A stretch of DNA of 64,000 nucleotides from Nitrospinota bacterium (GCA_016208975.1 JACQXA010000001.1:189834-253833), one strand, 5' to 3'; positions 1 to 64,000 are shown, counted from the first letter of the stretch. Program-made: numbers and translations. The notes: generated by a model from the sequence alone, not told the origin.

Positions 1-5
1 CTCTG

Positions 6-1010
6 GTGGTTACATCCAACAGCCACGAGCCGCCAATGGGCCGGGTGAAATCCGCCGGGCATGAAATGGATGGCGAGGTGTACCTGGATTTCACGATTCC
101 CGAGGCTCAACAGCTGAATCCTTTTCTGCCTTTTCTCCAAAGCCTGGCTGACAATTTGGTTGTCAATCATCCGTCCGGGCCGGTGAAGGTGGCGGTGGTG
201 GATGTGGTGAACCAGTATGGCGAAAGAACGGCGGGAGGCGACCATCTGGCGGAATCGCTCCGTCGTTATGTTTGCGGCAGGCCCCAGTTCTCGTGCGCCA
301 ATCCAGCCGACATCGCGGTCGGCCTATCGCAAAACAAGGTTTCAACGTCCAGTTGGCTTGGCGACCATGGCGCAATGTTAATGTTGAAAACTCTCAATGC
401 TACAGCGCTAATCAGCGGCCACGCGAGGATGGAGACTGGGATGATTGACCTTGCTCTGCAGGCGGTTTTCATTTCGGATGGCGAAGCCCCGGGCAGGATG
501 TGGCGCAGATTCACTTTTACCCCGGCGGAATTGGGCGTGACTCCGGAGGATTTCGAGAAAGTTACCGCTACCAATCATCCTGTCCCGGCTGGCGCGCTGA
601 AAATATGTGTTAAGGAAACAGCTATACTGGAAGGCGCTAAAGCTGAGTTCATAGAGTACGCTCCGGTGGACCGGTTCAGCGGAAGACGAATCCCTGCAAT
701 CGCGGATTTTTACGCATCCCTTGATGGAGAACCGTTGCGTATTGATTTCGCCAACGGGTGTTTTTTCGATGGCGTTATCGCATCCGGAGAACATGAAATC
801 AAATTCGGATTTAGGGCCTCCGGTGACATGGGGGGTTTTGTGGAGAAGGATTTTAAAACAACCATCAGCGCTGGAGAGACTGAACAGATTCACTTGATGG
901 GCGGCATGCAGAACGGCGTTGCTGTAATCGCCGCGGATATTGACAGACAGCGAACGCCTTTAACCAACCAGCCTGTCAGGCAAGCCCCTAAAGACGCTAA
1001 AGAGAATTAG
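6..1010 (+). CDS. FlgO/CsgG-like protein, 5' end outside the window
   Basis: The frame is open to the window edge, so the true start and any signal peptide lie upstream; position 6 is only the first start-like codon (GTG). An early segment has the pattern VKVAVVDVVNQYG followed by an LAESLRRY helix, and later a strand resembling 'ALISGHARMETGMIDLALQAV'-type repeats split over two segments. This resembles FlgO/CsgG-type outer-membrane lipoprotein domains, in which a nucleotide-binding-like fold precedes a 'tG.v....' strand. The C-terminal half (about residue 190 on) is a predicted beta-rich region with no family I recognise. The stop overlaps the stop of the HU gene by 4 bp in convergent orientation, so there is no room for a terminator. 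Function unknown; an envelope role is a guess from the fold pattern. Confidence 0.5.
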   Translation: MVTSNSHEPPMGRVKSAGHEMDGEVYLDFTIPEAQQLNPFLPFLQSLADNLVVNHPSGPVKVAVVDVVNQYGERTAGGDHLAESLRRYVCGRPQFSCANPADIAVGLSQNKVSTSSWLGDHGAMLMLKTLNATALISGHARMETGMIDLALQAVFISDGEAPGRMWRRFTFTPAELGVTPEDFEKVTATNHPVPAGALKICVKETAILEGAKAEFIEYAPVDRFSGRRIPAIADFYASLDGEPLRIDFANGCFFDGVIASGEHEIKFGFRASGDMGGFVEKDFKTTISAGETEQIHLMGGMQNGVAVIAADIDRQRTPLTNQPVRQAPKDAKEN

Positions 1011-1333
1011 CCAGCGGAAGCCTGACTGCCGGAACCCTGCCCTTGCGCGCCCGGTTCTTCGTGATCCACCACCTCGCGGAAATCCTTGCCCGTCTTGAAA
1101 AACGGCACTTTCTTGGCGGGAACAGAAACCTTCTCGCCGGTCTTAGGGTTCCTCCCCTCTTTCTGCGCCCGATGCCTTACGCGGAAAGAGCCGAACCCAC
1201 GGATCTCAACCTTGTCCCCATTGGCCAGCGCTTCAATGATGCTGTTGGTGAAAATGTTGATGATTTCTTCGGCCTGCTGCTTCTTTACATTGATTTTTTC
1301 AGCCAGCTTCTCGGCCATTTCGGATTTTGTCAT
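1007..1333 (-). CDS. HU/IHF-family DNA-binding protein
   Basis: A 108-residue member of the bacterial histone-like HU/IHF family. It starts MTKSEMAEKLAEKINV (the two-helix dimerisation part). It contains the signature FGSFRVRHRAQKEGRNPKTG near residues 48-67, the beta arm that inserts into the minor groove, with the intercalating-proline context 'RNPKTGE'. It ends with the usual VPFFKTGKDFRE strand and helix. About 18 extra residues rich in Gly, Ser, Ala and Gln follow the normal end near residue 90, a low-complexity tail not needed for the fold. Such proteins bend DNA and help chromosome compaction; IHF also aids sigma-54 promoters, which are frequent in this window, but no link is shown here. 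HU and IHF beta cannot be separated by eye. Confidence 0.93.
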   Translation of the reverse strand: MTKSEMAEKLAEKINVKKQQAEEIINIFTNSIIEALANGDKVEIRGFGSFRVRHRAQKEGRNPKTGEKVSVPAKKVPFFKTGKDFREVVDHEEPGAQGQGSGSQASAG

Positions 1334-1492
1334 AAAAATCCCCTGCCACCGTAATAGTGATTTCTATTTATGCGCTTCACCAAGAACTACAAGACCCCGA
1401 CTCAACCAACGGGATGAATGTAACAAAACAAAAACTTCCAGTCAACATCATCCCAAAACAATCCTCAAAAAAAAGGGGGGAGGCTACGCGCC

Positions 1493-1723
1493 CTACCCCG
1501 CCTTGTCTTCGAACACGTCCTCAAAATGAGTGTCCACATACCTGTCGAGCATGTCGTTGAGCCTGTCCTGGAAATAGTCGATGTCCGCTATATCCGTAAT
1601 ATTGTCCAGGAAATGCCTTATTAAAGACTGAACCACGGCCTCTACCTCTTCCAGGGTGAAATCGTTTTCCACCAGAAGCTTGTTTATCGAGGCAACTACG
1701 TTGCTTATCTTTTTCTGATCCAT
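1493..1723 (-). CDS. small acidic helical protein, unknown function
   Basis: A 76-residue protein starting at the ATG at 1723. A GGAG lies 5 nt upstream of it, which favours this ATG over the GTG one codon earlier. The sequence is predicted almost wholly alpha-helical, acidic, with hydrophobic heptads (VVASINKLLVENDFTLEEV, then LIRHFLDNITDIADIDY). There is no signal peptide, membrane segment or cysteine. I do not recognise a family. Length, a good ribosome-binding site and normal codon use support a real gene. It lies downstream of the tRNA-Ala region on the opposite strand and upstream of the HU gene on the same strand, separated from it by 159 bp of A- and G-rich sequence. Confidence 0.6.
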   Translation of the reverse strand: MDQKKISNVVASINKLLVENDFTLEEVEAVVQSLIRHFLDNITDIADIDYFQDRLNDMLDRYVDTHFEDVFEDKAG

Positions 1724-1997
1724 CACGGCTCCAAAACGTATCTACTTTTCCGCTGATTATAACAGAAATTAATCTAGGCAAAGAATTTTATCTTTGATTT
1801 TCAAGACGATGTGAAGATTAACTAGGTCCCAAGACCGAAAACCGCTCTTTCTGTGGGAAACCGCGCCTTCTTAAAACCTGCTTCGCCACTTTAGAAACGG
1901 CGCGAACCGCTTGAAAGCCCCTGCCCGCGACTAAAGTCCTATCAGTATGCGATTTAAAGACCCAACTGTAATTTAGCAATTTGGGTTCAATATTCAT
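1724..1997. other. intergenic region without supported gene
   Basis: Between the small acidic protein and the tRNA promoter I see no coding frame with a ribosome-binding site. An 86-codon minus-strand frame at 1818-2078 crosses the tRNA gene and its promoter and is not credible. Confidence 0.5.
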
Positions 1998-2026
1998 TTG
2001 ACAATTAAGCGCCCATTTTGTAAATT
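1998..2026 (+). promoter_or_regulatory. sigma-70 type promoter of tRNA-Ala
   Basis: A perfect -35 box TTGACA (1998-2003) is followed after 17 bp by TAAATT (2021-2026), and the mature tRNA starts 11 bp further on. Spacing and position fit a housekeeping stable-RNA promoter. Confidence 0.75.
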
Positions 2027-2036
2027 TGAATGCTTC

Positions 2037-2112
2037 GGGGCTGTGGCGCAGTTGGGAGCGCGCTTGAATGGCATTCAAGAGGCCAGGGGTTCAAATCCCC
2101 TCAGCTCCACCA
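2037..2112 (+). tRNA. tRNA-Ala(GGC), CCA encoded
   Basis: Cloverleaf read directly. The acceptor stem GGGGCTG pairs with CAGCTCC (one G-T pair), with discriminator A and encoded CCA at 2110-2112. The D arm is GCGCAGTTGGGAGCGC. The anticodon stem is CTTGA/TCAAG, and the 7-nt loop ATGGCAT puts GGC at positions 34-36. The T arm GGGGTTCAAATCCCC is canonical. The 3' part of the gene is duplicated at 3384-3404, which marks it as an integration site. Confidence 0.95.
2088..2108 (+). repeat. attachment-site repeat, copy 1 (inside tRNA-Ala)
   Basis: A 21-bp direct repeat (GGTTCAAAT...CAGCTCC), identical to 3384-3404 and covering the T arm and acceptor 3' strand. Similarity continues a few bases with one change (ACCAA against GCCAA). 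It is the expected core of a tRNA-targeted integration and remakes an intact tRNA. Confidence 0.85.
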
Positions 2113-2159
2113 ATTCTTTCAATCGGTTTACGGTCTTAAACCCGCCTTCATTTTCTGCG

Positions 2160-2180
2160 ACTACAGTCAAATTGCAGTCA
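2160..2180. repeat. 21-bp direct repeat, copy 1 (in integrase tail)
   Basis: The 21 bases from ACTACAGTC to TGCAGTCA recur exactly at 3203-3223. Here they encode DCNLTV of the integrase fragment on the minus strand. The second copy lies upstream of higB without a matching frame, so it is either a scrap of another integrase gene or a recombination-associated site. Confidence 0.7.
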
Positions 2181-2503
2181 GTTTTGTCCAATACCGACAC
2201 ATCCTTTTTAAGGCTATCCACGCTGTGATGAGCGTATCGTTGCGTCATCCGCATGTCTTTGTGCCCTAAAAGATTCGCTATCGCGTATATGTCCGTACCT
2301 GACTGCGAAAGCTTTGTGGCCACTGTGTGGCGCAGATCGTGGAAACGGAAATTCTCGATCCCGGCTCTCTTGCAAGCGGCCCTGAACGCCCGGCCAAGGT
2401 GGGATTTGTATTCGCCTGACACATCCCCAATCGGTGAGTCTGCGCTAAGCCGCCTCTTTCACCTCCTGTTCCTTGGGCGGAATTTTACTAAAAATCAAGA
2501 ATC

Positions 2504-2800
2504 TCACCCCACCTTCGTTAACGGCTCATACCTGACATGCCGTTGGCCCGCATGCCATAAATCCCAATCGCGCTGGAGGTTCAACCAGAACTCGGGGCCT
2601 GTCCGGAATGTTTCGCCAAATGCAAGGGCTGTGTCGGCGGAGACGCCGCGTTTCCCGTTGATGATTTCGTTCAGGCGGGCGTAGGGCCATTTTAAATGGC
2701 GGGCTAGCTCCACCTGGGTAATGCCCATCGGCTCTATAAATTCCTTCAACAACATCTCGCCGGGATGCGTAGGGGGGCGTTTTTTCGGTAGCATCGCCAT
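2504..2800 (-). CDS. higA: HigA-family antitoxin (XRE helix-turn-helix)
   Basis: A 98-residue antitoxin. It opens with the family signature PPTHPGEMLLKEFIEPMGIT (about residues 9-28). A helix-turn-helix follows (QVELARHLKWPYARLNEIINGKRG), then the typical VSADTALAFGETFRTGPEFWLNLQ segment. HigA neutralises the HigB toxin and represses the shared promoter. It starts 6 bp after the higB stop, in the toxin-first order typical of higBA. The perfect palindrome at 3111-3133 is its probable operator. The pair sits between two att repeats and so probably came in with the mobile element and outlived it. Confidence 0.92.
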   Translation of the reverse strand: MAMLPKKRPPTHPGEMLLKEFIEPMGITQVELARHLKWPYARLNEIINGKRGVSADTALAFGETFRTGPEFWLNLQRDWDLWHAGQRHVRYEPLTKVG

Positions 2801-2806
2801 TTCTCC

Positions 2807-3097
2807 TTAGTGATAATCCAATATCTCGACATTCACAGCGTCATCGCCCTCCCATTGGAAAACGATTCGCCATTGGTCATTGATCCGTAAGCTCCAGTAC
2901 CCCCGCCTGTCGCCCCTCAACTTCTCCAATCTGTTCGACGGCGGAATCAGCAGGAACTCGACCGAAGGGGCGGCGTTTATCTGGTCTAAAAGCCTCCTTG
3001 CCTTTCCATGCAACTCTTTCGGAAGCTTCCGCGCATGACGGCTTTCAACTCCGTCATAAACATCCTGCGTCATCTTCCCGGCCAGATTACGGATCAT
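2807..3097 (-). CDS. higB: HigB-family toxin (RelE superfamily mRNA interferase)
   Basis: A 96-residue toxin of the HigB/RelE fold. It has the family landmarks ARKLPKELHGKARRLLDQI, then IPPSNRLEKLRGDRRGYWSLRINDQWRIVFQWEG and the terminal VEILDYH. Enzymes of this family cut ribosome-bound mRNA; basic residues in the RGDRRG and RINDQWR strands usually form the active site. It is the first gene of the pair, and no clear Shine-Dalgarno precedes its ATG. It looks intact, unlike the surrounding integrase remnants. Confidence 0.92.
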   Translation of the reverse strand: MIRNLAGKMTQDVYDGVESRHARKLPKELHGKARRLLDQINAAPSVEFLLIPPSNRLEKLRGDRRGYWSLRINDQWRIVFQWEGDDAVNVEILDYH

Positions 3098-3110
3098 GAA
3101 TGGAGTGTAT

Positions 3111-3133
3111 CATATATCGAGATACGATATATG
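3111..3133 (-). promoter_or_regulatory. palindromic operator of higBA
   Basis: A perfect inverted repeat of 9-bp arms, CATATATCG and CGATATATG, separated by AGATA, lies 14 bp upstream of the higB start. On the minus strand the TATGAT that could serve as a -10 box overlaps it. Position and symmetry fit a HigA-binding autoregulatory operator. Confidence 0.75.
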
Positions 3134-3202
3134 CCTTTTTTCAATAAATTGCGCTCTTAAAATGGCCCTTTGATTGTGAATCATGGGGAAACCGCGTTTC
3201 CC

Positions 3203-3223
3203 ACTACAGTCAAATTGCAGTCA
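3203..3223. repeat. 21-bp direct repeat, copy 2
   Basis: Exact copy of 2160-2180, located about 80 bp upstream of the higBA operator. It is probably a fragment of a related integrase tail. Confidence 0.7.
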
Positions 3224-3383
3224 AAATCAGCGAAATTGGCCGTAACTGGCCGTAATCGCCGCAAAATACAAATCCTGCCAACAGTCTGAAATAAAAAGCG
3301 TAGCGGTCTATCCAAAGCAGTATCAGGCGGTTAGAAAAATACCCTCAAAACCCTTGAAAACGAATGGGGTTCAGGTGGTCGGA

Positions 3384-3404
3384 GGTTCAAATCCCCTCAG
3401 CTCC
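3384..3404 (+). repeat. attachment-site repeat, copy 2
   Basis: Exact 21-bp copy of the tRNA-Ala 3' segment 2088-2108. Bases upstream (GGTGGTCGGAG) do not continue a tRNA, so it is only the distal att half. The two copies bound a 1.3-kb interval holding the first integrase remnant and higBA. Confidence 0.85.
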
Positions 3405-3455
3405 GCCAAATTCAAATGGTTACAAAAGCCGTTTATCCCACTGTCAACCAAACTG

Positions 3456-3644
3456 TCAACCACTCCGGTAAACACCCCAGCCGCCTGCCCGGCGATAGCT
3501 TTTGTTCAGAGCCTCCGCCGCCTGCTCCAAAACCACGTTTCGGCAAAGATGCGTGTATTTCTCCGACATCCCCAGCGTGGCGTGTCCGAGAAACTCCTGA
3601 ATCACCCTTTGGTTCATACCGGCCATCGCAAGACGGGAAGACTT
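3456..3644 (-). pseudogene. second tyrosine recombinase remnant
   Basis: Reading the minus strand in frame from 3644 to the TGA at 3456-3458 gives SSRLAMAGMNQRVIQEFLGH, then ATLGMSEKYTHL and about 30 further residues. This is the LAMAG-x-N-x-R-x-IQE-x-LGH-x-x-x-x-M-x-x-KY-x-HL block of a tyrosine recombinase with its catalytic His and Tyr. The LRH box just upstream is gone and the frame stops soon after 3660 in unrelated sequence. It differs clearly from the fragment at 2075-2422, so it comes from another element. It lies directly outside att copy 2, as expected for tandem integrations at one tRNA. Confidence 0.7.
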
Positions 3645-3843
3645 GATACTGATGCTTCTGGATTTATTACGTATCTTGGCCGGTTAACGCTCCAGTTGAC
3701 GGTGCGCAGTCCAGCATTGATTTATTGTAATGCACTATTATTAAATTGATTTATCAAATTCAACGGTTTAACATTATCAAGCCGTCAAGGACATTTGTCC
3801 ATATTTACTGATTTAGCTACATGTTTCAAAAAGAATTAAGGGT

Positions 3844-4890
3844 ATGGACAAACGAATCACCTTTCTTTCCAAATGTGTTCAAGAACGGCTCGATCTGATA
3901 CAGCCAATCCCTTCACTCTCCTCCCCGGTGGGATACACATACCCGGACGCAAACGAACTCCAGCAACCGCCAGGAGAAGATCGCCTTGCCCTTGAACAGT
4001 TGGCCGAAGGAGGCTTCATTCAGAGAATCTTTTTCGACAAGATTCATCTCTGTCCCAGCTGTGAGCATTACCACCTCAATTTCCGGGAAACGTGCCCAGC
4101 CTGCCAGTCCTCCGATGTTTCTATTATCGACATCATCCATCACCTTAAGTGCGCCTACAGTGGCCCGGAAAAGGAGTTCCGGGAGGGAACGCGCCTGGTC
4201 TGCCCCAAATGCGCCCGCACTTTGCGCCACATCGGAGTTGATTATGAGAAACCGACCCGGAACTTCCTGTGCGCAAGTTGCTCAAATATCTTCATGGAGC
4301 CGAACATCTCCTGCGTTTGCATCCATTGCAACGCGATTACGCCTGTCCACCTTCTTGAAGTTGCGACGCTCAACTCGTACCGGGTAACGACAAAGGGAAT
4401 GCACGCAGTGGAACGGGGGGTTATAGACGATCCTTTGGGGACGGAATTGTACGTCCGGGAAACTGGCACATATACCTTCGATTTCCTCTGTCATCAACTA
4501 AAGCACGAACTCTCCCGCTGGTACCGCTACAAGCGCCAGTTCAGTATCATGGCCCTGGCCTTGATAGTCTCCCCGGAATTCGAGCCGCGTTTCGGCCGGA
4601 ACGGTTGGCGCCAGTTCCACAAGCTTATATCCGACACCGTCATCGGGACACTGCGGGACTGCGACTTGACCGCCCCGTGGGATGAAGAGAAGTTCGCCAT
4701 GCTTCTTCCCGATACGCCCGAGCAAAACGCCGTACTCGTAACCGACCGGCTTGCGGAGCGGTTGAACAACCTGGCCCGCGAGCGTTACGAAGGGATGGCC
4801 CGCATTACGGCGGCAGTGACCGGTAGCCCCGAGGAGCGTCTCGACGTGGACGGTATCCTGAAATTGCTTGCAGGCCGGCTGAGCGCCTGA
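3844..4890 (+). CDS. TackOD1-type zinc protein with degenerate GGDEF domain
   Basis: 348 residues. Residues about 70-165 are rich in CxxC pairs (LCPSC...CPAC, VCPKC, LCASC, CVCIHC), two or three zinc ribbons in the style of TackOD1 metal-binding modules. From about residue 228 to the end runs a GGDEF-like fold (RYKRQFSIMALAL, then RDCDLTAPWDEEKFAMLLPDT). The catalytic GG(D/E)EF is replaced by WDEEKF, so diguanylate cyclase activity is unlikely; a regulatory or c-di-GMP-related binding role is inferred. It starts the polysaccharide cluster, 22 bp before the glycosyltransferase, and probably controls it. A small inverted repeat GGACA-TT-TGTCC lies at 3789-3800 upstream. Confidence 0.75.
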   Translation: MDKRITFLSKCVQERLDLIQPIPSLSSPVGYTYPDANELQQPPGEDRLALEQLAEGGFIQRIFFDKIHLCPSCEHYHLNFRETCPACQSSDVSIIDIIHHLKCAYSGPEKEFREGTRLVCPKCARTLRHIGVDYEKPTRNFLCASCSNIFMEPNISCVCIHCNAITPVHLLEVATLNSYRVTTKGMHAVERGVIDDPLGTELYVRETGTYTFDFLCHQLKHELSRWYRYKRQFSIMALALIVSPEFEPRFGRNGWRQFHKLISDTVIGTLRDCDLTAPWDEEKFAMLLPDTPEQNAVLVTDRLAERLNNLARERYEGMARITAAVTGSPEERLDVDGILKLLAGRLSA

Positions 4891-4912
4891 GCGCAGGCGA
4901 AAGGAGCGCATC

Positions 4913-6232
4913 TTGATAGAGTGGGCGATCTACCTGATTCGTGACGGCGCCGGCTTTATCGGTGTCACGTTCGATTTTATTATCGCCTCCTGGCCATCCG
5001 ATTTCGTCCGTATATTCTGGGCTCTCGTGTTTTTGGAGATCCCCCGCTATCTCTTCTCCGATTTCTATGTCCTCTGGCTCCACGCAAAGGGGATATTCGT
5101 AGAGCCAACCGGCGTTTCGCCGCTTACACGGCGGCCTCTTATCTCCATTGTCCTGCCGGCCCTCAACGAGGAGGAGATCATCGGCAACACCGTCGCGTCC
5201 ATGTATGAGCAGGATTACGACAATATCGAGATCATCATCGTTGACGACGGCTCCACCGATGACACGCCCCTCATTTGCCAAAAGCTACAGGCGGAGGGAA
5301 AGATCCGTTACTTCCGGTTCGACACGCGCCAGGGGAAATCGGCGGCCCTCAACTTCGGCGCCCGCCTGTCGCGGGGGGAATACATCATATTCGGCGACAC
5401 GGACTCCACCTTCGACAGAGGCTCCATCACCAACATCATGCGTTATTTCTCCGATCCGAATATCGGGGCTGTCTCCGGGAACCTGGGCGTGCGAAACATG
5501 TACGCCAATCTGCTAACAAGGTTTCAGGCCATCGAGTATCTGGTTTCTTTCACCGTGGGACGCCGTTTCAAGGCGGCCACTGGCATACTGTCCATCGCCC
5601 CCGGCGCTTTCGGAGCGTTCCGGCGCGACGTGGTGGAGCGTGTGGGAGGGCACGAACCTGGGCCCGGCAACGACTCCGACCTGACAATCCGCATCCGCAA
5701 AATCGGGTATCAAATCGCCTTCGCGCCAGACGCCACCTGCCTGACCGACTCTCCCACCCGGTTCCGCCAGTGGCGCAAGCAACGGCTGAGGTGGGACCGC
5801 AACATCATCAGGAACCGGGTACGCAAACACAAGGACGTCTTCGATTGGAGAAATATGAGCTTCTCCATTCTCAACCTTATCAGCTTCGTTGACGTCCTCT
5901 TTTTCTCGATTTTCCTGTCGATCATCTGGCTGATATATGTCGTGGACATGGCCCTCCACTATTCCGAGGTCGCCGGCATGGTCTTCCTGGCCAACTATTT
6001 GCTCCACACCCTTAACAAGTTCGCTCAGGTATCCATCGCGATGACGATTCTGGAACCACAGCGCAGGGATGAATATCTGGCGCTCTATTGGGTCATCCCG
6101 CTGTTCAGCTTTTATCGGATAGCCATCCGGCTTGTCCGTATCACCGCCACCGTCCAGGAGATGCTTTTTCGCATGTCTTACCGGGACACCTTCGCGCCGA
6201 TGCACGTACAGCCGCAGATGGAGGTCTATTAA
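4913..6232 (+). CDS. membrane-bound processive family 2 glycosyltransferase
   Basis: 439 residues, TTG start with AAAGGAG 6 nt upstream. Two N-terminal membrane segments are followed by the GT-A core: IVLPALNEEE, then VDDGSTDDT (about residue 109), GDTDS (about 161), DSDLTIRIRK (about 255) and QRLRW (about 289). This D, DxD, D, QxxRW set marks processive synthases of the PgaC/BcsA/hyaluronan type, which polymerise a sugar at the inner membrane and pass it through their own channel. Three or four more membrane segments follow. There is no PilZ domain, so any c-di-GMP control would come from a partner. With the TolC-glycosidase fusion and HlyD protein downstream it suggests a synthesis and export unit for an exopolysaccharide of unknown composition. 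Confidence 0.9.
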   Translation: MIEWAIYLIRDGAGFIGVTFDFIIASWPSDFVRIFWALVFLEIPRYLFSDFYVLWLHAKGIFVEPTGVSPLTRRPLISIVLPALNEEEIIGNTVASMYEQDYDNIEIIIVDDGSTDDTPLICQKLQAEGKIRYFRFDTRQGKSAALNFGARLSRGEYIIFGDTDSTFDRGSITNIMRYFSDPNIGAVSGNLGVRNMYANLLTRFQAIEYLVSFTVGRRFKAATGILSIAPGAFGAFRRDVVERVGGHEPGPGNDSDLTIRIRKIGYQIAFAPDATCLTDSPTRFRQWRKQRLRWDRNIIRNRVRKHKDVFDWRNMSFSILNLISFVDVLFFSIFLSIIWLIYVVDMALHYSEVAGMVFLANYLLHTLNKFAQVSIAMTILEPQRRDEYLALYWVIPLFSFYRIAIRLVRITATVQEMLFRMSYRDTFAPMHVQPQMEVY

Positions 6233-6234
6233 CT

Positions 6235-8574
6235 ATGGCGCGACATCCGGTCATCGCGTTTCTAGCCGCCATCTCACTGGTTTTTTCCCTAACCGCCTGC
6301 GTTTCTGGCGTCGCCAAGGAAAAGATCCCGCCACGGTTTACCGGCGGGGAGGCGTTCGAACAGGGGCTTGTCCTATACGTCCGGGGCGAACTCGACGACG
6401 CCGCCGACAGGATTAACGAAGCAATCAAGAAGAATCCGCACGACCTGCGCGCAAGAGATCTGGCCGAGATGATCGCCATGGAGCGGGACGGCCACGTAAA
6501 AAATCCGGAGGAGCGGCGTGACATCGAAGAGAAACACCGCGAAATGGTCATCACCGAACCCCTGGGAGGTGAAGAAGTTGCGATGCTGGTCGCGGGGCGG
6601 CATCCTCGTATCCGGCAAGCGGTTTACACTGTGGCCGCCGCCCGTGGCCGCCTGCGTGAGGCCAACGTTTCCGTCGGCCCCGAATTCACACTCTATAGCC
6701 GACTTTCCCCATCGGGATTCATGGTATCCCTTGCGCAAAATCTCTTCGGAGGCCTGTGGAACAGGGACGCGGCTCTTTCCTCCGCGGAATGGGAAGTGAT
6801 CCAGGCCATGGCCGAATACGCGCGTGTTAAAAACGACGCCCTATACAAGGGGATTGAGGTTTATCTGGACCTGCTTGAGGCCGAGGATACCGTCACCATA
6901 CTCGCCGATGAAGTAACGGAACGGGAGCGTCAACTCGCCGTGATCCGGCGGCAGGTAGCCCACGGATTTCTTCCGTCGGTGGAGACTCCCCGCATCCAGG
7001 CGCATCACGAAACGGCCAAATCTGTGCTGGCCACAATGACCGAGGAGAGGAACTTAGCCCGGATTAGGCTAAACGGCTTTATGGGGCGCCCCCACGAGGC
7101 TCCGCTTCCGGTGCGGCGGCAAAGGATTCTTATCTCCCAGCCGGTCAACTTCTACCAAACGCTAAGCGGTTCCGTCTCGTCCCGGCCCGAAATTGCCCGC
7201 GCCGATGCTGAGGTCGGCCACTACCGCGGCGTCAAGAAGGAGACCGAGACCGCGGCCCCCGACATCGACCTGAAGGCCGCTTACGGCTCGTCAAGTCAGG
7301 CGGCGGAAGGGGATTTTCTTACCGGTACTTCTTTGGGAATACGTATTTCCGCGCCGATTTTGGTTCTGCCGTTGCAAAAGGCCAGGTCTGACAGGATGGA
7401 AGCGTTCGTCCGCCGCCTCGAACATGAGGCCCGCTGGACCGAGGCGGTCATGATCGAGGAAGCCGGCCGCGCATACCAGCTTTTTAGCGCACAACAACAG
7501 GTTCTGGCCGCCCAGTTGGCCCAACTCAAAACCGGGTATTTGACCGTGTGGAGGGATGAAGCCGCGCTTCGGTGGGCCGGCGGCGATTCTTTGCCGGTTC
7601 TCCTTAACAACCGGAGCGAGCATCTGCTCCTGCGCAGGCGCGCCCTGAACGAATATTACGGACTTCAAAAGGCCGCTACGGCGCTCCAACGAGCTTTGGG
7701 CGACCTGCCGGAGAAGGTGCGCTTCGAGGACAGCGCCGCGCCAACCGCTTCGGATCAACTCTTTGACACCTTAACATATGGCCCGGCCCGGCATGGCCGG
7801 GGCCTATGGGTATGGAAGGCGCCATTTCTGGACGATGAGAAAGAGCGAAGCTTCTTCCTGGACTTTTTGGAAGCCCGGCGCATAGACACCTTGTTTTACT
7901 CAGCCGGTTTCAAGCTTCTTTCCGAAAAAGCTGAAGCGTTGGCGGCCTTCCTGACCGCGGCTCACGCCCGGGGAATCAAGGTTCACGCTCTCTCGGGCGC
8001 CCCATCCTGGGCCGCAGAGCCGGCCCGCGCCGCAGAGTACGTGGCCGCCGTAGTAGCGTTCAACAAAAATGCCACACGCCAGCAGGCGCGGTTCGACGCG
8101 GTTCATCTCGATATAGAGCCACACGCCGATTCCCGATGGAAAAAGGACCGGGTCGGAATGGGCTACGCCCTTCTGGACGCTTTGGAAACAGCCAAGACCG
8201 AGGCCGACACCGCCCATATTCCGCTGGCCATAGACCTTCCCGACTGGTATGACACGATCATGCTGAAAGATGGGAACCTGGCCGAAGCGGCGATGGCGAA
8301 GGCGGACATGGTGGCCTTGATGGCGTATCGAAAAAATGCGAAAAGCGTGCAAAATGCGACGGTCGGCGAGGAATATATCGCCGCGAACTCCAATCAACGA
8401 CTCTGGATCGGCCTCTCAACTGATCCAGCCCATCTTGGCGGCTCCCGGCGGCTTATGAGTCCGAACTTCGAGATTCTGCTCGACGATACCGAAGAACGGC
8501 TTCGCGGCAAATCCAATACCTCGGTGGCGATTCACGACTACGCCCGCTACCGCCGACTGATAATTGAACAATGA
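6235..8574 (+). CDS. lipoprotein fusion: TolC-like outer-membrane exporter plus TIM-barrel glycosidase-like domain
   Basis: The frame extends upstream into the glycosyltransferase, but the ATG at 6235, preceded by GGAGG, begins a lipoprotein signal peptide ending in SLTAC, giving 779 residues. Residues 30-90 are helical, TPR-like. Residues about 110-510 match the outer-membrane efflux (TolC) pattern, with two long-helix repeats beginning VAGRHPRIRQAV and SRPEIARADAEV. Residues about 517-775 form a separate alpha/beta-barrel-like domain beginning RGLWVWKAPFLDD, with strand ends FDAVHLDIEPH, PLAIDLPDWYD and ADMVALMAY. The pattern is that of glycoside-hydrolase barrels, where the acidic residues after strand 4 (DIEPH) would be catalytic. 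The fusion ties a glycan-active domain to the export duct. Activity is inferred only. Confidence 0.75.
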   Translation: MARHPVIAFLAAISLVFSLTACVSGVAKEKIPPRFTGGEAFEQGLVLYVRGELDDAADRINEAIKKNPHDLRARDLAEMIAMERDGHVKNPEERRDIEEKHREMVITEPLGGEEVAMLVAGRHPRIRQAVYTVAAARGRLREANVSVGPEFTLYSRLSPSGFMVSLAQNLFGGLWNRDAALSSAEWEVIQAMAEYARVKNDALYKGIEVYLDLLEAEDTVTILADEVTERERQLAVIRRQVAHGFLPSVETPRIQAHHETAKSVLATMTEERNLARIRLNGFMGRPHEAPLPVRRQRILISQPVNFYQTLSGSVSSRPEIARADAEVGHYRGVKKETETAAPDIDLKAAYGSSSQAAEGDFLTGTSLGIRISAPILVLPLQKARSDRMEAFVRRLEHEARWTEAVMIEEAGRAYQLFSAQQQVLAAQLAQLKTGYLTVWRDEAALRWAGGDSLPVLLNNRSEHLLLRRRALNEYYGLQKAATALQRALGDLPEKVRFEDSAAPTASDQLFDTLTYGPARHGRGLWVWKAPFLDDEKERSFFLDFLEARRIDTLFYSAGFKLLSEKAEALAAFLTAAHARGIKVHALSGAPSWAAEPARAAEYVAAVVAFNKNATRQQARFDAVHLDIEPHADSRWKKDRVGMGYALLDALETAKTEADTAHIPLAIDLPDWYDTIMLKDGNLAEAAMAKADMVALMAYRKNAKSVQNATVGEEYIAANSNQRLWIGLSTDPAHLGGSRRLMSPNFEILLDDTEERLRGKSNTSVAIHDYARYRRLIIEQ

Positions 8575-8584
8575 GGAACAGACT

Positions 8585-9703
8585 TTGAAATTTAACAAAC
8601 TGAAGAGCTCTACTCCGGATGTGAAAACACAGCCCCCCGGGCGTGGCGCCACGGATCCAACAGGTGGAACACCGGCAAACAAAACCAAGGCGAACCGGAA
8701 CTTTACATGGAATCGTATTTGGGCTGGCATACTGACGCTACTTGTCATCGGCGGTGGAGTTTATCTTTTTGTCAACATTAGTTGGGTGGTTACAACCGGC
8801 ATGGTCAACACCTCAACAACCGCCGTAGCTTCCCTGACGGGCGGCAGGGTCGTTGAAATCATGGTCGGCGACGGAGCTAATGTAAAAGAAGGGCAACCAA
8901 TCATGAAGCTGGCCAATCCGGCCATACAGGCCCGTTATGACGCCGCTAAAGCGCAACTGGATATAGCCCGCGCCCGGTTCACCCGGCTGGAGGCCTCCGG
9001 TTTCGGCGAAAACGTTCAAACCTCGTTCGCAAAACTCTCGAAAGCGCGAATTCGGCATGACGCCGCCGTCCGAAACGCCACCCGGGCAGAACGGTTGCTA
9101 CTCCTTGATGCGATCACCCGCTCCAGATATGAAGATGCGCTAATCCAGTTGGCGGAAACCGCCGCGGACCGGAACCTTGCAGAAGCCGAATGGCGTGGGA
9201 CAAAAGCCGCGTCCAGCACGACTGGCGAAGGAATAGAGGTGGATCTTAAAAACGAAATGTCTGCGGCAGAGGCGTCTTTGTCGGAAGCCGAGGCGGCCTT
9301 GGCAGATCTGACGCTGGTAGCTCCTTCAACCGGGCAAATGACTTGGCTCACGAAAAATCGGGGAGACATAGTGAAACCGTGGGAAGCTGTGGCCCATGTT
9401 ATCAAGCCGGAATACCAGATAATAGATACATACGTGCGTCTTTCGGATCTGAAGGACATCGCTCCCGGTAGCAAGGCGAGCGTCCGGTTCGGCAACTTCG
9501 GAGGCGGACTCGATGGCGTGGTTACGGTCGTCGGCCCCAGGGTAAGCCTCTCTGATGATTCAAATTTCGTTGGGCCGGAGCGGGCCATCACTCCGAGCCG
9601 TATTGACGACCTTGTGACCGTTGTCCAAATCAGGCTTACAAATACCGTCCCTGCCAACATCAAGCCGGGCGAGACGGTCAACGTGTGGATCAAACGAAAC
9701 TGA
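8585..9703 (+). CDS. HlyD-family membrane fusion protein
   Basis: About 372 residues from the TTG at 8585, which has GAGG 8 nt upstream overlapping the stop of the preceding gene; a TTG at 8564 gives seven more residues without a ribosome-binding site. A basic, Pro-rich cytoplasmic start is followed by one membrane helix (WAGILTLLVIGGGVYLFV). A biotinyl-lipoyl-like strand set comes next (VASLTGGRVVEIMVGDGANV), then a helical hairpin and a beta barrel ending NIKPGETVNVWIKRN. Such proteins link an inner-membrane machine to a TolC duct. No ABC ATPase lies nearby, so its inner-membrane partner is probably the processive glycosyltransferase. This completes the export line with the gene just upstream. 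Confidence 0.9.
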   Translation: MKFNKLKSSTPDVKTQPPGRGATDPTGGTPANKTKANRNFTWNRIWAGILTLLVIGGGVYLFVNISWVVTTGMVNTSTTAVASLTGGRVVEIMVGDGANVKEGQPIMKLANPAIQARYDAAKAQLDIARARFTRLEASGFGENVQTSFAKLSKARIRHDAAVRNATRAERLLLLDAITRSRYEDALIQLAETAADRNLAEAEWRGTKAASSTTGEGIEVDLKNEMSAAEASLSEAEAALADLTLVAPSTGQMTWLTKNRGDIVKPWEAVAHVIKPEYQIIDTYVRLSDLKDIAPGSKASVRFGNFGGGLDGVVTVVGPRVSLSDDSNFVGPERAITPSRIDDLVTVVQIRLTNTVPANIKPGETVNVWIKRN

Positions 9704-10057
9704 GTGGATGAGGGTATCATAGCTCTTAAGCAAATCCGGCTTTTTGCTAAAATGGGCATCTTTTCATAAGCCAGCTTGCCGATAGTCTTGCTTATAGCCT
9801 TCTTGAAGCGATGGGTGGACTGCGCCCCTTCTACATCAGCCTGTTGTGCGAGTTTGTCTTGCCGGAAAATCCCATCAGAAATGGTTCAGATTAAGGGGAG
9901 CCCCCTCACATTTATGGCTTCGCTTAAGAAATTGTCCACACTGAAGAACCGTTATAAATTACGGATTGTATTGTTGTTTTGTGTTAGTGAATCAATTTAT
10001 GAATTATAATGAAATGGGGTGAGGGGATTTAATTCGCACTTAGTAGTACGGGATGTT
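9704..10057. other. intergenic region with possible promoter
   Basis: No supported gene; a 77-codon plus frame at 9776-10009 has no ribosome-binding site and no family pattern. A TATAAT at 10005-10010 could be the -10 box for the radical SAM gene, with only weak -35 candidates. No terminator-like hairpin is evident after the HlyD gene. Confidence 0.4.
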
Positions 10058-11614
10058 ATGCGCGTTTTATTAATCGGCCCTTCCGATCCTTCAAAAGGAA
10101 CCTATTCCTTTATGGCCCCGCCATTAGGAATCTGGCGGATATGCGGGTTTTTACGGTCAAATGGCATTGAATGCCAGGTTTTCGACCCGAATCTTTATGA
10201 TTTCCCCAATGAGCAATTAGCCCGGATTCTTCTGACTTTGGATTATCAAGTAGTCGGTTTTTCGATGAACGGCTTAACGCTTCATCATGACCTGGCGCTT
10301 GTTCACATGGCTAAAAGTTTTTCCCCTTCATCGCTTCTTGTTGCAGGGGGAGTTGAGGCCACATTCAATCACGAACTTATCATGTCAGCGTCTCCGGTGG
10401 ACGTGATTATCCTGGGTGAGGGGGAGTTTCCGCTTTTTGATATATGCAATGCCGCGCAAAAAGGTTCTGGCTTTGAGGGAATTAAAGGCGCGGTGGTTCG
10501 CACATTGAACGGGCCTAAAGTAACATTGAACAGGCCAATGTGTTATGAAGAATATTGCCATGTAAGTTCAATGATTCCTTTAGAGGACATCCCGTTTGAA
10601 GCTTATTGGGAGAAGCTGAAAAAGCTGAGGGGAATTGAGCCAGGCGATATTGATGAACAAGACTTGAGGGAGATCCACAGTATCCGGTTGATGACCCTGA
10701 ATTACTGCCCGTTAAAGTGCTCTTTCTGTTCTTACACAAACTTTCTCAATGTGGCTAGCGGGAAAAAGGGGGTAAAAGCGTGGCGGTTGCCTGCTGAAAC
10801 GGTTTTGCGGTTGGTTAAAAAAGCCTATGCCGCCCATCCAGAAGTGCGGACGATCATTTTTCAGGATGACCTGTTCACCTTCAAAGATGACAAGCGTCTC
10901 AAACCATTATGCGAGGGTATCCTTTTAGCTAAAAAGAACGGGGAATTAGGCGCGAAAATAGAGTTCATCTGTTCAAACCGTGTGGACACGATCCCCACTG
11001 GAGACCTTGCTATGATGCGTAACGCCGGATTCAGGCTGATAGGTTACGGAATTGAATCTTTCTCTCTCAGGGTACTCAAAGAGTTCAACAAATCCATAAT
11101 TTACAACGCCATCGAGCCGGTGATAAATAATACAATTAAAGCGGGCATCACGCCGTTCTTGAACATAATCCTTTCGTCGCCGGAATCAACTATGGATGAC
11201 ATAGTGGTCACCCTGCAAAAGGTCTTTGAATACCAGCGCAAGGGATGCGAGACAAGCATCTATCCATATGTAATTCCCTTCACCGGCGCGGAACTTTCCG
11301 GAAAAGCCGCCCATGATTCTTCCATGGTAAAAGAAGTGGCGCATATTCCCGGCGAAGAAGGCTCATTTACAAGGCCAACAAAAATATTGCCCAAGGACGA
11401 CTTGGCGAGAGATTTCATAGAAGAGCTGGAAACCATGGTAAAGCGGGAAGCCAAGATGGTAATGGACGAGCTGGAGGTAACGCACATGCCATCACGGATG
11501 AAGGGGTTGATTACCACTTACACGGCCGCGAAGATAATGGAAAAAAGGAAAATACGCATATCTTTCAAGCCTGAAGATGTCATGTCCTTTATTCTTGAAA
11601 GGCGGAGAAATTGA
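10058..11614 (+). CDS. B12-binding radical SAM protein
   Basis: The ATG at 10058 begins MRVLLIGPSDPSKG, the usual start of a cobalamin-binding Rossmann domain, so I prefer it over the GTG 13 codons upstream; this gives 518 residues. Residues 1-150 are the B12-binding-like domain (PPLGIWRICGFLRSNG, VVGFSMNG, LVAGGVEAT, ILGEGE). The radical SAM barrel starts near residue 216 with CPLKCSFCS (CxxxCxxC, binding the [4Fe-4S] that cleaves SAM), followed by FQDDLF and YGIES strands. Relatives methylate unactivated carbons or rearrange lipids, sugars and cofactors. It heads a plus-strand cluster with a methyltransferase, a glycosyltransferase and envelope proteins, so a lipid- or glycan-modifying step is likely; the substrate cannot be read. 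Confidence 0.88.
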   Translation: MRVLLIGPSDPSKGTYSFMAPPLGIWRICGFLRSNGIECQVFDPNLYDFPNEQLARILLTLDYQVVGFSMNGLTLHHDLALVHMAKSFSPSSLLVAGGVEATFNHELIMSASPVDVIILGEGEFPLFDICNAAQKGSGFEGIKGAVVRTLNGPKVTLNRPMCYEEYCHVSSMIPLEDIPFEAYWEKLKKLRGIEPGDIDEQDLREIHSIRLMTLNYCPLKCSFCSYTNFLNVASGKKGVKAWRLPAETVLRLVKKAYAAHPEVRTIIFQDDLFTFKDDKRLKPLCEGILLAKKNGELGAKIEFICSNRVDTIPTGDLAMMRNAGFRLIGYGIESFSLRVLKEFNKSIIYNAIEPVINNTIKAGITPFLNIILSSPESTMDDIVVTLQKVFEYQRKGCETSIYPYVIPFTGAELSGKAAHDSSMVKEVAHIPGEEGSFTRPTKILPKDDLARDFIEELETMVKREAKMVMDELEVTHMPSRMKGLITTYTAAKIMEKRKIRISFKPEDVMSFILERRRN

Positions 11615-11678
11615 GGACTCTGAACGCGCGTCCGGATGTATCGCCAGGACGCTTTTGGCCATATTTGTAACTGCGCGC

Positions 11679-12488
11679 ATGAAAATCATTCCGCTATTAG
11701 CCTTGTTTCTGTTTCTTGGCGGAACGGCCCGGGCGCAGGGATTGGAGGAAGATATTGTGTCCTTTTCGCAAGGGACAGGAAAATACGAACTGCTGATGAA
11801 CGCGTATGTGGAGAGTTATTCGTTCGCCAATGACACCACGAAGGGAGAGTCTGTGTCATTCGTGTACAGGGATCTGGACAAGCTGACCCTGTTCGCCGAG
11901 GAGACATACCAGAGCAAGTTCGGGCGCGATGAAAAGCTCTTCAAGGGAGGCGGAGCCTACAGGATAAACGATAAATTCATTGTCCAGGAAATACTGGCCT
12001 ATTCAGGCGATAAATGGACATTCCCCAGCTACTCAACTGATACACAGGTCGTCTATCTTCCAGTGAACTATATCGCCGCGCAAGCCGGATATAAATATCT
12101 TAAGTTTAGCGATGCGAATGTGGACATATATATTTTAGGGGCTACTTATTATCCAATTATCGAGTTTTATATTAACGTACAGTTAATGCATTCAATTTCC
12201 GATTTCGACAATGGCGCCAGGAACGTGCCTAATAATTCATACCTGGCAAAGGCGGGATTCACGCCCGATGCTGACAATGAACTGATCGCTCTGTACTCGA
12301 AAAACTCCGAAAGTTTCATGAGCGTGGACAGGATAGGTGAATTTGAAGCCGATACTTACGGCGCCAACTGGAAAAGCCGCCTTCTGGGCAATTGGTGGAT
12401 GTCATTGTCTTTCACCTATCAGCGCAGGATACATCCAGTGGAAGGCGCGCAAAGGACTTTTGAAGCGGGGGCGATTTACCGATGGTAA
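11679..12488 (+). CDS. YaiO-like outer-membrane beta-barrel protein
   Basis: The ATG at 11679 begins a clean signal peptide (MKIIPLLALFLFLGGTARAQG), giving 269 residues; the longer frame would have to initiate inside the radical SAM gene. The mature part alternates polar and aromatic residues in short strands and ends in FEAGAIYRW, a C-terminal aromatic as in outer-membrane barrels. The pattern 'SYSTDTQVVYLPVNY', then GATYYPIIEFYINVQ fits the YaiO family, which occurs next to exopolysaccharide genes. It may be the secretion or anchoring pore of this second cluster. It overlaps the following methyltransferase by 7 bp. Confidence 0.7.
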   Translation: MKIIPLLALFLFLGGTARAQGLEEDIVSFSQGTGKYELLMNAYVESYSFANDTTKGESVSFVYRDLDKLTLFAEETYQSKFGRDEKLFKGGGAYRINDKFIVQEILAYSGDKWTFPSYSTDTQVVYLPVNYIAAQAGYKYLKFSDANVDIYILGATYYPIIEFYINVQLMHSISDFDNGARNVPNNSYLAKAGFTPDADNELIALYSKNSESFMSVDRIGEFEADTYGANWKSRLLGNWWMSLSFTYQRRIHPVEGAQRTFEAGAIYRW

Positions 12489-13279
12489 CGGCGAAGAAAA
12501 AGGACAGCCCCGGTTACTGGAACAGCCGGGCCATCCAATACGGCGGCTCAACAGGGGGCTATAAGGCCATTTGCTCTTACGGGATGCCTTTTTTCTACAA
12601 TAAATACATTGACCTCATCCAGCAAAAGGCGATGAGAAAAATATTAAGGACGCTGGATATCCGGGGAAAAAGCGTTCTGGACGTGGGATGCGGCGTTGGA
12701 AGATGGTGCCGGATTCTTTCAGGCATGGGAGCGGAAGTGACTGGGGCGGACCTTTCGGAAGAAATGGTGAAAATCGCCAGGGAAAACAGCGAAGGTTACG
12801 GCATCACTTACATCGCCTCACCCGTCTCCTCGATAGACCTTCCTTCGCGCAAGTTCGACCTGGTAACCGCAGTCACGGTCCTCCAGCACATTACAGACGG
12901 CGAGGAGTTCAACAAGAGCGCCGCGAACCTCACCAGGCTCCTGAAAAAGGGGGGCAAGGCGCTGATAATGGAGGTGGCGCCCGGCGGAGGCGCGCCGTAC
13001 ATGTTCAGCGATATCCTGTCGGTCAGGACTGCCGGTCAATATATAGCCGCGTTCAAGGCCGCTGGCGCGGCGCTGGAAGGCGTTTATTCGGTGGACGTCA
13101 CGCCGATAAAGCACAGGCTGTTGCGGCTCACAAAGGGATGGCCCAGGACGCTCATCAATACGCTGATTTTCTTCGCGGTGGTTGTTTCGTTACCAATAGA
13201 CCTGCTTTTCTCGGGAACCAGGCTACTGCAACGCCATTCGTGGCATAAAGTATTCCTCTTCAGCGTTCCGGACGATTAA
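12482..13279 (+). CDS. class I SAM-dependent methyltransferase
   Basis: 265 residues. The SAM-binding motif I is VLDVGCGVGRWCR (near residue 65), followed by VTGADLSEEMVKIAREN (motif II acidic residue), FDLVTAVTVLQHI and the LLKKGGKALIMEVAPGGG segment. The last 60 residues hold a hydrophobic stretch (LINTLIFFAVVVSLPIDLLF) that may sit on the membrane, suggesting a lipid-linked or membrane-bound substrate. It overlaps the YaiO-like gene and is followed after 3 bp by a GTG-started glycosyltransferase, so all are co-translated. Confidence 0.88.
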   Translation: MVTAKKKDSPGYWNSRAIQYGGSTGGYKAICSYGMPFFYNKYIDLIQQKAMRKILRTLDIRGKSVLDVGCGVGRWCRILSGMGAEVTGADLSEEMVKIARENSEGYGITYIASPVSSIDLPSRKFDLVTAVTVLQHITDGEEFNKSAANLTRLLKKGGKALIMEVAPGGGAPYMFSDILSVRTAGQYIAAFKAAGAALEGVYSVDVTPIKHRLLRLTKGWPRTLINTLIFFAVVVSLPIDLLFSGTRLLQRHSWHKVFLFSVPDD

Positions 13280-13282
13280 GCC

Positions 13283-14602
13283 GTGCTTTTGACCATAGCC
13301 GTCTACTTCATATACAACCTGATATTCGTCCTGGATTTATGGGATACATCCCTCCGTATCTACTGGAGGATGAAACACCTGGGGCCCGGAAAGAAGGTGG
13401 GCGGCAAATTCATGGCCTTTCCGACCTCCATACCCATTGAACTTCCCTTCATGCCCGACGAGGAGAAGAAAAAAAGGCTTAAACCTTTCGTAATCCTGGT
13501 CTCCGTTTATAACGCCGAGGGATATATCAGGGAATTCCTTGATAAGCACAGGGACTATCTTGATCACATGCTGATAGTTGACGACCACTCCACGGATCAA
13601 ACTTACCGCATCCTTGAGGAAATGGGCGTCCGCTACACCAGGAACGAGACGAACCTGAAGAAGCCAGCGTCCATCAAGAGGGCGCTAAAGCTCCTTCCCC
13701 CGAATATTGAAACAGTGATCGTGATGGATCCAGACTCACACATCATGGAGTCCGGCTATAATCCGCGCCTGAAAGACCTGGAGGAGGTGTTGTCCGACTT
13801 TCAAAGGAGCGGAGCCTCGGCCTGCGCTGTGCGCATAAACTTAAAAGAGGAGAAAGGGCTCTTGAGCAGGCTTCAGGAGCTGGAATACATGATATGCATC
13901 TCCCTTGGCAGAAAGAGCCTGCTGGACAAGACTGTGCTCTCCGGCATAGCCATCTACCATAGAAAAAACCTGGAGCAGGCCATGGAGGACCACCTCCTGT
14001 CGGTTTACGGCGAGGATTTCATGACCTCCCTGCTTATTTTAAGTAACGGAGGCCGCATATATTACGATGGGAGAGTTTTAGTAGACACCGAGGGCAAGCC
14101 AACAATTAAGGGGCTTATCTCGCAGAGGATAGGCTGGGACCTGGGCTATATAATGGTTTATTTTTACACACTGGCAAGGATCATGCGGAAAAAGGGGCTG
14201 ACGCCCCTTCTGCTGGGTGACGCCAGAATGTTTGTCTTTTACAATTATCTTGTCTATCTCGGCGTTTTCGGAATACTTTCCCACCCTTTGAAACTTGTCA
14301 GCATCGGGGTCTTGCTTGTGAGTTTCGCCAACCTGGCGGTATTGATGATGGGCCTTCCCCTGCTTACAGTCGATACGCTTTATTCGCCATTGTGGTTCCT
14401 TTCCTTTTACATCTCTTACTGCATACTAACAGGAATAATGATCATGTCTGCGGTACAGGGGGCAAAGCGGCGCCGCTATTGGACTTTAATGCCAATCTAT
14501 CCTTTTTACGCCCTGTTCCTGCTAATTATTAGGACCATAGGTTTCACCAATTACATTTCCCTGCTCGCTTTCGGGAAAAAAATCTACCATGACCACTACT
14601 AA
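13283..14602 (+). CDS. second membrane glycosyltransferase family 2
   Basis: 439 residues, GTG start 3 bp after the methyltransferase stop. One membrane helix leads to a GT-A domain: VILVSVYNAE, then VDDHSTDQT (about residue 99), MDPDSH (about 149), GEDF (about 243) and QRIGW (about 281), the last standing where QxxRW sits in processive synthases. Four or more membrane helices make up the C-terminal third. The QRIGW variant lacks the Arg that is usual in processive enzymes, so chain-forming activity is less sure than for the enzyme at 4913. It overlaps the beta-helix gene by 14 bp. Confidence 0.85.
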   Translation: MLLTIAVYFIYNLIFVLDLWDTSLRIYWRMKHLGPGKKVGGKFMAFPTSIPIELPFMPDEEKKKRLKPFVILVSVYNAEGYIREFLDKHRDYLDHMLIVDDHSTDQTYRILEEMGVRYTRNETNLKKPASIKRALKLLPPNIETVIVMDPDSHIMESGYNPRLKDLEEVLSDFQRSGASACAVRINLKEEKGLLSRLQELEYMICISLGRKSLLDKTVLSGIAIYHRKNLEQAMEDHLLSVYGEDFMTSLLILSNGGRIYYDGRVLVDTEGKPTIKGLISQRIGWDLGYIMVYFYTLARIMRKKGLTPLLLGDARMFVFYNYLVYLGVFGILSHPLKLVSIGVLLVSFANLAVLMMGLPLLTVDTLYSPLWFLSFYISYCILTGIMIMSAVQGAKRRRYWTLMPIYPFYALFLLIIRTIGFTNYISLLAFGKKIYHDHY

Positions 14603-15818
14603 CATCAGCAAAAAGACATTCATAGTCTTTCTTATCGCTTTTTCCGTGATCCTCTTTGTGGCGATAAGGCTACTTCCGCACATGGACAAGATAAGCATTT
14701 CTCAGCCTCCAATGATAATTACCGAGTTTACCGTAATGAGCCTTTCTGATCACGGGCCAGATACATTGAGAGATGTCATAAACAGGGTCAACCGACAGCA
14801 GGCGTCAGCCAGGATAATCTTCAAATCCGAAGGGAGCATAAGGCTGGAGGAGCCATTACCCGCGCTGATAAGCGATGGAGCAACGTTGGATGGCGGGGGT
14901 AAAATAAGGATCGACGCAAGCGAAATTAGCGAGACCGGTTACGCATGGACGCTCAAAGGTGATGGCCAGACAGTGTTGGGCCTTGCCATTGCTGGCAAGG
15001 GGGGGAATGGATTGCTGATGCTTTCCAAAAATAGCGGCGTTGAAAAGTGCGTCTTCGATGGGCTGGGGATCGCCATTTCCATCGGCGCCAACCATGTTTA
15101 CGTGAAAGACTCCGTTTTCTCGAAAAATGTGATAGCGGTTGAAGTTCTCGATGAAGCGCAGTTTTCGGACATAACCGCTAACAAGATAAGAAACAGCAAA
15201 AAGTCGGCCGTCTGGGCCGTGTGGAAACAGCGGAAAACGCCGGCGTTGCTTAAGATTGAGAAGAACGAGGTTTCTGGAAACGAAACCGGCGTTGTCCTGG
15301 CTGTGGAGAACGCGAAGTTGCTGGGTAACCACATGACATCCAACAAAGTGGCAGTACATGCGCTAAGCTCCAATAGTATAGAGATCATCGCTAACGAAAT
15401 ATATCAGAATACCCAGCAGGGGATTGTTCTAGAGGAAACCACGGTTAGCTCTGTTTCAAGAAACTCCATATACCAGAACGGCATTTCAGGCCTGCTAATG
15501 AAAAGATCTCCCGGCAACAGGATTGACGGGAACCAGATATATTCGAACGGAGCCTATGGCGTGGCCGAAGTCATGTCTAACGCAAAGTCTTCCATTCTTC
15601 ATAACAGCATCACAGGCAACTTCATTTCCGATAATGGTGATGGGATCTACATGGCCGCCTCATCACCCTTGATAAAGGACAACATCATCACCAAAAACCG
15701 GACGTCTGGAATAATGATACAGGACCGTGCGGCGGGCGCGTCTGGCATAACATCCAATCCGCGAATAGAAACCCAAAGAGAGATGACCGATAGCGTTAAA
15801 GGCGGCCCGAATGAATGA
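14589..15818 (+). CDS. periplasmic right-handed beta-helix (NosD/AlgG-like) protein
   Basis: 409 residues with one N-terminal membrane anchor or signal (FIVFLIAFSVILFVAIRLL). From about residue 110 on there are many 20-24-residue coils of the parallel beta-helix type: IANEIYQNTQQGIVLEET, then SRNSIYQNGISGLLMK, DGNQIYSNGAYGV and KDNIITKNRTSGIMI. NosD, AlgG and mannuronan epimerase-type carbohydrate-active proteins share this pattern. In a glycosyltransferase cluster an epimerase or lyase acting on the nascent polymer in the periplasm is the best guess. I cannot identify catalytic residues. Confidence 0.75.
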   Translation: MTTTNISKKTFIVFLIAFSVILFVAIRLLPHMDKISISQPPMIITEFTVMSLSDHGPDTLRDVINRVNRQQASARIIFKSEGSIRLEEPLPALISDGATLDGGGKIRIDASEISETGYAWTLKGDGQTVLGLAIAGKGGNGLLMLSKNSGVEKCVFDGLGIAISIGANHVYVKDSVFSKNVIAVEVLDEAQFSDITANKIRNSKKSAVWAVWKQRKTPALLKIEKNEVSGNETGVVLAVENAKLLGNHMTSNKVAVHALSSNSIEIIANEIYQNTQQGIVLEETTVSSVSRNSIYQNGISGLLMKRSPGNRIDGNQIYSNGAYGVAEVMSNAKSSILHNSITGNFISDNGDGIYMAASSPLIKDNIITKNRTSGIMIQDRAAGASGITSNPRIETQREMTDSVKGGPNE

Positions 15819-17673
15819 ATACCCGCAGAACCGTTACGAGTTGCTGGAGAGGAAGAGGAATGTTGACGCCGCGTGGTTTCTCACTCTTCCGTTTCTGCTC
15901 GTGTTCTCCGGGTTAATATGGCATTCCAGGCTTGCGCCAATCCAATTCATGCCGCTACTCAAGGTGAATCTTGTATTCATGTCCTGTTACATTGCCGCCC
16001 ACCTTTTTATCGAGAATGTGGAGATGGGCATAAGGTTTGTGCGCCTTTCCATTTTCTTTTCATTCATCCTCATAATGCTACAGATAACAGCCACCATCCA
16101 TTATCTCGGCGGCTATGAGGGGGTTCCGTTTTTCATGCTTTACCTGATACCCATCATCGCATCGGGAACGCTCTTTACCGGGTGGTACCCGCTGGGATGC
16201 GCGGCTATAAGCGCGGCCCTACTCACCATCTTGTTTCTGTTGGAGTCGCCGTCTTTTGTCTGGTATTTGGCCGAACTTGGGGCGCCTTCATCCATCATCG
16301 CCGTTTTCAACATTTACCCGCTACCCCACTATTCCATTTTCGGGTTTGATCCGGCTCCCGCAACGCATTTTACAATCCTGCTTTCATCTATATTCATGTT
16401 TTTCGCGTTCGCGATGCTGTCCCAAACGACGGCTCCTCTGCTGGACAGGTTGTACCGCCTTAAGGCTTCGATGGAAAAGGACATCGAAGGACGCGAAAAT
16501 CTATTCAACCTATCCCTGTACAACGCCCCGGTAGGATTCGTAATCGGTTACTGCGCAAATTACCAGCCGGTTTACATCAATAAAGCCGTGTTGAACATGT
16601 TCAGGCTGGATGAAACTGTTGTGGCGGGGAATGACATGTTTTCCATGATATCGTTCGAGCCGGAGATACGCGATCTCCTTATATCTAAAATAGACTCCGG
16701 GGAGCCTGTCAACATCAACATAACATCCATCACGATGGCCGACGGGTCGAAGGTATTTTTCGAGATCCGCCTGAATTTCCTCGATTACCCCGCCCCGGAA
16801 GGCGAGGAGCGGATGTTCCTCCTGATAATAAACAACCTGACCACTGAGGTGAAGCTGAGCAATATCGTGGAGAATTCCAGTGACGCGATAGTGTTCCTGG
16901 ACCTTTCCAGCAGGGTGAATTACTTCAACCGCGCCGCTCAATCGATATTTCCAGGCATTGCCAAAGGGGCGCTGTTTGAGTTCATCCTCGACGCCACGGG
17001 GGCTTTCGGCGGCCGGGACATCTGCAGGGACATAGTTATAGGCAAACCCATGGACGGCAAGGTGCAATTTGAGGAGAAGACCTACATTTTTTCATCGTTC
17101 TTCATGCGCGACGCGACGGGTCTGGGGCTTGGCGTCCTTTTTTCGCTTAAGGACATTACCAATGAAGAGACATTCTTTAACCTAAGTGTGAAGGACGAGC
17201 TTACCGGCTTATACAACCGGAGATATTTCTTTGACTTGCTGGAGAAGGAACTGGCCCAGTCCGAAAGATACCCGAAACCGCTAAGCCTCGCCATTTTTGA
17301 CATAGATTTTTTCAAAAAGATAAACGACACCTACGGCCACCAGGCTGGAGATATGATACTGAAGGCCTTCGCTAACACTGTCTCGTCATCAATAAGGAAG
17401 GCGGATATAGTGGCCAGGATTGGCGGGGAGGAATTCGCCATTTACATGCCATTTGTTGACGTTAAAGGCGCAGGTGTCATCTGCGAAAAGCTTCGGGTGA
17501 ATGTGGAAAATCTTTCCCCATCATTCAACGGCCAGCGAATACCTGTAACCTGCTCCATCGGCATCGCGGAATATAGCCAGAAAGATAAAGTGGACAGCCT
17601 TTTCGCGCGAGCCGATGGCGCCTTGTACAAAGCGAAAAATGGTGGAAGGAATCAAGTTGTCACTTCCGAATGA
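15811..17673 (+). CDS. membrane diguanylate cyclase with PAS domains
   Basis: 620 residues. The first 210 residues hold about six membrane helices. Two PAS-like regions follow (about 225-345 and 350-450), then the GGDEF domain: LSVKDELTGLYNRRYFF, DIDFFKKINDTYGHQAGD and RIGGEEF (near residue 538). The active-site GGEEF is intact, and RKAD five residues before it is a proper RxxD inhibitory site, so it should make c-di-GMP with product feedback. It is the last gene of the second polysaccharide cluster, overlapping the beta-helix gene by 8 bp, and contrasts with the degenerate GGDEF protein that opens the first cluster. Confidence 0.95.
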   Translation: MNEYPQNRYELLERKRNVDAAWFLTLPFLLVFSGLIWHSRLAPIQFMPLLKVNLVFMSCYIAAHLFIENVEMGIRFVRLSIFFSFILIMLQITATIHYLGGYEGVPFFMLYLIPIIASGTLFTGWYPLGCAAISAALLTILFLLESPSFVWYLAELGAPSSIIAVFNIYPLPHYSIFGFDPAPATHFTILLSSIFMFFAFAMLSQTTAPLLDRLYRLKASMEKDIEGRENLFNLSLYNAPVGFVIGYCANYQPVYINKAVLNMFRLDETVVAGNDMFSMISFEPEIRDLLISKIDSGEPVNINITSITMADGSKVFFEIRLNFLDYPAPEGEERMFLLIINNLTTEVKLSNIVENSSDAIVFLDLSSRVNYFNRAAQSIFPGIAKGALFEFILDATGAFGGRDICRDIVIGKPMDGKVQFEEKTYIFSSFFMRDATGLGLGVLFSLKDITNEETFFNLSVKDELTGLYNRRYFFDLLEKELAQSERYPKPLSLAIFDIDFFKKINDTYGHQAGDMILKAFANTVSSSIRKADIVARIGGEEFAIYMPFVDVKGAGVICEKLRVNVENLSPSFNGQRIPVTCSIGIAEYSQKDKVDSLFARADGALYKAKNGGRNQVVTSE

Positions 17674-17780
17674 TGTCACCCCTGAAAACTGGCGTATGGC
17701 TTAGCCAGGTCGTGAGGAGCCCCCTCACACCCTATAACTGGCCGATTAGCTTTCCAGCCGCGGTGCGAAGTCCGTTGCTT

Positions 17781-17972
17781 TCAACCGTTTTCCTTCTGTC
17801 CCTCTGGCAATTGGGCCTGCTCTACCGTTGTGGAGCTTTGCGAGAGCTGTTCCTTGAAATTCTTTATTCCCTTACCAAGCCCTCCGCCTATTTCGGGCAA
17901 CCTTTTGGCGCCGAACATCAGCATCACCACCAGCATAATCACTATCAGCTCCGGCATCCCAAGACCTAACAT
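17781..17972 (-). CDS. tatA: TatA/E twin-arginine translocase subunit
   Basis: 63 residues. Short N-terminal membrane helix (MPELIVIMLVVMLMFGA), the FGxKRLPEIGGGLGKGIKNFK hinge and amphipathic helix, and a polar tail. This is the pore-forming subunit of the Tat pathway, which exports folded cofactor-containing proteins. No tatC is nearby. It is third in a minus-strand unit behind a GT4 and moaA, with AAAGGA 7 nt before the ATG. The window's two molybdoenzymes and one FeS subunit carry RRxFxK signals and would be its clients. Confidence 0.93.
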   Translation of the reverse strand: MLGLGMPELIVIMLVVMLMFGAKRLPEIGGGLGKGIKNFKEQLSQSSTTVEQAQLPEGQKENG

Positions 17973-18001
17973 CGGGTTTTCCTTTCCAGCATTAAATTGC
18001 T

Positions 18002-18985
18002 TTATCCGCCCACATGGACCATTTGCGGTTTTATCGCTTCTTCGTTCAACTCGTTTCTAACACCGTTTTTCTTCATCACCGCGTTTATGATTGCTACGGA
18101 AATCTCCTCATCTGACGCGCCGCCGCCTGCCATGGCGCCAAGATCAACCGATTCGCCGCCGAACAGACAGGTCAGCAATTTACCGGACGATGTTAGCCGC
18201 AACCTGTTGCAGTCCGCGCAAAAATGGCGGCTGACCGCGGAAATAAACCCCAACTCCCCTTTCGCTCCGGCCAGATGGTACACTTCGGCCGGGCCACTCC
18301 AGCGCGGTGTGTCCAACCTGGACAACACGCCCATATTTTCTACAATACTTTTCACTTCGCTCATGGGCACGAACCTTTTTTCGTTCCAATAAGCGGCCGC
18401 CGTGGGCATCAGTTCTATGAACCTGACCTGCGCTTTCATCACCCGGGAGAGCTTTACGAACCTGGGTATCTCGTTATCATTCACTCCACGGATCACAACC
18501 ATATTCATTTTTACGGATTGGAATCCAGCCGCCATGGTGGCGCGGATGCCGCTCATCACCTTCCCCAACCCGTCATGACCAGTGATGCTTTGATACTTAG
18601 CCCTGTCCAGCGAATCCAGGCTTATATTGACGCTTCGCGCCCCGGCGTCACGCAACTTTCCCGCCAGTGAGTTCAGCATAAGCCCGTTGGTAGTTATGGC
18701 TACCTGCCCTATTCCGTGAATCGCCGAAATTTGGCCGATAAAGTTTATGATCCCTTTTCTAAGCAACGGTTCGCCGCCGGTGATTCGTATCTTGCTTACT
18801 CCAAGACCGGCAAATACTTTTGCGAGCCGGAGCATGTCCCGTAACGGAAGCATGCCGCAATCTGTATGGCGCGAGGCGCTAACGCCGGGCCTGCAATAGG
18901 CGCACGACAGGTTGCACCTGTCCGTGATGGACATCCGTAAATATTTTACGCGCCGGTTGAACCCGTCAACCAACCGTCCGTTCAT
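18002..18985 (-). CDS. moaA: GTP 3',8-cyclase MoaA
   Basis: 327 residues. N-terminal radical SAM cluster motif ITDRCNLSCAYC, ITGGEPLLRKG and ITTNG. The C-terminal second cluster is FCADCNRLRLTSSGKLLTC (CxxC-x13-C), and the chain ends in HVGG; the Gly-Gly terminus is needed for catalysis in MoaA. It makes 3',8-cyclo-GTP, the first step of molybdopterin synthesis. It lies 16 bp after the GT4 stop and 29 bp before tatA. moaC, moaB/mogA and moeA are absent here. Confidence 0.97.
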   Translation of the reverse strand: MNGRLVDGFNRRVKYLRMSITDRCNLSCAYCRPGVSASRHTDCGMLPLRDMLRLAKVFAGLGVSKIRITGGEPLLRKGIINFIGQISAIHGIGQVAITTNGLMLNSLAGKLRDAGARSVNISLDSLDRAKYQSITGHDGLGKVMSGIRATMAAGFQSVKMNMVVIRGVNDNEIPRFVKLSRVMKAQVRFIELMPTAAAYWNEKRFVPMSEVKSIVENMGVLSRLDTPRWSGPAEVYHLAGAKGELGFISAVSRHFCADCNRLRLTSSGKLLTCLFGGESVDLGAMAGGGASDEEISVAIINAVMKKNGVRNELNEEAIKPQMVHVGG

Positions 18986-19001
18986 CTGTCTCCCCCGCTA
19001 T

Positions 19002-20081
19002 TTATGCCGCTCCAGCGGCCATGGAATACGCCTTGTAAGTGAAGAAGGCCACCTGTTTCCATGAAAGTTCCACAGGCTTGTAACCGTTAACAGCCCCAAC
19101 TTCTGAACCGCCCAGGGCCATGGTAATATCGCGCGCCAGGGCAAGGGTGGAGTCTTCAGGAGACTGGCTATCCTTAAGGCAAATAACCGGTTTTCCGAAG
19201 GCTCCGGCCAGGTTGTGTATGGGGCTTTGGGATTTCTTCGTGTAAGGCAAAACCACCGTGTCCGCCGCGGCGAAGTACTTGAGCATTTCAAGGAACGGCA
19301 CATAACGAAGATCCAGCGACACGTCGTTTTGCAAACCGTTTTTAGTTACAAGACCGGCCGGATCGGTAAACCCATCCACAGGCTGTCCGGCTATTAACAG
19401 CTTTGCGTTAGAGACCTGGCTTTTCACCCGGGCGAACGCGTCTATAAGATACTCAACACCTTTACCCTTGTTGATGTAGCCGAAGAAAAGCGCCACCCTG
19501 GCCGAATCGGATAGGCCCAGCGCGGCGCGCGCTTCTTTCCTGGTAAAAAGATTTGCCAGGGTTTCGAAACAAACGTAATCCGGAACCACCAGTATTCTCC
19601 CGGATTCTATTTCGAATAGGTCTGAAAGGACGGCCTTGCAATAATCCGAGTGGGCTATTATCGCGTCCATTTCGTTATAGATACCGGCCCACCACTTTAT
19701 CCGCGAGAACCTGTTCTTGTGCGGAAGGATGTTTCCCGGCGTGTAAACAAGTTTGGCGGGGGTTGTAAGCCTTACAATCTTCAATAGCGCAAGCCCGGCG
19801 GTGGCTGAAGGAAACCATTTAAAATGGACGATATCCGGATTTATCCGTTTTATATGCCGGGCCGCGGAAAAATGCTCCCACGGGCTCAACAAATTGCCTT
19901 TTTCCGAAAATAACTTTATTACTTCATATTGTCTGGGCAGGTTATCCAACTCGTAATCTTTTGCGGTGAGCAACGTAACTTCGCAACCGTACCGGGATAA
20001 TGCCGAACAAAGACTGTAGGCGGAATGGCTCAGCTTGCCCTTGCCAGCGGCTTCTACAATCACCACCTTGTTTACCGGCAT
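19002..20081 (-). CDS. glycosyltransferase family 4 type protein
   Basis: 359 residues in the GT-B layout. N-terminal half: VVIVEAAGKGKLSHSAYSLC, then DIVHFKWFPSATAGL, IAHSDYCKAVL. C-terminal half: RVALFFGYINKGKGVEYLIDAF, then LLIAGQP, YVPFLEMLKYFAAADTVVLPYTKKSQSP. The donor-site E-x7-E is altered at the end (YTKKSQSPIHNLAGAFGKPV). Such enzymes transfer sugars from nucleotide donors. It is the promoter-proximal gene ahead of moaA and tatA, an odd grouping; AGGGGG lies upstream of its ATG. Confidence 0.88.
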   Translation of the reverse strand: MPVNKVVIVEAAGKGKLSHSAYSLCSALSRYGCEVTLLTAKDYELDNLPRQYEVIKLFSEKGNLLSPWEHFSAARHIKRINPDIVHFKWFPSATAGLALLKIVRLTTPAKLVYTPGNILPHKNRFSRIKWWAGIYNEMDAIIAHSDYCKAVLSDLFEIESGRILVVPDYVCFETLANLFTRKEARAALGLSDSARVALFFGYINKGKGVEYLIDAFARVKSQVSNAKLLIAGQPVDGFTDPAGLVTKNGLQNDVSLDLRYVPFLEMLKYFAAADTVVLPYTKKSQSPIHNLAGAFGKPVICLKDSQSPEDSTLALARDITMALGGSEVGAVNGYKPVELSWKQVAFFTYKAYSMAAGAA

Positions 20082-20107
20082 GTCATGTATCCCCCTTCAT
20101 TTAAAAA

Positions 20108-20162
20108 TTCCCGCCGCCGCTTTCATTGAGGAGGCGAAACCTTATGCAAACAGCGGCGGGAA
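20108..20162. terminator. long-loop inverted repeat between GT4 and porin genes
   Basis: Arms TTCCCGCCGC (20108-20117) and GCGGCGGGAA (20153-20162) are perfectly complementary around a 35-nt loop, flanked by A/T-rich sequence. It may act as part of the porin terminator or as a leader structure of the GT4 transcript. Confidence 0.4.
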
Positions 20163-20168
20163 ATAAAG

Positions 20169-20197
20169 CCGGAGAAGGCTATAAATACCTTCTCCGG
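20169..20197 (-). terminator. terminator of the porin gene
   Basis: A perfect 10-bp stem, CCGGAGAAGG with CCTTCTCCGG and a 9-nt loop, lies 32 bp downstream of the porin stop and is followed on the minus strand by CTTTATTT. Confidence 0.8.
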
Positions 20198-20228
20198 ACC
20201 TCTTGGGGCTAATCGTCTATAACCCCGC

Positions 20229-21530
20229 TTAGTACTCCAACTGCAACCGCGAGAACACGGTGGTGATGTTGCGGGACTTGTCCGCTTCCACGGTCATGTG
20301 GGAGCCGGCGCCAAGGGCGGCGTAGTCCACACCGAATTCGAGGTTGAGAGACTCGCCCAGGTTGTATTTACCCTGGACATAAACATCCGTGCCGATGTCC
20401 TTGGAAACCCCGGACGGAGCGTCACTGCTCTGGAACCAGCCAACGGCGGCGTAAATGCCGAGTTTGCTGTCCACGGGAATGTCAAGGTTAGCCTGGACGG
20501 TGGTAAGACCCCGGCCAAGGTTCTGGTTGCCGTAGGAGCCGCCATCTATGTTGACCGGATCGTCAATGCCAGTGTCCGTGGGACCCTGGATGTTGAGCTT
20601 GCCGGTGTAACCATAATACCCATGGTGGCCGATAAGCGACATCGGGGTGATGAAGGAGCTGGCGGTCTTGGTGGTGGAGCCGTAATCCTTGTCACCGGAG
20701 CCGTAAAGCCCCATCAGGCCCAGGGTCATGCCGCTCACCGGGATCTTGGCTTCCAGTTTCGCCGCCACACCGTTGGACTTCACGTCCCCACCGGTAAGGC
20801 TAAGGCTACTGCCCATAACGAAAGCGTTAACCTTCGCGCCGCCCAGATCCGTGGCGTAACGGACACCGTATATGGCAAGAGAGCCGTCGCCCACGCCTTT
20901 CTGGATGTCCAGATAGTAAACGGAGGCGCCAAGCCCACCCATATCCAGGTCGAACACGTAGGCGTCCAGGTCGTCCTTCGCTTTCCCGGTGTCACCTAAA
21001 TCGTTCTCGTTGTTCTCCAGCAACTTGGCGAAACCAACCCTGTAACCGACACCGCCCACATCGCCCACAAAGGCCAGCGTAAGGGGGTTGAAGTCCCAAT
21101 CTCCGGAAAAGAGCGTGTCGCCGAACTTGTCGGACACGGGAACCAGACCGGCCACGCCCGTCACGCTATCGGAAAGTTTCGCCGCAATATAAGCGTGGCG
21201 CAGGCCGAAAGCAGGGTCACCGCTGTTATTGGTCCTGGCGTTGGAGGTGTTCTCCTTGATGTGCCCGATATTAAACTGGGTGTGGGCGGAAACTGTGTCG
21301 CTGATCTTCGCTTCGATAGTGGGACGCCACCTCAGCCGCGCGGCGGACACGTTCTCGTCGCCGAAGGTTTCCGTGTCACCCCTGGAATCGGAGTAATAGT
21401 TGATCCTGAACTGGCCGTGATAAGTAAACTCGGCGGCCATGGCGGGGCTTCCGCTCATTACGAGCAGAAATGACGCCAACAGCAATAAGGGGTAAGTAAT
21501 CTTGAATTTGCCTCTGTTCGTTTTCATCAT
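20229..21530 (-). CDS. outer-membrane porin
   Basis: 433 residues. Signal peptide ending SPAMAAEF near residue 33; the mature chain starts with the strand FTYHGQFRINYYSDSRGD and continues as alternating beta strands with Gly/Asp loops. It ends SRLQLEY, with the aromatic C-terminus used by outer-membrane insertion machinery. It resembles the general and anion-type trimeric porins of delta- and gammaproteobacteria. It is monocistronic with its own terminator. A sigma-54-type promoter at 21688-21703 and GTTCC/GGAAC palindromes at 21795-21857 lie upstream, so it probably supplies substrate for the regulated redox system. Confidence 0.88.
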   Translation of the reverse strand: MMKTNRGKFKITYPLLLLASFLLVMSGSPAMAAEFTYHGQFRINYYSDSRGDTETFGDENVSAARLRWRPTIEAKISDTVSAHTQFNIGHIKENTSNARTNNSGDPAFGLRHAYIAAKLSDSVTGVAGLVPVSDKFGDTLFSGDWDFNPLTLAFVGDVGGVGYRVGFAKLLENNENDLGDTGKAKDDLDAYVFDLDMGGLGASVYYLDIQKGVGDGSLAIYGVRYATDLGGAKVNAFVMGSSLSLTGGDVKSNGVAAKLEAKIPVSGMTLGLMGLYGSGDKDYGSTTKTASSFITPMSLIGHHGYYGYTGKLNIQGPTDTGIDDPVNIDGGSYGNQNLGRGLTTVQANLDIPVDSKLGIYAAVGWFQSSDAPSGVSKDIGTDVYVQGKYNLGESLNLEFGVDYAALGAGSHMTVEADKSRNITTVFSRLQLEY

Positions 21531-21687
21531 GTGAGCGCCTCATAATGTTTTGGTGGCGGCCGGATGTCTTTACTTGCCAAACCAACGAACCTCTTTAGCG
21601 ACAAGCTATGCCTGACGCAAAAATAGACCTGCCCGTTGTTTTGACTGCTCCTCAGCTAACAAGAAAAGAAAGGCCTTACCATCATCA

Positions 21688-21703
21688 AGCAATCATGGCG
21701 CCA
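21688..21703 (-). promoter_or_regulatory. sigma-54 promoter of the porin
   Basis: On the minus strand TGGCGC-N5-TTGCT, matching the consensus TGGCAC-N5-TTGCW at every key base, with GG and GC exactly 10 bp apart. The predicted transcript start is about 146 nt before the porin ATG. Confidence 0.82.
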
Positions 21704-21794
21704 CTCATACCTGGACAATGAGTGTGAAGGGCGTCCAAGAATATCGTTCAACTTTTCAACCGATTACAATGAGAACAGGTTAACTGAATAGACC

Positions 21795-21812
21795 TGTTCC
21801 TACCCTGGAACA
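21795..21812. promoter_or_regulatory. enhancer-like inverted repeat 1 of the porin
   Basis: TGTTCC-N6-GGAACA, about 130 bp upstream of the predicted transcript start; it differs from the neighbour at 21841 only in spacer length. A further repeat, GAACAGGT...ACCTGTTC, overlaps its left side (from 21773). Confidence 0.5.
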
Positions 21813-21840
21813 AACCGTGTGCTACAAAAGTTACAATAGC

Positions 21841-21857
21841 TGTTCCCTTTGGGAACA
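21841..21857. promoter_or_regulatory. enhancer-like inverted repeat 2 of the porin
   Basis: A perfect palindrome TGTTCC-N5-GGAACA (19 bp with the flanking C and G), about 170 bp upstream of the predicted sigma-54 start, the usual distance of an NtrC-type activator site. A very similar site lies at 43688-43704. Confidence 0.6.
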
Positions 21858-21905
21858 GTAGTCTTCAATGGACCAAAAGAGTTATGGAGGGTGTCTGAGG
21901 GGTGA

Positions 21906-22322
21906 TTAAGGATGGTTTTCAACCCAATGGGCGCCATCGCGGGTGAACTCTTTTTTCCAGATGGGCGTTCTTTTTTTAAGTTCGTCTATAAGCCATTCGC
22001 AGGCGTCGAAGGCGGAAGCGCGATGGATGCTGGTAACGCCGACGAACACTATGTTTTCCCCGATACCAATCTCCCCTATCCGGTGGATTATGCCGCATTC
22101 CAAAATGCCGAACTTGGCTTTCGCATCGCGCTCCAGCTCCAAAAGGGTTTTTTGCGCCATATCAGAATAACATTCGAATTCCAACCGGATGATATCCATC
22201 CCCCTGGACTGGCCCCTGGCCGTTCCCACGAAAAACACCACGGCCCCCGCGCGGTTATCTTTCCGGAGCAGGTACCGGGTTTGTTCTTTAACATCGAAAT
22301 CCTCGCGCTGGATCCGGATCAT
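21906..22322 (-). CDS. moaE: molybdopterin synthase catalytic subunit MoaE
   Basis: 138 residues from the ATG at 22322 (a GTG one codon earlier is possible). Landmarks: GAVVFFVGTARGQSRG, LEFECYSDMAQK, then CGIIHRIGEIGIGENIVFVGVTSIHRASAF, and the terminal KKRTPIWKKEF, whose lysines form the active site with the MoaD tail. It inserts sulfur into precursor Z to give molybdopterin. It overlaps the moaD stop by one base, so the two subunits are co-translated. Confidence 0.96.
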   Translation of the reverse strand: MIRIQREDFDVKEQTRYLLRKDNRAGAVVFFVGTARGQSRGMDIIRLEFECYSDMAQKTLLELERDAKAKFGILECGIIHRIGEIGIGENIVFVGVTSIHRASAFDACEWLIDELKKRTPIWKKEFTRDGAHWVENHP

Positions 22323-22573
22323 CACAAGCCCCCGGACAAAGGAGGGATCACAGCTACCTCATCGGTATCACCAACCATGGAATTAAGATCCGCCATTTCC
22401 CCGTTTATGGAGTATAGAAGATGTGGATTCTGGATTTGCGAAGGTCTCACCTCGGCTTGCCTGGCCACCGCGAAAAGAAAAAGGCTCAACTCCATTGGCG
22501 CGTCCAGTTTAATCATAATGGAATCCACGCCTACCCTTTCCCTAACAGAAGCAAAAAGCAACAGCTTGGCCAA
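22322..22573 (-). CDS. moaD: molybdopterin synthase sulfur carrier subunit MoaD
   Basis: 83 residues from a TTG at 22573, chosen because GGAGG lies 5 nt upstream and the product then begins at the first ubiquitin-like strand (AKLLLFASVRERVG); the frame itself extends 27 codons further to an ATG. It shows YSINGEMADLNSMVGDTDEVAVIPPLSGGL. MoaD proteins normally end in Gly-Gly, which is adenylated and made a thiocarboxylate; here one Leu follows it. Either the tail is trimmed or this carrier works differently; a base error is also possible. Confidence 0.88.
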   Translation of the reverse strand: MAKLLLFASVRERVGVDSIMIKLDAPMELSLFLFAVARQAEVRPSQIQNPHLLYSINGEMADLNSMVGDTDEVAVIPPLSGGL

Positions 22574-22836
22574 TACCGCCTCCGATATTATGTTTGATTC
22601 GGCAAGGGTACATAAGCTAAAACCATACCTTTCACCCAGGCTGGCCAAATTCATTCCTCAAAGGAACTAAAACGCCTAAATGGAGCGCAACGTGTGGGCT
22701 ATTATGGAACATGTATATTCCCTAGTGGAGCCTGTTTCCCATTGAAAATGAAGGATTCTATCGCACTGCAAAACGTATCTATTTCACATGTCTCCAACAG
22801 AACAGGCGATGAGAGGATTGCGCCCCCCCCCTTCCC

Positions 22837-22987
22837 GGTAGTGTCTCAGTTTGAAAGTACAGGGGAGATTCTTCACTTACGCTCAGAATGACAATATAAT
22901 AGTCGTTAATAACATTGTCATCCTGAGCGAAGCGCAAGCGCAGTGAAGGATCTGTCCATTATTTGAGATCCAAACTGAGACACCACC
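22837..22987. mobile_element. MITE, copy 1 (151 bp)
   Basis: Terminal inverted repeats of 17 bp, GGTAGTGTCTCAGTTTG at the left and its complement with one mismatch at the right. It is flanked by CCCTTCCC and CCCTCCCC, an 8-bp target duplication with one difference. It has the same length as the copy at 33841-33991 and is nearly identical to it. It has no coding capacity, so it was moved in trans. Confidence 0.85.
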
Positions 22988-23011
22988 CCCTCCCCCTTCG
23001 CATTGCCGTAT

Positions 23012-23027
23012 TGGCCCGTAAATTGCT
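23012..23027 (+). promoter_or_regulatory. sigma-54 promoter of the tetraheme cytochrome operon
   Basis: TGGCCC-N5-TTGCT with GG and GC 10 bp apart. The predicted start lies about 76 nt before the cytochrome ATG and only about 25 bp beyond the MITE. Confidence 0.85.
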
Positions 23028-23115
23028 AAGATGAAATAAGGCCATGTTTCCAGGCCATGCTATTTAGCCGACGATAGATCTACTGATAACATTAATGCAT
23101 GTGGAAAGATAAAGA

Positions 23116-23820
23116 ATGGGGAAGTACGTAATTTTTAGCAGGACCGCCTTGGCCACAAAGCTTGTGGCGGTCTTTATTTTCCTGGCGCTAGTCATCCCTC
23201 CGGTTCCGGCGGTGGGAGAGATTCTTGGCGTGGAAGAAGAAGCGGCGCTGGAAGAAGAGGAGCCGGCTCCGGAGGAAGTATTGACCCCATCGCCCGATCA
23301 TCCCGGGCTTTTCACGAATCCGGCTGGAGAGCTTGTGGACGACCTGGGGATAATCATCCGTCTGGCTGAAAATGAGAGCCTTTGCATAAAGTGCCATTAT
23401 GGGAAATCCGAGCATGAGAAGCTTGTGCTGGGGTGGGACAAGAGCAAACACGCAATGCGCGGGATGTCCTGCGCCAAATGCCATGGCGGCAATTCCGCCG
23501 CTTCCGTTCTGGCCGACGCCAAGAAGGAATCCACCGGTTTCAAACATATAAAAGACGCCTTGTCCACCCTGACCGGTGAAAGGGCGATACAAGCGGCATT
23601 TGAATATTGCGGTAGTTGCCATGGCGAAAAATACAGGGAGTGGTCTGCCGGTATTCATGGCAAGAGGCTCGGATACTGGAATGGCGAAAAGCAGATGTGG
23701 GTATGCGTGAAGTGCCATAACCCTCACAATCCGAAAATCAGGAAGATCAAGCCAAAACCCGCGCCGGTTAAGCCTTCGGAGATAGGTGTTAAATCGCAAA
23801 ACGTGGCTAAGGGCAAGTAG
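23116..23820 (+). CDS. tetraheme c-type cytochrome
   Basis: 234 residues with an N-terminal signal or anchor (LVAVFIFLALVIPPVPAVG), then an acidic Glu/Pro-rich linker. Four CxxCH sites follow: CIKCH (about 91), CAKCH (about 118), CGSCH (about 165) and CVKCH (about 197). Several spaced His residues (KHAMRG, GIHGKRLG) may be distal ligands. The end is basic and Pro-rich. It is first in an operon with an FeS protein and an NrfD-type membrane protein, which suggests periplasmic electron exchange with the quinone pool. Confidence 0.93.
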   Translation: MGKYVIFSRTALATKLVAVFIFLALVIPPVPAVGEILGVEEEAALEEEEPAPEEVLTPSPDHPGLFTNPAGELVDDLGIIIRLAENESLCIKCHYGKSEHEKLVLGWDKSKHAMRGMSCAKCHGGNSAASVLADAKKESTGFKHIKDALSTLTGERAIQAAFEYCGSCHGEKYREWSAGIHGKRLGYWNGEKQMWVCVKCHNPHNPKIRKIKPKPAPVKPSEIGVKSQNVAKGK

Positions 23821-23829
23821 GGGTTGAAG

Positions 23830-24741
23830 ATGCCGAACGAAAACGAGAATAAATGCGCTGATAAAAACCTGGACCGCAGGAGATTTTTAAAATCCGCCGC
23901 CGTGGGGGCGGCTGGGCTTGCCTTGTCTTCATGCAGTTCGTCCAGTTTCCAGGCCTTTTTCCAGGATCATTTCCGCGAGATGGACAAAGACGAGCTTCTT
24001 TCCACATTAAAAAGGATGGAAGAGGAGTACTCGAAAAAGTATGGCAAAAAGTTCACGGTATCGGCCGAGGCGCCGATAGATGAAACCCTTTTTGGCTACG
24101 GGCTGGACATATCAAGATGCATAGGATGCAGAAGATGCGTTTACGCCTGCGTGGAGGAGAATAACCAGTCGAGGGACCCTCAAATTCACTGGATATCCGT
24201 CCTGCGCTTCAAGAAGGGCGACAAATGGATGGATCTCGAAAATTCCACGAAATACTATGATCCGGAAAAAGTGCCAGAGGATGGCTATTTCTATGTGCCC
24301 ATAGCTTGCCAGCAGTGTGAAAATCCGCCATGCACGAAGGTGTGCCCTGTGCAGGCCACATGGAAAGAGCCCGACGGCATCGTGGTGGTGGATTACAACT
24401 GGTGCATAGGATGCCGTTATTGTATGGCGGCCTGCCCTTACGGGGCCAGGCATTTCAACCTCACCGATCCCGGATTGCCCGCTGAAGAGGTTAATCCGAA
24501 AACCCATTATCTTGGCAACCGGCCCCGCCCGCGCGGAGTGGTGGAGAAATGCACGTTCTGCATCCAGCGCACCCGCAAAGGGTTGTATCCGGCATGTTCC
24601 GAGATATGCCCCATGGGCGCGCGCAAGTTCGGAAACATTCTGGATCCGGAAAGCGAAATCCGTTACCTGATAGACAAGAAGAGGGTTTTCCGTCTGAAAG
24701 AAGACCTGAACACGTTGCCGAAGTTTTACTATTTCATCTAG
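23830..24741 (+). CDS. four-cluster [4Fe-4S] protein (DmsB/PsrB-like) with Tat signal
   Basis: 303 residues from the ATG at 23830 (TTG two codons earlier is less likely). The signal RRRFLKSAAVGAAGLALSSC has a twin-arginine motif and ends in a lipobox-like LSSC, so it may be a lipoprotein. All four cluster motifs are canonical: CIGCRRCVYAC, CQQCENPPCTKVCP, CIGCRYCMAACP and CTFC-x11-CSEICP. It would wire the tetraheme cytochrome to the NrfD subunit encoded next. No catalytic molybdo-subunit is encoded in this operon, in contrast to Qrc- or Psr-type complexes. Confidence 0.93.
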   Translation: MPNENENKCADKNLDRRRFLKSAAVGAAGLALSSCSSSSFQAFFQDHFREMDKDELLSTLKRMEEEYSKKYGKKFTVSAEAPIDETLFGYGLDISRCIGCRRCVYACVEENNQSRDPQIHWISVLRFKKGDKWMDLENSTKYYDPEKVPEDGYFYVPIACQQCENPPCTKVCPVQATWKEPDGIVVVDYNWCIGCRYCMAACPYGARHFNLTDPGLPAEEVNPKTHYLGNRPRPRGVVEKCTFCIQRTRKGLYPACSEICPMGARKFGNILDPESEIRYLIDKKRVFRLKEDLNTLPKFYYFI

Positions 24742-24792
24742 CGGCTCCGGTGAAGACTGGAGCCTGATCACGCATATTGGGAGGACAATTTC

Positions 24793-26010
24793 TTGAAGCA
24801 CAAGGTCAGGAATTTTCTGGCGGCCCTTTCCGAGGTTACCAGGGGGGGCAAGCTATATTACAGATGGGTGGCCGCGCTGTTATTCCTTATGGTTATCGGA
24901 TTGATATCCTACGCAATCCAGATGTCAAACGGCTTTATCGTAACAGCGATCCGGGACCAGGTTTCGTGGGGATTCTACATATCCAACTTTACCTTCCTGG
25001 TCGGCGTGGCGGCGGCGGCGGTGCTTCTTGTGCTTCCGGCGTATGTTTACCACTTCAAACCCATCAAGGAGATAGTGTTCCTCGGTGAGATGATGGCCAT
25101 CACCGCCATTTGCATGTGCATTTTGTTTGTGACCGTGGACTTGGGCCATCCTGAGAGGGTGTGGCACATGTTGCCCCTTTTCGGCTCGCCCAACTTCCCG
25201 CGGTCTATGCTGACCTGGGACGTGCTGGTGTTGAACGGCTATCTGATAATAAATGCCACAGTCTTTTTCTATATCATGTACAAGTTGTACGAGGGCGCCG
25301 ATTACAACAAAATAATGCCACTCGTGCTTCTCTCCATTCCATGGGCGGTGAGCATTCACACGGTCACCGCGTTCTTGTATAACGGGCTGGGGGCGCGCCC
25401 ATTCTGGAACGCATCCATTCTGGCTCCACGGTTTTTAGCTTCCGCCTTTTGCTCCGGCCCGGCGCTGATGATCCTGGTGTTGCAGATAGTCCGCAAGATG
25501 GCCAACGTCCCAATAGACAACAAGGCCATATTCAAGCTGTCGGAGCTTATCGCATACACCATGGCCTTAAACATATTTCTGCTTTTCTGCGAGGTGTTCA
25601 AGGAAGTCTATTCCGACAGCATCCACCTGTATTCGTTGAAGTACCTTTATTTCGGGCTACACGGCCACAACAACCTTGTTCCATGGATGTGGACGGCTCT
25701 CGTCTTCAATAGCGTAAGCCTTTTCCTGTTCCTGTATCCCAAAACATCGAAGAGCATAAAATACGTCAATGCCGCATGTGTCATGACCTTCATCGGCGTT
25801 TACATAGAAAAAGGCTTCGGATTGATCATCCCGGGTTTCGTTCCGGATACGCTGGGCGAGATATACGAATATTCCCCGTCAATAGTTGAGATCGGCGTGA
25901 CAATAGGAATTTGGGCCACCGGGGCTCTGATCTACACGATGCTTTTCAAGTTCGCCTACCCGATTTACAAAAAGGGTCTGCCAAACAACGGAGAGCGGCA
26001 GGAGGGTTGA
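24793..26010 (+). CDS. NrfD/PsrC-family quinone-interacting membrane subunit
   Basis: 405 residues, TTG start with GGGAGG 8 nt upstream. Nine or ten membrane helices in the NrfD pattern, with landmarks SWGFYISNFTFLVGVAAAAV, DLGHPERVWHML, SPNFPRSMLTWDV and IPWAVSIHTVTAFLYNGLGARPFWN. Relatives bind menaquinol at the periplasmic side and pass electrons to a DmsB-like FeS partner. With the two preceding genes it makes a complete quinone-to-cytochrome module. Confidence 0.95.
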   Translation: MKHKVRNFLAALSEVTRGGKLYYRWVAALLFLMVIGLISYAIQMSNGFIVTAIRDQVSWGFYISNFTFLVGVAAAAVLLVLPAYVYHFKPIKEIVFLGEMMAITAICMCILFVTVDLGHPERVWHMLPLFGSPNFPRSMLTWDVLVLNGYLIINATVFFYIMYKLYEGADYNKIMPLVLLSIPWAVSIHTVTAFLYNGLGARPFWNASILAPRFLASAFCSGPALMILVLQIVRKMANVPIDNKAIFKLSELIAYTMALNIFLLFCEVFKEVYSDSIHLYSLKYLYFGLHGHNNLVPWMWTALVFNSVSLFLFLYPKTSKSIKYVNAACVMTFIGVYIEKGFGLIIPGFVPDTLGEIYEYSPSIVEIGVTIGIWATGALIYTMLFKFAYPIYKKGLPNNGERQEG

Positions 26011-26046
26011 TTATAACCATCATGTAATTCCCGTAGAGCCAATCTG

Positions 26047-26081
26047 AAGGCGCGTGGGTTCAAGACTCCCGCGCCTTTTTC
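26047..26081 (+). terminator. terminator of the NrfD operon
   Basis: AAGGCGCG pairs with CGCGCCTT, followed by TTTCT, 36 bp after the nrfD-type stop. Confidence 0.85.
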
Positions 26082-26533
26082 TATTTGCAACCCAGGTATC
26101 ATTTACTGTCACCCAGACGCTTGATGTAAAAACCTTGGAGCGGCGTTCAAGCCCCAATCAAGGCCCCCAGACGTATGCCCCCCACTACCGTACCGCACTG
26201 GCCATCGAGATGCGGGGGAAATCATAACTTCTACTGGATCAACCGTATCGGTTTAGGTGAAGTTATCGGGAGGGAAAGCCATCGGATAACGCGCCGTCGA
26301 GTATATCAGCGGCGCGCAAACGATAAACAAGGGAGAAAGGCGGGGACGATATTTGGAAGGCCCCTCTCCACCGCTTTCCAAAGCGAATGAGTGGCTTCAG
26401 CTTAAGCTACAGAGCCAGATTATTTTCCGGTGGCCGCAACGCCGCTATATGCGAAATCGTCATACGAGGTGACGCTGTCCGCTTTTGTCCACACATCCGC
26501 GGCGCCGGCTTGGCGTGGAGGTCTCCCCTGGCG
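26082..26533. other. intergenic region without supported gene
   Basis: Convergent interval between the NrfD operon and the diheme cytochrome gene. Frames of 71 and 160 codons on the plus strand (26175-26390, 26387-26869) lack ribosome-binding sites and the longer runs antisense through the cytochrome gene. A weak TTTGGAA...TTCCAAA repeat at about 26355-26385 might terminate the minus-strand operon. Confidence 0.4.
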
Positions 26534-27778
26534 TCAGTCCCAATATTTATCCTTTGCCTGGATGGCGGCCGGGCCTTCCGGTTTCGAGCGTTCGACAAGC
26601 TCTGCGTTGCCAAGCTTACCCTTGGAATAGAAAGCCCACTCATAAGCCGTGATTTTCCATATCTGCTCGTCCGAGAGCATTTCACCCCAGGCGGACATCG
26701 GGCTATCTTTGCCGAAGCCGTACTTGATTATCTGGAACCAACGGGCCTCGGTGAGGTTCTCCATATCCGGGCTCGTGGTGAAGTCCGGCGCGCCTTCGAA
26801 CAGCGGCTTGCCATCTTTTCCGTGGCACACATGGCAGGCCACGTCCGGATTAACAAGACCCTCGTATAGCTTCCGCCCTTCCTCTACAACGGCCGCGTTC
26901 GTCCACCAGCCCTCGGGCATGTTTTCGGTGGAGACGTGCAACGCGCTTTTAAGGTTCTCAAGATATGTGACCACGGCCACCAGTTCGTCTTTTGTAAGCT
27001 GTTTGCCGTAATAGTCCGGCATGGAGCGGGCCACCTTGGGGTTTTCCGCGTATGGTTTAAGTATTTCCTTGTACGGGTCCACAAGAGACTCCGTTATCTT
27101 CTCCGGCTTGCCCAAGTCAATCTCCGAAAGGTTTGGCCCCCGCTTTACCTCGCCGCCCGGGGCGATGTTGTGGCAGTTGAAACACTCGAAGTCCTTGAAC
27201 ACCTGGGCGCCAGCCCTGATCACCGTGTCCTTGTCCGCGCCGGCCAGGGAGAGGGTGGTTTGCTTGAGCTTGGCTATCTCATTCTCCGGCTCATACTGAG
27301 GCAACATGGTGGAGGTGAACAGATAAAGCGCCGAAGAGCCCACATAAAGGACTAGAAGGTTATTCACGCTCTTAAGCCCGGAAGGCTCCGCCATGTCTGG
27401 CTTGAATTCGAGAAAAATGAAAAGGAACAGCCCAAGCAGGGCGAATACTATCATGGTGACAATGAACATGGGCGGGAACTTCAGCACGCTGGCGGCTCCC
27501 CACAACGCGACAATCATTGCGGCTCCGGACACGCCAAAGTAATACCCAAGCGCCTTCGAGAAGGACAAGCCCCCGCTTTCTGACCGGACCGCGCCGAAGT
27601 CGGACAATGCGAAATAGACGAGGTACGGTAGCGTGAAGGCGGAGAACATCACGCCGAAGCTACTAGGCATCTTATAAAGAGTAAATGTCAAAGCCCAGAT
27701 GAACGCATTGGCGCCCAAAAGCCCGATGGCCTTCTGCTTGAATTTTTTCTTGGACTCGGCTGTCACGGTGAAAGCCAT
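26534..27778 (-). CDS. membrane-anchored diheme cytochrome c
   Basis: 414 residues, with GGGAGG upstream of the ATG. The first 170 residues contain about five membrane helices. The periplasmic part holds two cytochrome c domains with CFNCH (GAQVFKDFECFNCHNIAPGG) and CHVCH (DVACHVCHGKDGKP). Axial Met candidates are SMPDYYGKQLT and SPMSAWGEML, a standard class I arrangement. It is the last gene of the molybdoenzyme operon and follows the bd-like oxidase subunit by 31 bp, so it probably substitutes for CydB as the partner bringing or taking electrons at the periplasmic face. Confidence 0.92.
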   Translation of the reverse strand: MAFTVTAESKKKFKQKAIGLLGANAFIWALTFTLYKMPSSFGVMFSAFTLPYLVYFALSDFGAVRSESGGLSFSKALGYYFGVSGAAMIVALWGAASVLKFPPMFIVTMIVFALLGLFLFIFLEFKPDMAEPSGLKSVNNLLVLYVGSSALYLFTSTMLPQYEPENEIAKLKQTTLSLAGADKDTVIRAGAQVFKDFECFNCHNIAPGGEVKRGPNLSEIDLGKPEKITESLVDPYKEILKPYAENPKVARSMPDYYGKQLTKDELVAVVTYLENLKSALHVSTENMPEGWWTNAAVVEEGRKLYEGLVNPDVACHVCHGKDGKPLFEGAPDFTTSPDMENLTEARWFQIIKYGFGKDSPMSAWGEMLSDEQIWKITAYEWAFYSKGKLGNAELVERSKPEGPAAIQAKDKYWD

Positions 27779-27809
27779 CTAAATTGCCTCCCTCTCCGGC
27801 GTAATTCCC

Positions 27810-29351
27810 TTACTCATGCTTTTTGGCTTCCACATTTACCCGCAGGCTGAACCAGATGATGAAACTGAACACCAGGAAAAAACCGAGGGTTATCAACGTG
27901 GTCATGGCCCCGGAATACTGTAGTGTCGGCGTGTAGGATTCCAGCGTGGTGTCTTTCACCTGGAGATAAACATGGTTGGATTTCCGGACAAGTTCCCTTA
28001 CGGCGCCCATGAGGTTCATGAGCCATATGTCAGAGAAGCCGAGGAATATAAGAATGTATTGAGCCAGCGGATCCACCTTGCCCCAGGCCACCTGGCCGGT
28101 CTTGACCGACCGGTTGTATAGGAAGAAATTGGCGAAGGTACACAGGCAAATGATAACCGCCGCAAGGTTCTTGGCCTTCATCAGCGCCAGGTAGCCCAGG
28201 TGCGAGGGTAGCTCGGTTCCGGTAACGGCCATGCCCGGCTCCGGCACCATGGTGGCGAAATAGTGCCTTGGCAGGAACCAGATCATCGCGCCGAAGAAGA
28301 TCAGCACGTAGTTCACCTTCATCCACTGCTCAAACCTCTCCGCCCCGGTGATGCGCTTCATGGAAATCCACATGTACAGGTTGGACGCCACGAAAAGAAG
28401 ACCCACCAGCACCGCCTGCGCCTCGAAATACATCGAAAGCCTGTCGGACATCATGTACATTCCTATGCTGGCGTCGTACATGTAGAACTCGTAGGCGTAT
28501 ATATAGCCCATTATCGGCAGGGGTATCATGGCGCCAAGCCCGATAAGGTTGCCTATGTAACCCTGCCAGTCGTAAAACTTCCTGTCCTCCGCGTTTCTGG
28601 ACATGAAGTACATGTAAGCGGAGATGATGCAAACCATGTAGCCGCCGAAGGTGACGTTGCCTATCATCCGGTGCAGGTTCAGCGGCATCCATGTGAAGTT
28701 GTTGATGTTGTCCCACAGCGTGGGGTTGTCTATTCCCTTGGGAGGCGTGTTCATGTAGCTGGCCGGGGCGTTCAGGATAAACAGGGTAAGTATGCCCACG
28801 CCGTTGAGCAGGAAGCCGATTCCGATATGGGCCAGTTTTTTCGTTTTAGTGCCAGACAGCGGGCCCCAGCTGTAATAGTACATGTACATCAGGATGGTTT
28901 CCCCTATGAACGACAGGGGGTATATGACAAGCCATATAAGGTCGAACTTGTAAAACAGGTAGTACGTGATCTTCGGGTAGAGGCCGAAAAGAAGCAGAGC
29001 GAAAGCCCCGCCAAAAAGAGCGGTTAGCGAGTAGCAGAACGCGGTGACTTTGATAACTTCCTTGGCCAGGCGCTCATACCTGTAATCTCCGCTCCATACG
29101 TAAAGCGCTTCGGATACCAGCACAAAGAAGGGCACCCCCAGGATGAACGAGGCGAAAAGGATGTGCGTCTGCGCGGCGATCCATATAATCGCCCTGTTCC
29201 CCATAAGGGGGAAATCTATGGGCGGCAGGTTCTCTGGCACTGGCGGAACTTTTTGGGCCCATGCCGCGTCTGCCATGAAAAACGCCAGCGCCGCAAAGGC
29301 CAGCATGGCGCCCGCGAACAACGTTCTACCGGTTATACCCTGAATTCTCAT
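27810..29351 (-). CDS. cytochrome bd-like oxidase subunit I (CydA family)
   Basis: 513 residues. An N-terminal hydrophobic stretch ending DAAWAQ looks like a cleavable signal, which classical CydA lacks. Then the CydA-type helices: QTHILFASFILGVPFFV (His 63, position of a heme ligand), IYPLSFIGETILMYMYYY, MPLNLHRMIGNVTFGG and DRLSMYFEAQAVLVGLL. The periplasmic Q-loop motif of true quinol oxidases (GRQPW context) is not visible. No cydB is adjacent; a diheme membrane cytochrome c follows instead. It belongs with bd-like subunits reported in nitrite oxidisers and relatives, which may take electrons from cytochrome c. Whether it reduces oxygen is open. Confidence 0.85.
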   Translation of the reverse strand: MRIQGITGRTLFAGAMLAFAALAFFMADAAWAQKVPPVPENLPPIDFPLMGNRAIIWIAAQTHILFASFILGVPFFVLVSEALYVWSGDYRYERLAKEVIKVTAFCYSLTALFGGAFALLLFGLYPKITYYLFYKFDLIWLVIYPLSFIGETILMYMYYYSWGPLSGTKTKKLAHIGIGFLLNGVGILTLFILNAPASYMNTPPKGIDNPTLWDNINNFTWMPLNLHRMIGNVTFGGYMVCIISAYMYFMSRNAEDRKFYDWQGYIGNLIGLGAMIPLPIMGYIYAYEFYMYDASIGMYMMSDRLSMYFEAQAVLVGLLFVASNLYMWISMKRITGAERFEQWMKVNYVLIFFGAMIWFLPRHYFATMVPEPGMAVTGTELPSHLGYLALMKAKNLAAVIICLCTFANFFLYNRSVKTGQVAWGKVDPLAQYILIFLGFSDIWLMNLMGAVRELVRKSNHVYLQVKDTTLESYTPTLQYSGAMTTLITLGFFLVFSFIIWFSLRVNVEAKKHE

Positions 29352-29366
29352 TCACATCTCCAGATG

Positions 29367-29897
29367 TCATAATCCCCTGGCCATATAGATTTCCAGCGGC
29401 GCTCCGATGTCGAACGGGACCTTTTTCAGATGCCTGTCCTTATATATGTACTTGACTGTGGGCGTGTCTTTCTTTTCAGTATGGCTATGCAGTAAAAGGC
29501 CATCCGGCGTCTTCATGGGGACATATTTCATGTAGTCCTCCTTGCCGTAAAAGAACACCCCTGGCCCCTCCTCCTCATGGCATTTAAGACACGGATCCGG
29601 ACTGTAATAGAAAACAGTCTTTATGTCGGACATGGTGGCCCGGCGTTTGGTGATTATAAGGAAGGGCGCCTCAAGGTCGAACCAATCGTCATCCCACGCC
29701 GACCCTACGGGCGGTTTTATGGTGGATACCGGAACCTTTTGGCCGAAAACCGGCGAACCGCTGGCCTCGGCCTCCTCCACCTTCTCGGGTACCATCAGCG
29801 CGCGGAAATAGTTGTCGGAATTCCTGATGAACAGCCCGTACCAGATAGCGCCGCAGATAAGCGCCGCTATCAAGGCTCCAAATTTTACTTTTTCCAT
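29367..29897 (-). CDS. membrane-anchored monoheme cytochrome c
   Basis: 176 residues with one N-terminal membrane helix (FGALIAALICGAIWYGLFI) and a single heme site CLKCH in YSPDPCLKCHEEEGPG. A beta-rich region follows, with no family I know. Its start overlaps the end of the FeS gene by 13 bp, and the bd-like gene follows 15 bp after its stop. Position suggests the relay between the molybdoenzyme's FeS subunit and the bd-like module. Confidence 0.85.
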   Translation of the reverse strand: MEKVKFGALIAALICGAIWYGLFIRNSDNYFRALMVPEKVEEAEASGSPVFGQKVPVSTIKPPVGSAWDDDWFDLEAPFLIITKRRATMSDIKTVFYYSPDPCLKCHEEEGPGVFFYGKEDYMKYVPMKTPDGLLLHSHTEKKDTPTVKYIYKDRHLKKVPFDIGAPLEIYMARGL

Positions 29898-30496
29898 TCG
29901 CCCCTCACCGACCTCGGTTTCAAAAATATGTTACTGGGACCGAGATTGTGCGTGTCAAGGTCCATGATCTGACGCCCCTCCGCCTCCACCCTCTTAAGGA
30001 GCTCTTCCCGAGGCCCGAAATCCAGCGCCTGGCTTGGGCATTTCATCATGCAGGCCGGTTTATTGCCGCCAGGGGCGTCCGGGCTTCTATCGGCCTTATG
30101 GACGCAGAATGTGCATTTGTCCACCACAAGGTATCCGTATTTGTTCTTCTGCGGGGAAAGCCGTATGGCGCCGTATGGGCAGGCGAACTCGCAGAACCGG
30201 TCACCGTCGCACTTGTCCGGAATGATTATCACGCGCCCATCGGACTCCCGTTTCTCGATAGCCTTGCCCTCCACCGGGCACGCGGCGATGCACGCTGGCT
30301 TTTCGCAATGCTGGCAGTTCATGTACACCGGAAACAGGGCTGGGTCTTTACTCTGGTCCGGCCCCATAAGGACAACCTCGTTCCGCTGATATTCCTGCCT
30401 GATATGGTTTTCAAGCTTGCATGCGATCACGCAACCGCGGCAGAAAATGCACCGCTCCATGTCCACAAGAAACGCCATCTGCTGTTTTACGGCCAT
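29885..30496 (-). CDS. [4Fe-4S] electron-transfer subunit (PsrB/DmsB-like) with CxxDxxC site
   Basis: 203 residues without signal peptide; it would be exported together with the Tat-bearing catalytic subunit 9 bp upstream. Cluster motifs: CIFCRGCVIAC, CQHCEKPACIAACP, CDGDRFCEFACP and CTFC-x14-CMMKC. In the third the second cysteine is an aspartate (CxxDxxC), the arrangement known from Pyrococcus furiosus ferredoxin, where the cluster interconverts between [3Fe-4S] and [4Fe-4S]; NarH-type subunits likewise lack one Cys in one motif. The cluster may therefore have an altered potential. Confidence 0.92.
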   Translation of the reverse strand: MAVKQQMAFLVDMERCIFCRGCVIACKLENHIRQEYQRNEVVLMGPDQSKDPALFPVYMNCQHCEKPACIAACPVEGKAIEKRESDGRVIIIPDKCDGDRFCEFACPYGAIRLSPQKNKYGYLVVDKCTFCVHKADRSPDAPGGNKPACMMKCPSQALDFGPREELLKRVEAEGRQIMDLDTHNLGPSNIFLKPRSVRGEWKK

Positions 30497-30505
30497 AATC
30501 CGCTC

Positions 30506-33076
30506 CTACTTGCCACTCTGGCCGGTTCCGCCGCCAAGCTCCTCGGCCGGATGCCCGATTTTGTATATCTTCAGGCCTGGATGCGAGCTTATGGAGCAAA
30601 GCTGGGCTTTGTAACATACCTGGCCGGAAAGCGTGTCGTAATACGTTTCCGTGAGGTTGTTCACGGAGTCCCAAACACGCCGGTCCATAGCCGTCCTTAC
30701 AACTTGCTTTAGGCCGAAGCCTATTGGAACGAAGACGGTGTTCGGCTGAATCCCGTCCCACACGATGACAGGCCCTTCGATAAACCCGCGCGGTGTCTCC
30801 AGCTTTATGAAGTCCCCGCTTTGGATGTTCATCTGCTTGGCCACGTCAGGATGGATCTGTATGTACCTGTCTCCCGATTGTTGCACAAGCCCCCATGCCC
30901 AGTGCGTGATGCTGTGGAAGTGCAGGGCGTTGGGCCGGCCGGTGGTGAACTGGAATGGGTATTTCTCCCTCAACTCCTTGTCCGGCGCCACACCGATTTT
31001 CACTTTGTGCACAAGGTTGCCGCCGGACGTGTTTGCGACGGTCGGGCTCTTGACGAACTCGTCCAGATACTGAAGCGTGGGTAGCCCGTCCATGTTCTCC
31101 GGCGATGTGTAAAATTGGGGGATGGCGGAGTGCCCCGTGGCCTCCAGGCTGGCCTGCAGTTCTTTGGTGAATACCTCCACCTTGCCGGACGGCGTAAGGA
31201 ACCGTTTACCGCCGAATATGCCGCGCCACTCCGGCCTGTCCAGATACATCACGCTCGTTCCGGGATGGGTGGTTGATGGGCATGGCCACCTGAGGGGTGA
31301 CGCCATTTTGTCCAAACGGTCGGCCGTCATCCCGGCGGCGGTCTTGTTGTTGGCCGGATTTACGGTGTTCCACAACAGGCGGTTGTCCAGCCACTCGGTT
31401 TTCAGATTGTCCTTCCAGTACGCTGGCGGATGCTTCTTGTCCAACTCCGCCATTTTCTGCCCCATCTCTATCCATATGCGGGAGTCAATGCGGCTTTCGC
31501 CAACCGGCTCCACCACCTTGTTGTTCCACCTGATGCCGCGGTCGCACCGGCGCATGCCAACAGCGTCCACCTCGTAAAAGGTGGTCGTGGGCAGGATGTA
31601 ATCGGCGAAGTAGCAGTCCTCCTGCGGGAAGAGATTGAGCGACACGAAAAGATCCAGCTTTTTAAGCGCCTCTTGTGTGCGTTTGTTGCTGGCGTTCTGC
31701 GTCATCATGTTGCCGGCGTAAATCACCGCATGGAGCGGGTATGGCTTGCCTGTCAGCGCCGATTCCACGAAATAGTCCGGATGGGGTGGAAGGCCAGGCT
31801 CGGTTATGGGTTCCACGTCTATGATGGGAGGCAGTGTCAAACCCACCGGGCTGTTGTGCAGGAAATTGGCCCCGCCGCCGGGAATGCCGACGTTGCCTGT
31901 TATGGCGGCGAGGAAGCTTATGACGCGATAAGTGTCCACCGCGTTTACCTGGTGGGCTATACCGGCGTTGGTTATTATGGCGGCCGGTTTTGTTGTAGCG
32001 TATTTTTCGGCGACTTCCCTTATTGTGGCTTCGGGGATGCCTGTTATCCCCTCCGCCCATTTCGGGCTGTAGCCTTTGCCAATCACAAAACCGGACAGCT
32101 CGGAGAAACCCAGGGTCCATTCTGATACGAACTTTTTATCGTACAGCCCCCGCTCAATGATGTGGTGGATCATGCCATAGATGAACGCCATGTCCGTACC
32201 GCACTTTATGGGAATCCACAAGTTGGCCCCGGAGCCGGTGAACGTCATGCGCGGATCAACCACCACCCATTGCGCCCCAACGGCTTGTTTGCGCAGGAGC
32301 ATGTAGCCGTGAAGCACCGGATGGGTTTCAGCGTGGTTGGAGCCTAGCCAAAGCACAAATTTGGAGTCGCCCAAGTCTTCAGTGCCCGTTATGGAATCCG
32401 GCCCGTAGCCATTGGTCTGCCCGGCGTTTCCGAAAGTCATTTTCAGGGCTATCCCGCCAGCGTCGTTGCATACATAACCTTCGTGGGTGGTATTCGGGCT
32501 TCCCAAAAGCTCCATGAACCGCCATTGCATGGCTGGGGTCTCCCTGGTCTGCCTGCCTGTGGCCTTGGCGGCGATTGCCTTGGCCCCGTGCTTTTCCTTT
32601 ATTTCAAGGAGTTTGGAGCATATCTCCGTGTAAGCCTGCTCCCATGAAATAGGCTGGAAATTGGAGGTAGGTTTGTCACCAACGCGCTTCATCGGTTTGA
32701 GAAGACGGTGTTTGTTGTAGATCAACTGCGGTATGGCCTGCCCCTTGGCGCAAAGCTTGCCTCTTTGCACCGGGTCGCCAGATTCTCCGTAAACGTTGTA
32801 AACCCTGCCGTCTTTTACGTGTACATGATGGCTACAGCTGGATGGGCAAAATGAGCATCCCGATTTTACGACACCGTCTATTTCCTGCCCATCTTCGGGC
32901 CTGTGTATAACTTTTTGCGTGTATGGGTAATCAATAAGGGGATCTATCAGCCTTGCTTCCAGCCCTCTTCGCTGAAGACTGCTTTTCGGAGCCGGGTAAC
33001 ATCCAGCGCCAGCGGCCAGCGCGGCAGGGGCAAGCTTGATAAACGTCCTGCGTGTTAATCGCATCTTGTCCACCAT
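30506..33076 (-). CDS. Tat-exported molybdopterin oxidoreductase, catalytic subunit (DMSO reductase family)
   Basis: 856 residues (852 from the in-frame ATG at 33064). Twin-arginine signal RLTRRTFIKLAPAALAAGAG ends in a lipobox-like AGAGC. FS0 cluster CSFCPSSC...KLCAKG lies near residue 75. Further landmarks are GSPNTTHEGYVCNDAGG, where the Cys may ligand the metal as in Psr/Phs-type enzymes, GSNHAETHPVLH, ADYILPTTTFYEVD, and the C-terminal dinucleotide domain (NALHFHSITHW, FIKLETPRGFIEGPV). Substrate cannot be told; sulfur oxyanion, polysulfide, nitrogen or arsenic compounds are possible. The operon also encodes FeS, cytochrome c and bd-like subunits. Confidence 0.93.
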   Translation of the reverse strand: MVDKMRLTRRTFIKLAPAALAAGAGCYPAPKSSLQRRGLEARLIDPLIDYPYTQKVIHRPEDGQEIDGVVKSGCSFCPSSCSHHVHVKDGRVYNVYGESGDPVQRGKLCAKGQAIPQLIYNKHRLLKPMKRVGDKPTSNFQPISWEQAYTEICSKLLEIKEKHGAKAIAAKATGRQTRETPAMQWRFMELLGSPNTTHEGYVCNDAGGIALKMTFGNAGQTNGYGPDSITGTEDLGDSKFVLWLGSNHAETHPVLHGYMLLRKQAVGAQWVVVDPRMTFTGSGANLWIPIKCGTDMAFIYGMIHHIIERGLYDKKFVSEWTLGFSELSGFVIGKGYSPKWAEGITGIPEATIREVAEKYATTKPAAIITNAGIAHQVNAVDTYRVISFLAAITGNVGIPGGGANFLHNSPVGLTLPPIIDVEPITEPGLPPHPDYFVESALTGKPYPLHAVIYAGNMMTQNASNKRTQEALKKLDLFVSLNLFPQEDCYFADYILPTTTFYEVDAVGMRRCDRGIRWNNKVVEPVGESRIDSRIWIEMGQKMAELDKKHPPAYWKDNLKTEWLDNRLLWNTVNPANNKTAAGMTADRLDKMASPLRWPCPSTTHPGTSVMYLDRPEWRGIFGGKRFLTPSGKVEVFTKELQASLEATGHSAIPQFYTSPENMDGLPTLQYLDEFVKSPTVANTSGGNLVHKVKIGVAPDKELREKYPFQFTTGRPNALHFHSITHWAWGLVQQSGDRYIQIHPDVAKQMNIQSGDFIKLETPRGFIEGPVIVWDGIQPNTVFVPIGFGLKQVVRTAMDRRVWDSVNNLTETYYDTLSGQVCYKAQLCSISSHPGLKIYKIGHPAEELGGGTGQSGK

Positions 33077-33078
33077 GG

Positions 33079-33288
33079 CTAGTAAAGTGTCCCGGCGCCG
33101 GACTTCATGCCCAGCCGCTCTTCAAGAATATCTTTTTTCTTGTTTAGTGAGTCCGAAGGAGAGACTGACATTCCGGGGCCGCAAATAACGTTATCTACAG
33201 CCTCCTTCTCCGGCTTCAAGCCCAGCCTGGCTCCAACAATGCCCAACCCGATCAAGCCGAGAGACTTAAGAAAAAAAGCCCTTCGCAT
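33079..33288 (-). CDS. small protein with Tat-like signal, unknown function
   Basis: 69 residues from the ATG at 33288, which has GGGGAAGGA just upstream; an ATG nine codons earlier contains that ribosome-binding site and is unlikely. The start MRRAFFLKSLGLIGLGIVGA is a twin-arginine-like RRxFxK signal, followed by about 45 mostly polar residues with one Cys (VICGPGMS). It is the first gene of the molybdoenzyme operon and ends 3 bp before it. A small subunit or exported maturation partner is possible; I do not recognise a family. Confidence 0.65.
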   Translation of the reverse strand: MRRAFFLKSLGLIGLGIVGARLGLKPEKEAVDNVICGPGMSVSPSDSLNKKKDILEERLGMKSGAGTLY

Positions 33289-33508
33289 CCTCGATCCTTC
33301 CCCTTCAAAGCCCAACGATAATGCAAAAAAGTATCCGGGCTATCTTTTCCCCGGACAAATAACTTAGCCTCGAACAGATCAACCGAGCTTTAGGGGGCAG
33401 TAAAGCGGCAAGGCCGAGTAACGCCCTTGAGGCCAAAGCGGGAACTTTATGTGTCATTCCCAATCGTATCCCCCGTAAACAATACCTCTGTCCCCGAAAT
33501 GCAAAAAC

Positions 33509-33524
33509 AGCAATTTCCGGGCCA
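33509..33524 (-). promoter_or_regulatory. sigma-54 promoter of the molybdoenzyme/bd-like operon
   Basis: On the minus strand TGGCCC-N5-TTGCT, identical in both boxes to the promoter at 23012-23027. The predicted leader to the first ATG is about 210 nt. Confidence 0.82.
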
Positions 33525-33758
33525 TAACAAGCGCATGGCCGAATTCCAACAACAGATAACGCTACTATATATTGCCAGTAGCCAATGGCGTTAAATATTT
33601 TTAATTTCATTAATTACATATGGTTTGCCCCTTCCGGCCGCAGGTTTTTGATCACTGGAGCGTTTTTAGCATGAAGTGGCTTGTCACAAGCTTTGTCCGC
33701 TTGAATTCCGGTTCATCTCTCAAACGGTGTTCCTTTTTTCAATACCTTGGAAATTGGA

Positions 33759-33775
33759 CGTTCCTATTGTTAACA
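33759..33775. promoter_or_regulatory. candidate enhancer site of the molybdoenzyme operon
   Basis: CGTTCC-N5-TTAACA matches TGTTCC-N5-GGAACA at 9 of 12 arm positions; about 260 bp upstream of the predicted start. A further TGTTCC word lies at 33728-33733. Confidence 0.35.
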
Positions 33776-33840
33776 CCTGTTCAAGCCATGCATCCACGCG
33801 CTCGGTAAAAGTCCTATAGTACTTCCCGGTAACGCTTGCC

Positions 33841-33991
33841 GGTAGTGTCCCAGTTTGAAAGTACAGGGGAAGTTCTCCACTTACGCCCAGAATGACAATA
33901 TAAAAGCCGTTGATAACATAATCATCCTGAGCGAAGAGCAAGCGAAGTGAAGGATCTGTCCATTATTTGAGATTCAAACTGAGACACCACC
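33841..33991. mobile_element. MITE, copy 2 (151 bp)
   Basis: Same length and ends as the copy at 22837-22987, differing internally at a small number of positions. It is flanked on both sides by the exact 8-bp word CGCTTGCC (33833-33840 and 33992-33999), a clear target-site duplication. No coding capacity. Confidence 0.9.
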
Positions 33992-34029
33992 CGCTTGCCC
34001 CATTCCTTTTTTTCTGGTAACTTCCGGGC

Positions 34030-34659
34030 ATGAGCGTGGATTCAGCGATCTCCGAAATATTTCTTACCCTGTCTGAAATATTTAAACCGCCAGAAGATAT
34101 TTTTTCCGGCCAACTTGCTTCATCACAAGTCCAGAGCGCCATGGATGGCTGGATGCAAGAGGCGGGATACCGCTTGGAGTTTCCTGCGGCGCCTGCCATA
34201 TCCGCGGAGGGTGAACCAGCTTTTTTCCTTTCGCTCCGCGAAGAGTATATGTCCCTTTTTGAAGGGCCCATGCCTCCTTTTATTCCGCTGATAGAGTCAG
34301 TGCATAAACCGTGGGACAAAACCGGTGTTTCCGCCCTGGGCGCTCAAACCGGCTATTTTCTGGGTGACCCTGCCATCGACATGAGGAATAAGTACGAAGC
34401 GGCGCAACTGGAAATCCCAGCTGAATACGGGCACGCCCCGGATCATCTGTGCCTGCTCCTGGAGTATTACGGCGCCGTTCACGCAAATGTTCCAGTAGCG
34501 GATAACCTGGAGTATCTGACTAACCATTTCGACTGGCTGGCGCTGATTTTAGAAGAAGCAGTCAAAATATCCTCGGCCCTTTTTTATCCGTCCATGCTGA
34601 AATTTACGATGGATATCATCGCCGCCGAGACGGCAAGGTTGAACGGGTTAAAGGAGTGA
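34030..34659 (+). CDS. TorD/DmsD-family molybdoenzyme chaperone
   Basis: 209 residues, all helical. Family landmarks are LREEYMSLFEGPMPPFIPLIESVH, the hinge-like APDHLCLLLEYYGAV (the E/YAPDHL-x-x-x-LE signature) and the final helix FYPSMLKFTMDIIAAE. These cytoplasmic chaperones bind Tat signals of molybdoenzymes and hold them until the cofactor is inserted. It is divergent from the molybdoenzyme at 30506, its likely client, and convergent with the radical SAM-PCP_red gene. Confidence 0.9.
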   Translation: MSVDSAISEIFLTLSEIFKPPEDIFSGQLASSQVQSAMDGWMQEAGYRLEFPAAPAISAEGEPAFFLSLREEYMSLFEGPMPPFIPLIESVHKPWDKTGVSALGAQTGYFLGDPAIDMRNKYEAAQLEIPAEYGHAPDHLCLLLEYYGAVHANVPVADNLEYLTNHFDWLALILEEAVKISSALFYPSMLKFTMDIIAAETARLNGLKE

Positions 34660-34673
34660 AAGCCGCGCGCTGG

Positions 34674-36503
34674 TCACTTTTTAGCTGAAAACCGGGCAAA
34701 AGGCGAGCGTTCCATCGCCTTTTCCAGCGCCTCTTCGGTGATGTATTTATAACCGTTTTCCCTGGCGAATTTCTCTATGAACTTGCGCGCCATGGGGCGG
34801 AAAGGTTCCGGAGCGCTCTCAAGCCTTTTGCTGGCCTCCGGGGTCCATCCCATTTTCTCCCCCGTGTCGTCCGAAAAGAAATCGCCGAATTTTTCGATTA
34901 TGTTTTCATTTTTTGCTCCACGGGTGTCCAACATGGCTTTTATGTTTTCGATGACTTCCTGCTTGCGGCCATCTTTCTTGAATTTCCCTTTGGCCTTGTC
35001 CCACGCTTCCATGCTCAATTTCTCAAATCCCATCTTTTTCATCCTGCGGGTCACAAGCATCATGGATTCGTCGCGGATTTCTGAAAGGAATCCTGAGGTT
35101 ATCCGGCCAATCCCCCGCTGTCTCGCTCTGATGGCCATAAGTTTCAATATTCCCGGCCGCACAAAATCCGGAGCGTTTTCCACCCGCGCGCGGGCGTCTG
35201 CATCCCATTCCACGCTCTCGCACGCGATTCCTGGCGAAAGGTTCTTGCGGCTGAACACCGGCGCGCCTGAGGGGGCTGGAGCCGCCGCGCGTAAAATGTC
35301 GCTGGTAATAACCGGAACCCCGTGTTTGGCGGCGTATTCCTCTACGCGCTGTTTTACAATCTCACGGGCGAAAACCGGTATTTTCTCCATCGTCTCCACC
35401 GCCTCCCTGGACCATTCGGCCCCGCAGATATCCTCCCCGCCGAACCTGCTACGCGTGTCGGCGCATACCACCGGTTCTTCCACCCCTTTGGGTTGATACA
35501 GGCAATACGGATCCTCGCCCATTTGGCCGCCACCGGAAGCCAGAGCCCGCGCCCTGCATCCGCCGCAAAGCAACCTGTAAGCGCACACGCCGCATTTGCC
35601 ATGGTATTCCGGCGTCCGGAACATTGACAGCCCTGGAGAATGCCGCCATATGAGTGGAAACTCGCTTTCCCTCAAGTCACCGGCCGCCGTGTCCATGTAC
35701 GGGCAGGGGGTTATTTTGCCGTCCGGTTTTATCCTGCAATAGTTGGTTCCCGCCCGGCAGGCGGCGATATATGTTTTAAGCAACGGGTCATTGGCGTCGG
35801 CCTGCGCCATTATCCGTTTGAAATGGGGCGCGCATTTGGGGCGGATCATCATCCCTGGATACTCCGCCCGCGCGTCCGACGCCCATGTGAGTATCCGCTC
35901 ATACTCTTCCGGGGAAATGTCTGTCATCTTCTCTCCCCGGCCTGTGCATACCAGGAAAAACAGATTGAACGCGCGCGCCCCCATCCTGTGCGCCCATTCG
36001 GCTATTAGAGGTATTTCGGCGGTATTGCCGGGGCGCGGCGTTGTCTGCACCTGTATGTCCAGCCCCGCATCCCTCGCGTTTATAAGCCCTTCCACCGACC
36101 TGGCCCAGGCCCCCGGCGCGCCGCGGAACCCGTCATGGCGCCCAGGCTCTATGGAGTCTATACTCACACCGACGCCGGTAACTCCGGAAATTTTTAACGC
36201 CGCCGCCATCTTGGCGTCAAGCAACGTTCCGTTTGTCCCCACCACGGTGATAAGCCCAAGCCCAGCCGCCCTGGAGGCGATCTCAAAGATGTCCTCTCTC
36301 AGCAAAGGCTCCCCGCCTGTGAGGATTAAAACAGCGCCGGGATTGACGCTGGCTATCTGCTCCACCACCGCCAGCGCTTCCTGCGTGGAAAGCTCCTCCC
36401 CCTCCCCTGCGGCTCGCGCGCCAGCGTCCATATAGCAATGGGCGCACGACAGGTTGCATCGCGAAGTGAGGTTCCAGGATACGGCGTACGGCAGGAAAGT
36501 CAC
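34674..36503 (-). CDS. radical SAM/SPASM protein with three C-terminal PCP_red domains
   Basis: 609 residues from the GTG at 36503, which overlaps the stop of the upstream UspA gene (GTGA); the longer frame runs back into that gene. Radical SAM motif CNLSCAHCY (residues 16-24), LTGGEPLL, GTNGT. SPASM cysteines are in CRAGTNYCRIKPDGKITPC and CGVCAYRLLCGGCRARA, as in NirJ/AhbC heme-maturation and peptide-maturation enzymes. After these come three copies of the short domain W-x2-EA-x4-(L/M/V)-E-x-(A/I)P-x-F-(V/A/R)R: about 361-405 (EWSREAVETMEKIPVFAREI), 430-475 (EWDADARARVENAPDFVRPG) and 551-600 (WTPEASKRLESAPEPFRPMA), each ending in an IT-x-x-x-L helix. This is the PCP_red module known from the C-terminus of the ChlB/BchB protochlorophyllide reductase subunit. 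Function unknown; cofactor maturation is inferred from neighbours. Confidence 0.85.
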   Translation of the reverse strand: MTFLPYAVSWNLTSRCNLSCAHCYMDAGARAAGEGEELSTQEALAVVEQIASVNPGAVLILTGGEPLLREDIFEIASRAAGLGLITVVGTNGTLLDAKMAAALKISGVTGVGVSIDSIEPGRHDGFRGAPGAWARSVEGLINARDAGLDIQVQTTPRPGNTAEIPLIAEWAHRMGARAFNLFFLVCTGRGEKMTDISPEEYERILTWASDARAEYPGMMIRPKCAPHFKRIMAQADANDPLLKTYIAACRAGTNYCRIKPDGKITPCPYMDTAAGDLRESEFPLIWRHSPGLSMFRTPEYHGKCGVCAYRLLCGGCRARALASGGGQMGEDPYCLYQPKGVEEPVVCADTRSRFGGEDICGAEWSREAVETMEKIPVFAREIVKQRVEEYAAKHGVPVITSDILRAAAPAPSGAPVFSRKNLSPGIACESVEWDADARARVENAPDFVRPGILKLMAIRARQRGIGRITSGFLSEIRDESMMLVTRRMKKMGFEKLSMEAWDKAKGKFKKDGRKQEVIENIKAMLDTRGAKNENIIEKFGDFFSDDTGEKMGWTPEASKRLESAPEPFRPMARKFIEKFARENGYKYITEEALEKAMERSPFARFSAKK

Positions 36504-37690
36504 TTCCCGGGTTCCAGACGGGATCGGGCCTGTTGCATCATTTCCCCCGTTATAGTCTTGGCGCCTTGGCGGCGCGCCTCGGCTTCCATATGACCACGTA
36601 TCATATTGCGCACGAACGAAGGGGCGCGGTTCAACATCACTATGGCTTCGTCCTCCCACTTCACAGGCTCGGACTGTACCTCATTGTCCTTTCCTGGGGT
36701 GACAGTGCGGCTTACAAGCATCACGTTACAGGGGGCGGCCCTCAACAGGGTCTCGGTGTTTGAGCCGATATCAAGCCCGTTGTTGGAGTGGACGCCAAGC
36801 TTGCCAAGGATGAGCATGGACACGTCATTACCATCCAGCCACTTGAGTATCTCATCGTAAGGTTTGCCGGCCAGAACGAGCCCCTCGGCCTTAACCCCCT
36901 CTTCTTCGGCCATTTTAATGGCGCTGTTAAGGTGGTCCCGGTAAATCTTCTCCAGGCCGGAGTCTATGATTTCCTCGTGAAGCTTCTCCTGCTCCTTAAA
37001 ACGGAACACCTGACCGTCCTCTTCGGAAAGCACCCGCGCAATGCTGTTGAAAGCCCGGTAATGGAAGTGCGGGTCATACACCGTGATGGCGGTGATGGAG
37101 CATCCCATGTGTTTGTTCATGGCAATGGCCGCAGACATCGCCGCGAACGACCAGGCGCTTCCATCAATGCCCACCACCACGCGCCCGTCTTTTAACGGCC
37201 TGTCGTTTTTCAGGACCACCGCATCCACCTGTATGCGTCGCGTCACGCGCTCACATACGCTCCCCAGCTGGGTGGACGGGGTCTCACCGAGCCCCTTGGC
37301 CCCCATCGCCACAAGGTCGTAACCGGATGATTGAACGTCCTTTACGATTTCGTGGTAATTTTTCCCCTCCAGCGTCTTGCGCTCGTATGGTACTTTCCGG
37401 TCGTCGCACTTTTTCTGGAACACATCCAGGAACGAGTCGGAAACTATTTTCAGCCCCTTTTCAATGAGGACAGAATGGATGTCCCGCTGTTTGGAAAGCT
37501 CCTCAGGATCCTGGAACTGCGCGGGCAGTCCGGGTTCCATCTGGATGAACCTGTCTTCATGGAGACGGGCCGCATAAACATGGCTTCCCACCACTTTAGC
37601 GCCGAAGGCGTTTGCGAAATCGGCGGAAATATCCACCGCCCAGCCGGAATATTTTGAATTGTCAACCATGACAAGTATGTTCTTGTACAT
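36500..37690 (-). CDS. tandem universal stress (UspA) protein with C-terminal PCP_red domain
   Basis: 396 residues from the ATG at 37690, where the first UspA strand begins (MYKNILVMVDNSKYS); the frame opens 26 codons earlier without a ribosome-binding site. Domain 1 covers about residues 1-165 (DLVAMGAKGLGE, LGSVCERVTRRI), domain 2 about 175-335 (GRVVVGIDGSAWS, then LILGKLGVHSNNGLDIGSNTETLL, APCNVMLV), the second with the nucleotide-binding G-x9-G-(S/N)-type end. The tail KWEDEAIVMLNRAPSFVRNM...TITGEMMQQA is a PCP_red module. It is translationally coupled to the radical SAM gene and probably driven by the sigma-54-like element at 37953-37968. Confidence 0.88.
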   Translation of the reverse strand: MYKNILVMVDNSKYSGWAVDISADFANAFGAKVVGSHVYAARLHEDRFIQMEPGLPAQFQDPEELSKQRDIHSVLIEKGLKIVSDSFLDVFQKKCDDRKVPYERKTLEGKNYHEIVKDVQSSGYDLVAMGAKGLGETPSTQLGSVCERVTRRIQVDAVVLKNDRPLKDGRVVVGIDGSAWSFAAMSAAIAMNKHMGCSITAITVYDPHFHYRAFNSIARVLSEEDGQVFRFKEQEKLHEEIIDSGLEKIYRDHLNSAIKMAEEEGVKAEGLVLAGKPYDEILKWLDGNDVSMLILGKLGVHSNNGLDIGSNTETLLRAAPCNVMLVSRTVTPGKDNEVQSEPVKWEDEAIVMLNRAPSFVRNMIRGHMEAEARRQGAKTITGEMMQQARSRLEPGK

Positions 37691-37952
37691 ACGTTTTGAG
37701 AACCTCTTGGATTTAAAACATCTCCAACCTATGTAGCAATGGATATGCCCAATTGGCGTTAAACGCACAACTTGAGAATATGCGGCTTAACTGGCTGATT
37801 TTCCAGCCATACTCATCTTCCAGACCATCAACAACAAAGGAGGTGTGTGGGTTTCCCCACGGCGCAAAGGTAAAAACGCCATGGAAGCGCGCCAACCTGG
37901 AACACTCTAGATTAGCGTGATACCCGAATTAGCCGTAACCACATGTACATGA
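37691..37952. other. leader of the UspA operon
   Basis: No supported gene; a 60-codon minus frame (37713-37895) has no ribosome-binding site. A GGAACA word occurs at 37899-37904, and short inverted repeats (GGCTG-N6-CAGCC near 37793, GTGGG-N4-CCCAC near 37850) could be regulatory. Confidence 0.4.
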
Positions 37953-37968
37953 CGCAACAAATTGGCCG
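37953..37968 (-). promoter_or_regulatory. possible sigma-54 promoter of the UspA/radical SAM operon
   Basis: On the minus strand CGGCCA-N5-TTGCG: GG and GC are 10 bp apart and TTGC is intact, but the first T and the last W of the consensus are changed. It abuts the plus-strand element at 37969. Confidence 0.5.
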
Positions 37969-37984
37969 TGGAGCGTTTTTTGCT
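37969..37984 (+). promoter_or_regulatory. sigma-54 promoter of the Mrp/PCP_red operon
   Basis: TGGAGC-N5-TTGCT with GG and GC 10 bp apart; the predicted start is about 33 nt before the ATG of the Mrp gene. Confidence 0.72.
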
Positions 37985-38028
37985 TATAATTTGAATCCAG
38001 TGTACTAAATAATAGGCTGGGATGTGAT

Positions 38029-38874
38029 ATGAAAAAATATTCCGAAGTGAGCGGAGATGGCGGCTCTGGGATTCTGGAACAGGTATCCGGTCAGCTTGGC
38101 GCCCTTCACGAAAGGATGCGTGGCATCAAGCGCGTCATAGTGATTGTCAGCGCAAAAGGCGGTGTGGGTAAAAGTTTCATAACAGCCATGATGGCCAAGG
38201 CGCTTTCGAACCGTGGATACAGCGTTGGCGCGCTGGACGCGGACATAAACGGCTCGTCGATACCATACATGTTAGGTGTGGACTCATATAAGGCTATACG
38301 CGGAGAAAACGGTATTATACCTGCCGTGGGAGAATGCGGCGCTAAGGTGATGTCGCTGGATTTTTTCACCGGCTCGAACGGAGCGCCCGTGAAATGGGAG
38401 GGTCCGCAGGCCACACATCCATGGCTGGGCGCAATGGAGGCCACAGCCATCCGGGAACTGCTAAGCGACGCGGACTGGGGCCAGTTGGATTACCTGCTTG
38501 TTGACACACCCCCTTCCCTTGGAAGGCTCAACGACCTGATGGGGTTAGTGCCGTCGGTTTCCGGCGTGGTAATTGTCACCATTCCCTCGAAGGTGTCGTA
38601 CCGGGTGGTGTTAAAGTCCGTGGACAGCGTACGGGACACTGGCGCGCCTATTATAGGCGTGGTTGAGAACATGAGCGGAGTTTTGTGCCGTCATTGCAAC
38701 AAAATGGCGCCAATTTTCAACGGAGGCGACATGACCGAAGCATTGGATTTTATGCGTCTTCCATTACTGGGCAGTGTGCCGTTTGTCCGTGAAGGTGAGA
38801 GCATGGAAATTCCCGAGGCCGCCATAAACGGCATTTGCGATAAAACTGTTGCGTACGTGAACAGCGCCGGTTAA
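38029..38874 (+). CDS. Mrp/NBP35-family P-loop ATPase (FeS carrier type)
   Basis: 281 residues. Deviant Walker A SAKGGVGKSF (Lys 48) with signature lysine, then VGALDADINGSSIPYMLG, DYLLVDTPPSLG (Walker B) and the CRHCNK (CxxC) pair near residue 222 used by Mrp/ApbC proteins to hold a bridging [4Fe-4S] cluster. The family delivers FeS clusters to apo-proteins. It is 15 bp upstream of the PCP_red/zinc gene, with which it shares a sigma-54-type promoter, so a dedicated maturation role for the redox enzymes here is inferred. Confidence 0.9.
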   Translation: MKKYSEVSGDGGSGILEQVSGQLGALHERMRGIKRVIVIVSAKGGVGKSFITAMMAKALSNRGYSVGALDADINGSSIPYMLGVDSYKAIRGENGIIPAVGECGAKVMSLDFFTGSNGAPVKWEGPQATHPWLGAMEATAIRELLSDADWGQLDYLLVDTPPSLGRLNDLMGLVPSVSGVVIVTIPSKVSYRVVLKSVDSVRDTGAPIIGVVENMSGVLCRHCNKMAPIFNGGDMTEALDFMRLPLLGSVPFVREGESMEIPEAAINGICDKTVAYVNSAG

Positions 38875-38889
38875 AGGAGGCTACGGAAT

Positions 38890-39294
38890 ATGAAATTCGT
38901 GTGTATCAAGTGTGAAGAGGCCATGTTGATAAACTCCGTTAACGGCGACACCGACGGGTCGGCTGGAATAACTTTCAAATGCCCTTCGTGCGGCTCCGGC
39001 GCGCTTATGCTGATAAACCCGATGGAAGCCCAGCTTGTTAAAGGGATGGGAGTGCATGTGGGGCTTGGATCCGCTATGGCACAGCGCGCGCCCATGGAGG
39101 CCGTTGAGGGGGCCTTGAAGAAATCCGGTGATGACGAACCGGTAATTTGGGACAAGCAAGCCGAAGAGCGGCTTATGCGCGTTCCAGACATCGCCCGGCC
39201 CATGGCCAAGATGGCCATCGAAAGGCATGCCCGCAAAACCGGAGCCAGGATCATCAGCACAGAGCTGATGGACGAGGTGAAAAAATCGATGTGA
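38890..39294 (+). CDS. small zinc-ribbon protein with PCP_red domain
   Basis: 134 residues. The N-terminal CIKCEEAM...FKCPSCGSGAL is a CxxC-x23-CxxC metal knuckle (residues about 5-36). A linker follows, and residues about 85-130 are a PCP_red module (IWDKQAEERLMRVPDIARPM...RIISTELMDEVKKS). Proteins of this build are annotated elsewhere as PCP reductase family, though no protochlorophyllide enzyme is encoded here. An AAGGAGG lies before the ATG. It is the smallest of three neighbouring genes with the domain and may be its minimal form. Confidence 0.88.
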   Translation: MKFVCIKCEEAMLINSVNGDTDGSAGITFKCPSCGSGALMLINPMEAQLVKGMGVHVGLGSAMAQRAPMEAVEGALKKSGDDEPVIWDKQAEERLMRVPDIARPMAKMAIERHARKTGARIISTELMDEVKKSM

Positions 39295-39335
39295 CCCCAG
39301 GCGGGGCGGCCGTGTTCAGGCCCCGGGGGGCGTCT

Positions 39336-40718
39336 TCAAACGATCCTGTTGAGGCTGTCGGCCAATAGCGGCATCTTTATCTGGTAACGTTTTATTTTGC
39401 GCCACAGGGTGTTACGCCCAATGGCCAGAATGTCGGCGGTCTTCTTCTGGTTATAGTTATTGGACTTCAATATTTCCAGGATGTACCTTTTTTCCAGTTC
39501 TTCAAGAGTGATTGGATTTTGCGACGCCGCGTAGGCGATGCCCACCTCCACCCCGCCCAGGGATTTTGGCAGGTCATCCAGATCTATCGTGCTGGACTTG
39601 CACAGGGCCACGGCGCTTTCAATGCAGTTTTCAAGCTCCCGCACATTTCCGGGCCATGGATGCTCCAGAAGCCTGTTAAGGGCATCTCTGGTGAATCCCT
39701 TAACGTCTCTTCTCATCGACGCGGAGAACTTGTTCAGGAAATGTTTGCACAACAGTAAAACATCCCCCTTCCGCTCCCGCAGGGGGGGTATGTTTATCTC
39801 CACCACCCTCAGCCGATAGTAAAGATCCTCCCTGAACTCACCGGACTTCACCATGTCGGCCAGTTTCCGGTTGGATGCGGCGATGATGCGGGTATTTATC
39901 TTCACATTTTCATTGGCGCCAAGCCGCTGGATGGTTTTGTCCTGAATGACGCGAAGCAGTTTTGTTTGCAGGGAAATCGGCATGGAGCCTACCTCGTCCA
40001 GAAACAGCGTGCCGCCGATAGACTCCTCGAAAAGCCCGACCCTGTTGGACACCGCGCCGGTGAAAGAGCCTTTAACATGCCCGAAAAGCTCGCTTTCCAG
40101 GAGATTTTCATTTATTCCGCCACAGTTTATGGCCACAAAAGGGCCGGAAGCGCGTAGGCTGGAACTGTGCACCGCCCTGGCCATCAGGTCTTTGCCTGTG
40201 CCGTTCTCTCCTTCTATAAGCACTGAAACGTCGGTCTCCGCAATCCTTTGCACAATGTCCATCGCTTCCATTATCTGCGGACTTTCGCCAAGGATGTTTT
40301 GGAAACCGTACTGTTTGCGGAACTCCTTGCGAAGGGTTTTTATCTCGGCCACCAGGCTTTTGTGCTCCAAGGCCTTGGAAACCGTGACTAGGAGTTTGTT
40401 CGAATCTATGGGCTTTATAATGTAATCGAAGGCGCCGAGTTTTATAGCCTCCACGGCGGACTCAAAAGAGCCATAGGCGGTGAATATGATGACCTCTGTC
40501 CTGCTGTTCATCGCCTTGGCGTATTCCAGCACCTCCGTCCCTCTGCCGTCCCTCAGCTTCAGGTCCGTAAGGACCAGGTCGTAAATGTTGGCGTCCAGCA
40601 GGCGTTTGGCCTCGGTCGCGCTGGAGGCTACTTCAACGCCATGTCCCTCGTTGCTGAACAGGATATGGAGTGTGGTGAGGATGGAATGCTCGTCATCTAC
40701 TATAAGAAGATTGCCCAT
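39336..40718 (-). CDS. NtrC-family sigma-54-dependent response regulator
   Basis: 460 residues. Receiver domain with phospho-acceptor Asp 52 (YDLVLTDLKL). AAA+ domain with Walker A GENGTGKD (about 170), the sigma-54 contact loop as GSFTGA instead of GAFTGA, Walker B GGTLFLDEVG, and the arginine finger region FREDLYYRLRV. A Fis-type helix-turn-helix (NNYNQKKTADILAIGRNTLW) is at the C-terminus. It activates transcription at -24/-12 promoters by ATP hydrolysis. It is last in the operon with the PhnD-like protein and histidine kinase; the seven -24/-12 elements nearby are candidate targets. Confidence 0.97.
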   Translation of the reverse strand: MGNLLIVDDEHSILTTLHILFSNEGHGVEVASSATEAKRLLDANIYDLVLTDLKLRDGRGTEVLEYAKAMNSRTEVIIFTAYGSFESAVEAIKLGAFDYIIKPIDSNKLLVTVSKALEHKSLVAEIKTLRKEFRKQYGFQNILGESPQIMEAMDIVQRIAETDVSVLIEGENGTGKDLMARAVHSSSLRASGPFVAINCGGINENLLESELFGHVKGSFTGAVSNRVGLFEESIGGTLFLDEVGSMPISLQTKLLRVIQDKTIQRLGANENVKINTRIIAASNRKLADMVKSGEFREDLYYRLRVVEINIPPLRERKGDVLLLCKHFLNKFSASMRRDVKGFTRDALNRLLEHPWPGNVRELENCIESAVALCKSSTIDLDDLPKSLGGVEVGIAYAASQNPITLEELEKRYILEILKSNNYNQKKTADILAIGRNTLWRKIKRYQIKMPLLADSLNRIV

Positions 40719-40752
40719 TATTCATACTGCCATTTTATTGTTTTATTTAAAG

Positions 40753-42588
40753 TCAGTTGACCGGAAAAAGCACGCGGAAATCGGCCCCCCTGCCGGGCCG
40801 GGAGCTAAGCTCTATCTTGCCGTTGTGCTGTTCCACTATCCTTTTCACGGTGGCCATGCCAAGGCCAAGCCCCCCGCTTTTTTTCGTGTAGAACGGCGTG
40901 AAGCAATTGCCTATTTCCTCATCGGTCATACCCACGCCGGTATCCTTCACCCTGAAATATACAAAGCCGTCGTCCACACCACTGCTCACCCGCAATGAAC
41001 CGCCGTTTTCCATGGATTGGATCCCGTTTATAACCAGGTTCCACACCACCTGCTTTATCTGGTTCTGGTCCGCCAGTATGGACGGCACCTCATGGGCGAA
41101 CTCCCTTATCAGGTCAAACCGGGCGGAGCCGTTGCGGTGATGCATGGCCAGGTTCAACGCTTCATCAAGGATCCGGTTGATGTCGCAATAACTCTTGGCC
41201 GGTTTCCGCTCCTGCGAGAAACCGAGAAAATCGTTCAGCGTCGCGTTGAGCCGTGACGCCTCCTTTTCAATGACCAAAAGCAGATTGCGCCTCTGCTCAT
41301 CGGTTATTTTGGACGAAGCGCCTGAAACAAGCTGTAACGCGGTTATCAGGGCGTTAAGCGGATTTCTAATCTCGTGCGCAAGGCCAGCGGCCATCTGCCC
41401 CATCAGCGCCAGCTGTTCCTTGCGTTTCAAGTCCTCCTTGAGGTTCGCCTGGTTGGTGGTGTCCAGGGAAAGCTCCAGCGCCCCTATTACAAGGTTGTGC
41501 TCGTTATGAAGCGGCGCGGCCAGTATGTGGAAGTTCCGCTCTTCACCCGCAACCACCCTTTTCTTGGATTCGCAGGAGACTATTTCTCCGGAAACCAGCG
41601 TCTCTTTCGCCGGGCACGACGGGCACGCGGAAAACCGCTCTGTGCTGTTGTGGACGCATCTGCATCCGAGCATTTCGCCGAACCATTCCTTGTGGATGCG
41701 GTTCTGCCATATCACAGACATGGTGGTGTCCATCACTATCATGCCAGCCTGCATCCCGTGGAGGATGTTGTCCAGCTTCTCTTTTTCCAGCCGCAGTTCG
41801 TTCAGCACCGATTCGTACCTGCCGATGATGGCGGTGACAAAATCGTTGAACCGCGCTATCTCGTCCCTCTTTTCATATTGGTTTATGTCAATGTCGTCCA
41901 GCACGTTTGTGCGCATGGCGCCGATCTTTTTCACGGTAATGTCTATGGGCCGGAGCATCCTTAGCATGGCGAAATACCCGAGAAGCGCGCCGAGCGATGC
42001 GAGGCCAATGCAAATAAAGACAACCTTGGCGCGTAGCTTGCCTATGGTAGCGACATATGGCTTGTCGGAGACGCCGGCCACCACCATCCCGATTTTCTCG
42101 CCATTTATGGTGACCGGGGCCACCGCGTGGAACATCCTGAACATTCCGGGCTTATGCTCTATCCGGAGGTCGGCTCCAGCTGAGGATTCACCTGTGGGGA
42201 CACCGGGCAAAGTAAAATGGGAGCCTAACGGGTAGCTGGCCGGATTGGAGTGCGCGGCGACATTGCCGGCCCCGTCTATTACGGCGGCATACTCTATAAG
42301 GTGAAGCCCCTCAAACTGTTTGGGAACCTGGCGCGTGACATCGCGCACCGCGTTGTAAAGATCCCATGTGTCGTGGCGGATAAGCGGATTGGCGCTTCTT
42401 GTGGCAAGGCTGAAAACCGTATGTACGGCGTTGTGCTTCAGCTCACCCTCCAGAAACTTCTGGCTTTCAACGTATAAAACGTAAGTAAGAAGCGATGAGC
42501 ATATAAGTATCGTGCCTACAAGCAGAAGGCTTATCTTGCCTCCAATGGGCGCGTCGAACCTGAAAAGGTTGAATATCCGGGGAATCAT
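40753..42588 (-). CDS. membrane sensor histidine kinase with Cys-rich PAS domain
   Basis: 611 residues. First membrane helix (ISLLLVGTILICSSLLTYVLYV), a periplasmic sensor of about 150 residues, second helix (KVVFICIGLASLGALLGYFAML), HAMP, then a PAS domain containing CRCVHN...CPSCP, a cysteine cluster that could bind metal or FeS or sense redox state. Phospho-acceptor His is in LAHEIRNPLNAL (about 401); the ATPase shows NLVINGIQSM, DTGVGM and GGLGLGMATVKRI. It overlaps the PhnD-like gene by 4 bp and presumably receives its signal from that periplasmic protein, then phosphorylates the NtrC-type regulator encoded 34 bp downstream. Confidence 0.95.
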   Translation of the reverse strand: MIPRIFNLFRFDAPIGGKISLLLVGTILICSSLLTYVLYVESQKFLEGELKHNAVHTVFSLATRSANPLIRHDTWDLYNAVRDVTRQVPKQFEGLHLIEYAAVIDGAGNVAAHSNPASYPLGSHFTLPGVPTGESSAGADLRIEHKPGMFRMFHAVAPVTINGEKIGMVVAGVSDKPYVATIGKLRAKVVFICIGLASLGALLGYFAMLRMLRPIDITVKKIGAMRTNVLDDIDINQYEKRDEIARFNDFVTAIIGRYESVLNELRLEKEKLDNILHGMQAGMIVMDTTMSVIWQNRIHKEWFGEMLGCRCVHNSTERFSACPSCPAKETLVSGEIVSCESKKRVVAGEERNFHILAAPLHNEHNLVIGALELSLDTTNQANLKEDLKRKEQLALMGQMAAGLAHEIRNPLNALITALQLVSGASSKITDEQRRNLLLVIEKEASRLNATLNDFLGFSQERKPAKSYCDINRILDEALNLAMHHRNGSARFDLIREFAHEVPSILADQNQIKQVVWNLVINGIQSMENGGSLRVSSGVDDGFVYFRVKDTGVGMTDEEIGNCFTPFYTKKSGGLGLGMATVKRIVEQHNGKIELSSRPGRGADFRVLFPVN

Positions 42589-43466
42589 CGCGCCGGAGCC
42601 TTTGTGTAAGATACCGTCTTGCGCATTTTGCGTATGGAATCGTAGTCGGAATCTTTCATTTGGGCGAACTTTTCAATGGCCATCAACTTGAGCACTTCCC
42701 TTCCGGCAGGGTCATTGTGCAACGCAAGGAAAAATTCTTTAAGGCGCGACTTGATGGAATTGTCCAGGCCCGGCCGCACAACAAATGGGGTGAAGGGCAT
42801 GTAATCTGATTTGTGGATTATCTTGGTCTCCGCGGTTATTTTAGGGTGCATTTTGGAGACTGTCTCCCACACATAGCTGTCCACATAGGCCCCATCCGCA
42901 AGGTGTGAGGCTACAGCTTCTATAGAATTGGCGTGGCTATATGAAAAGAAAAAGGTCCTGAAAAATGTTTCAGGGGTCTCCTTCATCCTGCTCAGATAAT
43001 AGACAGGCACTAAAAACCCGGAGTTTGAAAGCGGATCGGAAAACGCGAACACCTTTCCTCTCAGATCCTCGAGGGACGCGTAGCCACTCTCCCGGCTTAC
43101 GATTAAGAAAGACTGGTACATGGGCCTGTTATTGAGAACAGGCGTAACCAGAAGCTCGAGCCCGAACTTGTCGTGATCGAGAGTATATGGGAGGCCGCAA
43201 ACGAAGGCGACGTCCACGCTTTCGCTCTCAAGAAGAGAACTCATCTCCTGGTATGACTTCCGGTAAACCGTGTCTATGGGGATGCCCAGACTTTTCTCAA
43301 GAAGATTAACCAGTTTTTTATGGGTGGCCAAATCGTATTCCAGCGCCACGGCCGTGAGGCCAAACCGGAGCCTGTGCTTTGCGGCGGGTTTAATACCCTG
43401 TGAATACCCATAGCCATACGACAGCGCTAACAACACCGCCGCCAATGAGAATAGAAATTTAGCCAT
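42585..43466 (-). CDS. PhnD-family periplasmic binding protein, likely sensor component
   Basis: 293 residues with signal peptide (MAKFLFSLAAVLLALSYGYG). PhnD-type fold: LRFGLTAVALEYDLATHKKLVNLLEK, then VDVAFVCGLPYTLDHDKFG, LVTPVLNNRPMYQSFLIVSRESG, DLRGKVFAFSDPLSNSGFLVPVYYL and ADGAYVDSYVWETVSK. No transporter genes accompany it; instead it is coupled to a histidine kinase and a sigma-54 activator, the same layout as the AioX-AioS-AioR and ArxX-S-R arsenite sensing systems. Ligand unknown. Its own promoter (43565-43580) is of the sigma-54 type, suggesting autoregulation. Confidence 0.9.
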   Translation of the reverse strand: MAKFLFSLAAVLLALSYGYGYSQGIKPAAKHRLRFGLTAVALEYDLATHKKLVNLLEKSLGIPIDTVYRKSYQEMSSLLESESVDVAFVCGLPYTLDHDKFGLELLVTPVLNNRPMYQSFLIVSRESGYASLEDLRGKVFAFSDPLSNSGFLVPVYYLSRMKETPETFFRTFFFSYSHANSIEAVASHLADGAYVDSYVWETVSKMHPKITAETKIIHKSDYMPFTPFVVRPGLDNSIKSRLKEFFLALHNDPAGREVLKLMAIEKFAQMKDSDYDSIRKMRKTVSYTKAPAR

Positions 43467-43564
43467 GTTAACCGGTTTGCGACATGGAATGTGATGAAAA
43501 GGGAGTCTTTGACCAATGGATTTTTATATAAATTAGCATATTTATCCTCATCAAATCAAATGAG

Positions 43565-43580
43565 AGCAAACTGGGCGCCA
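43565..43580 (-). promoter_or_regulatory. sigma-54 promoter of the sensor-kinase-regulator operon
   Basis: On the minus strand TGGCGC-N5-TTGCT, boxes identical to those of the porin promoter at 21688-21703; leader of about 87 nt. Confidence 0.85.
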
Positions 43581-43687
43581 TCGTATGAATGGGGTACCGG
43601 CCCGGACAAAGCGCTTAATGATTTACCAAAACAGTCAAGTTTTCACTCCACCCCATTCTATTTACATCATTCCAGCAACTCTCTGGT

Positions 43688-43704
43688 TGTCCAAATATGG
43701 AACA
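43688..43704. promoter_or_regulatory. candidate enhancer shared by the divergent operons
   Basis: TGTCCA-N5-GGAACA, 17 bp, matching the perfect palindrome at 21841-21857 at 10 of 12 arm positions with the same spacer length. It lies about 130 bp from the -12 box of one promoter and about 140 bp from that of the other. Confidence 0.55.
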
Positions 43705-43823
43705 CCCCTGCTCCAATGTTGTTATCGAATCAGTCCCTGGGTTACTGGGGGATAATTCACCTTATACCTTTATTGCTTGTCACGATGGGGATTTTGTAGG
43801 TTATTTAGCATTAATCATGAGTT

Positions 43824-43839
43824 AGGCATCCGTATTGCT
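43824..43839 (+). promoter_or_regulatory. sigma-54 promoter of the second molybdoenzyme operon
   Basis: AGGCAT-N5-TTGCT; GG and GC are 10 bp apart, the first T of the -24 box is A. Leader of about 86 nt to the FeS-subunit ATG. Confidence 0.75.
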
Positions 43840-43936
43840 CTACCTGCCAAAGGGGGCTTTTTCAAGTCACACCCCATTCACAGGGGATTACTGCTCTAAC
43901 GCTTAAAGAGGATTCTGATTATCAGGGGATAAATGT

Positions 43937-44587
43937 ATGGCAAAACAGATGGTTATGGTTGTTGATCTTAGACGTTGTATCGGATGTCAGGCTTGTACGG
44001 TAGCCTGCAAGACTGAGAACAAGGTTGGGTTAGGCCGTTGGAGAACCATGGTTCGCACCTATGAGAAGGGGCAGTATCCCAACGCAAAACGCCATTTCTT
44101 CCCGACTTTGTGCAACCAGTGCGGAAGTTGCATGAAAGCCTCGAAAAAGACAGGTGGAGACATGTTCTTCAAGAGGCCCGACGGGATTATCGATTTCGAC
44201 CAGTCCAAGGCCAAAAAAGACGCCAACGGCGTTTATGAGGCCGCGGCTATCGAAGCGTGCCCGGTGGAGGCGGTCTCGTGGGACAAGCACACCGGCCTGC
44301 CGGACAAGTGCAACTTCTGCGCTCACCGGGTGGACGCCGGCCTAATGCCCGCCTGTGTACAGACCTGCATCGGCAAAGCCCGCGTTTTCGGCGACCTCAA
44401 CGATCCAAACAGCGAGGTGAGCAAGCTTATCGCCCAAAATGGCGTGGCTCAGGCCAAGGAGAAGGAAAAATGCCCCGGTGTTTATTACATTGGGCTGGAC
44501 ATGTTCTTCTCCCTGGAGATGGAAGGGTTCCGCGAGGTGAATCCTAAGGATTTCACATCCGGCAAATACACGATGCAACAGGCATAA
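43937..44587 (+). CDS. [4Fe-4S] subunit of second molybdoenzyme, reduced to three clusters
   Basis: 216 residues, PsrB/DmsB family, no signal peptide. Motif I CIGCQACTVAC and motif IV CNFC-x11-CVQTC are intact. Motif II is CNQCGSCMKAS, its last Cys changed to Ser, and of motif III only the last Cys remains (IEACPVEAV). In the double-ferredoxin fold the first three Cys of II pair with the last of III, so exactly those for one cluster are kept and those for the other are lost together; three clusters are therefore expected instead of four. It precedes the catalytic gene by 14 bp, an order B then A. Confidence 0.9.
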   Translation: MAKQMVMVVDLRRCIGCQACTVACKTENKVGLGRWRTMVRTYEKGQYPNAKRHFFPTLCNQCGSCMKASKKTGGDMFFKRPDGIIDFDQSKAKKDANGVYEAAAIEACPVEAVSWDKHTGLPDKCNFCAHRVDAGLMPACVQTCIGKARVFGDLNDPNSEVSKLIAQNGVAQAKEKEKCPGVYYIGLDMFFSLEMEGFREVNPKDFTSGKYTMQQA

Positions 44588-44601
44588 GGGGGTGATCTAA
44601 A

Positions 44602-47208
44602 ATGGATTTCAGCAGACGAAGGTTTTTGCAGTTAGGCGCCGCCACCGGAGCGGCCATGGCGGCCATTGGCAAGAAAGCCAATGCCATGGAGCTAAACCCG
44701 GGTGGAAAATCGGTGACAAAAAAGGGTGTGGAGCGCAAGGCCGTCCCCTACACCTGCATGACATGCAACATTGAAGACGGCGGCATCGCCTATGTCGAGG
44801 ATGGCCGGATAGTGAAGCTGGAGGGCAACCCGAAGCAACCCGGAAACCGCGGCAGGCTTTGCGCCAAGGGCAACGCCGGATTCCAGCATGTTTATGACCC
44901 GGAGAGGATACTTTTCCCGCTCAAGCGTGTAGGCAAGAGGGGCGAAGGAAAATGGAAAAGGATTTCGTGGGACGAGGCTCTCAATGAGGTGGCCGGGAAG
45001 ATCCGTGAGCACATCAAGTCCGGCAAGGATCGCGACGAGATATGCTTCAAATGGGGCAGAAACCGCACCCACGGATTTATTGACAGGTGGATGAACGCCT
45101 TGGGCTCTTCGGCCACAATGAACCACACCTCGGTGTGCGAGTCGTCTAAGAAGATAGGCATGGAAGCCACTTGGGGTCCGGATATCGAGACGCCGGACTT
45201 CGCCAACACCAAGTACATCCTCAACTTCGGGAGCAACATCCTGGAGGCCGCCTATTTCCACAACCCGTACGCCCAGAGGATCATGGACGGCGTGGTGGGA
45301 AACAAGGCCAAGATGGTAACTTTCGACGTGCGTCTTTCCAACACCGCCGCCAAGTCCGACGAGTGGCATCCGGTGTTCCCAGGCACAGATGGCGTCATCG
45401 CCCTGGCGATGGCCAACGTCATCATGCAGGAAGGGTTGTACGACGCCGAGTTCATCCGCGACTGGGTAAACGTGTCGGCCGACGAGCTGAAGTCCTACCT
45501 GGCCAAGTACACGCCCGCCATGGCCGAAAGCTACAGCGGCGTGAAAGCGGAGGACATTATCCGCATCGCCAGGGAGTTCGCCACGGCCAAACCCGCCACC
45601 ACCTACACCTACCGCGGCCCCTGCAAGCACATGTACGGATCTTACAACGAGCGGTCGTGCATGCTGTTGCCGATCATTACCGGCAACATCGAGCGGAAGG
45701 GCGGCTACTGCCTTCCCCGCGGGATGGGTTGGGACGGCGTGGAGCCAAACCCGCCAAAACCCAAAGGGCACAGTGTCCTCCATCAGCCTCACGACTATCC
45801 GCTGGCGGGGCACCATGTGAGCCATCACATTCCCTACCTGATACTGGAAGGGAAGGCGAAGGTGGCCATATGGATGGACTATTATGACAACCCTGCGTAC
45901 ACCTATCCTTCCGCCCATGTGTGGAGGAAGATTTACCAGGATGAGAAGCTCATTCCGTATTTCATCACGTTCAGCCCGGTGATAAGCGAGACTTCCCTGT
46001 ACGCCGACATCATCCTTCCGGACGTCAGCTATCTGGAGAGGCACGACCCGGAAAATATGCCCAGTGACCTTCTGCCGTGGATTGGCCTCCGCCAGCCGGT
46101 TGTAAAACCGATGGGCGATTCCAGGGAGTTCCGTGACGTGATACTGGATCTTGCCAACCGGATCGATCCGGACGGAAGCCTGGGGATCAAGAAGTACTTC
46201 TCCTACGGCACCACGGCGGACTACATGCATAAGCACTTTGACAACGTCAAAGGGCTCAAGGATGTGGGCGGATACGAGTACCTGAAGAAGAACGGCGTGT
46301 TCCCTGATTACGGTCAGTTGAACCCGGAGGACTACAGGTACTACAAGGACGGCAAACTTGTGGAGCCGGAGTATGGCCTGCACATGAAGGAAGATCCGAA
46401 CGGCGTGGAGGTAAATGGAAAGAAGAGGGCCGGTTTCGGCACTCCCTCCAAGAAGATCGAGATCAAGACCGACCATTACGCCAAGGCTGGTTTCAACCCG
46501 ATGCCGGTGTTCAAGGAGCATCCGTGGCACTGGGAGAAAGGCAAAAAGAAACTAAAACCGGGGCAGATGGTGCTGACCACCTTCAAGTGGAACGTACACA
46601 CCCAGTCCAGAACCGGCAACCTGCCGTTGCTGTCGGAGATAGTCCACAAGAACCCAGCGTGGATAAACTCCAAGACCGCGGCGAAGCTTGGGATCAAGAA
46701 CAACGACCTGATCAGGATCACGTCCGGCGTAGGTTATATGGTAACCCGCGCCAACGTGACCGAGTCCATCCATCCGGAAGTGGTGGCTGTTTCAACAGCC
46801 GTGGGCCACAAGGTGGGCGGCAGGTTCGCCACGGCCAACAAGGGCGCGAAGTCGCACCAGTGGGCCACTGACGATCCGGAGCACAAGCAGATGTGGTGGG
46901 ATGACGCTGGCGTCCACCCGAACGACATCATCCCGGTATGCACCGATCCGATCGGCGGTTCCCAGGGATGGTTTGACGCGGTGGTCTCCGTGGAGAAAGC
47001 CCATAAGGGAGACAAGTACGGTGATGTAGTGGCCGATGTGGATAAGGCTATCGCCTTCTATAAGGAGACGCTAACCTACAACGTGGCCGGGGCCAACCAC
47101 AAGAAGGTCCATTCGGAACTGGCGTCCAACGCCACTCCGGAAAAATCCACCGTAGCAGTCGCCAAAAACGATAAGGGGTATAATGACTTTAACCCTGTCA
47201 TCGTCTAG
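44602..47208 (+). CDS. Tat-exported molybdopterin oxidoreductase, catalytic subunit, with altered FS0 site
   Basis: 868 residues. Signal MDFSRRRFLQLGAATGAAMA with RRRFLQ. FS0 region reads YTCMTCNIEDGGIAYVEDG...GRLCAKGNAG: where relatives have CxxCxxxC the third Cys is Asp (CMTCNIED), so only three cysteines remain. Further landmarks: HTSVCESSKKIGMEATWG (Cys probably the Mo ligand, as in PsrA/PhsA/ArrA-like enzymes), YILNFGSNILEAAYF, ADIILPDVSYLERHDPEN. The neighbouring PhnD-type sensor is of the kind used for arsenite, so arsenic or sulfur oxyanion chemistry is a reasonable guess, no more. TorD2 and a polyferredoxin follow. Confidence 0.92.
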   Translation: MDFSRRRFLQLGAATGAAMAAIGKKANAMELNPGGKSVTKKGVERKAVPYTCMTCNIEDGGIAYVEDGRIVKLEGNPKQPGNRGRLCAKGNAGFQHVYDPERILFPLKRVGKRGEGKWKRISWDEALNEVAGKIREHIKSGKDRDEICFKWGRNRTHGFIDRWMNALGSSATMNHTSVCESSKKIGMEATWGPDIETPDFANTKYILNFGSNILEAAYFHNPYAQRIMDGVVGNKAKMVTFDVRLSNTAAKSDEWHPVFPGTDGVIALAMANVIMQEGLYDAEFIRDWVNVSADELKSYLAKYTPAMAESYSGVKAEDIIRIAREFATAKPATTYTYRGPCKHMYGSYNERSCMLLPIITGNIERKGGYCLPRGMGWDGVEPNPPKPKGHSVLHQPHDYPLAGHHVSHHIPYLILEGKAKVAIWMDYYDNPAYTYPSAHVWRKIYQDEKLIPYFITFSPVISETSLYADIILPDVSYLERHDPENMPSDLLPWIGLRQPVVKPMGDSREFRDVILDLANRIDPDGSLGIKKYFSYGTTADYMHKHFDNVKGLKDVGGYEYLKKNGVFPDYGQLNPEDYRYYKDGKLVEPEYGLHMKEDPNGVEVNGKKRAGFGTPSKKIEIKTDHYAKAGFNPMPVFKEHPWHWEKGKKKLKPGQMVLTTFKWNVHTQSRTGNLPLLSEIVHKNPAWINSKTAAKLGIKNNDLIRITSGVGYMVTRANVTESIHPEVVAVSTAVGHKVGGRFATANKGAKSHQWATDDPEHKQMWWDDAGVHPNDIIPVCTDPIGGSQGWFDAVVSVEKAHKGDKYGDVVADVDKAIAFYKETLTYNVAGANHKKVHSELASNATPEKSTVAVAKNDKGYNDFNPVIV

Positions 47209-47243
47209 GCCAAGCGGCTTTAGGCGGTATTTCTGAGTTTCTT

Positions 47244-47275
47244 CCCTGGCCGGCGGCTCCAACCTCCGGCCAGGG
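47244..47275 (+). terminator. intercistronic hairpin after the catalytic gene
   Basis: CCCTGGCCGG and CCGGCCAGGG form a perfect 10-bp stem around a 12-nt loop, followed by GATTTTA, in the 91 bp between the catalytic gene and torD. It may terminate most transcripts or protect the upstream mRNA, keeping accessory genes at lower dose. Confidence 0.65.
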
Positions 47276-47299
47276 GATTTTATAAAGGTTGCGAAGTTT

Positions 47300-47941
47300 A
47301 TGTTGAACGATACGATTGCAGAGCTTGAATCATTACGAAACGTTTACCTGTTTCTAAGCCAATTTATGATTCGTGAAGTGGACCGGGAACTCTTGGCCAT
47401 TCTCCGGACAGAACAAATGTCCGGGTTTCTTAAAAGCATTGGCGTGGACTTGGCGCCTGGGGCCGGGGAGAGCGACGACACGTTGCTGGATGAGTTGGCG
47501 GCGGAATACTGCGCGCTTTTCGTCCAGCCCGGTTCAGCCCAGCCATATGAATCGGTTTACCTGGAGGGGCGGCACCTGGCGCCAGCCGCCGACAAGGTGG
47601 AGATAACCTACCAGAAGTCAGGTTTTGAATACAGGAAATCATATCCCAATATCTTCCCTGATCACGCCGGGATCGAGCTTGCCTTCATAGCTTCCCTGCT
47701 GGACGCCAGGATAAAGAACATCAAAGAGGGCGTGCTGACGGATGAAGATGGATATGAAATGGAACGAATGTCTTTCATATCCGCGCATCCAGCCAAGTGG
47801 ATGAGGGATTATTTCCTGAAAGTATCCGCGCAGGCCAAGTTGAAATTTTACTCAGCCATTCTCGATTTTGCGGCGGGATTTATCGAGAGCGAGGTAGAAG
47901 AAGCGGCCGCGAACGCCACCCGTTGCGAGACGAAGCAGTAA
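47300..47941 (+). CDS. second TorD-family molybdoenzyme chaperone
   Basis: 213 residues, helical. Landmarks: DELAAEYCALFVQPGSAQPYESVYL, the FPDHAGIELAFIASLLD hinge (E/F-PDH-x-x-x-EL), FISAHPAKWMRDYFLKV and FYSAILDFAAGFIESE. Clearly different from the TorD at 34030, so each molybdoenzyme seems to have its own chaperone. Only a weak AAAGG precedes the ATG. It ends 9 bp before the polyferredoxin gene. Confidence 0.9.
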   Translation: MLNDTIAELESLRNVYLFLSQFMIREVDRELLAILRTEQMSGFLKSIGVDLAPGAGESDDTLLDELAAEYCALFVQPGSAQPYESVYLEGRHLAPAADKVEITYQKSGFEYRKSYPNIFPDHAGIELAFIASLLDARIKNIKEGVLTDEDGYEMERMSFISAHPAKWMRDYFLKVSAQAKLKFYSAILDFAAGFIESEVEEAAANATRCETKQ

Positions 47942-47950
47942 GGTAGTTCC

Positions 47951-49114
47951 ATGAATGCAAGCGAGACGGTGAAAAAATCCGTGCCCCTGTCCATAAACCC
48001 CTCCGCGTGCATTGATGTGCGCGCAGAGTCCCGCGTATGCGGAGCGTGCGTGGATATTTGCCCTGAAGAATGCCTGAAAATATCAGGCCGGTCGGCCCAA
48101 GTGGACAGCGCGTCCTGCGTGGAATGCGGTTTGTGCGTAACAGCATGCCCCTCTTCGGCCGTTTCTTTAGGATCTTATCTGGAGGGGCGGATCGCCGACA
48201 TAATAGATATGGAGATTTCACGTTCTCCAACGGTTTCCCTCTATTGCTCAAAAACGGCGTACTCCGGGGGGGAGAGGCAAAAAGGCTTGTTCCACTGCCT
48301 TGGCGTCCTCGGCGCTGGCAGGCTTGTCAACATGGTCATGTCCGAAGCCGAATCCGTTACGCTTAACGGGGCCTGCCGGAAATGTGTCATTGTTAATGGG
48401 GAGCGGCAGATACAACAAGCCGTGGATATGGCCAATAACACCACCGAAAAGCTGGGCCGTGGCCGTTGTATCCGGTTCGACGCCTGCGCCCCTGAAAATG
48501 TCAGGGAAAAGGAGATTGCGGAGGCCTCGTCCCGGCGTGGTTTTCTTTTCGGCATGGCAAGGATGGCGGCGAAACAGGCGGTGTCGAAAATAAAAGTTTA
48601 TAACACCTCCGAAACCTCCAATGGAAAACTTGCGCCAATACCTCTGCCCACGCGCAAACGCATGCTGAACACCATCGTTAAAAACGCCGGGCCGATGCAA
48701 TTTGCGTTCACCGAAAGCGATTCACCCTTTAGGTTAATAAGAATATCCAGCAGTTGCGTCTTGTGCAATGCTTGTTCAACCTATTGCCCCACAGGAGCCC
48801 TTACTTTAAGGGATTATCCGGACCGGGTGGCGTTGGAGTTAACTTCCGCATCCTGCGTAAAATGCCAGGGTTGCGCGAAATTATGCCCTGAAAACGCCAT
48901 AAGCTACGCGGACGGGTTCAGCGCGGAGGAAGCGCTGGCGGAGCGTCCTGCGCTAATGGCGGAAAAGGGCAAAGCCCAATGCGTTACATGTCAGAAACCT
49001 TTCATACCATCTTCTGACGGGCAGGCCCAATGCCAGGGATGCATGAAAGTGGACAAGTTTCAGAGCCATCTTTTTTCCATGTATATCAATAACAGGAGGA
49101 GTCATGAAAGCTAA
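47951..49114 (+). CDS. polyferredoxin with divergent MvhD/FlpD-like middle and C-terminal zinc knuckle
   Basis: 387 residues, no signal peptide, so cytoplasmic. N-terminal pair of clusters: C-x9-CGACVDICP and CVECGLCVTACP (residues about 17-70). The middle (about 95-190) has spaced Cys (LYCSKT, FHCLG, GACRKCVIVNGER), loosely like hydrogenase FeS subunits of the MvhD/FlpD type but not convincingly. C-terminal pair: CVLCNACSTYCP and CVKCQGCAKLCP. It ends with CVTC...CQGC, a zinc ribbon. It may feed electrons for, or help assemble, the exported enzyme. It overlaps the cytochrome gene by 11 bp. Confidence 0.85.
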   Translation: MNASETVKKSVPLSINPSACIDVRAESRVCGACVDICPEECLKISGRSAQVDSASCVECGLCVTACPSSAVSLGSYLEGRIADIIDMEISRSPTVSLYCSKTAYSGGERQKGLFHCLGVLGAGRLVNMVMSEAESVTLNGACRKCVIVNGERQIQQAVDMANNTTEKLGRGRCIRFDACAPENVREKEIAEASSRRGFLFGMARMAAKQAVSKIKVYNTSETSNGKLAPIPLPTRKRMLNTIVKNAGPMQFAFTESDSPFRLIRISSSCVLCNACSTYCPTGALTLRDYPDRVALELTSASCVKCQGCAKLCPENAISYADGFSAEEALAERPALMAEKGKAQCVTCQKPFIPSSDGQAQCQGCMKVDKFQSHLFSMYINNRRSHES

Positions 49115-49706
49115 GCTTATAGCGGGGGTGGTAATAAGTTTTTTCATGGTGGTGGGATACGCCGCCCTGGCTTCCGCTAAAAATCCGCAATATACGGGCA
49201 ACACAGGATGCAAATGTCACAAGCAGGAGCAGGACGAATGGGCCAAAAGCCCGCACGGCAAGGCATTCGAGGCCCTTATCGCCAGCAAGCGCTCCAAGTC
49301 GCAGAACCTCGCGATGAAAAACGCGAAGCTGGACTACAAGAAAGACTACGACAAGGACGATAAGTGTCTCAAGTGCCATACGGTCGGCTATAGCTCCCCA
49401 GGTGGGTACGAAGATGATAAAAGCGCCGCGGACCTTAAAAACGTCGGTTGCGAGATGTGCCACGGCGCCGGTTCCGAATACAGGAACCTCCATAAAGAAA
49501 AAGAGGAGACTTTTACAAGAACGGAAGCCAAGGCAGGTGGAGCGACTTACGGATCCGAGGACAAGGGCGTATGCTTAAAATGCCACGATCACAAGGACTC
49601 ACCTTTCAATTCGAAGACCGACAAGAAGTACGCCTTCAGCCATAGTGAGATGATCAAGCTGGAGAAGGCGTGGCACAAGATTTATCCGATCAAGTTCAAA
49701 CATTGA
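49104..49706 (+). CDS. multiheme cytochrome c (c554-like), one CxCH site
   Basis: 200 residues with signal peptide (LIAGVVISFFMVVGYAALASA). Heme sites: GCKCHKQEQDEW, which is CxCH with one residue fewer than the usual CxxCH, then CLKCH, CEMCH and CLKCH. The context CHKQEQDEWAKSPHGKAFEAL is that of c554-like cytochromes, where relatives have CKKCH. It is thus a probable tetraheme protein with one abnormal or lost attachment site. As the last gene of the second molybdoenzyme operon it likely accepts electrons from or donates to the enzyme in the periplasm. Confidence 0.9.
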   Translation: MKAKLIAGVVISFFMVVGYAALASAKNPQYTGNTGCKCHKQEQDEWAKSPHGKAFEALIASKRSKSQNLAMKNAKLDYKKDYDKDDKCLKCHTVGYSSPGGYEDDKSAADLKNVGCEMCHGAGSEYRNLHKEKEETFTRTEAKAGGATYGSEDKGVCLKCHDHKDSPFNSKTDKKYAFSHSEMIKLEKAWHKIYPIKFKH

Positions 49707-49714
49707 TCCCTTCG

Positions 49715-49746
49715 CTCCGCCGGTGGCATAAAAACTGCCGGCGGAG
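49715..49746. terminator. bidirectional hairpin between convergent genes
   Basis: CTCCGCCGG and CCGGCGGAG, a perfect 9-bp stem with a 14-nt loop, lies 9 bp after the cytochrome stop and 12 bp beyond the stop of the convergent dioxygenase gene. T-runs are weak on both sides. Confidence 0.65.
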
Positions 49747-49757
49747 GAAAATCAACC

Positions 49758-50525
49758 TCACGAAAACATCACGCACAGCCTGCTCAAAGATCCGTACTCA
49801 AAACCGTCCACTGGGAACGACACCTTGGAACCACTTCCCGCCGCCCCCATGGCCACCAGCAATGGGGTGAAATGGTCATCGGTTGGATGGCACATGCGGT
49901 AATGTGGAGCGGTTGCGTAATTTGAAATGGCGGTCACATCCCGGTTATGCAGTTTTAGTTTCAACCATTCTATAAACTCCACAGCCCATTGGTGAGGTGG
50001 AGATTTACCGGAAAAATCCAGCGCGGAAAGGTTATGGGTAAGGTTTCCGCTGATAAATATCGTCACCCCATCATCGCGCAATGGCGCCAGAGCCCCGCCA
50101 AGCTTTAGAAGCTCCGATGAAGGATAACCACCGGGCATGGAGACCGGTAGCACAGGCACATCCGCATTGGGGTACATATGCAACAGTGGAACCCAAACCC
50201 CATGATCCAGCCCACGCTCGCTGTTTTCGGCGACCTCGAATTTCCCTTTAAGAAACTGCCGGGTCTTTTCAGCCAGTTCCGGAGCGCCAGGCGCTGGATA
50301 ATCCATTTCATATAGCTCTTGGGGGAAACCGTAATAATCATGAATGACCGGCGCTCGTTCAGTGGCTCCTATCACAAGGGATTTTGTAAGCCAATGGGAT
50401 GAAATCGCCAATATTCCCTTGGGTTTTGGGAACATTCCAGCCCAGGCGGCGTAATCTTTCCCCTTCTCCCTGTCCAGCGCCAGCAATGGCGATCCGTGGG
50501 CGGCGAATAAAACTGGCTGTCTCAT
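49758..50525 (-). CDS. DODA-type extradiol dioxygenase (LigB/YgiD family)
   Basis: 255 residues. FAAHGSPLLALD (first metal His), ISSHWLTKS (second), then VIHDYYGFPQELYEMDYPAPG, GLDHGVWVPLLHMYPNADVPVLPVSM and ISGNLTHNL, and near the end PTDDHFTPLLVAMGAA with the last His. These match 4,5-DOPA dioxygenase-like enzymes such as YgiD, which open catechol rings with a divalent metal. Monocistronic, own short upstream region. The natural substrate is unknown. Confidence 0.93.
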   Translation of the reverse strand: MRQPVLFAAHGSPLLALDREKGKDYAAWAGMFPKPKGILAISSHWLTKSLVIGATERAPVIHDYYGFPQELYEMDYPAPGAPELAEKTRQFLKGKFEVAENSERGLDHGVWVPLLHMYPNADVPVLPVSMPGGYPSSELLKLGGALAPLRDDGVTIFISGNLTHNLSALDFSGKSPPHQWAVEFIEWLKLKLHNRDVTAISNYATAPHYRMCHPTDDHFTPLLVAMGAAGSGSKVSFPVDGFEYGSLSRLCVMFS

Positions 50526-50663
50526 AACGTCTCCGCTCCGCTTATACCTTCCATTTAGATGTTAATCCCTTAAGACAGGTTCTCCATCAAAATGGTAATG
50601 GGAGCTGGAACGGTTGGCGGAAAGTGGGAAAGTTCAACCAGTGTAAAGGAGCGTGGCGCCAGA

Positions 50664-52124
50664 TTAGAGCGCCGGTTTTTTCCCAGCGATTCCGGTTTTT
50701 TTCTCCAGCGCCCGGGCGGCGCGGAGGATGGTGGGTTCGTCAAAAAATTTGCCGAACATCTGGACGCCGATAGGCAGACCCTCCGCAGTAAATCCGCAGG
50801 GCGCGGAAAGGCCAGGGATGCCCGCCAGGTTGCAGTTGATGGTGAAAATATCCGAAAGGTACATCTGCAACGGATCGTCCGCTTTCTCCCCTATGCCAAA
50901 GGCGGCGGTGGGAGTGGTGGGCGCCATGATTATGTCCACATCGGCGAAGGCGTTCACAAAATCGTTCTTTATAAGGGTACGCACTTTCTGGGCCTTCAGA
51001 TAATACGCGTCGTAATAACCGGAAGACAGGGCGTAAGTGCCCAGCATAATCCTGCGTTTCACTTCGGGCCCAAACCCTTCGCCCCGGGTTTTCTTGTACA
51101 TTTCCATCAGGCCTTCGGCCCCTTCTGCGCGATAGCCATACTTCACGCCGTCGTACCGGGCCAGGTTAGCCGAAGCCTCCGCCGGAGCCAGCACGTAATA
51201 TGTTGGAATGCCATATTTGGAATGGGGCAGGGAAACGGTTTTCACCCTGGCCCCTTCGGCTTCCAGCGATTTTATGGCGGCGCGGACGGATTCTTCCACC
51301 GCGGGATCCATCCCTTTCACGAAATACTCTTCCGGCACGCCAATCACAAGCCCATCAACACCTTTCTCCAGATCCGCCGTGTAATCCGGCGCCGGAAGGT
51401 TGGCGCTGGTGGAGTCCATGGAATCGTGCCCGGCGATGGCGTTCATGAGAATGGCGCAGTCGGTAACATCCTTGGTCATGGGGCCAACCTGGTCCAGCGA
51501 CGAGGCGAAAGCCACCAGCCCGAACCGGGAAACCCTGCCATAAGTCGGTTTTAACCCCACGATGCCGCACAGCGCCGCAGGCTGGCGGATAGAACCGCCG
51601 GTGTCCGACCCTAATGACGCGGCGCACAAATCAGCCGCTACCGCCGCAGATGAGCCGCCTGAAGAGCCACCGGGTATTTTGGTGATGTCCCATGGATTTT
51701 TTGAGGGGCCGAAATGGCTGTTCTCGGTGGAGGAACCCATGGCGAACTCGTCCATGTTGGTTTTACCGAGGATAACCGCCCCAGCCTCTTTGAGCTTTCG
51801 TATCACAAACGCGTCGTAAGGGGGAACGAAACCCTCCAGCATTTTCGACGAGCAGGTGGTGCGAAGCCCATTGGTGGCCAGCACGTCTTTAATCCCCAGC
51901 GGCGCGCCTAAAAGCGCCCCCTTCTCCCCTTTCGCCCGGCGCTCATCGGCGGCTTTGGCCTGCCTTATGGCGCCATCTGCGTCCACCGTAACATAGGCTT
52001 TTATTTTGCCGTCCAGGGCGTTTATCCGGTCCAGATACGCCTGGGTGGCCTGCTGGCTTGTGATTTCACCCTTGTCCATTAGGGCGCCAAGCTCTTTTAA
52101 TGTGAGGGAGCAGATGTCTGCCAT
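50664..52124 (-). CDS. gatA: glutamyl/aspartyl-tRNA amidotransferase subunit A
   Basis: 486 residues, full length. Amidase signature with the Ser-cisSer-Lys triad: IKDVLATNG (Lys), [15 protein letters not shown] (cis-Ser region) and [18 protein letters not shown] (nucleophile Ser). Later [24 protein letters not shown], typical of GatA. It releases ammonia from glutamine for amidation of misacylated Glu-tRNA(Gln) or Asp-tRNA(Asn). It follows gatC by 3 bp; gatB is not in the window. Confidence 0.97.
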
Positions 52125-52127
52125 AAA

Positions 52128-52415
52128 TCAGTCCAGCACCTTGGGGACGCGGAAATGACCGTGATCCGCCGAAGGGGCGTTCTTCTCCCACAACCCGGCT
52201 TCAAACGGCTGGGCCATCTTGTCTTCGCGGAAGACGTTCTTCAAATCCAGCGCATGGGAAGTGGGTTCCACGGCGGAGGTGTCCAGCTCGTTCAACTGGC
52301 TGATATAGTCCAGAATGGCGGACAGCTGGGCGCCGTACCGCTCTTCATCCTCCGGCGTGAGAGCCAGCCGGGCCAATGTGGCCACGTGCCGCGTCTCTTT
52401 CAGGGAAAGCGACAT
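52128..52415 (-). CDS. gatC: glutamyl/aspartyl-tRNA amidotransferase subunit C
   Basis: 95 residues: HVATLARLALTPEDEERYGAQLSAILDYISQLNELDTSAVEPTSHAL then NVFREDK, all classical GatC. It wraps around and stabilises the GatA-GatB complex. Its ribosome-binding site, AAGAGGT, is formed by the last codons of a 23-codon basic ORF directly upstream, so translation of the two is probably linked. Confidence 0.96.
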   Translation of the reverse strand: MSLSLKETRHVATLARLALTPEDEERYGAQLSAILDYISQLNELDTSAVEPTSHALDLKNVFREDKMAQPFEAGLWEKNAPSADHGHFRVPKVLD

Positions 52416-52420
52416 CCCGG

Positions 52421-52492
52421 TTACCTCTTGTGGGTGGACTTTTTGCTTCTCCAGCGCCTTTTAAGCTTCTTTTTCCTGGTAGGGCTAGCCAT
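52421..52492 (-). CDS. 23-residue highly basic micro-ORF upstream of gatC
   Basis: ATG at 52492, stop TAA at 52421-52423, 5 bp before gatC. The product starts MASPTRKKKLKRRWRSKKST and is about half Lys and Arg, resembling small ribosome-associated or RNA-binding peptides. A GGAG lies 11 nt before the ATG, slightly far. The last codons AAG AGG TAA double as the gatC ribosome-binding site. It could be a genuine small protein or a leader peptide whose translation controls gatCA; the run of Lys/Arg codons fits either. Confidence 0.45.
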   Translation of the reverse strand: MASPTRKKKLKRRWRSKKSTHKR

Positions 52493-52588
52493 TTTGCGCA
52501 ACACTCCAAATCTAATTTAATGAAGTTGATTAATTTAGCATTTTAGGGGAACGGGTGACAAGAAAAATAAGCTTTTCGCCGCCAGCCG

Positions 52589-54127
52589 CTATTTTTTATC
52601 CAGTATCCTCCGGGCCTTATCCGCGCAGAAATTGCCGCCGATTATCACTCCCGACAGACCGCCGCCGGGCAGGCCCCAGGCCGAGGATATAAGAAGGTTG
52701 TCCACGCCCGGGATGGATATGGGGCGTGACATCATGTCCTGCCCAACCGTTTGGGCGAAACCGTAAAACACCCCTTTGGGATTTCCGGTATATCTTTTAA
52801 TGGTCACCGGCGTGGCCACTTCGGAATAGATAACCAGCTCTTTTGCGCCGGGCACAAGCTTGTCCAGCCGGTCTATAAATATACGGGCCACCTCGTCTTT
52901 CTTCGCCTTATACTCTTCCCGGCTCAAACCCTCCCAATTGGAAATATCATCCCCAATAGCGATGGAACCCACGCTTTTCCCCTCCGGCGCCAGGCCGGAA
53001 TCTATCATCCCGTATTCCACGAAGGCGTAACTTTTCGATTTATAGTCCGCGTTTCTGCTGTCTTCCTTTATCTGTTTTATGCTGTCCACCGTGTCGCCGC
53101 ACACGAATGTGGAATAGCACTTGTTCCCAATCCCTTTTAGCGGGCGGCTGAATCCAAGGAAAACGATGGTGGCGGAACCCGGTAACGCCATGGCCCCCAT
53201 ACGCGCCTTGAACTTTTCGTTCCTGTAATCTGGCATCATATGGTTTATCAGGTTTGGCAAAGGCAGGTTGGCGATAACCACATCCGCTTCGGCGAATATT
53301 TCCTTGTGTCTCTCAGGATGGGTTTTGGATGTTTTCCGGTACTTTACGCCGGTGGCTCGCCCATTTTCCAAAACCACCCTGGTCACCTCATTGCGGGTCA
53401 ACACCTCGCCGCCATTGTCCGTTATCACCTTGGCCATGGCGTTGGACAGTTGCTGGGAGCCACCTTTTATGTAATGGCCGCCGCCGGAAAAATAGCTTCC
53501 CTGCGCCACGCCGTAATACACCATGCCCAACTCATACGGATCATCGTGATAATAGCCCACATTCGCCATGAGTATTAACTTGAGGTCCTCATCACTGATA
53601 ATTGAGTCCACAAAACTCCCCACGTCTTTTTTCATGTAGCGGAATATGTGGTAATACCAGAACGGGAAATAGAACGGCAGTCTTAACAGTAATCTCCATG
53701 GCTCCATTGGTATTGTGGCCATCCATGCGCCCATGTCAGAGATGACCCTGAAGAATTTTTCAATGCCTTTATGTTCTCGGGGGAACTGCTTTATCAGCTT
53801 CGCGGCGGCGGCCTCCACGTTGTCTGGCATCACGAAATCCAGGGATCCCTTAACCACCCGGTAAAACTCCGGCACGCGAATAAACTCCACGCTGGAAGAG
53901 ATGCCCAGCTCATTAATAATAGCGGGTTTGATGTCATTTTTATCCAGCCCGTCCATTTCATGCAGAGTGGCCTCCACCAGCAGGTCTTTCCGGCGGAACG
54001 TGACGGCGCACCCGCCCACAACGTTGTGCTTTTCCACCAGCAACACCTTCTTACCACGCTTGGCCAGAATTGCGCCCGCTGTAAGCCCTCCCAGCCCTCC
54101 CCCGGCCACTACCACGTCGTATTTCAT
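52589..54127 (-). CDS. CrtI/retinol-saturase-like FAD-dependent oxidoreductase
   Basis: 512 residues. N-terminal FAD-binding DVVVAGGGLGGLTAGAILAKRGKKVLLVEKH with the second Gly motif, VGGCAVTF, then a long substrate region with hydrophobic segments, and the C-terminal VDNLLISSAWGLPGGGLSGVIIGG typical of phytoene desaturase-type and all-trans-retinol 13,14-reductase-like enzymes. A carotenoid, isoprenoid or lipid substrate is possible, but no other carotenoid gene is near. It lies 10 bp downstream of the gene at 54138, so the two form an operon. Confidence 0.9.
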   Translation of the reverse strand: MKYDVVVAGGGLGGLTAGAILAKRGKKVLLVEKHNVVGGCAVTFRRKDLLVEATLHEMDGLDKNDIKPAIINELGISSSVEFIRVPEFYRVVKGSLDFVMPDNVEAAAAKLIKQFPREHKGIEKFFRVISDMGAWMATIPMEPWRLLLRLPFYFPFWYYHIFRYMKKDVGSFVDSIISDEDLKLILMANVGYYHDDPYELGMVYYGVAQGSYFSGGGHYIKGGSQQLSNAMAKVITDNGGEVLTRNEVTRVVLENGRATGVKYRKTSKTHPERHKEIFAEADVVIANLPLPNLINHMMPDYRNEKFKARMGAMALPGSATIVFLGFSRPLKGIGNKCYSTFVCGDTVDSIKQIKEDSRNADYKSKSYAFVEYGMIDSGLAPEGKSVGSIAIGDDISNWEGLSREEYKAKKDEVARIFIDRLDKLVPGAKELVIYSEVATPVTIKRYTGNPKGVFYGFAQTVGQDMMSRPISIPGVDNLLISSAWGLPGGGLSGVIIGGNFCADKARRILDKK

Positions 54128-54137
54128 GACACTCCAG

Positions 54138-54911
54138 TCATTTGCCGTCCAGTTGGAACCGCTGATAGCGAAAAGCCCGGCGGGCCAATTGCGCCTGCCC
54201 TTTTATCTCCCTGCGTTCTTGCGCTTTTTTATCCTTGGGTATGGCGTAAATCAGATTTTCCTTCTTTTTCGGATCGAAAAAACCAATGTACCCGCCAGGT
54301 TTCACGCCGAAGGATTTAAGTGGCCTTCCCTTGTATAGCCTTCCGAGGAAATCGTTCCGCCCCCCAGGCTCATGCTCGCCGGTGAAATATAAAGGAAGGA
54401 GGAAGTTGGAGACCGGCACGCCATCTATCTTGTAATGCTCGGCCTGCACGGCGTCGCACAGCTCATACCAGAAAAACACCGACCTTTTCGGCTCGAAGGG
54501 GTGCGGCCCGGTCACCAGCAGGTTAACCTCCGGGTCTCCGATAAGCTCCAGAGCCTCGTGGGACAACGTTACAGACCAATCCTCCCCCACCATCTTTGCG
54601 ATGTTCGTGAACACATATCCGCACGGGACGCCACGGTTGTTCTTGTCATGGTATCCAATGGCGTTTTTCACTTTGCCCACGTCGTCCCACAGGTATATCA
54701 CCGCATCGCCGCGCATATCCCATGGCGTTTGTTTTTTGGGCTGGTTTCTACCGCTACGCCCCTCCAGCCTTAACGTGGCCCCGATGCTCCAGTAAGGCGC
54801 GAAGTCCTCGGCGATCTGTCGGTTTATAGCCCGGATAACGTTTAAAAGCTCTTCATCACTAACTGCGCCGCTAGTCTGATTGATGACGGAAATTATCATT
54901 CTCCCCCTCAT
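54138..54911 (-). CDS. unknown protein with SHEALELIGDP zincin-like motif
   Basis: 257 residues; an ATG at 54899 with GGGGGAGA before it is an alternative start. The most striking segment is WSVTLSHEALELIGDPEVN at about 115-133, a HExxE/HExLE-like motif followed by Asp, which could be a one-helix metal site. GYVFTNIAKM precedes and FFWYELCDAVQAEHYKIDG follows. The tail is very basic (KDKKAQERREIKGQAQLARR). No signal peptide. I do not recognise the family; a metallopeptidase-like or phage-type fold is only a possibility. It is first in the operon with the CrtI-like gene, behind an A/T-rich region. Confidence 0.7.
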   Translation of the reverse strand: MRGRMIISVINQTSGAVSDEELLNVIRAINRQIAEDFAPYWSIGATLRLEGRSGRNQPKKQTPWDMRGDAVIYLWDDVGKVKNAIGYHDKNNRGVPCGYVFTNIAKMVGEDWSVTLSHEALELIGDPEVNLLVTGPHPFEPKRSVFFWYELCDAVQAEHYKIDGVPVSNFLLPLYFTGEHEPGGRNDFLGRLYKGRPLKSFGVKPGGYIGFFDPKKKENLIYAIPKDKKAQERREIKGQAQLARRAFRYQRFQLDGK

Positions 54912-55014
54912 TTCCCCGATATGTTGGCTATTTTCGAGTAAAGTCAGCCTGTTGGATAAATAATATATTATTTTTTGATAATAAGTTCCCGGAACATGCG
55001 TGAATTAGCGGGGA

Positions 55015-55818
55015 TCAGCCCTTCAGCTTTTCTTCCAGGGAAGCTAGAGGAACGCCCAGGTCTTTTACGAACATGGTGGCGCATCTTACGTCCCCCACAT
55101 CCCGCGCATGATGAGCGTCGCTACCCATCACGAGCCTGCCGCCCCGGGCGATAACAGAGAGCGCCAAACGCTGATAGATTCCTCGCCATTTGGCGCTATC
55201 GGCGGTTTCGGAATTCCCTATAAGCCTCATGATATGTTCGTTCAGTTCCACAGCCACTCCGCAAAACGCGGCGGTAAAAGCCAACTCCTCCGCGGCGGCG
55301 ATAAAAAGATTGGAGAATAGGCTACCGTATATGAATATGTCGAAAGGATGCGTCAGAATATCCATTGCGCCTGTGCGCATCGCCCGGGTGGAAACATCCA
55401 CATAATATTCCAGTAGCAGGGTTAAACCGGCGGCCCGGCAAGACGCGCCGAACGCAGGTTCGGAATAACCCTGCTCGTTAAAAGCCGGATATAACTTCCA
55501 TGGCGCAAAACCGTGCACAGCGCCGGATACAGGCCCCCATTTTTCCGCGCCTCCCGTCTCAAGCGCCTTTATCGCGATGTTAGTCTCCAGAGAAAGCTCC
55601 ACACCCATCAAAAGTGTTACGCCGTATATCTTTTGATTGGCTGGCCTGGAAAACAGCCGTGGAAGATGCTCCGGACTGTATAGATGATCCACCACCGCCA
55701 CCTGGGCGATTTCTCTTGATAACGCGGTTTTTGCGATGTCCTCCAATTCGCTTTCAGAGTCTGGCGAGTATTTGGAATGAACGTGGCAATCAATTGGCGG
55801 CAAAGTCACGAATGACAT
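55015..55818 (-). CDS. PHP-domain metal-dependent hydrolase
   Basis: 267 residues from the ATG at 55818; the frame extends upstream inside the radical SAM gene. PHP signatures: PPIDCHVHSKYSPDSE (HxH metal site), VAVVDHLYSPEHL, LLMGVELSLE, TGAMDILTHPFDIF and VMGSDAHHARDVG (SDAH). These are the four conserved motifs of the histidinol-phosphatase/polymerase PHP family, which hydrolyse phosphoesters with three metals. It overlaps the preceding radical SAM gene by 13 bp and is the last gene of the large minus-strand operon. Confidence 0.9.
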   Translation of the reverse strand: MSFVTLPPIDCHVHSKYSPDSESELEDIAKTALSREIAQVAVVDHLYSPEHLPRLFSRPANQKIYGVTLLMGVELSLETNIAIKALETGGAEKWGPVSGAVHGFAPWKLYPAFNEQGYSEPAFGASCRAAGLTLLLEYYVDVSTRAMRTGAMDILTHPFDIFIYGSLFSNLFIAAAEELAFTAAFCGVAVELNEHIMRLIGNSETADSAKWRGIYQRLALSVIARGGRLVMGSDAHHARDVGDVRCATMFVKDLGVPLASLEEKLKG

Positions 55819-57335
55819 GCCATCACGCCCCCGCAGGTGGGGTCTTTCCTGCCGATGACGCCGTAGTGGGCGAAAATCACGCCGCGGCACCCTCCTTTGC
55901 AGGTTTCCACAGCTTCGCACCCTGCGCATTCTTCATCTTCACATGGCTGGGCGCGATGGGCAAAATCCCGCATCACCGCCGAGTTTCTCCATACCTCACC
56001 CAGGTCGTCCACTCCAGCCATGCCAACTTTGAAAGAGGGATGGTTTAGCAAAACGCAGGGTATGTATGACCCGTCAAAACTTACATCCATACGGAACCTT
56101 CCGGCCTCGCACCCGGAATACACATATCGGGCGGCATCGTTCCACTCAAACTTTTTACGCCATTCTTTTATAAATACCGGATGGATGCCCGAGGTGCAGT
56201 TTATCGTGATGTCGGGATATTCATTCTGCTTTGCCCACAGCGCTTCGCGCACTGTCTTGAAGCCGGACTCCTGCCTGATTAAAAGATCACCGGCGTTTTG
56301 TCCGCGCCCCACAGGAGACATAACCATGAAATGGAAATCCTTTATACCTAACTGCAAGCCGCAGTCCACGAACCTTCCGGCCACGTTGAACGTTTTCTCC
56401 GTCAACGTGGCGCTCATCCCCACCGGCAGGCCAGCCTTAAAACTGTTCCTTATCCCTTTAACGGTCTTTTCGAACCTGCCCTTGCCCCTCATGGAGTCGT
56501 GAGTGGCGGCGTCGGGCCCGTCCAGGCTTATGCTGATGATGGGAAGGCCCGCCGTTTTAAGTTGCTCCGCGCGGGCGCTGTTTAACCCCAATCCGTTGGT
56601 GTTCGTGAAAACCGAAAGGCCCCGGCGCACGGCGCCGGCAACAAGCCCCGGGAAATCCGGGAACATCAGCGGCTCGCCGCCAATCAGTACGATGGTAGGA
56701 ATTTTCAAAGCCACCGCCTGGTCGAAAAGGTTTTCGAGAGTTTCACGGTTCAATTGCCGCGTGCCTTTTCCGGCGGAGGCGTAACAATGGGAGCAGGCCA
56801 TGTTGCACCGCTCTGTTATGTTCAGGTAAAGCCTCAAAGGCGCCGAAAGCCTGGTCTCACCGGATTCCCACATGGCTATATCCCACCGGGGAGGTTGTTC
56901 TGAGTTTGATGGACCCAAAGTGAATATGCCTAAATGAAGCCCTTTCTGGACGAACCGCTCCAAGACGCTTTCCGAATATCCTAAAGCGGCGGCCCAAACA
57001 CGCAATTTATCAATTGTGGTTCCGCGCTCCATGCGGGCTATCAATTCACAGGCGCCCTTGTCCAGATATGTGATGTGGCCATAGGGGAATTCGGTTGCGG
57101 AATATTGCCGGTATGCGATAGAGCCGAAAAACTCCTGCCGAAACACAATTCCCCGGCAAACACCTAATGTGGCGGCGCCCGCCAGTCCAGGTTTCTCCAC
57201 GAAACTTTCGAGGGGGAACGGCCTCCACACCAGTGAGTAGGGGAACATAAACCTTGGAGCGGCGAAAATCTGTGGCTCCGGCCCGCTTTTTGTATCCATA
57301 CCAGTCACTCTTTTTTTGTCGTTAATTGAAAACAT
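55806..57335 (-). CDS. radical SAM/SPASM maturase with N-terminal winged-helix-like region
   Basis: 509 residues; an ATG 12 codons later (57299) may be the real start. Residues about 80-160 (TYLDKGACELIARMERGTTI then VLERFVQKGLHLGIFTL) look like a PqqD/RRE-type peptide-recognition fold. Radical SAM motif CNMACSHCYA, LIGGEPLMFPDF, FTNTNG, ISISLDGPDAATHD. SPASM cysteines: GCEAGRFRMDVSFDGSYIPC and CEDEECAGCEAVETCKGGCRG, with CGGVMACHS at the end. The build is that of RiPP or peptide-modifying enzymes, but no precursor peptide was found near. It overlaps both neighbours. Confidence 0.9.
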   Translation of the reverse strand: MFSINDKKRVTGMDTKSGPEPQIFAAPRFMFPYSLVWRPFPLESFVEKPGLAGAATLGVCRGIVFRQEFFGSIAYRQYSATEFPYGHITYLDKGACELIARMERGTTIDKLRVWAAALGYSESVLERFVQKGLHLGIFTLGPSNSEQPPRWDIAMWESGETRLSAPLRLYLNITERCNMACSHCYASAGKGTRQLNRETLENLFDQAVALKIPTIVLIGGEPLMFPDFPGLVAGAVRRGLSVFTNTNGLGLNSARAEQLKTAGLPIISISLDGPDAATHDSMRGKGRFEKTVKGIRNSFKAGLPVGMSATLTEKTFNVAGRFVDCGLQLGIKDFHFMVMSPVGRGQNAGDLLIRQESGFKTVREALWAKQNEYPDITINCTSGIHPVFIKEWRKKFEWNDAARYVYSGCEAGRFRMDVSFDGSYIPCVLLNHPSFKVGMAGVDDLGEVWRNSAVMRDFAHRAQPCEDEECAGCEAVETCKGGCRGVIFAHYGVIGRKDPTCGGVMACHS

Positions 57336-58749
57336 ATGTGGTCTTTACCGGCGTGATGCGCTTTAACAACCTCGTGGCCAATTCCTGTGTCGGCTTTGGG
57401 CCAGCCCATCGCCACACCTCATACCCTTCTCCACTTTTCACCAGTTCGTACCCGCAACCGGGAATCAAACCGTCGCCGGGGACAGAAACAAGGAATATTT
57501 GCGAGCTATCATGTTTAAGAATATTGCGGCACTCCGGATTTTCCGCCATCCGCTTTACGAGCGTAGCCTGCTTTTTAAATTCAGACGGGTTTTTGAAATT
57601 CGTATCCCACAGTGCGGTCATGCCGCCATAGCCTGTTATGTAATGCCCAAACCTCCAATGAGCCACTACTATCGAACTGGAATCGCCGCCAGCCTCTTTC
57701 ACGGCATCCACAGTACTTGTGCAGGCTTCACCGGTGCGGCACGGGGTTACAAGGCAGATCAGCACCCCTATCGCCACTGCATACCAGCCTGCGGATCCGG
57801 GGATGTCGCCAAGAATCACCGCTGAGGGCGCCACTGTGTAAATTAGATAACGCCTGGCCGCCAAAGACTGGATAACCGCCACCGCGAGAAGCACGGTGGG
57901 GGGATTTGGCTGAAAAGACAAGATTCCCCAAATAAGCGCAACAATTACGGCGGGAGAGGCCAATATCATTCCCCTTATTGAAACCGGCCGTTCCTCAAGC
58001 GTAATTACTTTGCCGGTTTTCTCATCTAACAAAAGCCCACCACACATTTTTTTGCGGTTCCGCCACGCCCACAATAATTCTATAAATGGAGTGAACCTTC
58101 CACCGCACCTCCCGCGAGCCCTTAAGCAAATAGCGAAAACCGGCAGGATGCCGGCCATCCCCGCCAATGCCGGAATGGAGCCATTCATGGCTGTTGGGGT
58201 GACGCAAAGTAACATCGCCGGAAAAAGGAACGCGCTGGTAGCCGAAGCGAATCCTGTCAACGCAAGAACCATGGGAACGCCGGTAGGAAACCACCAGGAA
58301 TCCGGGTTGGCCCCGGCGAACATTAATAATGGCGATATCGCCGCCGCCATGGCATCTCCCCGCAACCCGCCCGCCACAAGCCTGCCCAGGACCACCGGGG
58401 TGGAAAGTATCGCAAGGGCCGTCAGCGCCGGTTGAGATGAAGCAAGGGCCGTGAAACACGCCATCATTAATAAAAGCGAAACCAGCATTAGCCGTGGAAC
58501 TATTTCCTCCAAAGCCGGAGCCTGCATTTTTCTGGAAATACGGATCATTCCCGCGAGCAGATAGTGAAGCAGTGGCGGATAAGTGGAGCCTGAGGTCCCC
58601 AGGGGGAGCCAACTCTTGGTATCTTGTGGCCGCCTGGATCCGTCATTCGCCACGCAATACGCCATCCGCAGATGATAATAATGCCCGCTGTCGTTGGGCG
58701 GGCTTGTGCCCAGCGCAACTCTCACCGCTTCCACCGCAACACTTCTCAT
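57322..58749 (-). CDS. polytopic membrane protein, STT3/GT-C-like glycosyltransferase
   Basis: 475 residues with about ten membrane helices. The N-terminal PPNDSGHYYHLRMAYCVANDG recalls the first acidic motif of GT-C enzymes (STT3/oligosaccharyltransferase 'D-x2-YHLR'), and SGSTYPPLLHYLLAG resembles the 'YPPL.hy' loop of membrane mannosyl- and arabinosyl-type transferases. A soluble periplasmic-like end of about 120 residues follows (ACTSTVDAVKEAGGDSSSIV...). A lipid-linked-sugar-dependent glycosyltransferase is inferred; the WWDYG-type signature is not seen. It overlaps the deacetylase gene by 4 bp (ATGA). Confidence 0.65.
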   Translation of the reverse strand: MRSVAVEAVRVALGTSPPNDSGHYYHLRMAYCVANDGSRRPQDTKSWLPLGTSGSTYPPLLHYLLAGMIRISRKMQAPALEEIVPRLMLVSLLLMMACFTALASSQPALTALAILSTPVVLGRLVAGGLRGDAMAAAISPLLMFAGANPDSWWFPTGVPMVLALTGFASATSAFLFPAMLLCVTPTAMNGSIPALAGMAGILPVFAICLRARGRCGGRFTPFIELLWAWRNRKKMCGGLLLDEKTGKVITLEERPVSIRGMILASPAVIVALIWGILSFQPNPPTVLLAVAVIQSLAARRYLIYTVAPSAVILGDIPGSAGWYAVAIGVLICLVTPCRTGEACTSTVDAVKEAGGDSSSIVVAHWRFGHYITGYGGMTALWDTNFKNPSEFKKQATLVKRMAENPECRNILKHDSSQIFLVSVPGDGLIPGCGYELVKSGEGYEVWRWAGPKPTQELATRLLKRITPVKTTYVFN

Positions 58750-59723
58750 TGGAGCGCGGTTCCCTTTAAGGTATCCTCCGCCAGCTTGCCAACAGGCATT
58801 ATGGCGAACCCCGCTTTCCGCGCGCTATCCACCGCCTTCTCCCATACTTGCGGGCCGGAATATTGGGGATGGAACAGCAAAGCGCAACTGGCCCCAAACC
58901 TTGCGGCTTCTCTTATTTTCTTTTCCATCAGCGCCAGGTAAGACTCCTGGCTCATTTTCTTCATCACAAGATGAGCGTAATCACCACCATCCAGCAGTGG
59001 CGCCTCGCAAATCATTTCTTCAGCTACCGCGCCTGGGCCGTAAACAGGATGGGCCCATAGCCCCATAAAACTGGAATCCGCCTTATAACCCAACGATGCC
59101 AGCGTTCTCCATACCCTTGGCGCAAGTTTCAGCCTGGGTGCGCGAAATACCTGCGGAGTTCTCAATATTTCTCCTACCGCCACATGTCCCCTGAACACAT
59201 TACGTTCCGAGGCGTCCAGATGATCGGAGGTGTGGTTTCCCGTTTCGTGCCTGGTTAACTGCTCGATCAGCCCATTCTTCAGCGCCGAATTCAATCCCGT
59301 TTCGGTGAGAAATACAGTGGCCTTAATACCTTCGGCGGTAAGGTCGTTTAAGTGCCGCGCCAGTTCTTTTGAGCATTCGGCGCAATCCTGCTCCAGGTCA
59401 AAGGTGATGGACAATCTGGGTTTAGGTGGCACTGGCAGATTACATTCACCCAATATATCCAACAACTCAACAACGCCCTTTTCATTGCAAAGAGTTTTAT
59501 ATGAGATGAATTTTTTTTGCCCGGAGCCATCCTCCAGCATTACTCCGCTTTCGCCGGAAGCTTTCGCATATGCTTTCGTCCACGAAATACGGAACTGGTT
59601 TTGATAACCTGATTTGTTTTTGACCATCACTGGATAACCTAAACCCGCCAGCAGTGTGTACAGCCTTGCCTGTTCGCTTCCCGGCGTCATTGCGCTTGCG
59701 ATGAACTCAACGCCGGGTTCCAC
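58746..59723 (-). CDS. polysaccharide deacetylase-type (NodB-fold) protein
   Basis: 325 residues from a GTG at 59723 with GGAG 7 nt upstream; the frame also allows a TTG at 59744. After about 115 N-terminal residues the NodB-like fold begins with LSITFDLEQDC (catalytic Asp pair region), followed by EGIKATVFLTETG, HETGNHTSDH (HxxxxH metal site), FRAPRLKLAP and CALLFHPQYSG. The family removes acetyl groups from sugars. It overlaps the GT2 upstream and the STT3-like gene downstream, fitting glycan synthesis in this operon. Confidence 0.88.
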   Translation of the reverse strand: MEPGVEFIASAMTPGSEQARLYTLLAGLGYPVMVKNKSGYQNQFRISWTKAYAKASGESGVMLEDGSGQKKFISYKTLCNEKGVVELLDILGECNLPVPPKPRLSITFDLEQDCAECSKELARHLNDLTAEGIKATVFLTETGLNSALKNGLIEQLTRHETGNHTSDHLDASERNVFRGHVAVGEILRTPQVFRAPRLKLAPRVWRTLASLGYKADSSFMGLWAHPVYGPGAVAEEMICEAPLLDGGDYAHLVMKKMSQESYLALMEKKIREAARFGASCALLFHPQYSGPQVWEKAVDSARKAGFAIMPVGKLAEDTLKGTALQ

Positions 59724-60708
59724 AGGCAGTCTCCATCCAACCAACCAGCGAACCCACCTGATAGCTCCAGCTTTTCAATAAATAAACCAAAGCGCCGTAC
59801 CAGCCAAGCTTACCGATGACTTTTCGCATATATCCGTTTTTCGGCCCCAAAATGGCCAGCCATCCAGATAGAAAACCAGCAAAAAGCGCGATACCCGCTT
59901 CAACGCTGGCCAAACCGGCCGCTATCGCCATTACCGGGCCCAACTGCCACCAAACCGACATGACAGCTTTGCCGCCATTAATTGTTTTTCGCAAGGAATC
60001 CTCGCCGCTATGCGCCAAATGGCATGTGAAAGCTTTCCCGTAAGCGAACTGTCTCTGCGCAAGCTCCATGGAAGTTTCCGGCGCGCGATGGAACATCACA
60101 AGATTCCAGGAGATTACAGGCGTCAGGCCATTTTTCCGCGCGCGGCCCACGAACTCGGTATCCTCACCTGCGCGCAAACTTTCGTTAAACCCCCCAAGCG
60201 CCATGAACTCATCCTTGCGGATGATCATTTGCCCGCCGGGCAGGTCTATTACCGCGCCGGAGCCATCAAATCGGGGTTTGTGGCTCACTACTTTTGCGGC
60301 AATCCGCTGGAACCTGTTTCGCTTATCGTATAGCGGAAGAATTCTGCCGCCGATTATTACCCGGCCGGGATAGTTGTTTATAGCCAGTGACAGTTCCACC
60401 CGCCAGTTTCCATCAACCACGGAATCGGCGTCCAGAAAGGCCAGCCAGCGCCCCCTGGCCCCTGAGGCCCCAACGTTCCTGGCGGAGGATGGCCCAAGGT
60501 TCTCATCAAGGTGGATTACACGCGTGTTGTTGAATCGCTCAACCAGTCCCCGCGCAACCTCCAGGGTTTTGTCTGTGGAACCGTCATCCACAACGATGAT
60601 CTCCATTGATACCGCCGCCTCATCACCAATAAGAGACATCAACGCTAATCCCAGGGTTTTTTCTTCGTTGTGGGCTGGCAAGATCACCGATACCAAAGGG
60701 CTATCCAT
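59707..60708 (-). CDS. family 2 glycosyltransferase, membrane-associated
   Basis: 333 residues. GT-A motifs: VSVILPAHNEEKTLG, then VVDDGSTDKTLEVA, FLDADSVVDGNW, PGGQMIIRKDEF and RAGEDTEFVGRARKNG. Two or three membrane helices near residues 245-320 anchor the C-terminus (AVMSVWWQLGPVMAIAAG, IALFAGFLSGWLAIL). It lacks QxxRW and is probably a single-addition enzyme acting on a lipid acceptor. It overlaps the AMMECR1-like gene by 8 bp. Confidence 0.92.
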   Translation of the reverse strand: MDSPLVSVILPAHNEEKTLGLALMSLIGDEAAVSMEIIVVDDGSTDKTLEVARGLVERFNNTRVIHLDENLGPSSARNVGASGARGRWLAFLDADSVVDGNWRVELSLAINNYPGRVIIGGRILPLYDKRNRFQRIAAKVVSHKPRFDGSGAVIDLPGGQMIIRKDEFMALGGFNESLRAGEDTEFVGRARKNGLTPVISWNLVMFHRAPETSMELAQRQFAYGKAFTCHLAHSGEDSLRKTINGGKAVMSVWWQLGPVMAIAAGLASVEAGIALFAGFLSGWLAILGPKNGYMRKVIGKLGWYGALVYLLKSWSYQVGSLVGWMETACGTRR

Positions 60709-61294
60709 TCCCAGCTTCTCCGATCAGCGGGTTCCGGCCGGGCGCTTCTTCTTCGATAATTCTCACCGGAGCCAGCATAAGCTTCACATCGGTGGAGAGC
60801 CACATGTCGCCGGGCAGTCCGGCTTTCAGGCACAATTGCGACGCGGCCTCCTGAATGTCCCATCCGGCCAGCTCGGCCACTTCGTGAAGGAACACCGCTG
60901 AATGGGCCTTGTATTCCAGAAACAGCGCATTGCCTTCGGGAATAGCCCCACCGGTTGTTTCTAGAGGCTTTCGTTCACCAATCAAATGAACACGGATTAT
61001 TATGTTGGAAAGCTCTTCCGGTTTGAGCCGTGGAAACACCGTTTCGTGAAGCGCGCACCCCCTTGCGGCCTTGGCCACGGCGTTTATCAGCGGCTCATCG
61101 GGCTGGTGGAATCCGTGACTTGCGCGGGGATCCATCTGCGGCCATCGCCAGATGGAAACATAAGCGGCGCTTTTTTTTCGCGCCTGATGGGGAAATGACG
61201 CCAGCGCCTCATCGGGCACTATCATTGGCGGGCCGCTACGAGTGGCGTTTTCAAGCGAGGCCCTGGCTGTCGCCAGCAGTAGATTTTCTATCAT
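60701..61294 (-). CDS. AMMECR1-domain protein
   Basis: 197 residues from the ATG at 61294, which overlaps the stop of the methyltransferase gene (ATGA). The fold follows the AMMECR1 order: LLLATARASLENATRSG helix, KSAAYVSIWRWPQ strand, a RASHGFHQPDEPLINAVAKAARGCALHETVFPRLKPEELSNIIIRVHLI block, and FLHEVAELAGWDIQEAASQLCLKAGLPGD near the end. The usual LRGCIG motif is replaced by RASHGF, so this is a diverged member. AMMECR1 domains commonly occur with MEMO and radical SAM domains; radical SAM genes flank it here too. Biochemical role unknown. Confidence 0.82.
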   Translation of the reverse strand: MIENLLLATARASLENATRSGPPMIVPDEALASFPHQARKKSAAYVSIWRWPQMDPRASHGFHQPDEPLINAVAKAARGCALHETVFPRLKPEELSNIIIRVHLIGERKPLETTGGAIPEGNALFLEYKAHSAVFLHEVAELAGWDIQEAASQLCLKAGLPGDMWLSTDVKLMLAPVRIIEEEAPGRNPLIGEAGNG

Positions 61295-62115
61295 GCGCCC
61301 ATCCGCCGCGTAAGATACACAAGGTATCTTGCTTTGCCCCCGGTAATGTCCCACCGGCCAGCGGTTAAATCGGCAACATTCTGGAGCCAACGCCAAAGCC
61401 AAACCGGAATATGGGCCGACATCTCCCGCCACCACCTGGGCATGAACACCCTCACCGGAGTTTCAATTAATGGCGCCAGTCCGGACTCGTTCAACAGTTC
61501 CCGGAACCTTTCACCACTGAACGACCATAAATGCCCCTCAAAAGGCCGTCCGAACTGGCTTTCAACCACCCGCGCGATGGATGCGCCATCTTCAACAACC
61601 CCGATGCCGGCTTTCGCGCCGCCGTCCCATGTAGGGATGGATATAACCGCATGGCCGCCTTCACCAATGACCCGGGCAATCTCCTTTAATGATCCGCGCG
61701 GATCTGGCAGATGCTCTGCCACCTCAGATAAAACCACCCAATGGAAAGTGGCTGTCTTAAACGGCAGTTCCAAAGCGTCTCCCTGCGTAAACGCAGGGCC
61801 ATTCCCTGCGCGGCCCCGGGCCCGGATCAGTTTCCCTATGCTAATGTCCATCCCCACCGCAATTGAACCGCTCCTGAACAAGGACTTCACGTAATGCCCC
61901 TCACCGCATCCCACATCCAGAGTTTTGTGACCCCGCTCCGGTTTTAGCATCCGCCGCACTGCGGCTTGCCTCAGCCTGTGTTCCCGTCCCTCCAGCGTTG
62001 GAGGGCCCTCATACATAAGCTCCATGCAGTCTCCGGTTTGCGCCTCCCATTCGTAATAGTGGCGGAGCAGGCGGCGTAGATTTAGAAGGCTGTTTATTTT
62101 TTCAGAGCCGGACAT
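61291..62115 (-). CDS. class I SAM-dependent methyltransferase
   Basis: 274 residues from the ATG at 62115; a longer frame lies inside the radical SAM gene. Motif I TLDVGCGEGHYVKSLF, then VGMDISIGKLIRARGR, FTQGDALELPF, WVVLSEVAEHLPDP and IARVIGEGGHAVISIPTWD. The C-terminal part (LAPLIETPVRVFMPRWWREM then HIPVWLWRWLQNV) is hydrophobic. It overlaps the upstream radical SAM gene by 14 bp and the AMMECR1-like gene by 4 bp. Substrate unknown; a lipid-linked glycan or peptide is possible. Confidence 0.92.
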   Translation of the reverse strand: MSGSEKINSLLNLRRLLRHYYEWEAQTGDCMELMYEGPPTLEGREHRLRQAAVRRMLKPERGHKTLDVGCGEGHYVKSLFRSGSIAVGMDISIGKLIRARGRAGNGPAFTQGDALELPFKTATFHWVVLSEVAEHLPDPRGSLKEIARVIGEGGHAVISIPTWDGGAKAGIGVVEDGASIARVVESQFGRPFEGHLWSFSGERFRELLNESGLAPLIETPVRVFMPRWWREMSAHIPVWLWRWLQNVADLTAGRWDITGGKARYLVYLTRRMGA

Positions 62116-63154
62116 AGTACATGTATTTCTTGCCGCACAAACCAGTGGCCTCGTTGCATGAGCTGTCGAACTGGCAATCATCGCAAATGCCGCCGCAATG
62201 TTTTTTGTACATGGAGCAAAGGATGCGGCACCCGCCACCGCAGATATCCTGTTTCTCGCAACTCATACATCCGGGAAGCCCGTGGAATGACACATCCCGC
62301 ACAGAGCTGAAACCCGGCCCATCGCGCCATATCTGGGGCAAACGCCGTTTGCGCAGGTTGCCGCACCTGTTTTCCGGAAAGATCAATGGATTGCATGGCG
62401 TCACATCGCCATTGGGGCGGATGAAACAGTATGTGCGGCCCGGGATGCATCCGGCATGGGGATAAAAGAAACCGTCGCTGTTGGACTGGCGCCTGGCCCC
62501 ATCGGCCACGCCACGGGTTAGTTCCGCCTCCTCGGCCACAAGATTCCGGAATCCGCTTTCGGTAAGGTACAGATCCGCCCGGTTCTGCCGCCCGGCGCCG
62601 GTTGGCACAAACCTCATGTATAAAATCTCCCTGGCCCCGGAGCCCGCCACTTCCATCCGCGTTTTTTGCATGATGGGGGCGTTCCTGGCGGTTAACGTCA
62701 TGGAGGCTATTACATATATCCCCGCGTCGGTCAGCTGACGTATCGCCGCCAGCGCCTTGGCGTGGTTGCCATGCCCGCGCATGTAGTTGTGGCTCTCCTC
62801 GTCTCCGTCAACGCTCACCTCCACGCATTCCACACCCAGTTCTTTAAGCCGTTGGGCTTTTTCCTGGCGCATGAGGACGCCGTTGGTGGTGAGTGTCACG
62901 CCAAGGCCGCTTTTTCTGGCCCCTTCTACGATAGTGAGAAAATCCTTCCGGAAAAATGGCTCGCCCCCGCCGAAATAAATCTCGTGCGCTCCCATGGCCC
63001 CGGCGTCGGATACTATCTCCAGCCACTCCGCCGTACTCATCTCGTCGAACCTTAATGCGTCGTCGTCATACTTGGGAGACGATGCGAAACAATGCCTGCA
63101 CTTGATGTTGCACCGGTAGGTCACCGCCGTCACTAGATTGAAAGGGGCGTTCAT
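62102..63154 (-). CDS. radical SAM/SPASM protein
   Basis: 350 residues from the ATG at 63154 (ATGA overlap with the nucleotidyltransferase stop). Radical SAM cluster CNIKCRHCFASSP, then YFGGGEPFFRKDF, LTTNGV, VEVSVDGDEESHN. SPASM: CIPGRTYCFIRPNGDVTPCNPLIF, CMSCEKQDICGGGCRILCSMYKKHCGGICDDC, unusually Cys-rich, enough for two auxiliary clusters. The last residues GLCGKKYMYYVRL end at the start of the methyltransferase. Acts most likely on a peptide or protein substrate, as SPASM relatives do. Confidence 0.93.
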   Translation of the reverse strand: MNAPFNLVTAVTYRCNIKCRHCFASSPKYDDDALRFDEMSTAEWLEIVSDAGAMGAHEIYFGGGEPFFRKDFLTIVEGARKSGLGVTLTTNGVLMRQEKAQRLKELGVECVEVSVDGDEESHNYMRGHGNHAKALAAIRQLTDAGIYVIASMTLTARNAPIMQKTRMEVAGSGAREILYMRFVPTGAGRQNRADLYLTESGFRNLVAEEAELTRGVADGARRQSNSDGFFYPHAGCIPGRTYCFIRPNGDVTPCNPLIFPENRCGNLRKRRLPQIWRDGPGFSSVRDVSFHGLPGCMSCEKQDICGGGCRILCSMYKKHCGGICDDCQFDSSCNEATGLCGKKYMYYVRL

Positions 63155-63885
63155 CGCGAACATGGCATTCGCCCTTTCGCCCAGATATCCTCATAGGCCG
63201 TCAACACATGGGCCAACAGAGTTTCCGGTGAATCGCTCACCGGCTCTTTCAGCCCCATTCTTTTCCTTATGTCCAGCAGATGATGGAACACCCAGGTGTT
63301 CATGGCGGGGAACGCCTCCTCCACCCCGGCGACAGTCTCGGCCCGGGATGAGCGGAGCCTGCCGGTAATCCCTAAAAGAAGCGCCTTGCAGGACTTGAAA
63401 AGCATTTCGTCCAGAAACCGTAACGCCACCGGCGGGTTCATCCTGCCGATCCTTGTGACGGCCCCTCTCAAGTTCCGGAGCCCCACGCCAGCAACCCTCA
63501 TGCTGTCTTCCACCAGAACCGGTTCAGGATGCATGAACGTAACTTGCCCGCCGTATATCAGGTTCGCCACGCTGATCTCTTTTAGAAGGAACGGGTTAAC
63601 AGGACCCAGCGGGTCGTCAATCTCAGTTACAGTCGCCATTGTGATGTCTATCTGGCTGAACGGGTACACTTCACCGGCGGCGTTCTTCAGCTTCGCGCCG
63701 CCCAGCGCCAGTTCCAACCCCGACAGGCCCGGCTCGAACAGCGCGAATATATCCAGATCGCTGTAACCGGGAATAAAATCGCCATACGAAAGGCTTCCGA
63801 ACAGATAAACTGAAACCAGCCCATCCAGGCGTTCATCCAAAAGCTGGCGGAAACGGTCAGTTTCCGCAATAAGGATCCGCCCCAT
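63151..63885 (-). CDS. nucleotidyltransferase-fold (Pol beta superfamily) protein
   Basis: 244 residues from the ATG at 63885, with GGAGGGGG upstream; the frame opens 14 codons earlier inside the preceding gene. VSVYLFGSLSYGDFIPGYSDLDIF is the GS-x-x-x-G-x6-DxD signature of nucleotidyltransferases, with a third acidic residue likely in SQIDITMATV. The remainder is a helical bundle (LRFLDEMLFKSCKALLLGIT, WVFHHLLDIRKRM) as in aminoglycoside nucleotidyltransferase-like proteins. Function in the operon unknown; adenylylation of a small molecule or protein is conceivable. Confidence 0.88.
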   Translation of the reverse strand: MGRILIAETDRFRQLLDERLDGLVSVYLFGSLSYGDFIPGYSDLDIFALFEPGLSGLELALGGAKLKNAAGEVYPFSQIDITMATVTEIDDPLGPVNPFLLKEISVANLIYGGQVTFMHPEPVLVEDSMRVAGVGLRNLRGAVTRIGRMNPPVALRFLDEMLFKSCKALLLGITGRLRSSRAETVAGVEEAFPAMNTWVFHHLLDIRKRMGLKEPVSDSPETLLAHVLTAYEDIWAKGRMPCSR

Positions 63886-64000
63886 CAAGCCCCCTCCCTT
63901 CCAACATAGCATGCGCCCTGCATCCACCGCATAACCTCATCCAGCGGCATGATGAACATGGCCCTTGGCTTTCATTTCTGCGCCGGAGCCGCCACAAAAG
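63857..64000 (-). CDS. radical SAM/SPASM protein, C-terminal 47 codons only
   Basis: A partial gene entering from the right edge. In the frame starting at 64000 it reads SQGPCSSCRWMRLCGGCRAH then AMLEGRGLDGADPYCGN and a TGA at 63857-63859. C-x2-C-x5-CGGC-R-A and the final DPYC are the standard SPASM ending, the same as in the protein at 34674. It overlaps the nucleotidyltransferase gene by 29 bp, including that gene's ribosome-binding site. It extends the overlapping operon beyond the window and is the third radical SAM gene in it. Confidence 0.8.
   Translation of the reverse strand, partial: LLWRLRRRNESQGPCSSCRWMRLCGGCRAHAMLEGRGLDGADPYCGN

Follow-up and report, generated by a model that had tools for sequence, protein, structure and literature searches.

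A candidate maturation unit for OR-N-type cytochrome bd-like oxidases: a tandem universal stress protein and a NirJ2/AhbD-like radical SAM/SPASM enzyme, both with PCP_red modules

Introduction

The enzymes AhbC, AhbD and NirJ act on heme-type tetrapyrroles (PMC7242693). AhbD (heme b synthase) and NirJ/NirJ2 (heme d1 synthesis) have a radical SAM (rSAM) plus SPASM core in common with an enzyme encoded in the Nitrospinota DNA analysed here, a stretch of 64,000 nucleotides referred to below as the window. This enzyme differs from both in its C-terminal PCP_red tails, in forming a clade of its own and in scoring below the equivalog cut-off of either family. The PCP_red domain (PF08369) is known as the C-terminal domain of BchB/ChlB (2KRU, 2YNM) and as the standalone protein Asr4154 (2L09), and the modules in the window represent the same domain by HMM and by sequence match to these PDB entries. 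Unlike BchB/ChlB, the cluster proteins are without the nitrogenase-like BchB body; PCP_red is found instead on rSAM, universal stress (Usp) or zinc-ribbon proteins, or alone. The tandem universal stress proteins UspE, Rv2623 and TTHA0350 share two Usp domains with a second protein of the cluster, Usp-PCP, and are its best structural matches, but they differ from it with respect to the C-terminal PCP_red module, several histidines conserved across phyla and the pairing with the rSAM protein.

A further described system is the OR-N CydAA' of Nitrospinota, which is conserved in most members of the phylum and uncharacterised; experimental confirmation of OR-N subunit composition and function is still wanting (PMC10839748). 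A CydA-like protein encoded in the window falls into this group by profile and has a cytochrome c partner, but it is shorter (513 aa) than OR-N CydAA' and its gene is in line with those of a molybdoenzyme and an Fe–S subunit.

Results

PCP_red modules and their genes

A PF08369 profile search of the whole genome bore out the preliminary description of five PCP_red modules in three neighbouring genes, with three modules on the rSAM/SPASM protein and one each on the tandem Usp protein and on a zinc-ribbon protein adjoining an Mrp ATPase (Table 1). Its observation that the domain is used repeatedly on different partners (rSAM/SPASM, Usp and zinc ribbon) was likewise upheld, and the objection that these segments might score too low did not hold: four modules scored 48–52 bits, and the middle rSAM module alone fell just short of the curated cut-off of 32.5 bits. 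At the level of whole proteins, the PF08369 scores were 109 bits for the rSAM, 46.5 bits for the Usp and 46.1 bits for the zinc-ribbon protein. All modules thus belong to PCP_red by HMM score above the curated cut-off, the middle rSAM module via the whole protein and the family profile. The latter, built without the cluster modules of this genome, gave 52–62 bits for every cluster module, including the weak middle one, compared with a top score of 9.0 among 4000 shuffled control sequences.

In the same whole-genome search, a sixth module was detected on another contig as a standalone protein of 56 aa (65 bits; G000:C3:139929-140063), encoded directly 3' of moaA. None of the PF08369 matches in the genome was a BchB-like protein; the full-length BchB model (NF002789) reached 75 of 509 bits and matched the PCP_red part alone, which places the cluster proteins outside the BchB/ChlB subunit family. 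PF08369 matches were found in all 15 Nitrospinota genomes listed.

Table 1. Positions of the PCP_red cluster and of the proposed client oxidase genes, counted from the first nucleotide of the window
Feature	Position	Strand	Remarks
Cbb3-type cytochrome c	26534..27778	-	Partner of CydA-like protein
CydA-like oxidase subunit, OR-N type	27810..29351	-	Proposed client; 407 bits to OR-N profile
rSAM/SPASM enzyme	34674..36503	-	609 aa; three C-terminal PCP_red modules; NirJ2/AhbD-like core
PCP_red module 3 of rSAM protein	34716..34847	-	PF08369, 51.5 bits; family profile
PCP_red module 2 of rSAM protein	35079..35207	-	PF08369, 31.8 bits; family profile, 53.2 bits
PCP_red module 1 of rSAM protein	35283..35414	-	PF08369, 51.1 bits; family profile
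Usp-Usp (tandem universal stress) protein	36500..37690	-	One C-terminal PCP_red module; stop overlaps rSAM start
PCP_red module of Usp protein	36524..36658	-	PF08369, 50.4 bits
Mrp/NBP35-type P-loop Fe–S carrier ATPase	38029..38874	+	CxxC motif
Zinc-ribbon protein	38890..39294	+	One PCP_red module; paired with Mrp
PCP_red module of zinc-ribbon protein	39148..39282	+	PF08369, 48.1 bits

The most likely start of the rSAM gene is the GTG codon at 36503, and not position 36659, while the usp gene probably starts at the ATG codon at 37690. Because the rSAM start overlaps the usp stop by four bases (GTGA), and because the zinc-ribbon gene is separated from the Mrp stop by 15 bases and lies behind an AGGAGG site, we regard usp/rSAM and Mrp/zinc ribbon as two tightly coupled pairs. 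The Usp-PCP and rSAM-PCP genes were adjacent, with their order conserved, in most of the Nitrospinota genomes listed, with varying surrounding genes, and the pair was also present in several phyla. In relatives, a Usp-Usp protein with one to five PCP_red modules commonly precedes the rSAM protein, which itself carries one to three. The Mrp/zinc-ribbon-PCP pair recurs in some Nitrospinota genomes (L039, L047 and L054), is also kept in L063 and L120, and is regarded as a lineage-specific addition that would perhaps supply Fe–S clusters.

Relationship of the rSAM protein to heme enzymes

The rSAM protein contains the CX3CX2C motif and the full set of SPASM cysteines. Its best NCBIfam models were NirJ2 (TIGR04055; 323 bits) and AhbD (TIGR04545; 302 bits), in the same ranking as for its relatives; both scores are under the equivalog cut-offs (500 bits each), and the protein is thus assigned to neither family. 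A phylogenetic tree of rSAM/SPASM cores placed the PCP-tailed rSAM proteins in a single clade (support, 100/97), with Paenibacillus NirJ2, on a long branch, as the nearest branch (92/85), followed by a branch of AhbD and a Thermus protein encoded beside nirS. The node joining the PCP clade, NirJ2 and AhbD had a moderate support of 83/73, and some of the reference branches were long. From its cysteines and its placement in the tree, the rSAM protein is predicted to belong to the NirJ/AhbD-type group of heme radical SAM enzymes, and this grouping runs counter to the earlier statement that no gene in the window makes tetrapyrroles. Since a separate AhbC-like/AhbD-like pair is encoded elsewhere in the genome, the PCP-tailed protein would be a third enzyme of this group. 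A role in heme d1 formation was considered unlikely, because a cytochrome d1 protein (PF02239) was detected in only 7 of the 81 Nitrospirota genomes with a PCP-tailed rSAM protein; among all 198 Nitrospirota genomes, only 10 had such a protein.

The AlphaFold folds of the Usp and rSAM proteins were confident, whereas the docking of the modules could not be read from the models. In the Usp model (mean pLDDT, 87), two Usp domains form a tandem fold to which the three-helix PCP module is flexibly tethered. In the rSAM model, the rSAM/SPASM core, nearest in the PDB to PqqE, SkfB and SuiB, is followed by the helical modules; the linker behind module 1 is disordered.

CydA-like protein of the window

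The OR-N profile, built without the window protein, gave 33 bits for Escherichia coli CydA, compared with the score of the window protein in Table 1. Based on this profile and on the adjoining cytochrome c partner, the window protein is classified as an OR-N CydA. In an alignment of OR-N CydA with E. coli CydA, the H19-type histidine was present in 13 of 14 sequences and the E107-type glutamate in all 14, and glutamate was absent at the E99 position. We make no claim about heme ligands, because the C-terminal half of OR-N CydA aligns unreliably with E. coli CydA.

Gene neighbourhoods in other genomes

A search of species genomes yielded 331 relatives, the best 80 of which belonged to Nitrospinota, anammox Planctomycetota, Nitrospirota, ‘Deltaproteobacteria’, Poribacteria and Gamma-, Beta- and Alphaproteobacteria. 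The recurrent clustered neighbours were c-type cytochromes, a CydA-like protein, a carboxypeptidase-regulatory-like secreted protein, a HemY-like oxidase and a two-component system. In one genome (G371), the genes were arranged on one strand in the order CydA-cytC-cytC-Usp/PCP-rSAM/PCP-HemY; in another (G732), the order was Usp2-rSAM/PCP-CydA-cytC-cytC. A HemY-like gene was found in 14 clustered loci, in addition to G371 and G155; in the latter it is located close by on the opposite strand. The HemY-like proteins encoded beside rSAM-PCP exceeded the protoporphyrinogen-oxidase cut-off of TIGR00562 (232, 270 and 304 bits). HemJ was found in only four of nine proteobacterial genomes, so the HemY-like gene in the remaining ones could be either an extra copy or the housekeeping gene.

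A CPF motif, which we take to be of the heme-regulatory type, was detected in the linkers of all gamma- and betaproteobacterial Usp-PCP proteins whose sequences span this part in full, and in those of Nitrospirota zinc-ribbon-PCP proteins. Within the 64-kb window, neither the CPF motif nor a HemY-like neighbour was present.

Co-occurrence of rSAM-PCP and OR-N CydA

The identical genome set was searched with both queries in each of three groups, 692 sampled genomes altogether. OR-N CydA was detected in 102 of the 104 genomes with a PCP-tailed rSAM protein, and the latter in 102 of the 110 genomes with OR-N CydA; 580 genomes had neither. Among 276 gammaproteobacterial genomes, 10 had both, none rSAM only, two OR-N only and 264 neither. 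The corresponding numbers were 80, 1, 5 and 112 for 198 Nitrospirota genomes, and 12, 1, 1 and 204 for 218 genomes of the phylum to which G035 belongs. The pooled Fisher test gave a p-value of about 1e-109, which overstates the association because related genomes are not independent: many of the Nitrospirota genomes have a common ancestry, and the large ones mostly carry the two genes at a great distance from each other (about 60 kb to over 1 Mb). In 19 listed cases on the same contig, the distance was 1.7–16.5 kb. The score threshold for rSAM was chosen after a two-humped score distribution was seen, and one Nitrospirota match (G519) ends before the PCP part of the rSAM model. The OR-N profile was drawn mainly from CydA genes beside rSAM-PCP, which introduces a mild circularity, although it still detects OR-N genomes without the rSAM protein. 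Taken with these limits, the counts are strong evidence that the Usp-PCP/rSAM-PCP unit is genetically linked to the OR-N oxidases.

Discussion

We propose, with a probability of roughly 0.6, that Usp-PCP and rSAM-PCP work together as a two-protein unit in the maturation of OR-N-type cytochrome bd-like oxidases, which consist of a CydA-like subunit and c-type cytochromes. Because the gene set is a near-constant companion of the OR-N oxidase across several phyla, it probably makes, modifies, inserts or delivers the heme of this oxidase, as judged from gene association and from the kinship of the rSAM protein. In the proposed mechanism, the rSAM protein would resemble AhbD and NirJ in altering the side chains of an iron porphyrin, and the Usp protein would be its ATP-dependent partner, either holding the tetrapyrrole or passing it on. 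PCP_red would be a common module by which these proteins dock to each other or to a tetrapyrrole-carrying partner, in analogy to its attachment to the protochlorophyllide-binding BchB/ChlB subunit, and the Mrp/zinc-ribbon-PCP pair might provide Fe–S clusters. The preliminary description had proposed a shared maturation of the flanking molybdoenzymes or cytochromes; the part concerning a nearby respiratory complex (the CydA-like/cytochrome c operon at 26534-29351) agrees with our proposal, and the part concerning molybdoenzymes was not sustained.

Within the searched literature, the tie of Usp-PCP and rSAM-PCP to OR-N oxidases is undescribed. No description of the PCP-tailed rSAM protein, the Usp-PCP pair or the OR-N CydA link was found in an open library with few subscription papers and no preprints, nor did papers on PCP_red/PF08369 yield any non-chlorophyll PCP_red protein. 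The cluster gives the orphan PCP_red domain a setting outside chlorophyll synthesis. OR-N bd-like oxidases also occur in lineages beyond Nitrospinota, and a near-constant companion gene set offers a direct handle on their assembly and heme type. A more far-reaching version, which we offer tentatively and at less than even odds, is that the OR-N oxidases of nitrite oxidisers, anammox bacteria and sulfur oxidisers carry an undescribed modified heme, made by the PCP-tailed NirJ2-like rSAM protein and Usp-PCP, in some lineages together with the HemY-like oxidase, and that PCP_red is a general docking module of tetrapyrrole pathways.

PCP_red may act in tetrapyrrole binding, in docking between proteins or in the docking of Fe–S ATPases. 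If the last applied, PCP_red would be a docking module for P-loop Fe–S ATPases, with Mrp loading [4Fe-4S] clusters into the PCP_red-tagged rSAM/SPASM enzyme and MoaA, in parallel with the docking of ChlL/BchL near ChlB/BchB. The pairing of zinc-ribbon-PCP with Mrp in several genomes is consistent with this idea, as are the complete rSAM and SPASM cysteines and the standalone PCP_red module that, in four Nitrospinota genomes including the present one, adjoins MoaA, itself a [4Fe-4S] rSAM enzyme. We nevertheless consider it unlikely: gammaproteobacterial PCP_red matches are confined to the adjacent Usp and rSAM proteins, so a PCP-tagged Mrp partner is not needed, and the idea accounts neither for the HemY-like neighbours nor for the link to OR-N CydA.

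Somewhat less likely still is that rSAM-PCP is a SPASM peptide or protein maturase, acting on a polypeptide of the OR-N complex or on an adjoining small membrane protein, with Usp-PCP in a leader-binding or energy-coupling role. SPASM enzymes often act on peptides, the nearest solved structures of the core are PqqE, SkfB and SuiB, and a conserved membrane-type protein of 65–67 aa (c26_67) is encoded directly after the rSAM gene in several loci. This small protein, however, is absent from most loci, including the window, whereas HemY-like neighbours are present, and the rSAM clade is nearest to NirJ2/AhbD and not to peptide maturases. Maturation of neighbouring molybdoenzymes, the main idea of the preliminary description, draws on the molybdoenzymes that flank the cluster in the window (30506-33076 and 44602-47208) and in G732, and on the PCP_red module adjoining moaA, but is highly improbable and was rejected as a general role because this neighbourhood is not conserved: except for G732, molybdoenzymes did not recur as a neighbour family in the 80+ loci of other genomes.

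The moaA-linked standalone module and the Mrp/zinc-ribbon pair represent non-tetrapyrrole contexts, and were counted against a role in heme maturation, as were the sub-threshold NirJ2 and AhbD scores of the rSAM protein and the absence of the CPF motif and of a HemY-like neighbour from the window. Features of other genomes that favour this role are the HemY-like neighbours, the CPF motifs and, in Scalindua, a fusion of PCP_red with a siroheme-type NIR_SIR/ferredoxin protein.

Other PCP_red architectures and neighbouring genes

In two Scalindua loci (L149 and L150), a NIR_SIR and ferredoxin protein carries a fused PCP_red module, based on a Pfam run on L149. In two Nitrospirota loci (L147 and L158), three to four PCP_red modules make up whole proteins, with zinc-ribbon-PCP genes close by. 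The studied genome also encodes a standalone PCP_red protein of 56 aa, with moaA immediately 5′ of its gene; this pairing is also present in G010, G011 and G013. The MoaA-like gene in the window is the second in the genome, the first being on contig C3.

The CydA-like/molybdoenzyme row lies on a single strand, and a comparable gene order (CydA/cytochrome/NarJ-like/molybdoenzyme) was observed in G732 (L206). In other phyla, the neighbours of rSAM-PCP genes repeatedly include histidine kinase/NtrC-type genes. The TackOD1 domain, found here in a bacterial genome, has a name referring to Thaumarchaea.

Coordinates of the additional features (window positions unless indicated)
Feature	Position
TackOD1-domain protein	3844-4890
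MoaA-like gene	18002-18985
CydA-like protein, cytochrome c, small unknown protein, Fe-S protein, molybdoenzyme	26534-33076
PhnD-like binding protein, histidine kinase, sigma-54 response regulator (consecutive)	39336-43466
Standalone PCP_red gene	G000:C3:139929-140063 (L001 1483-1653)
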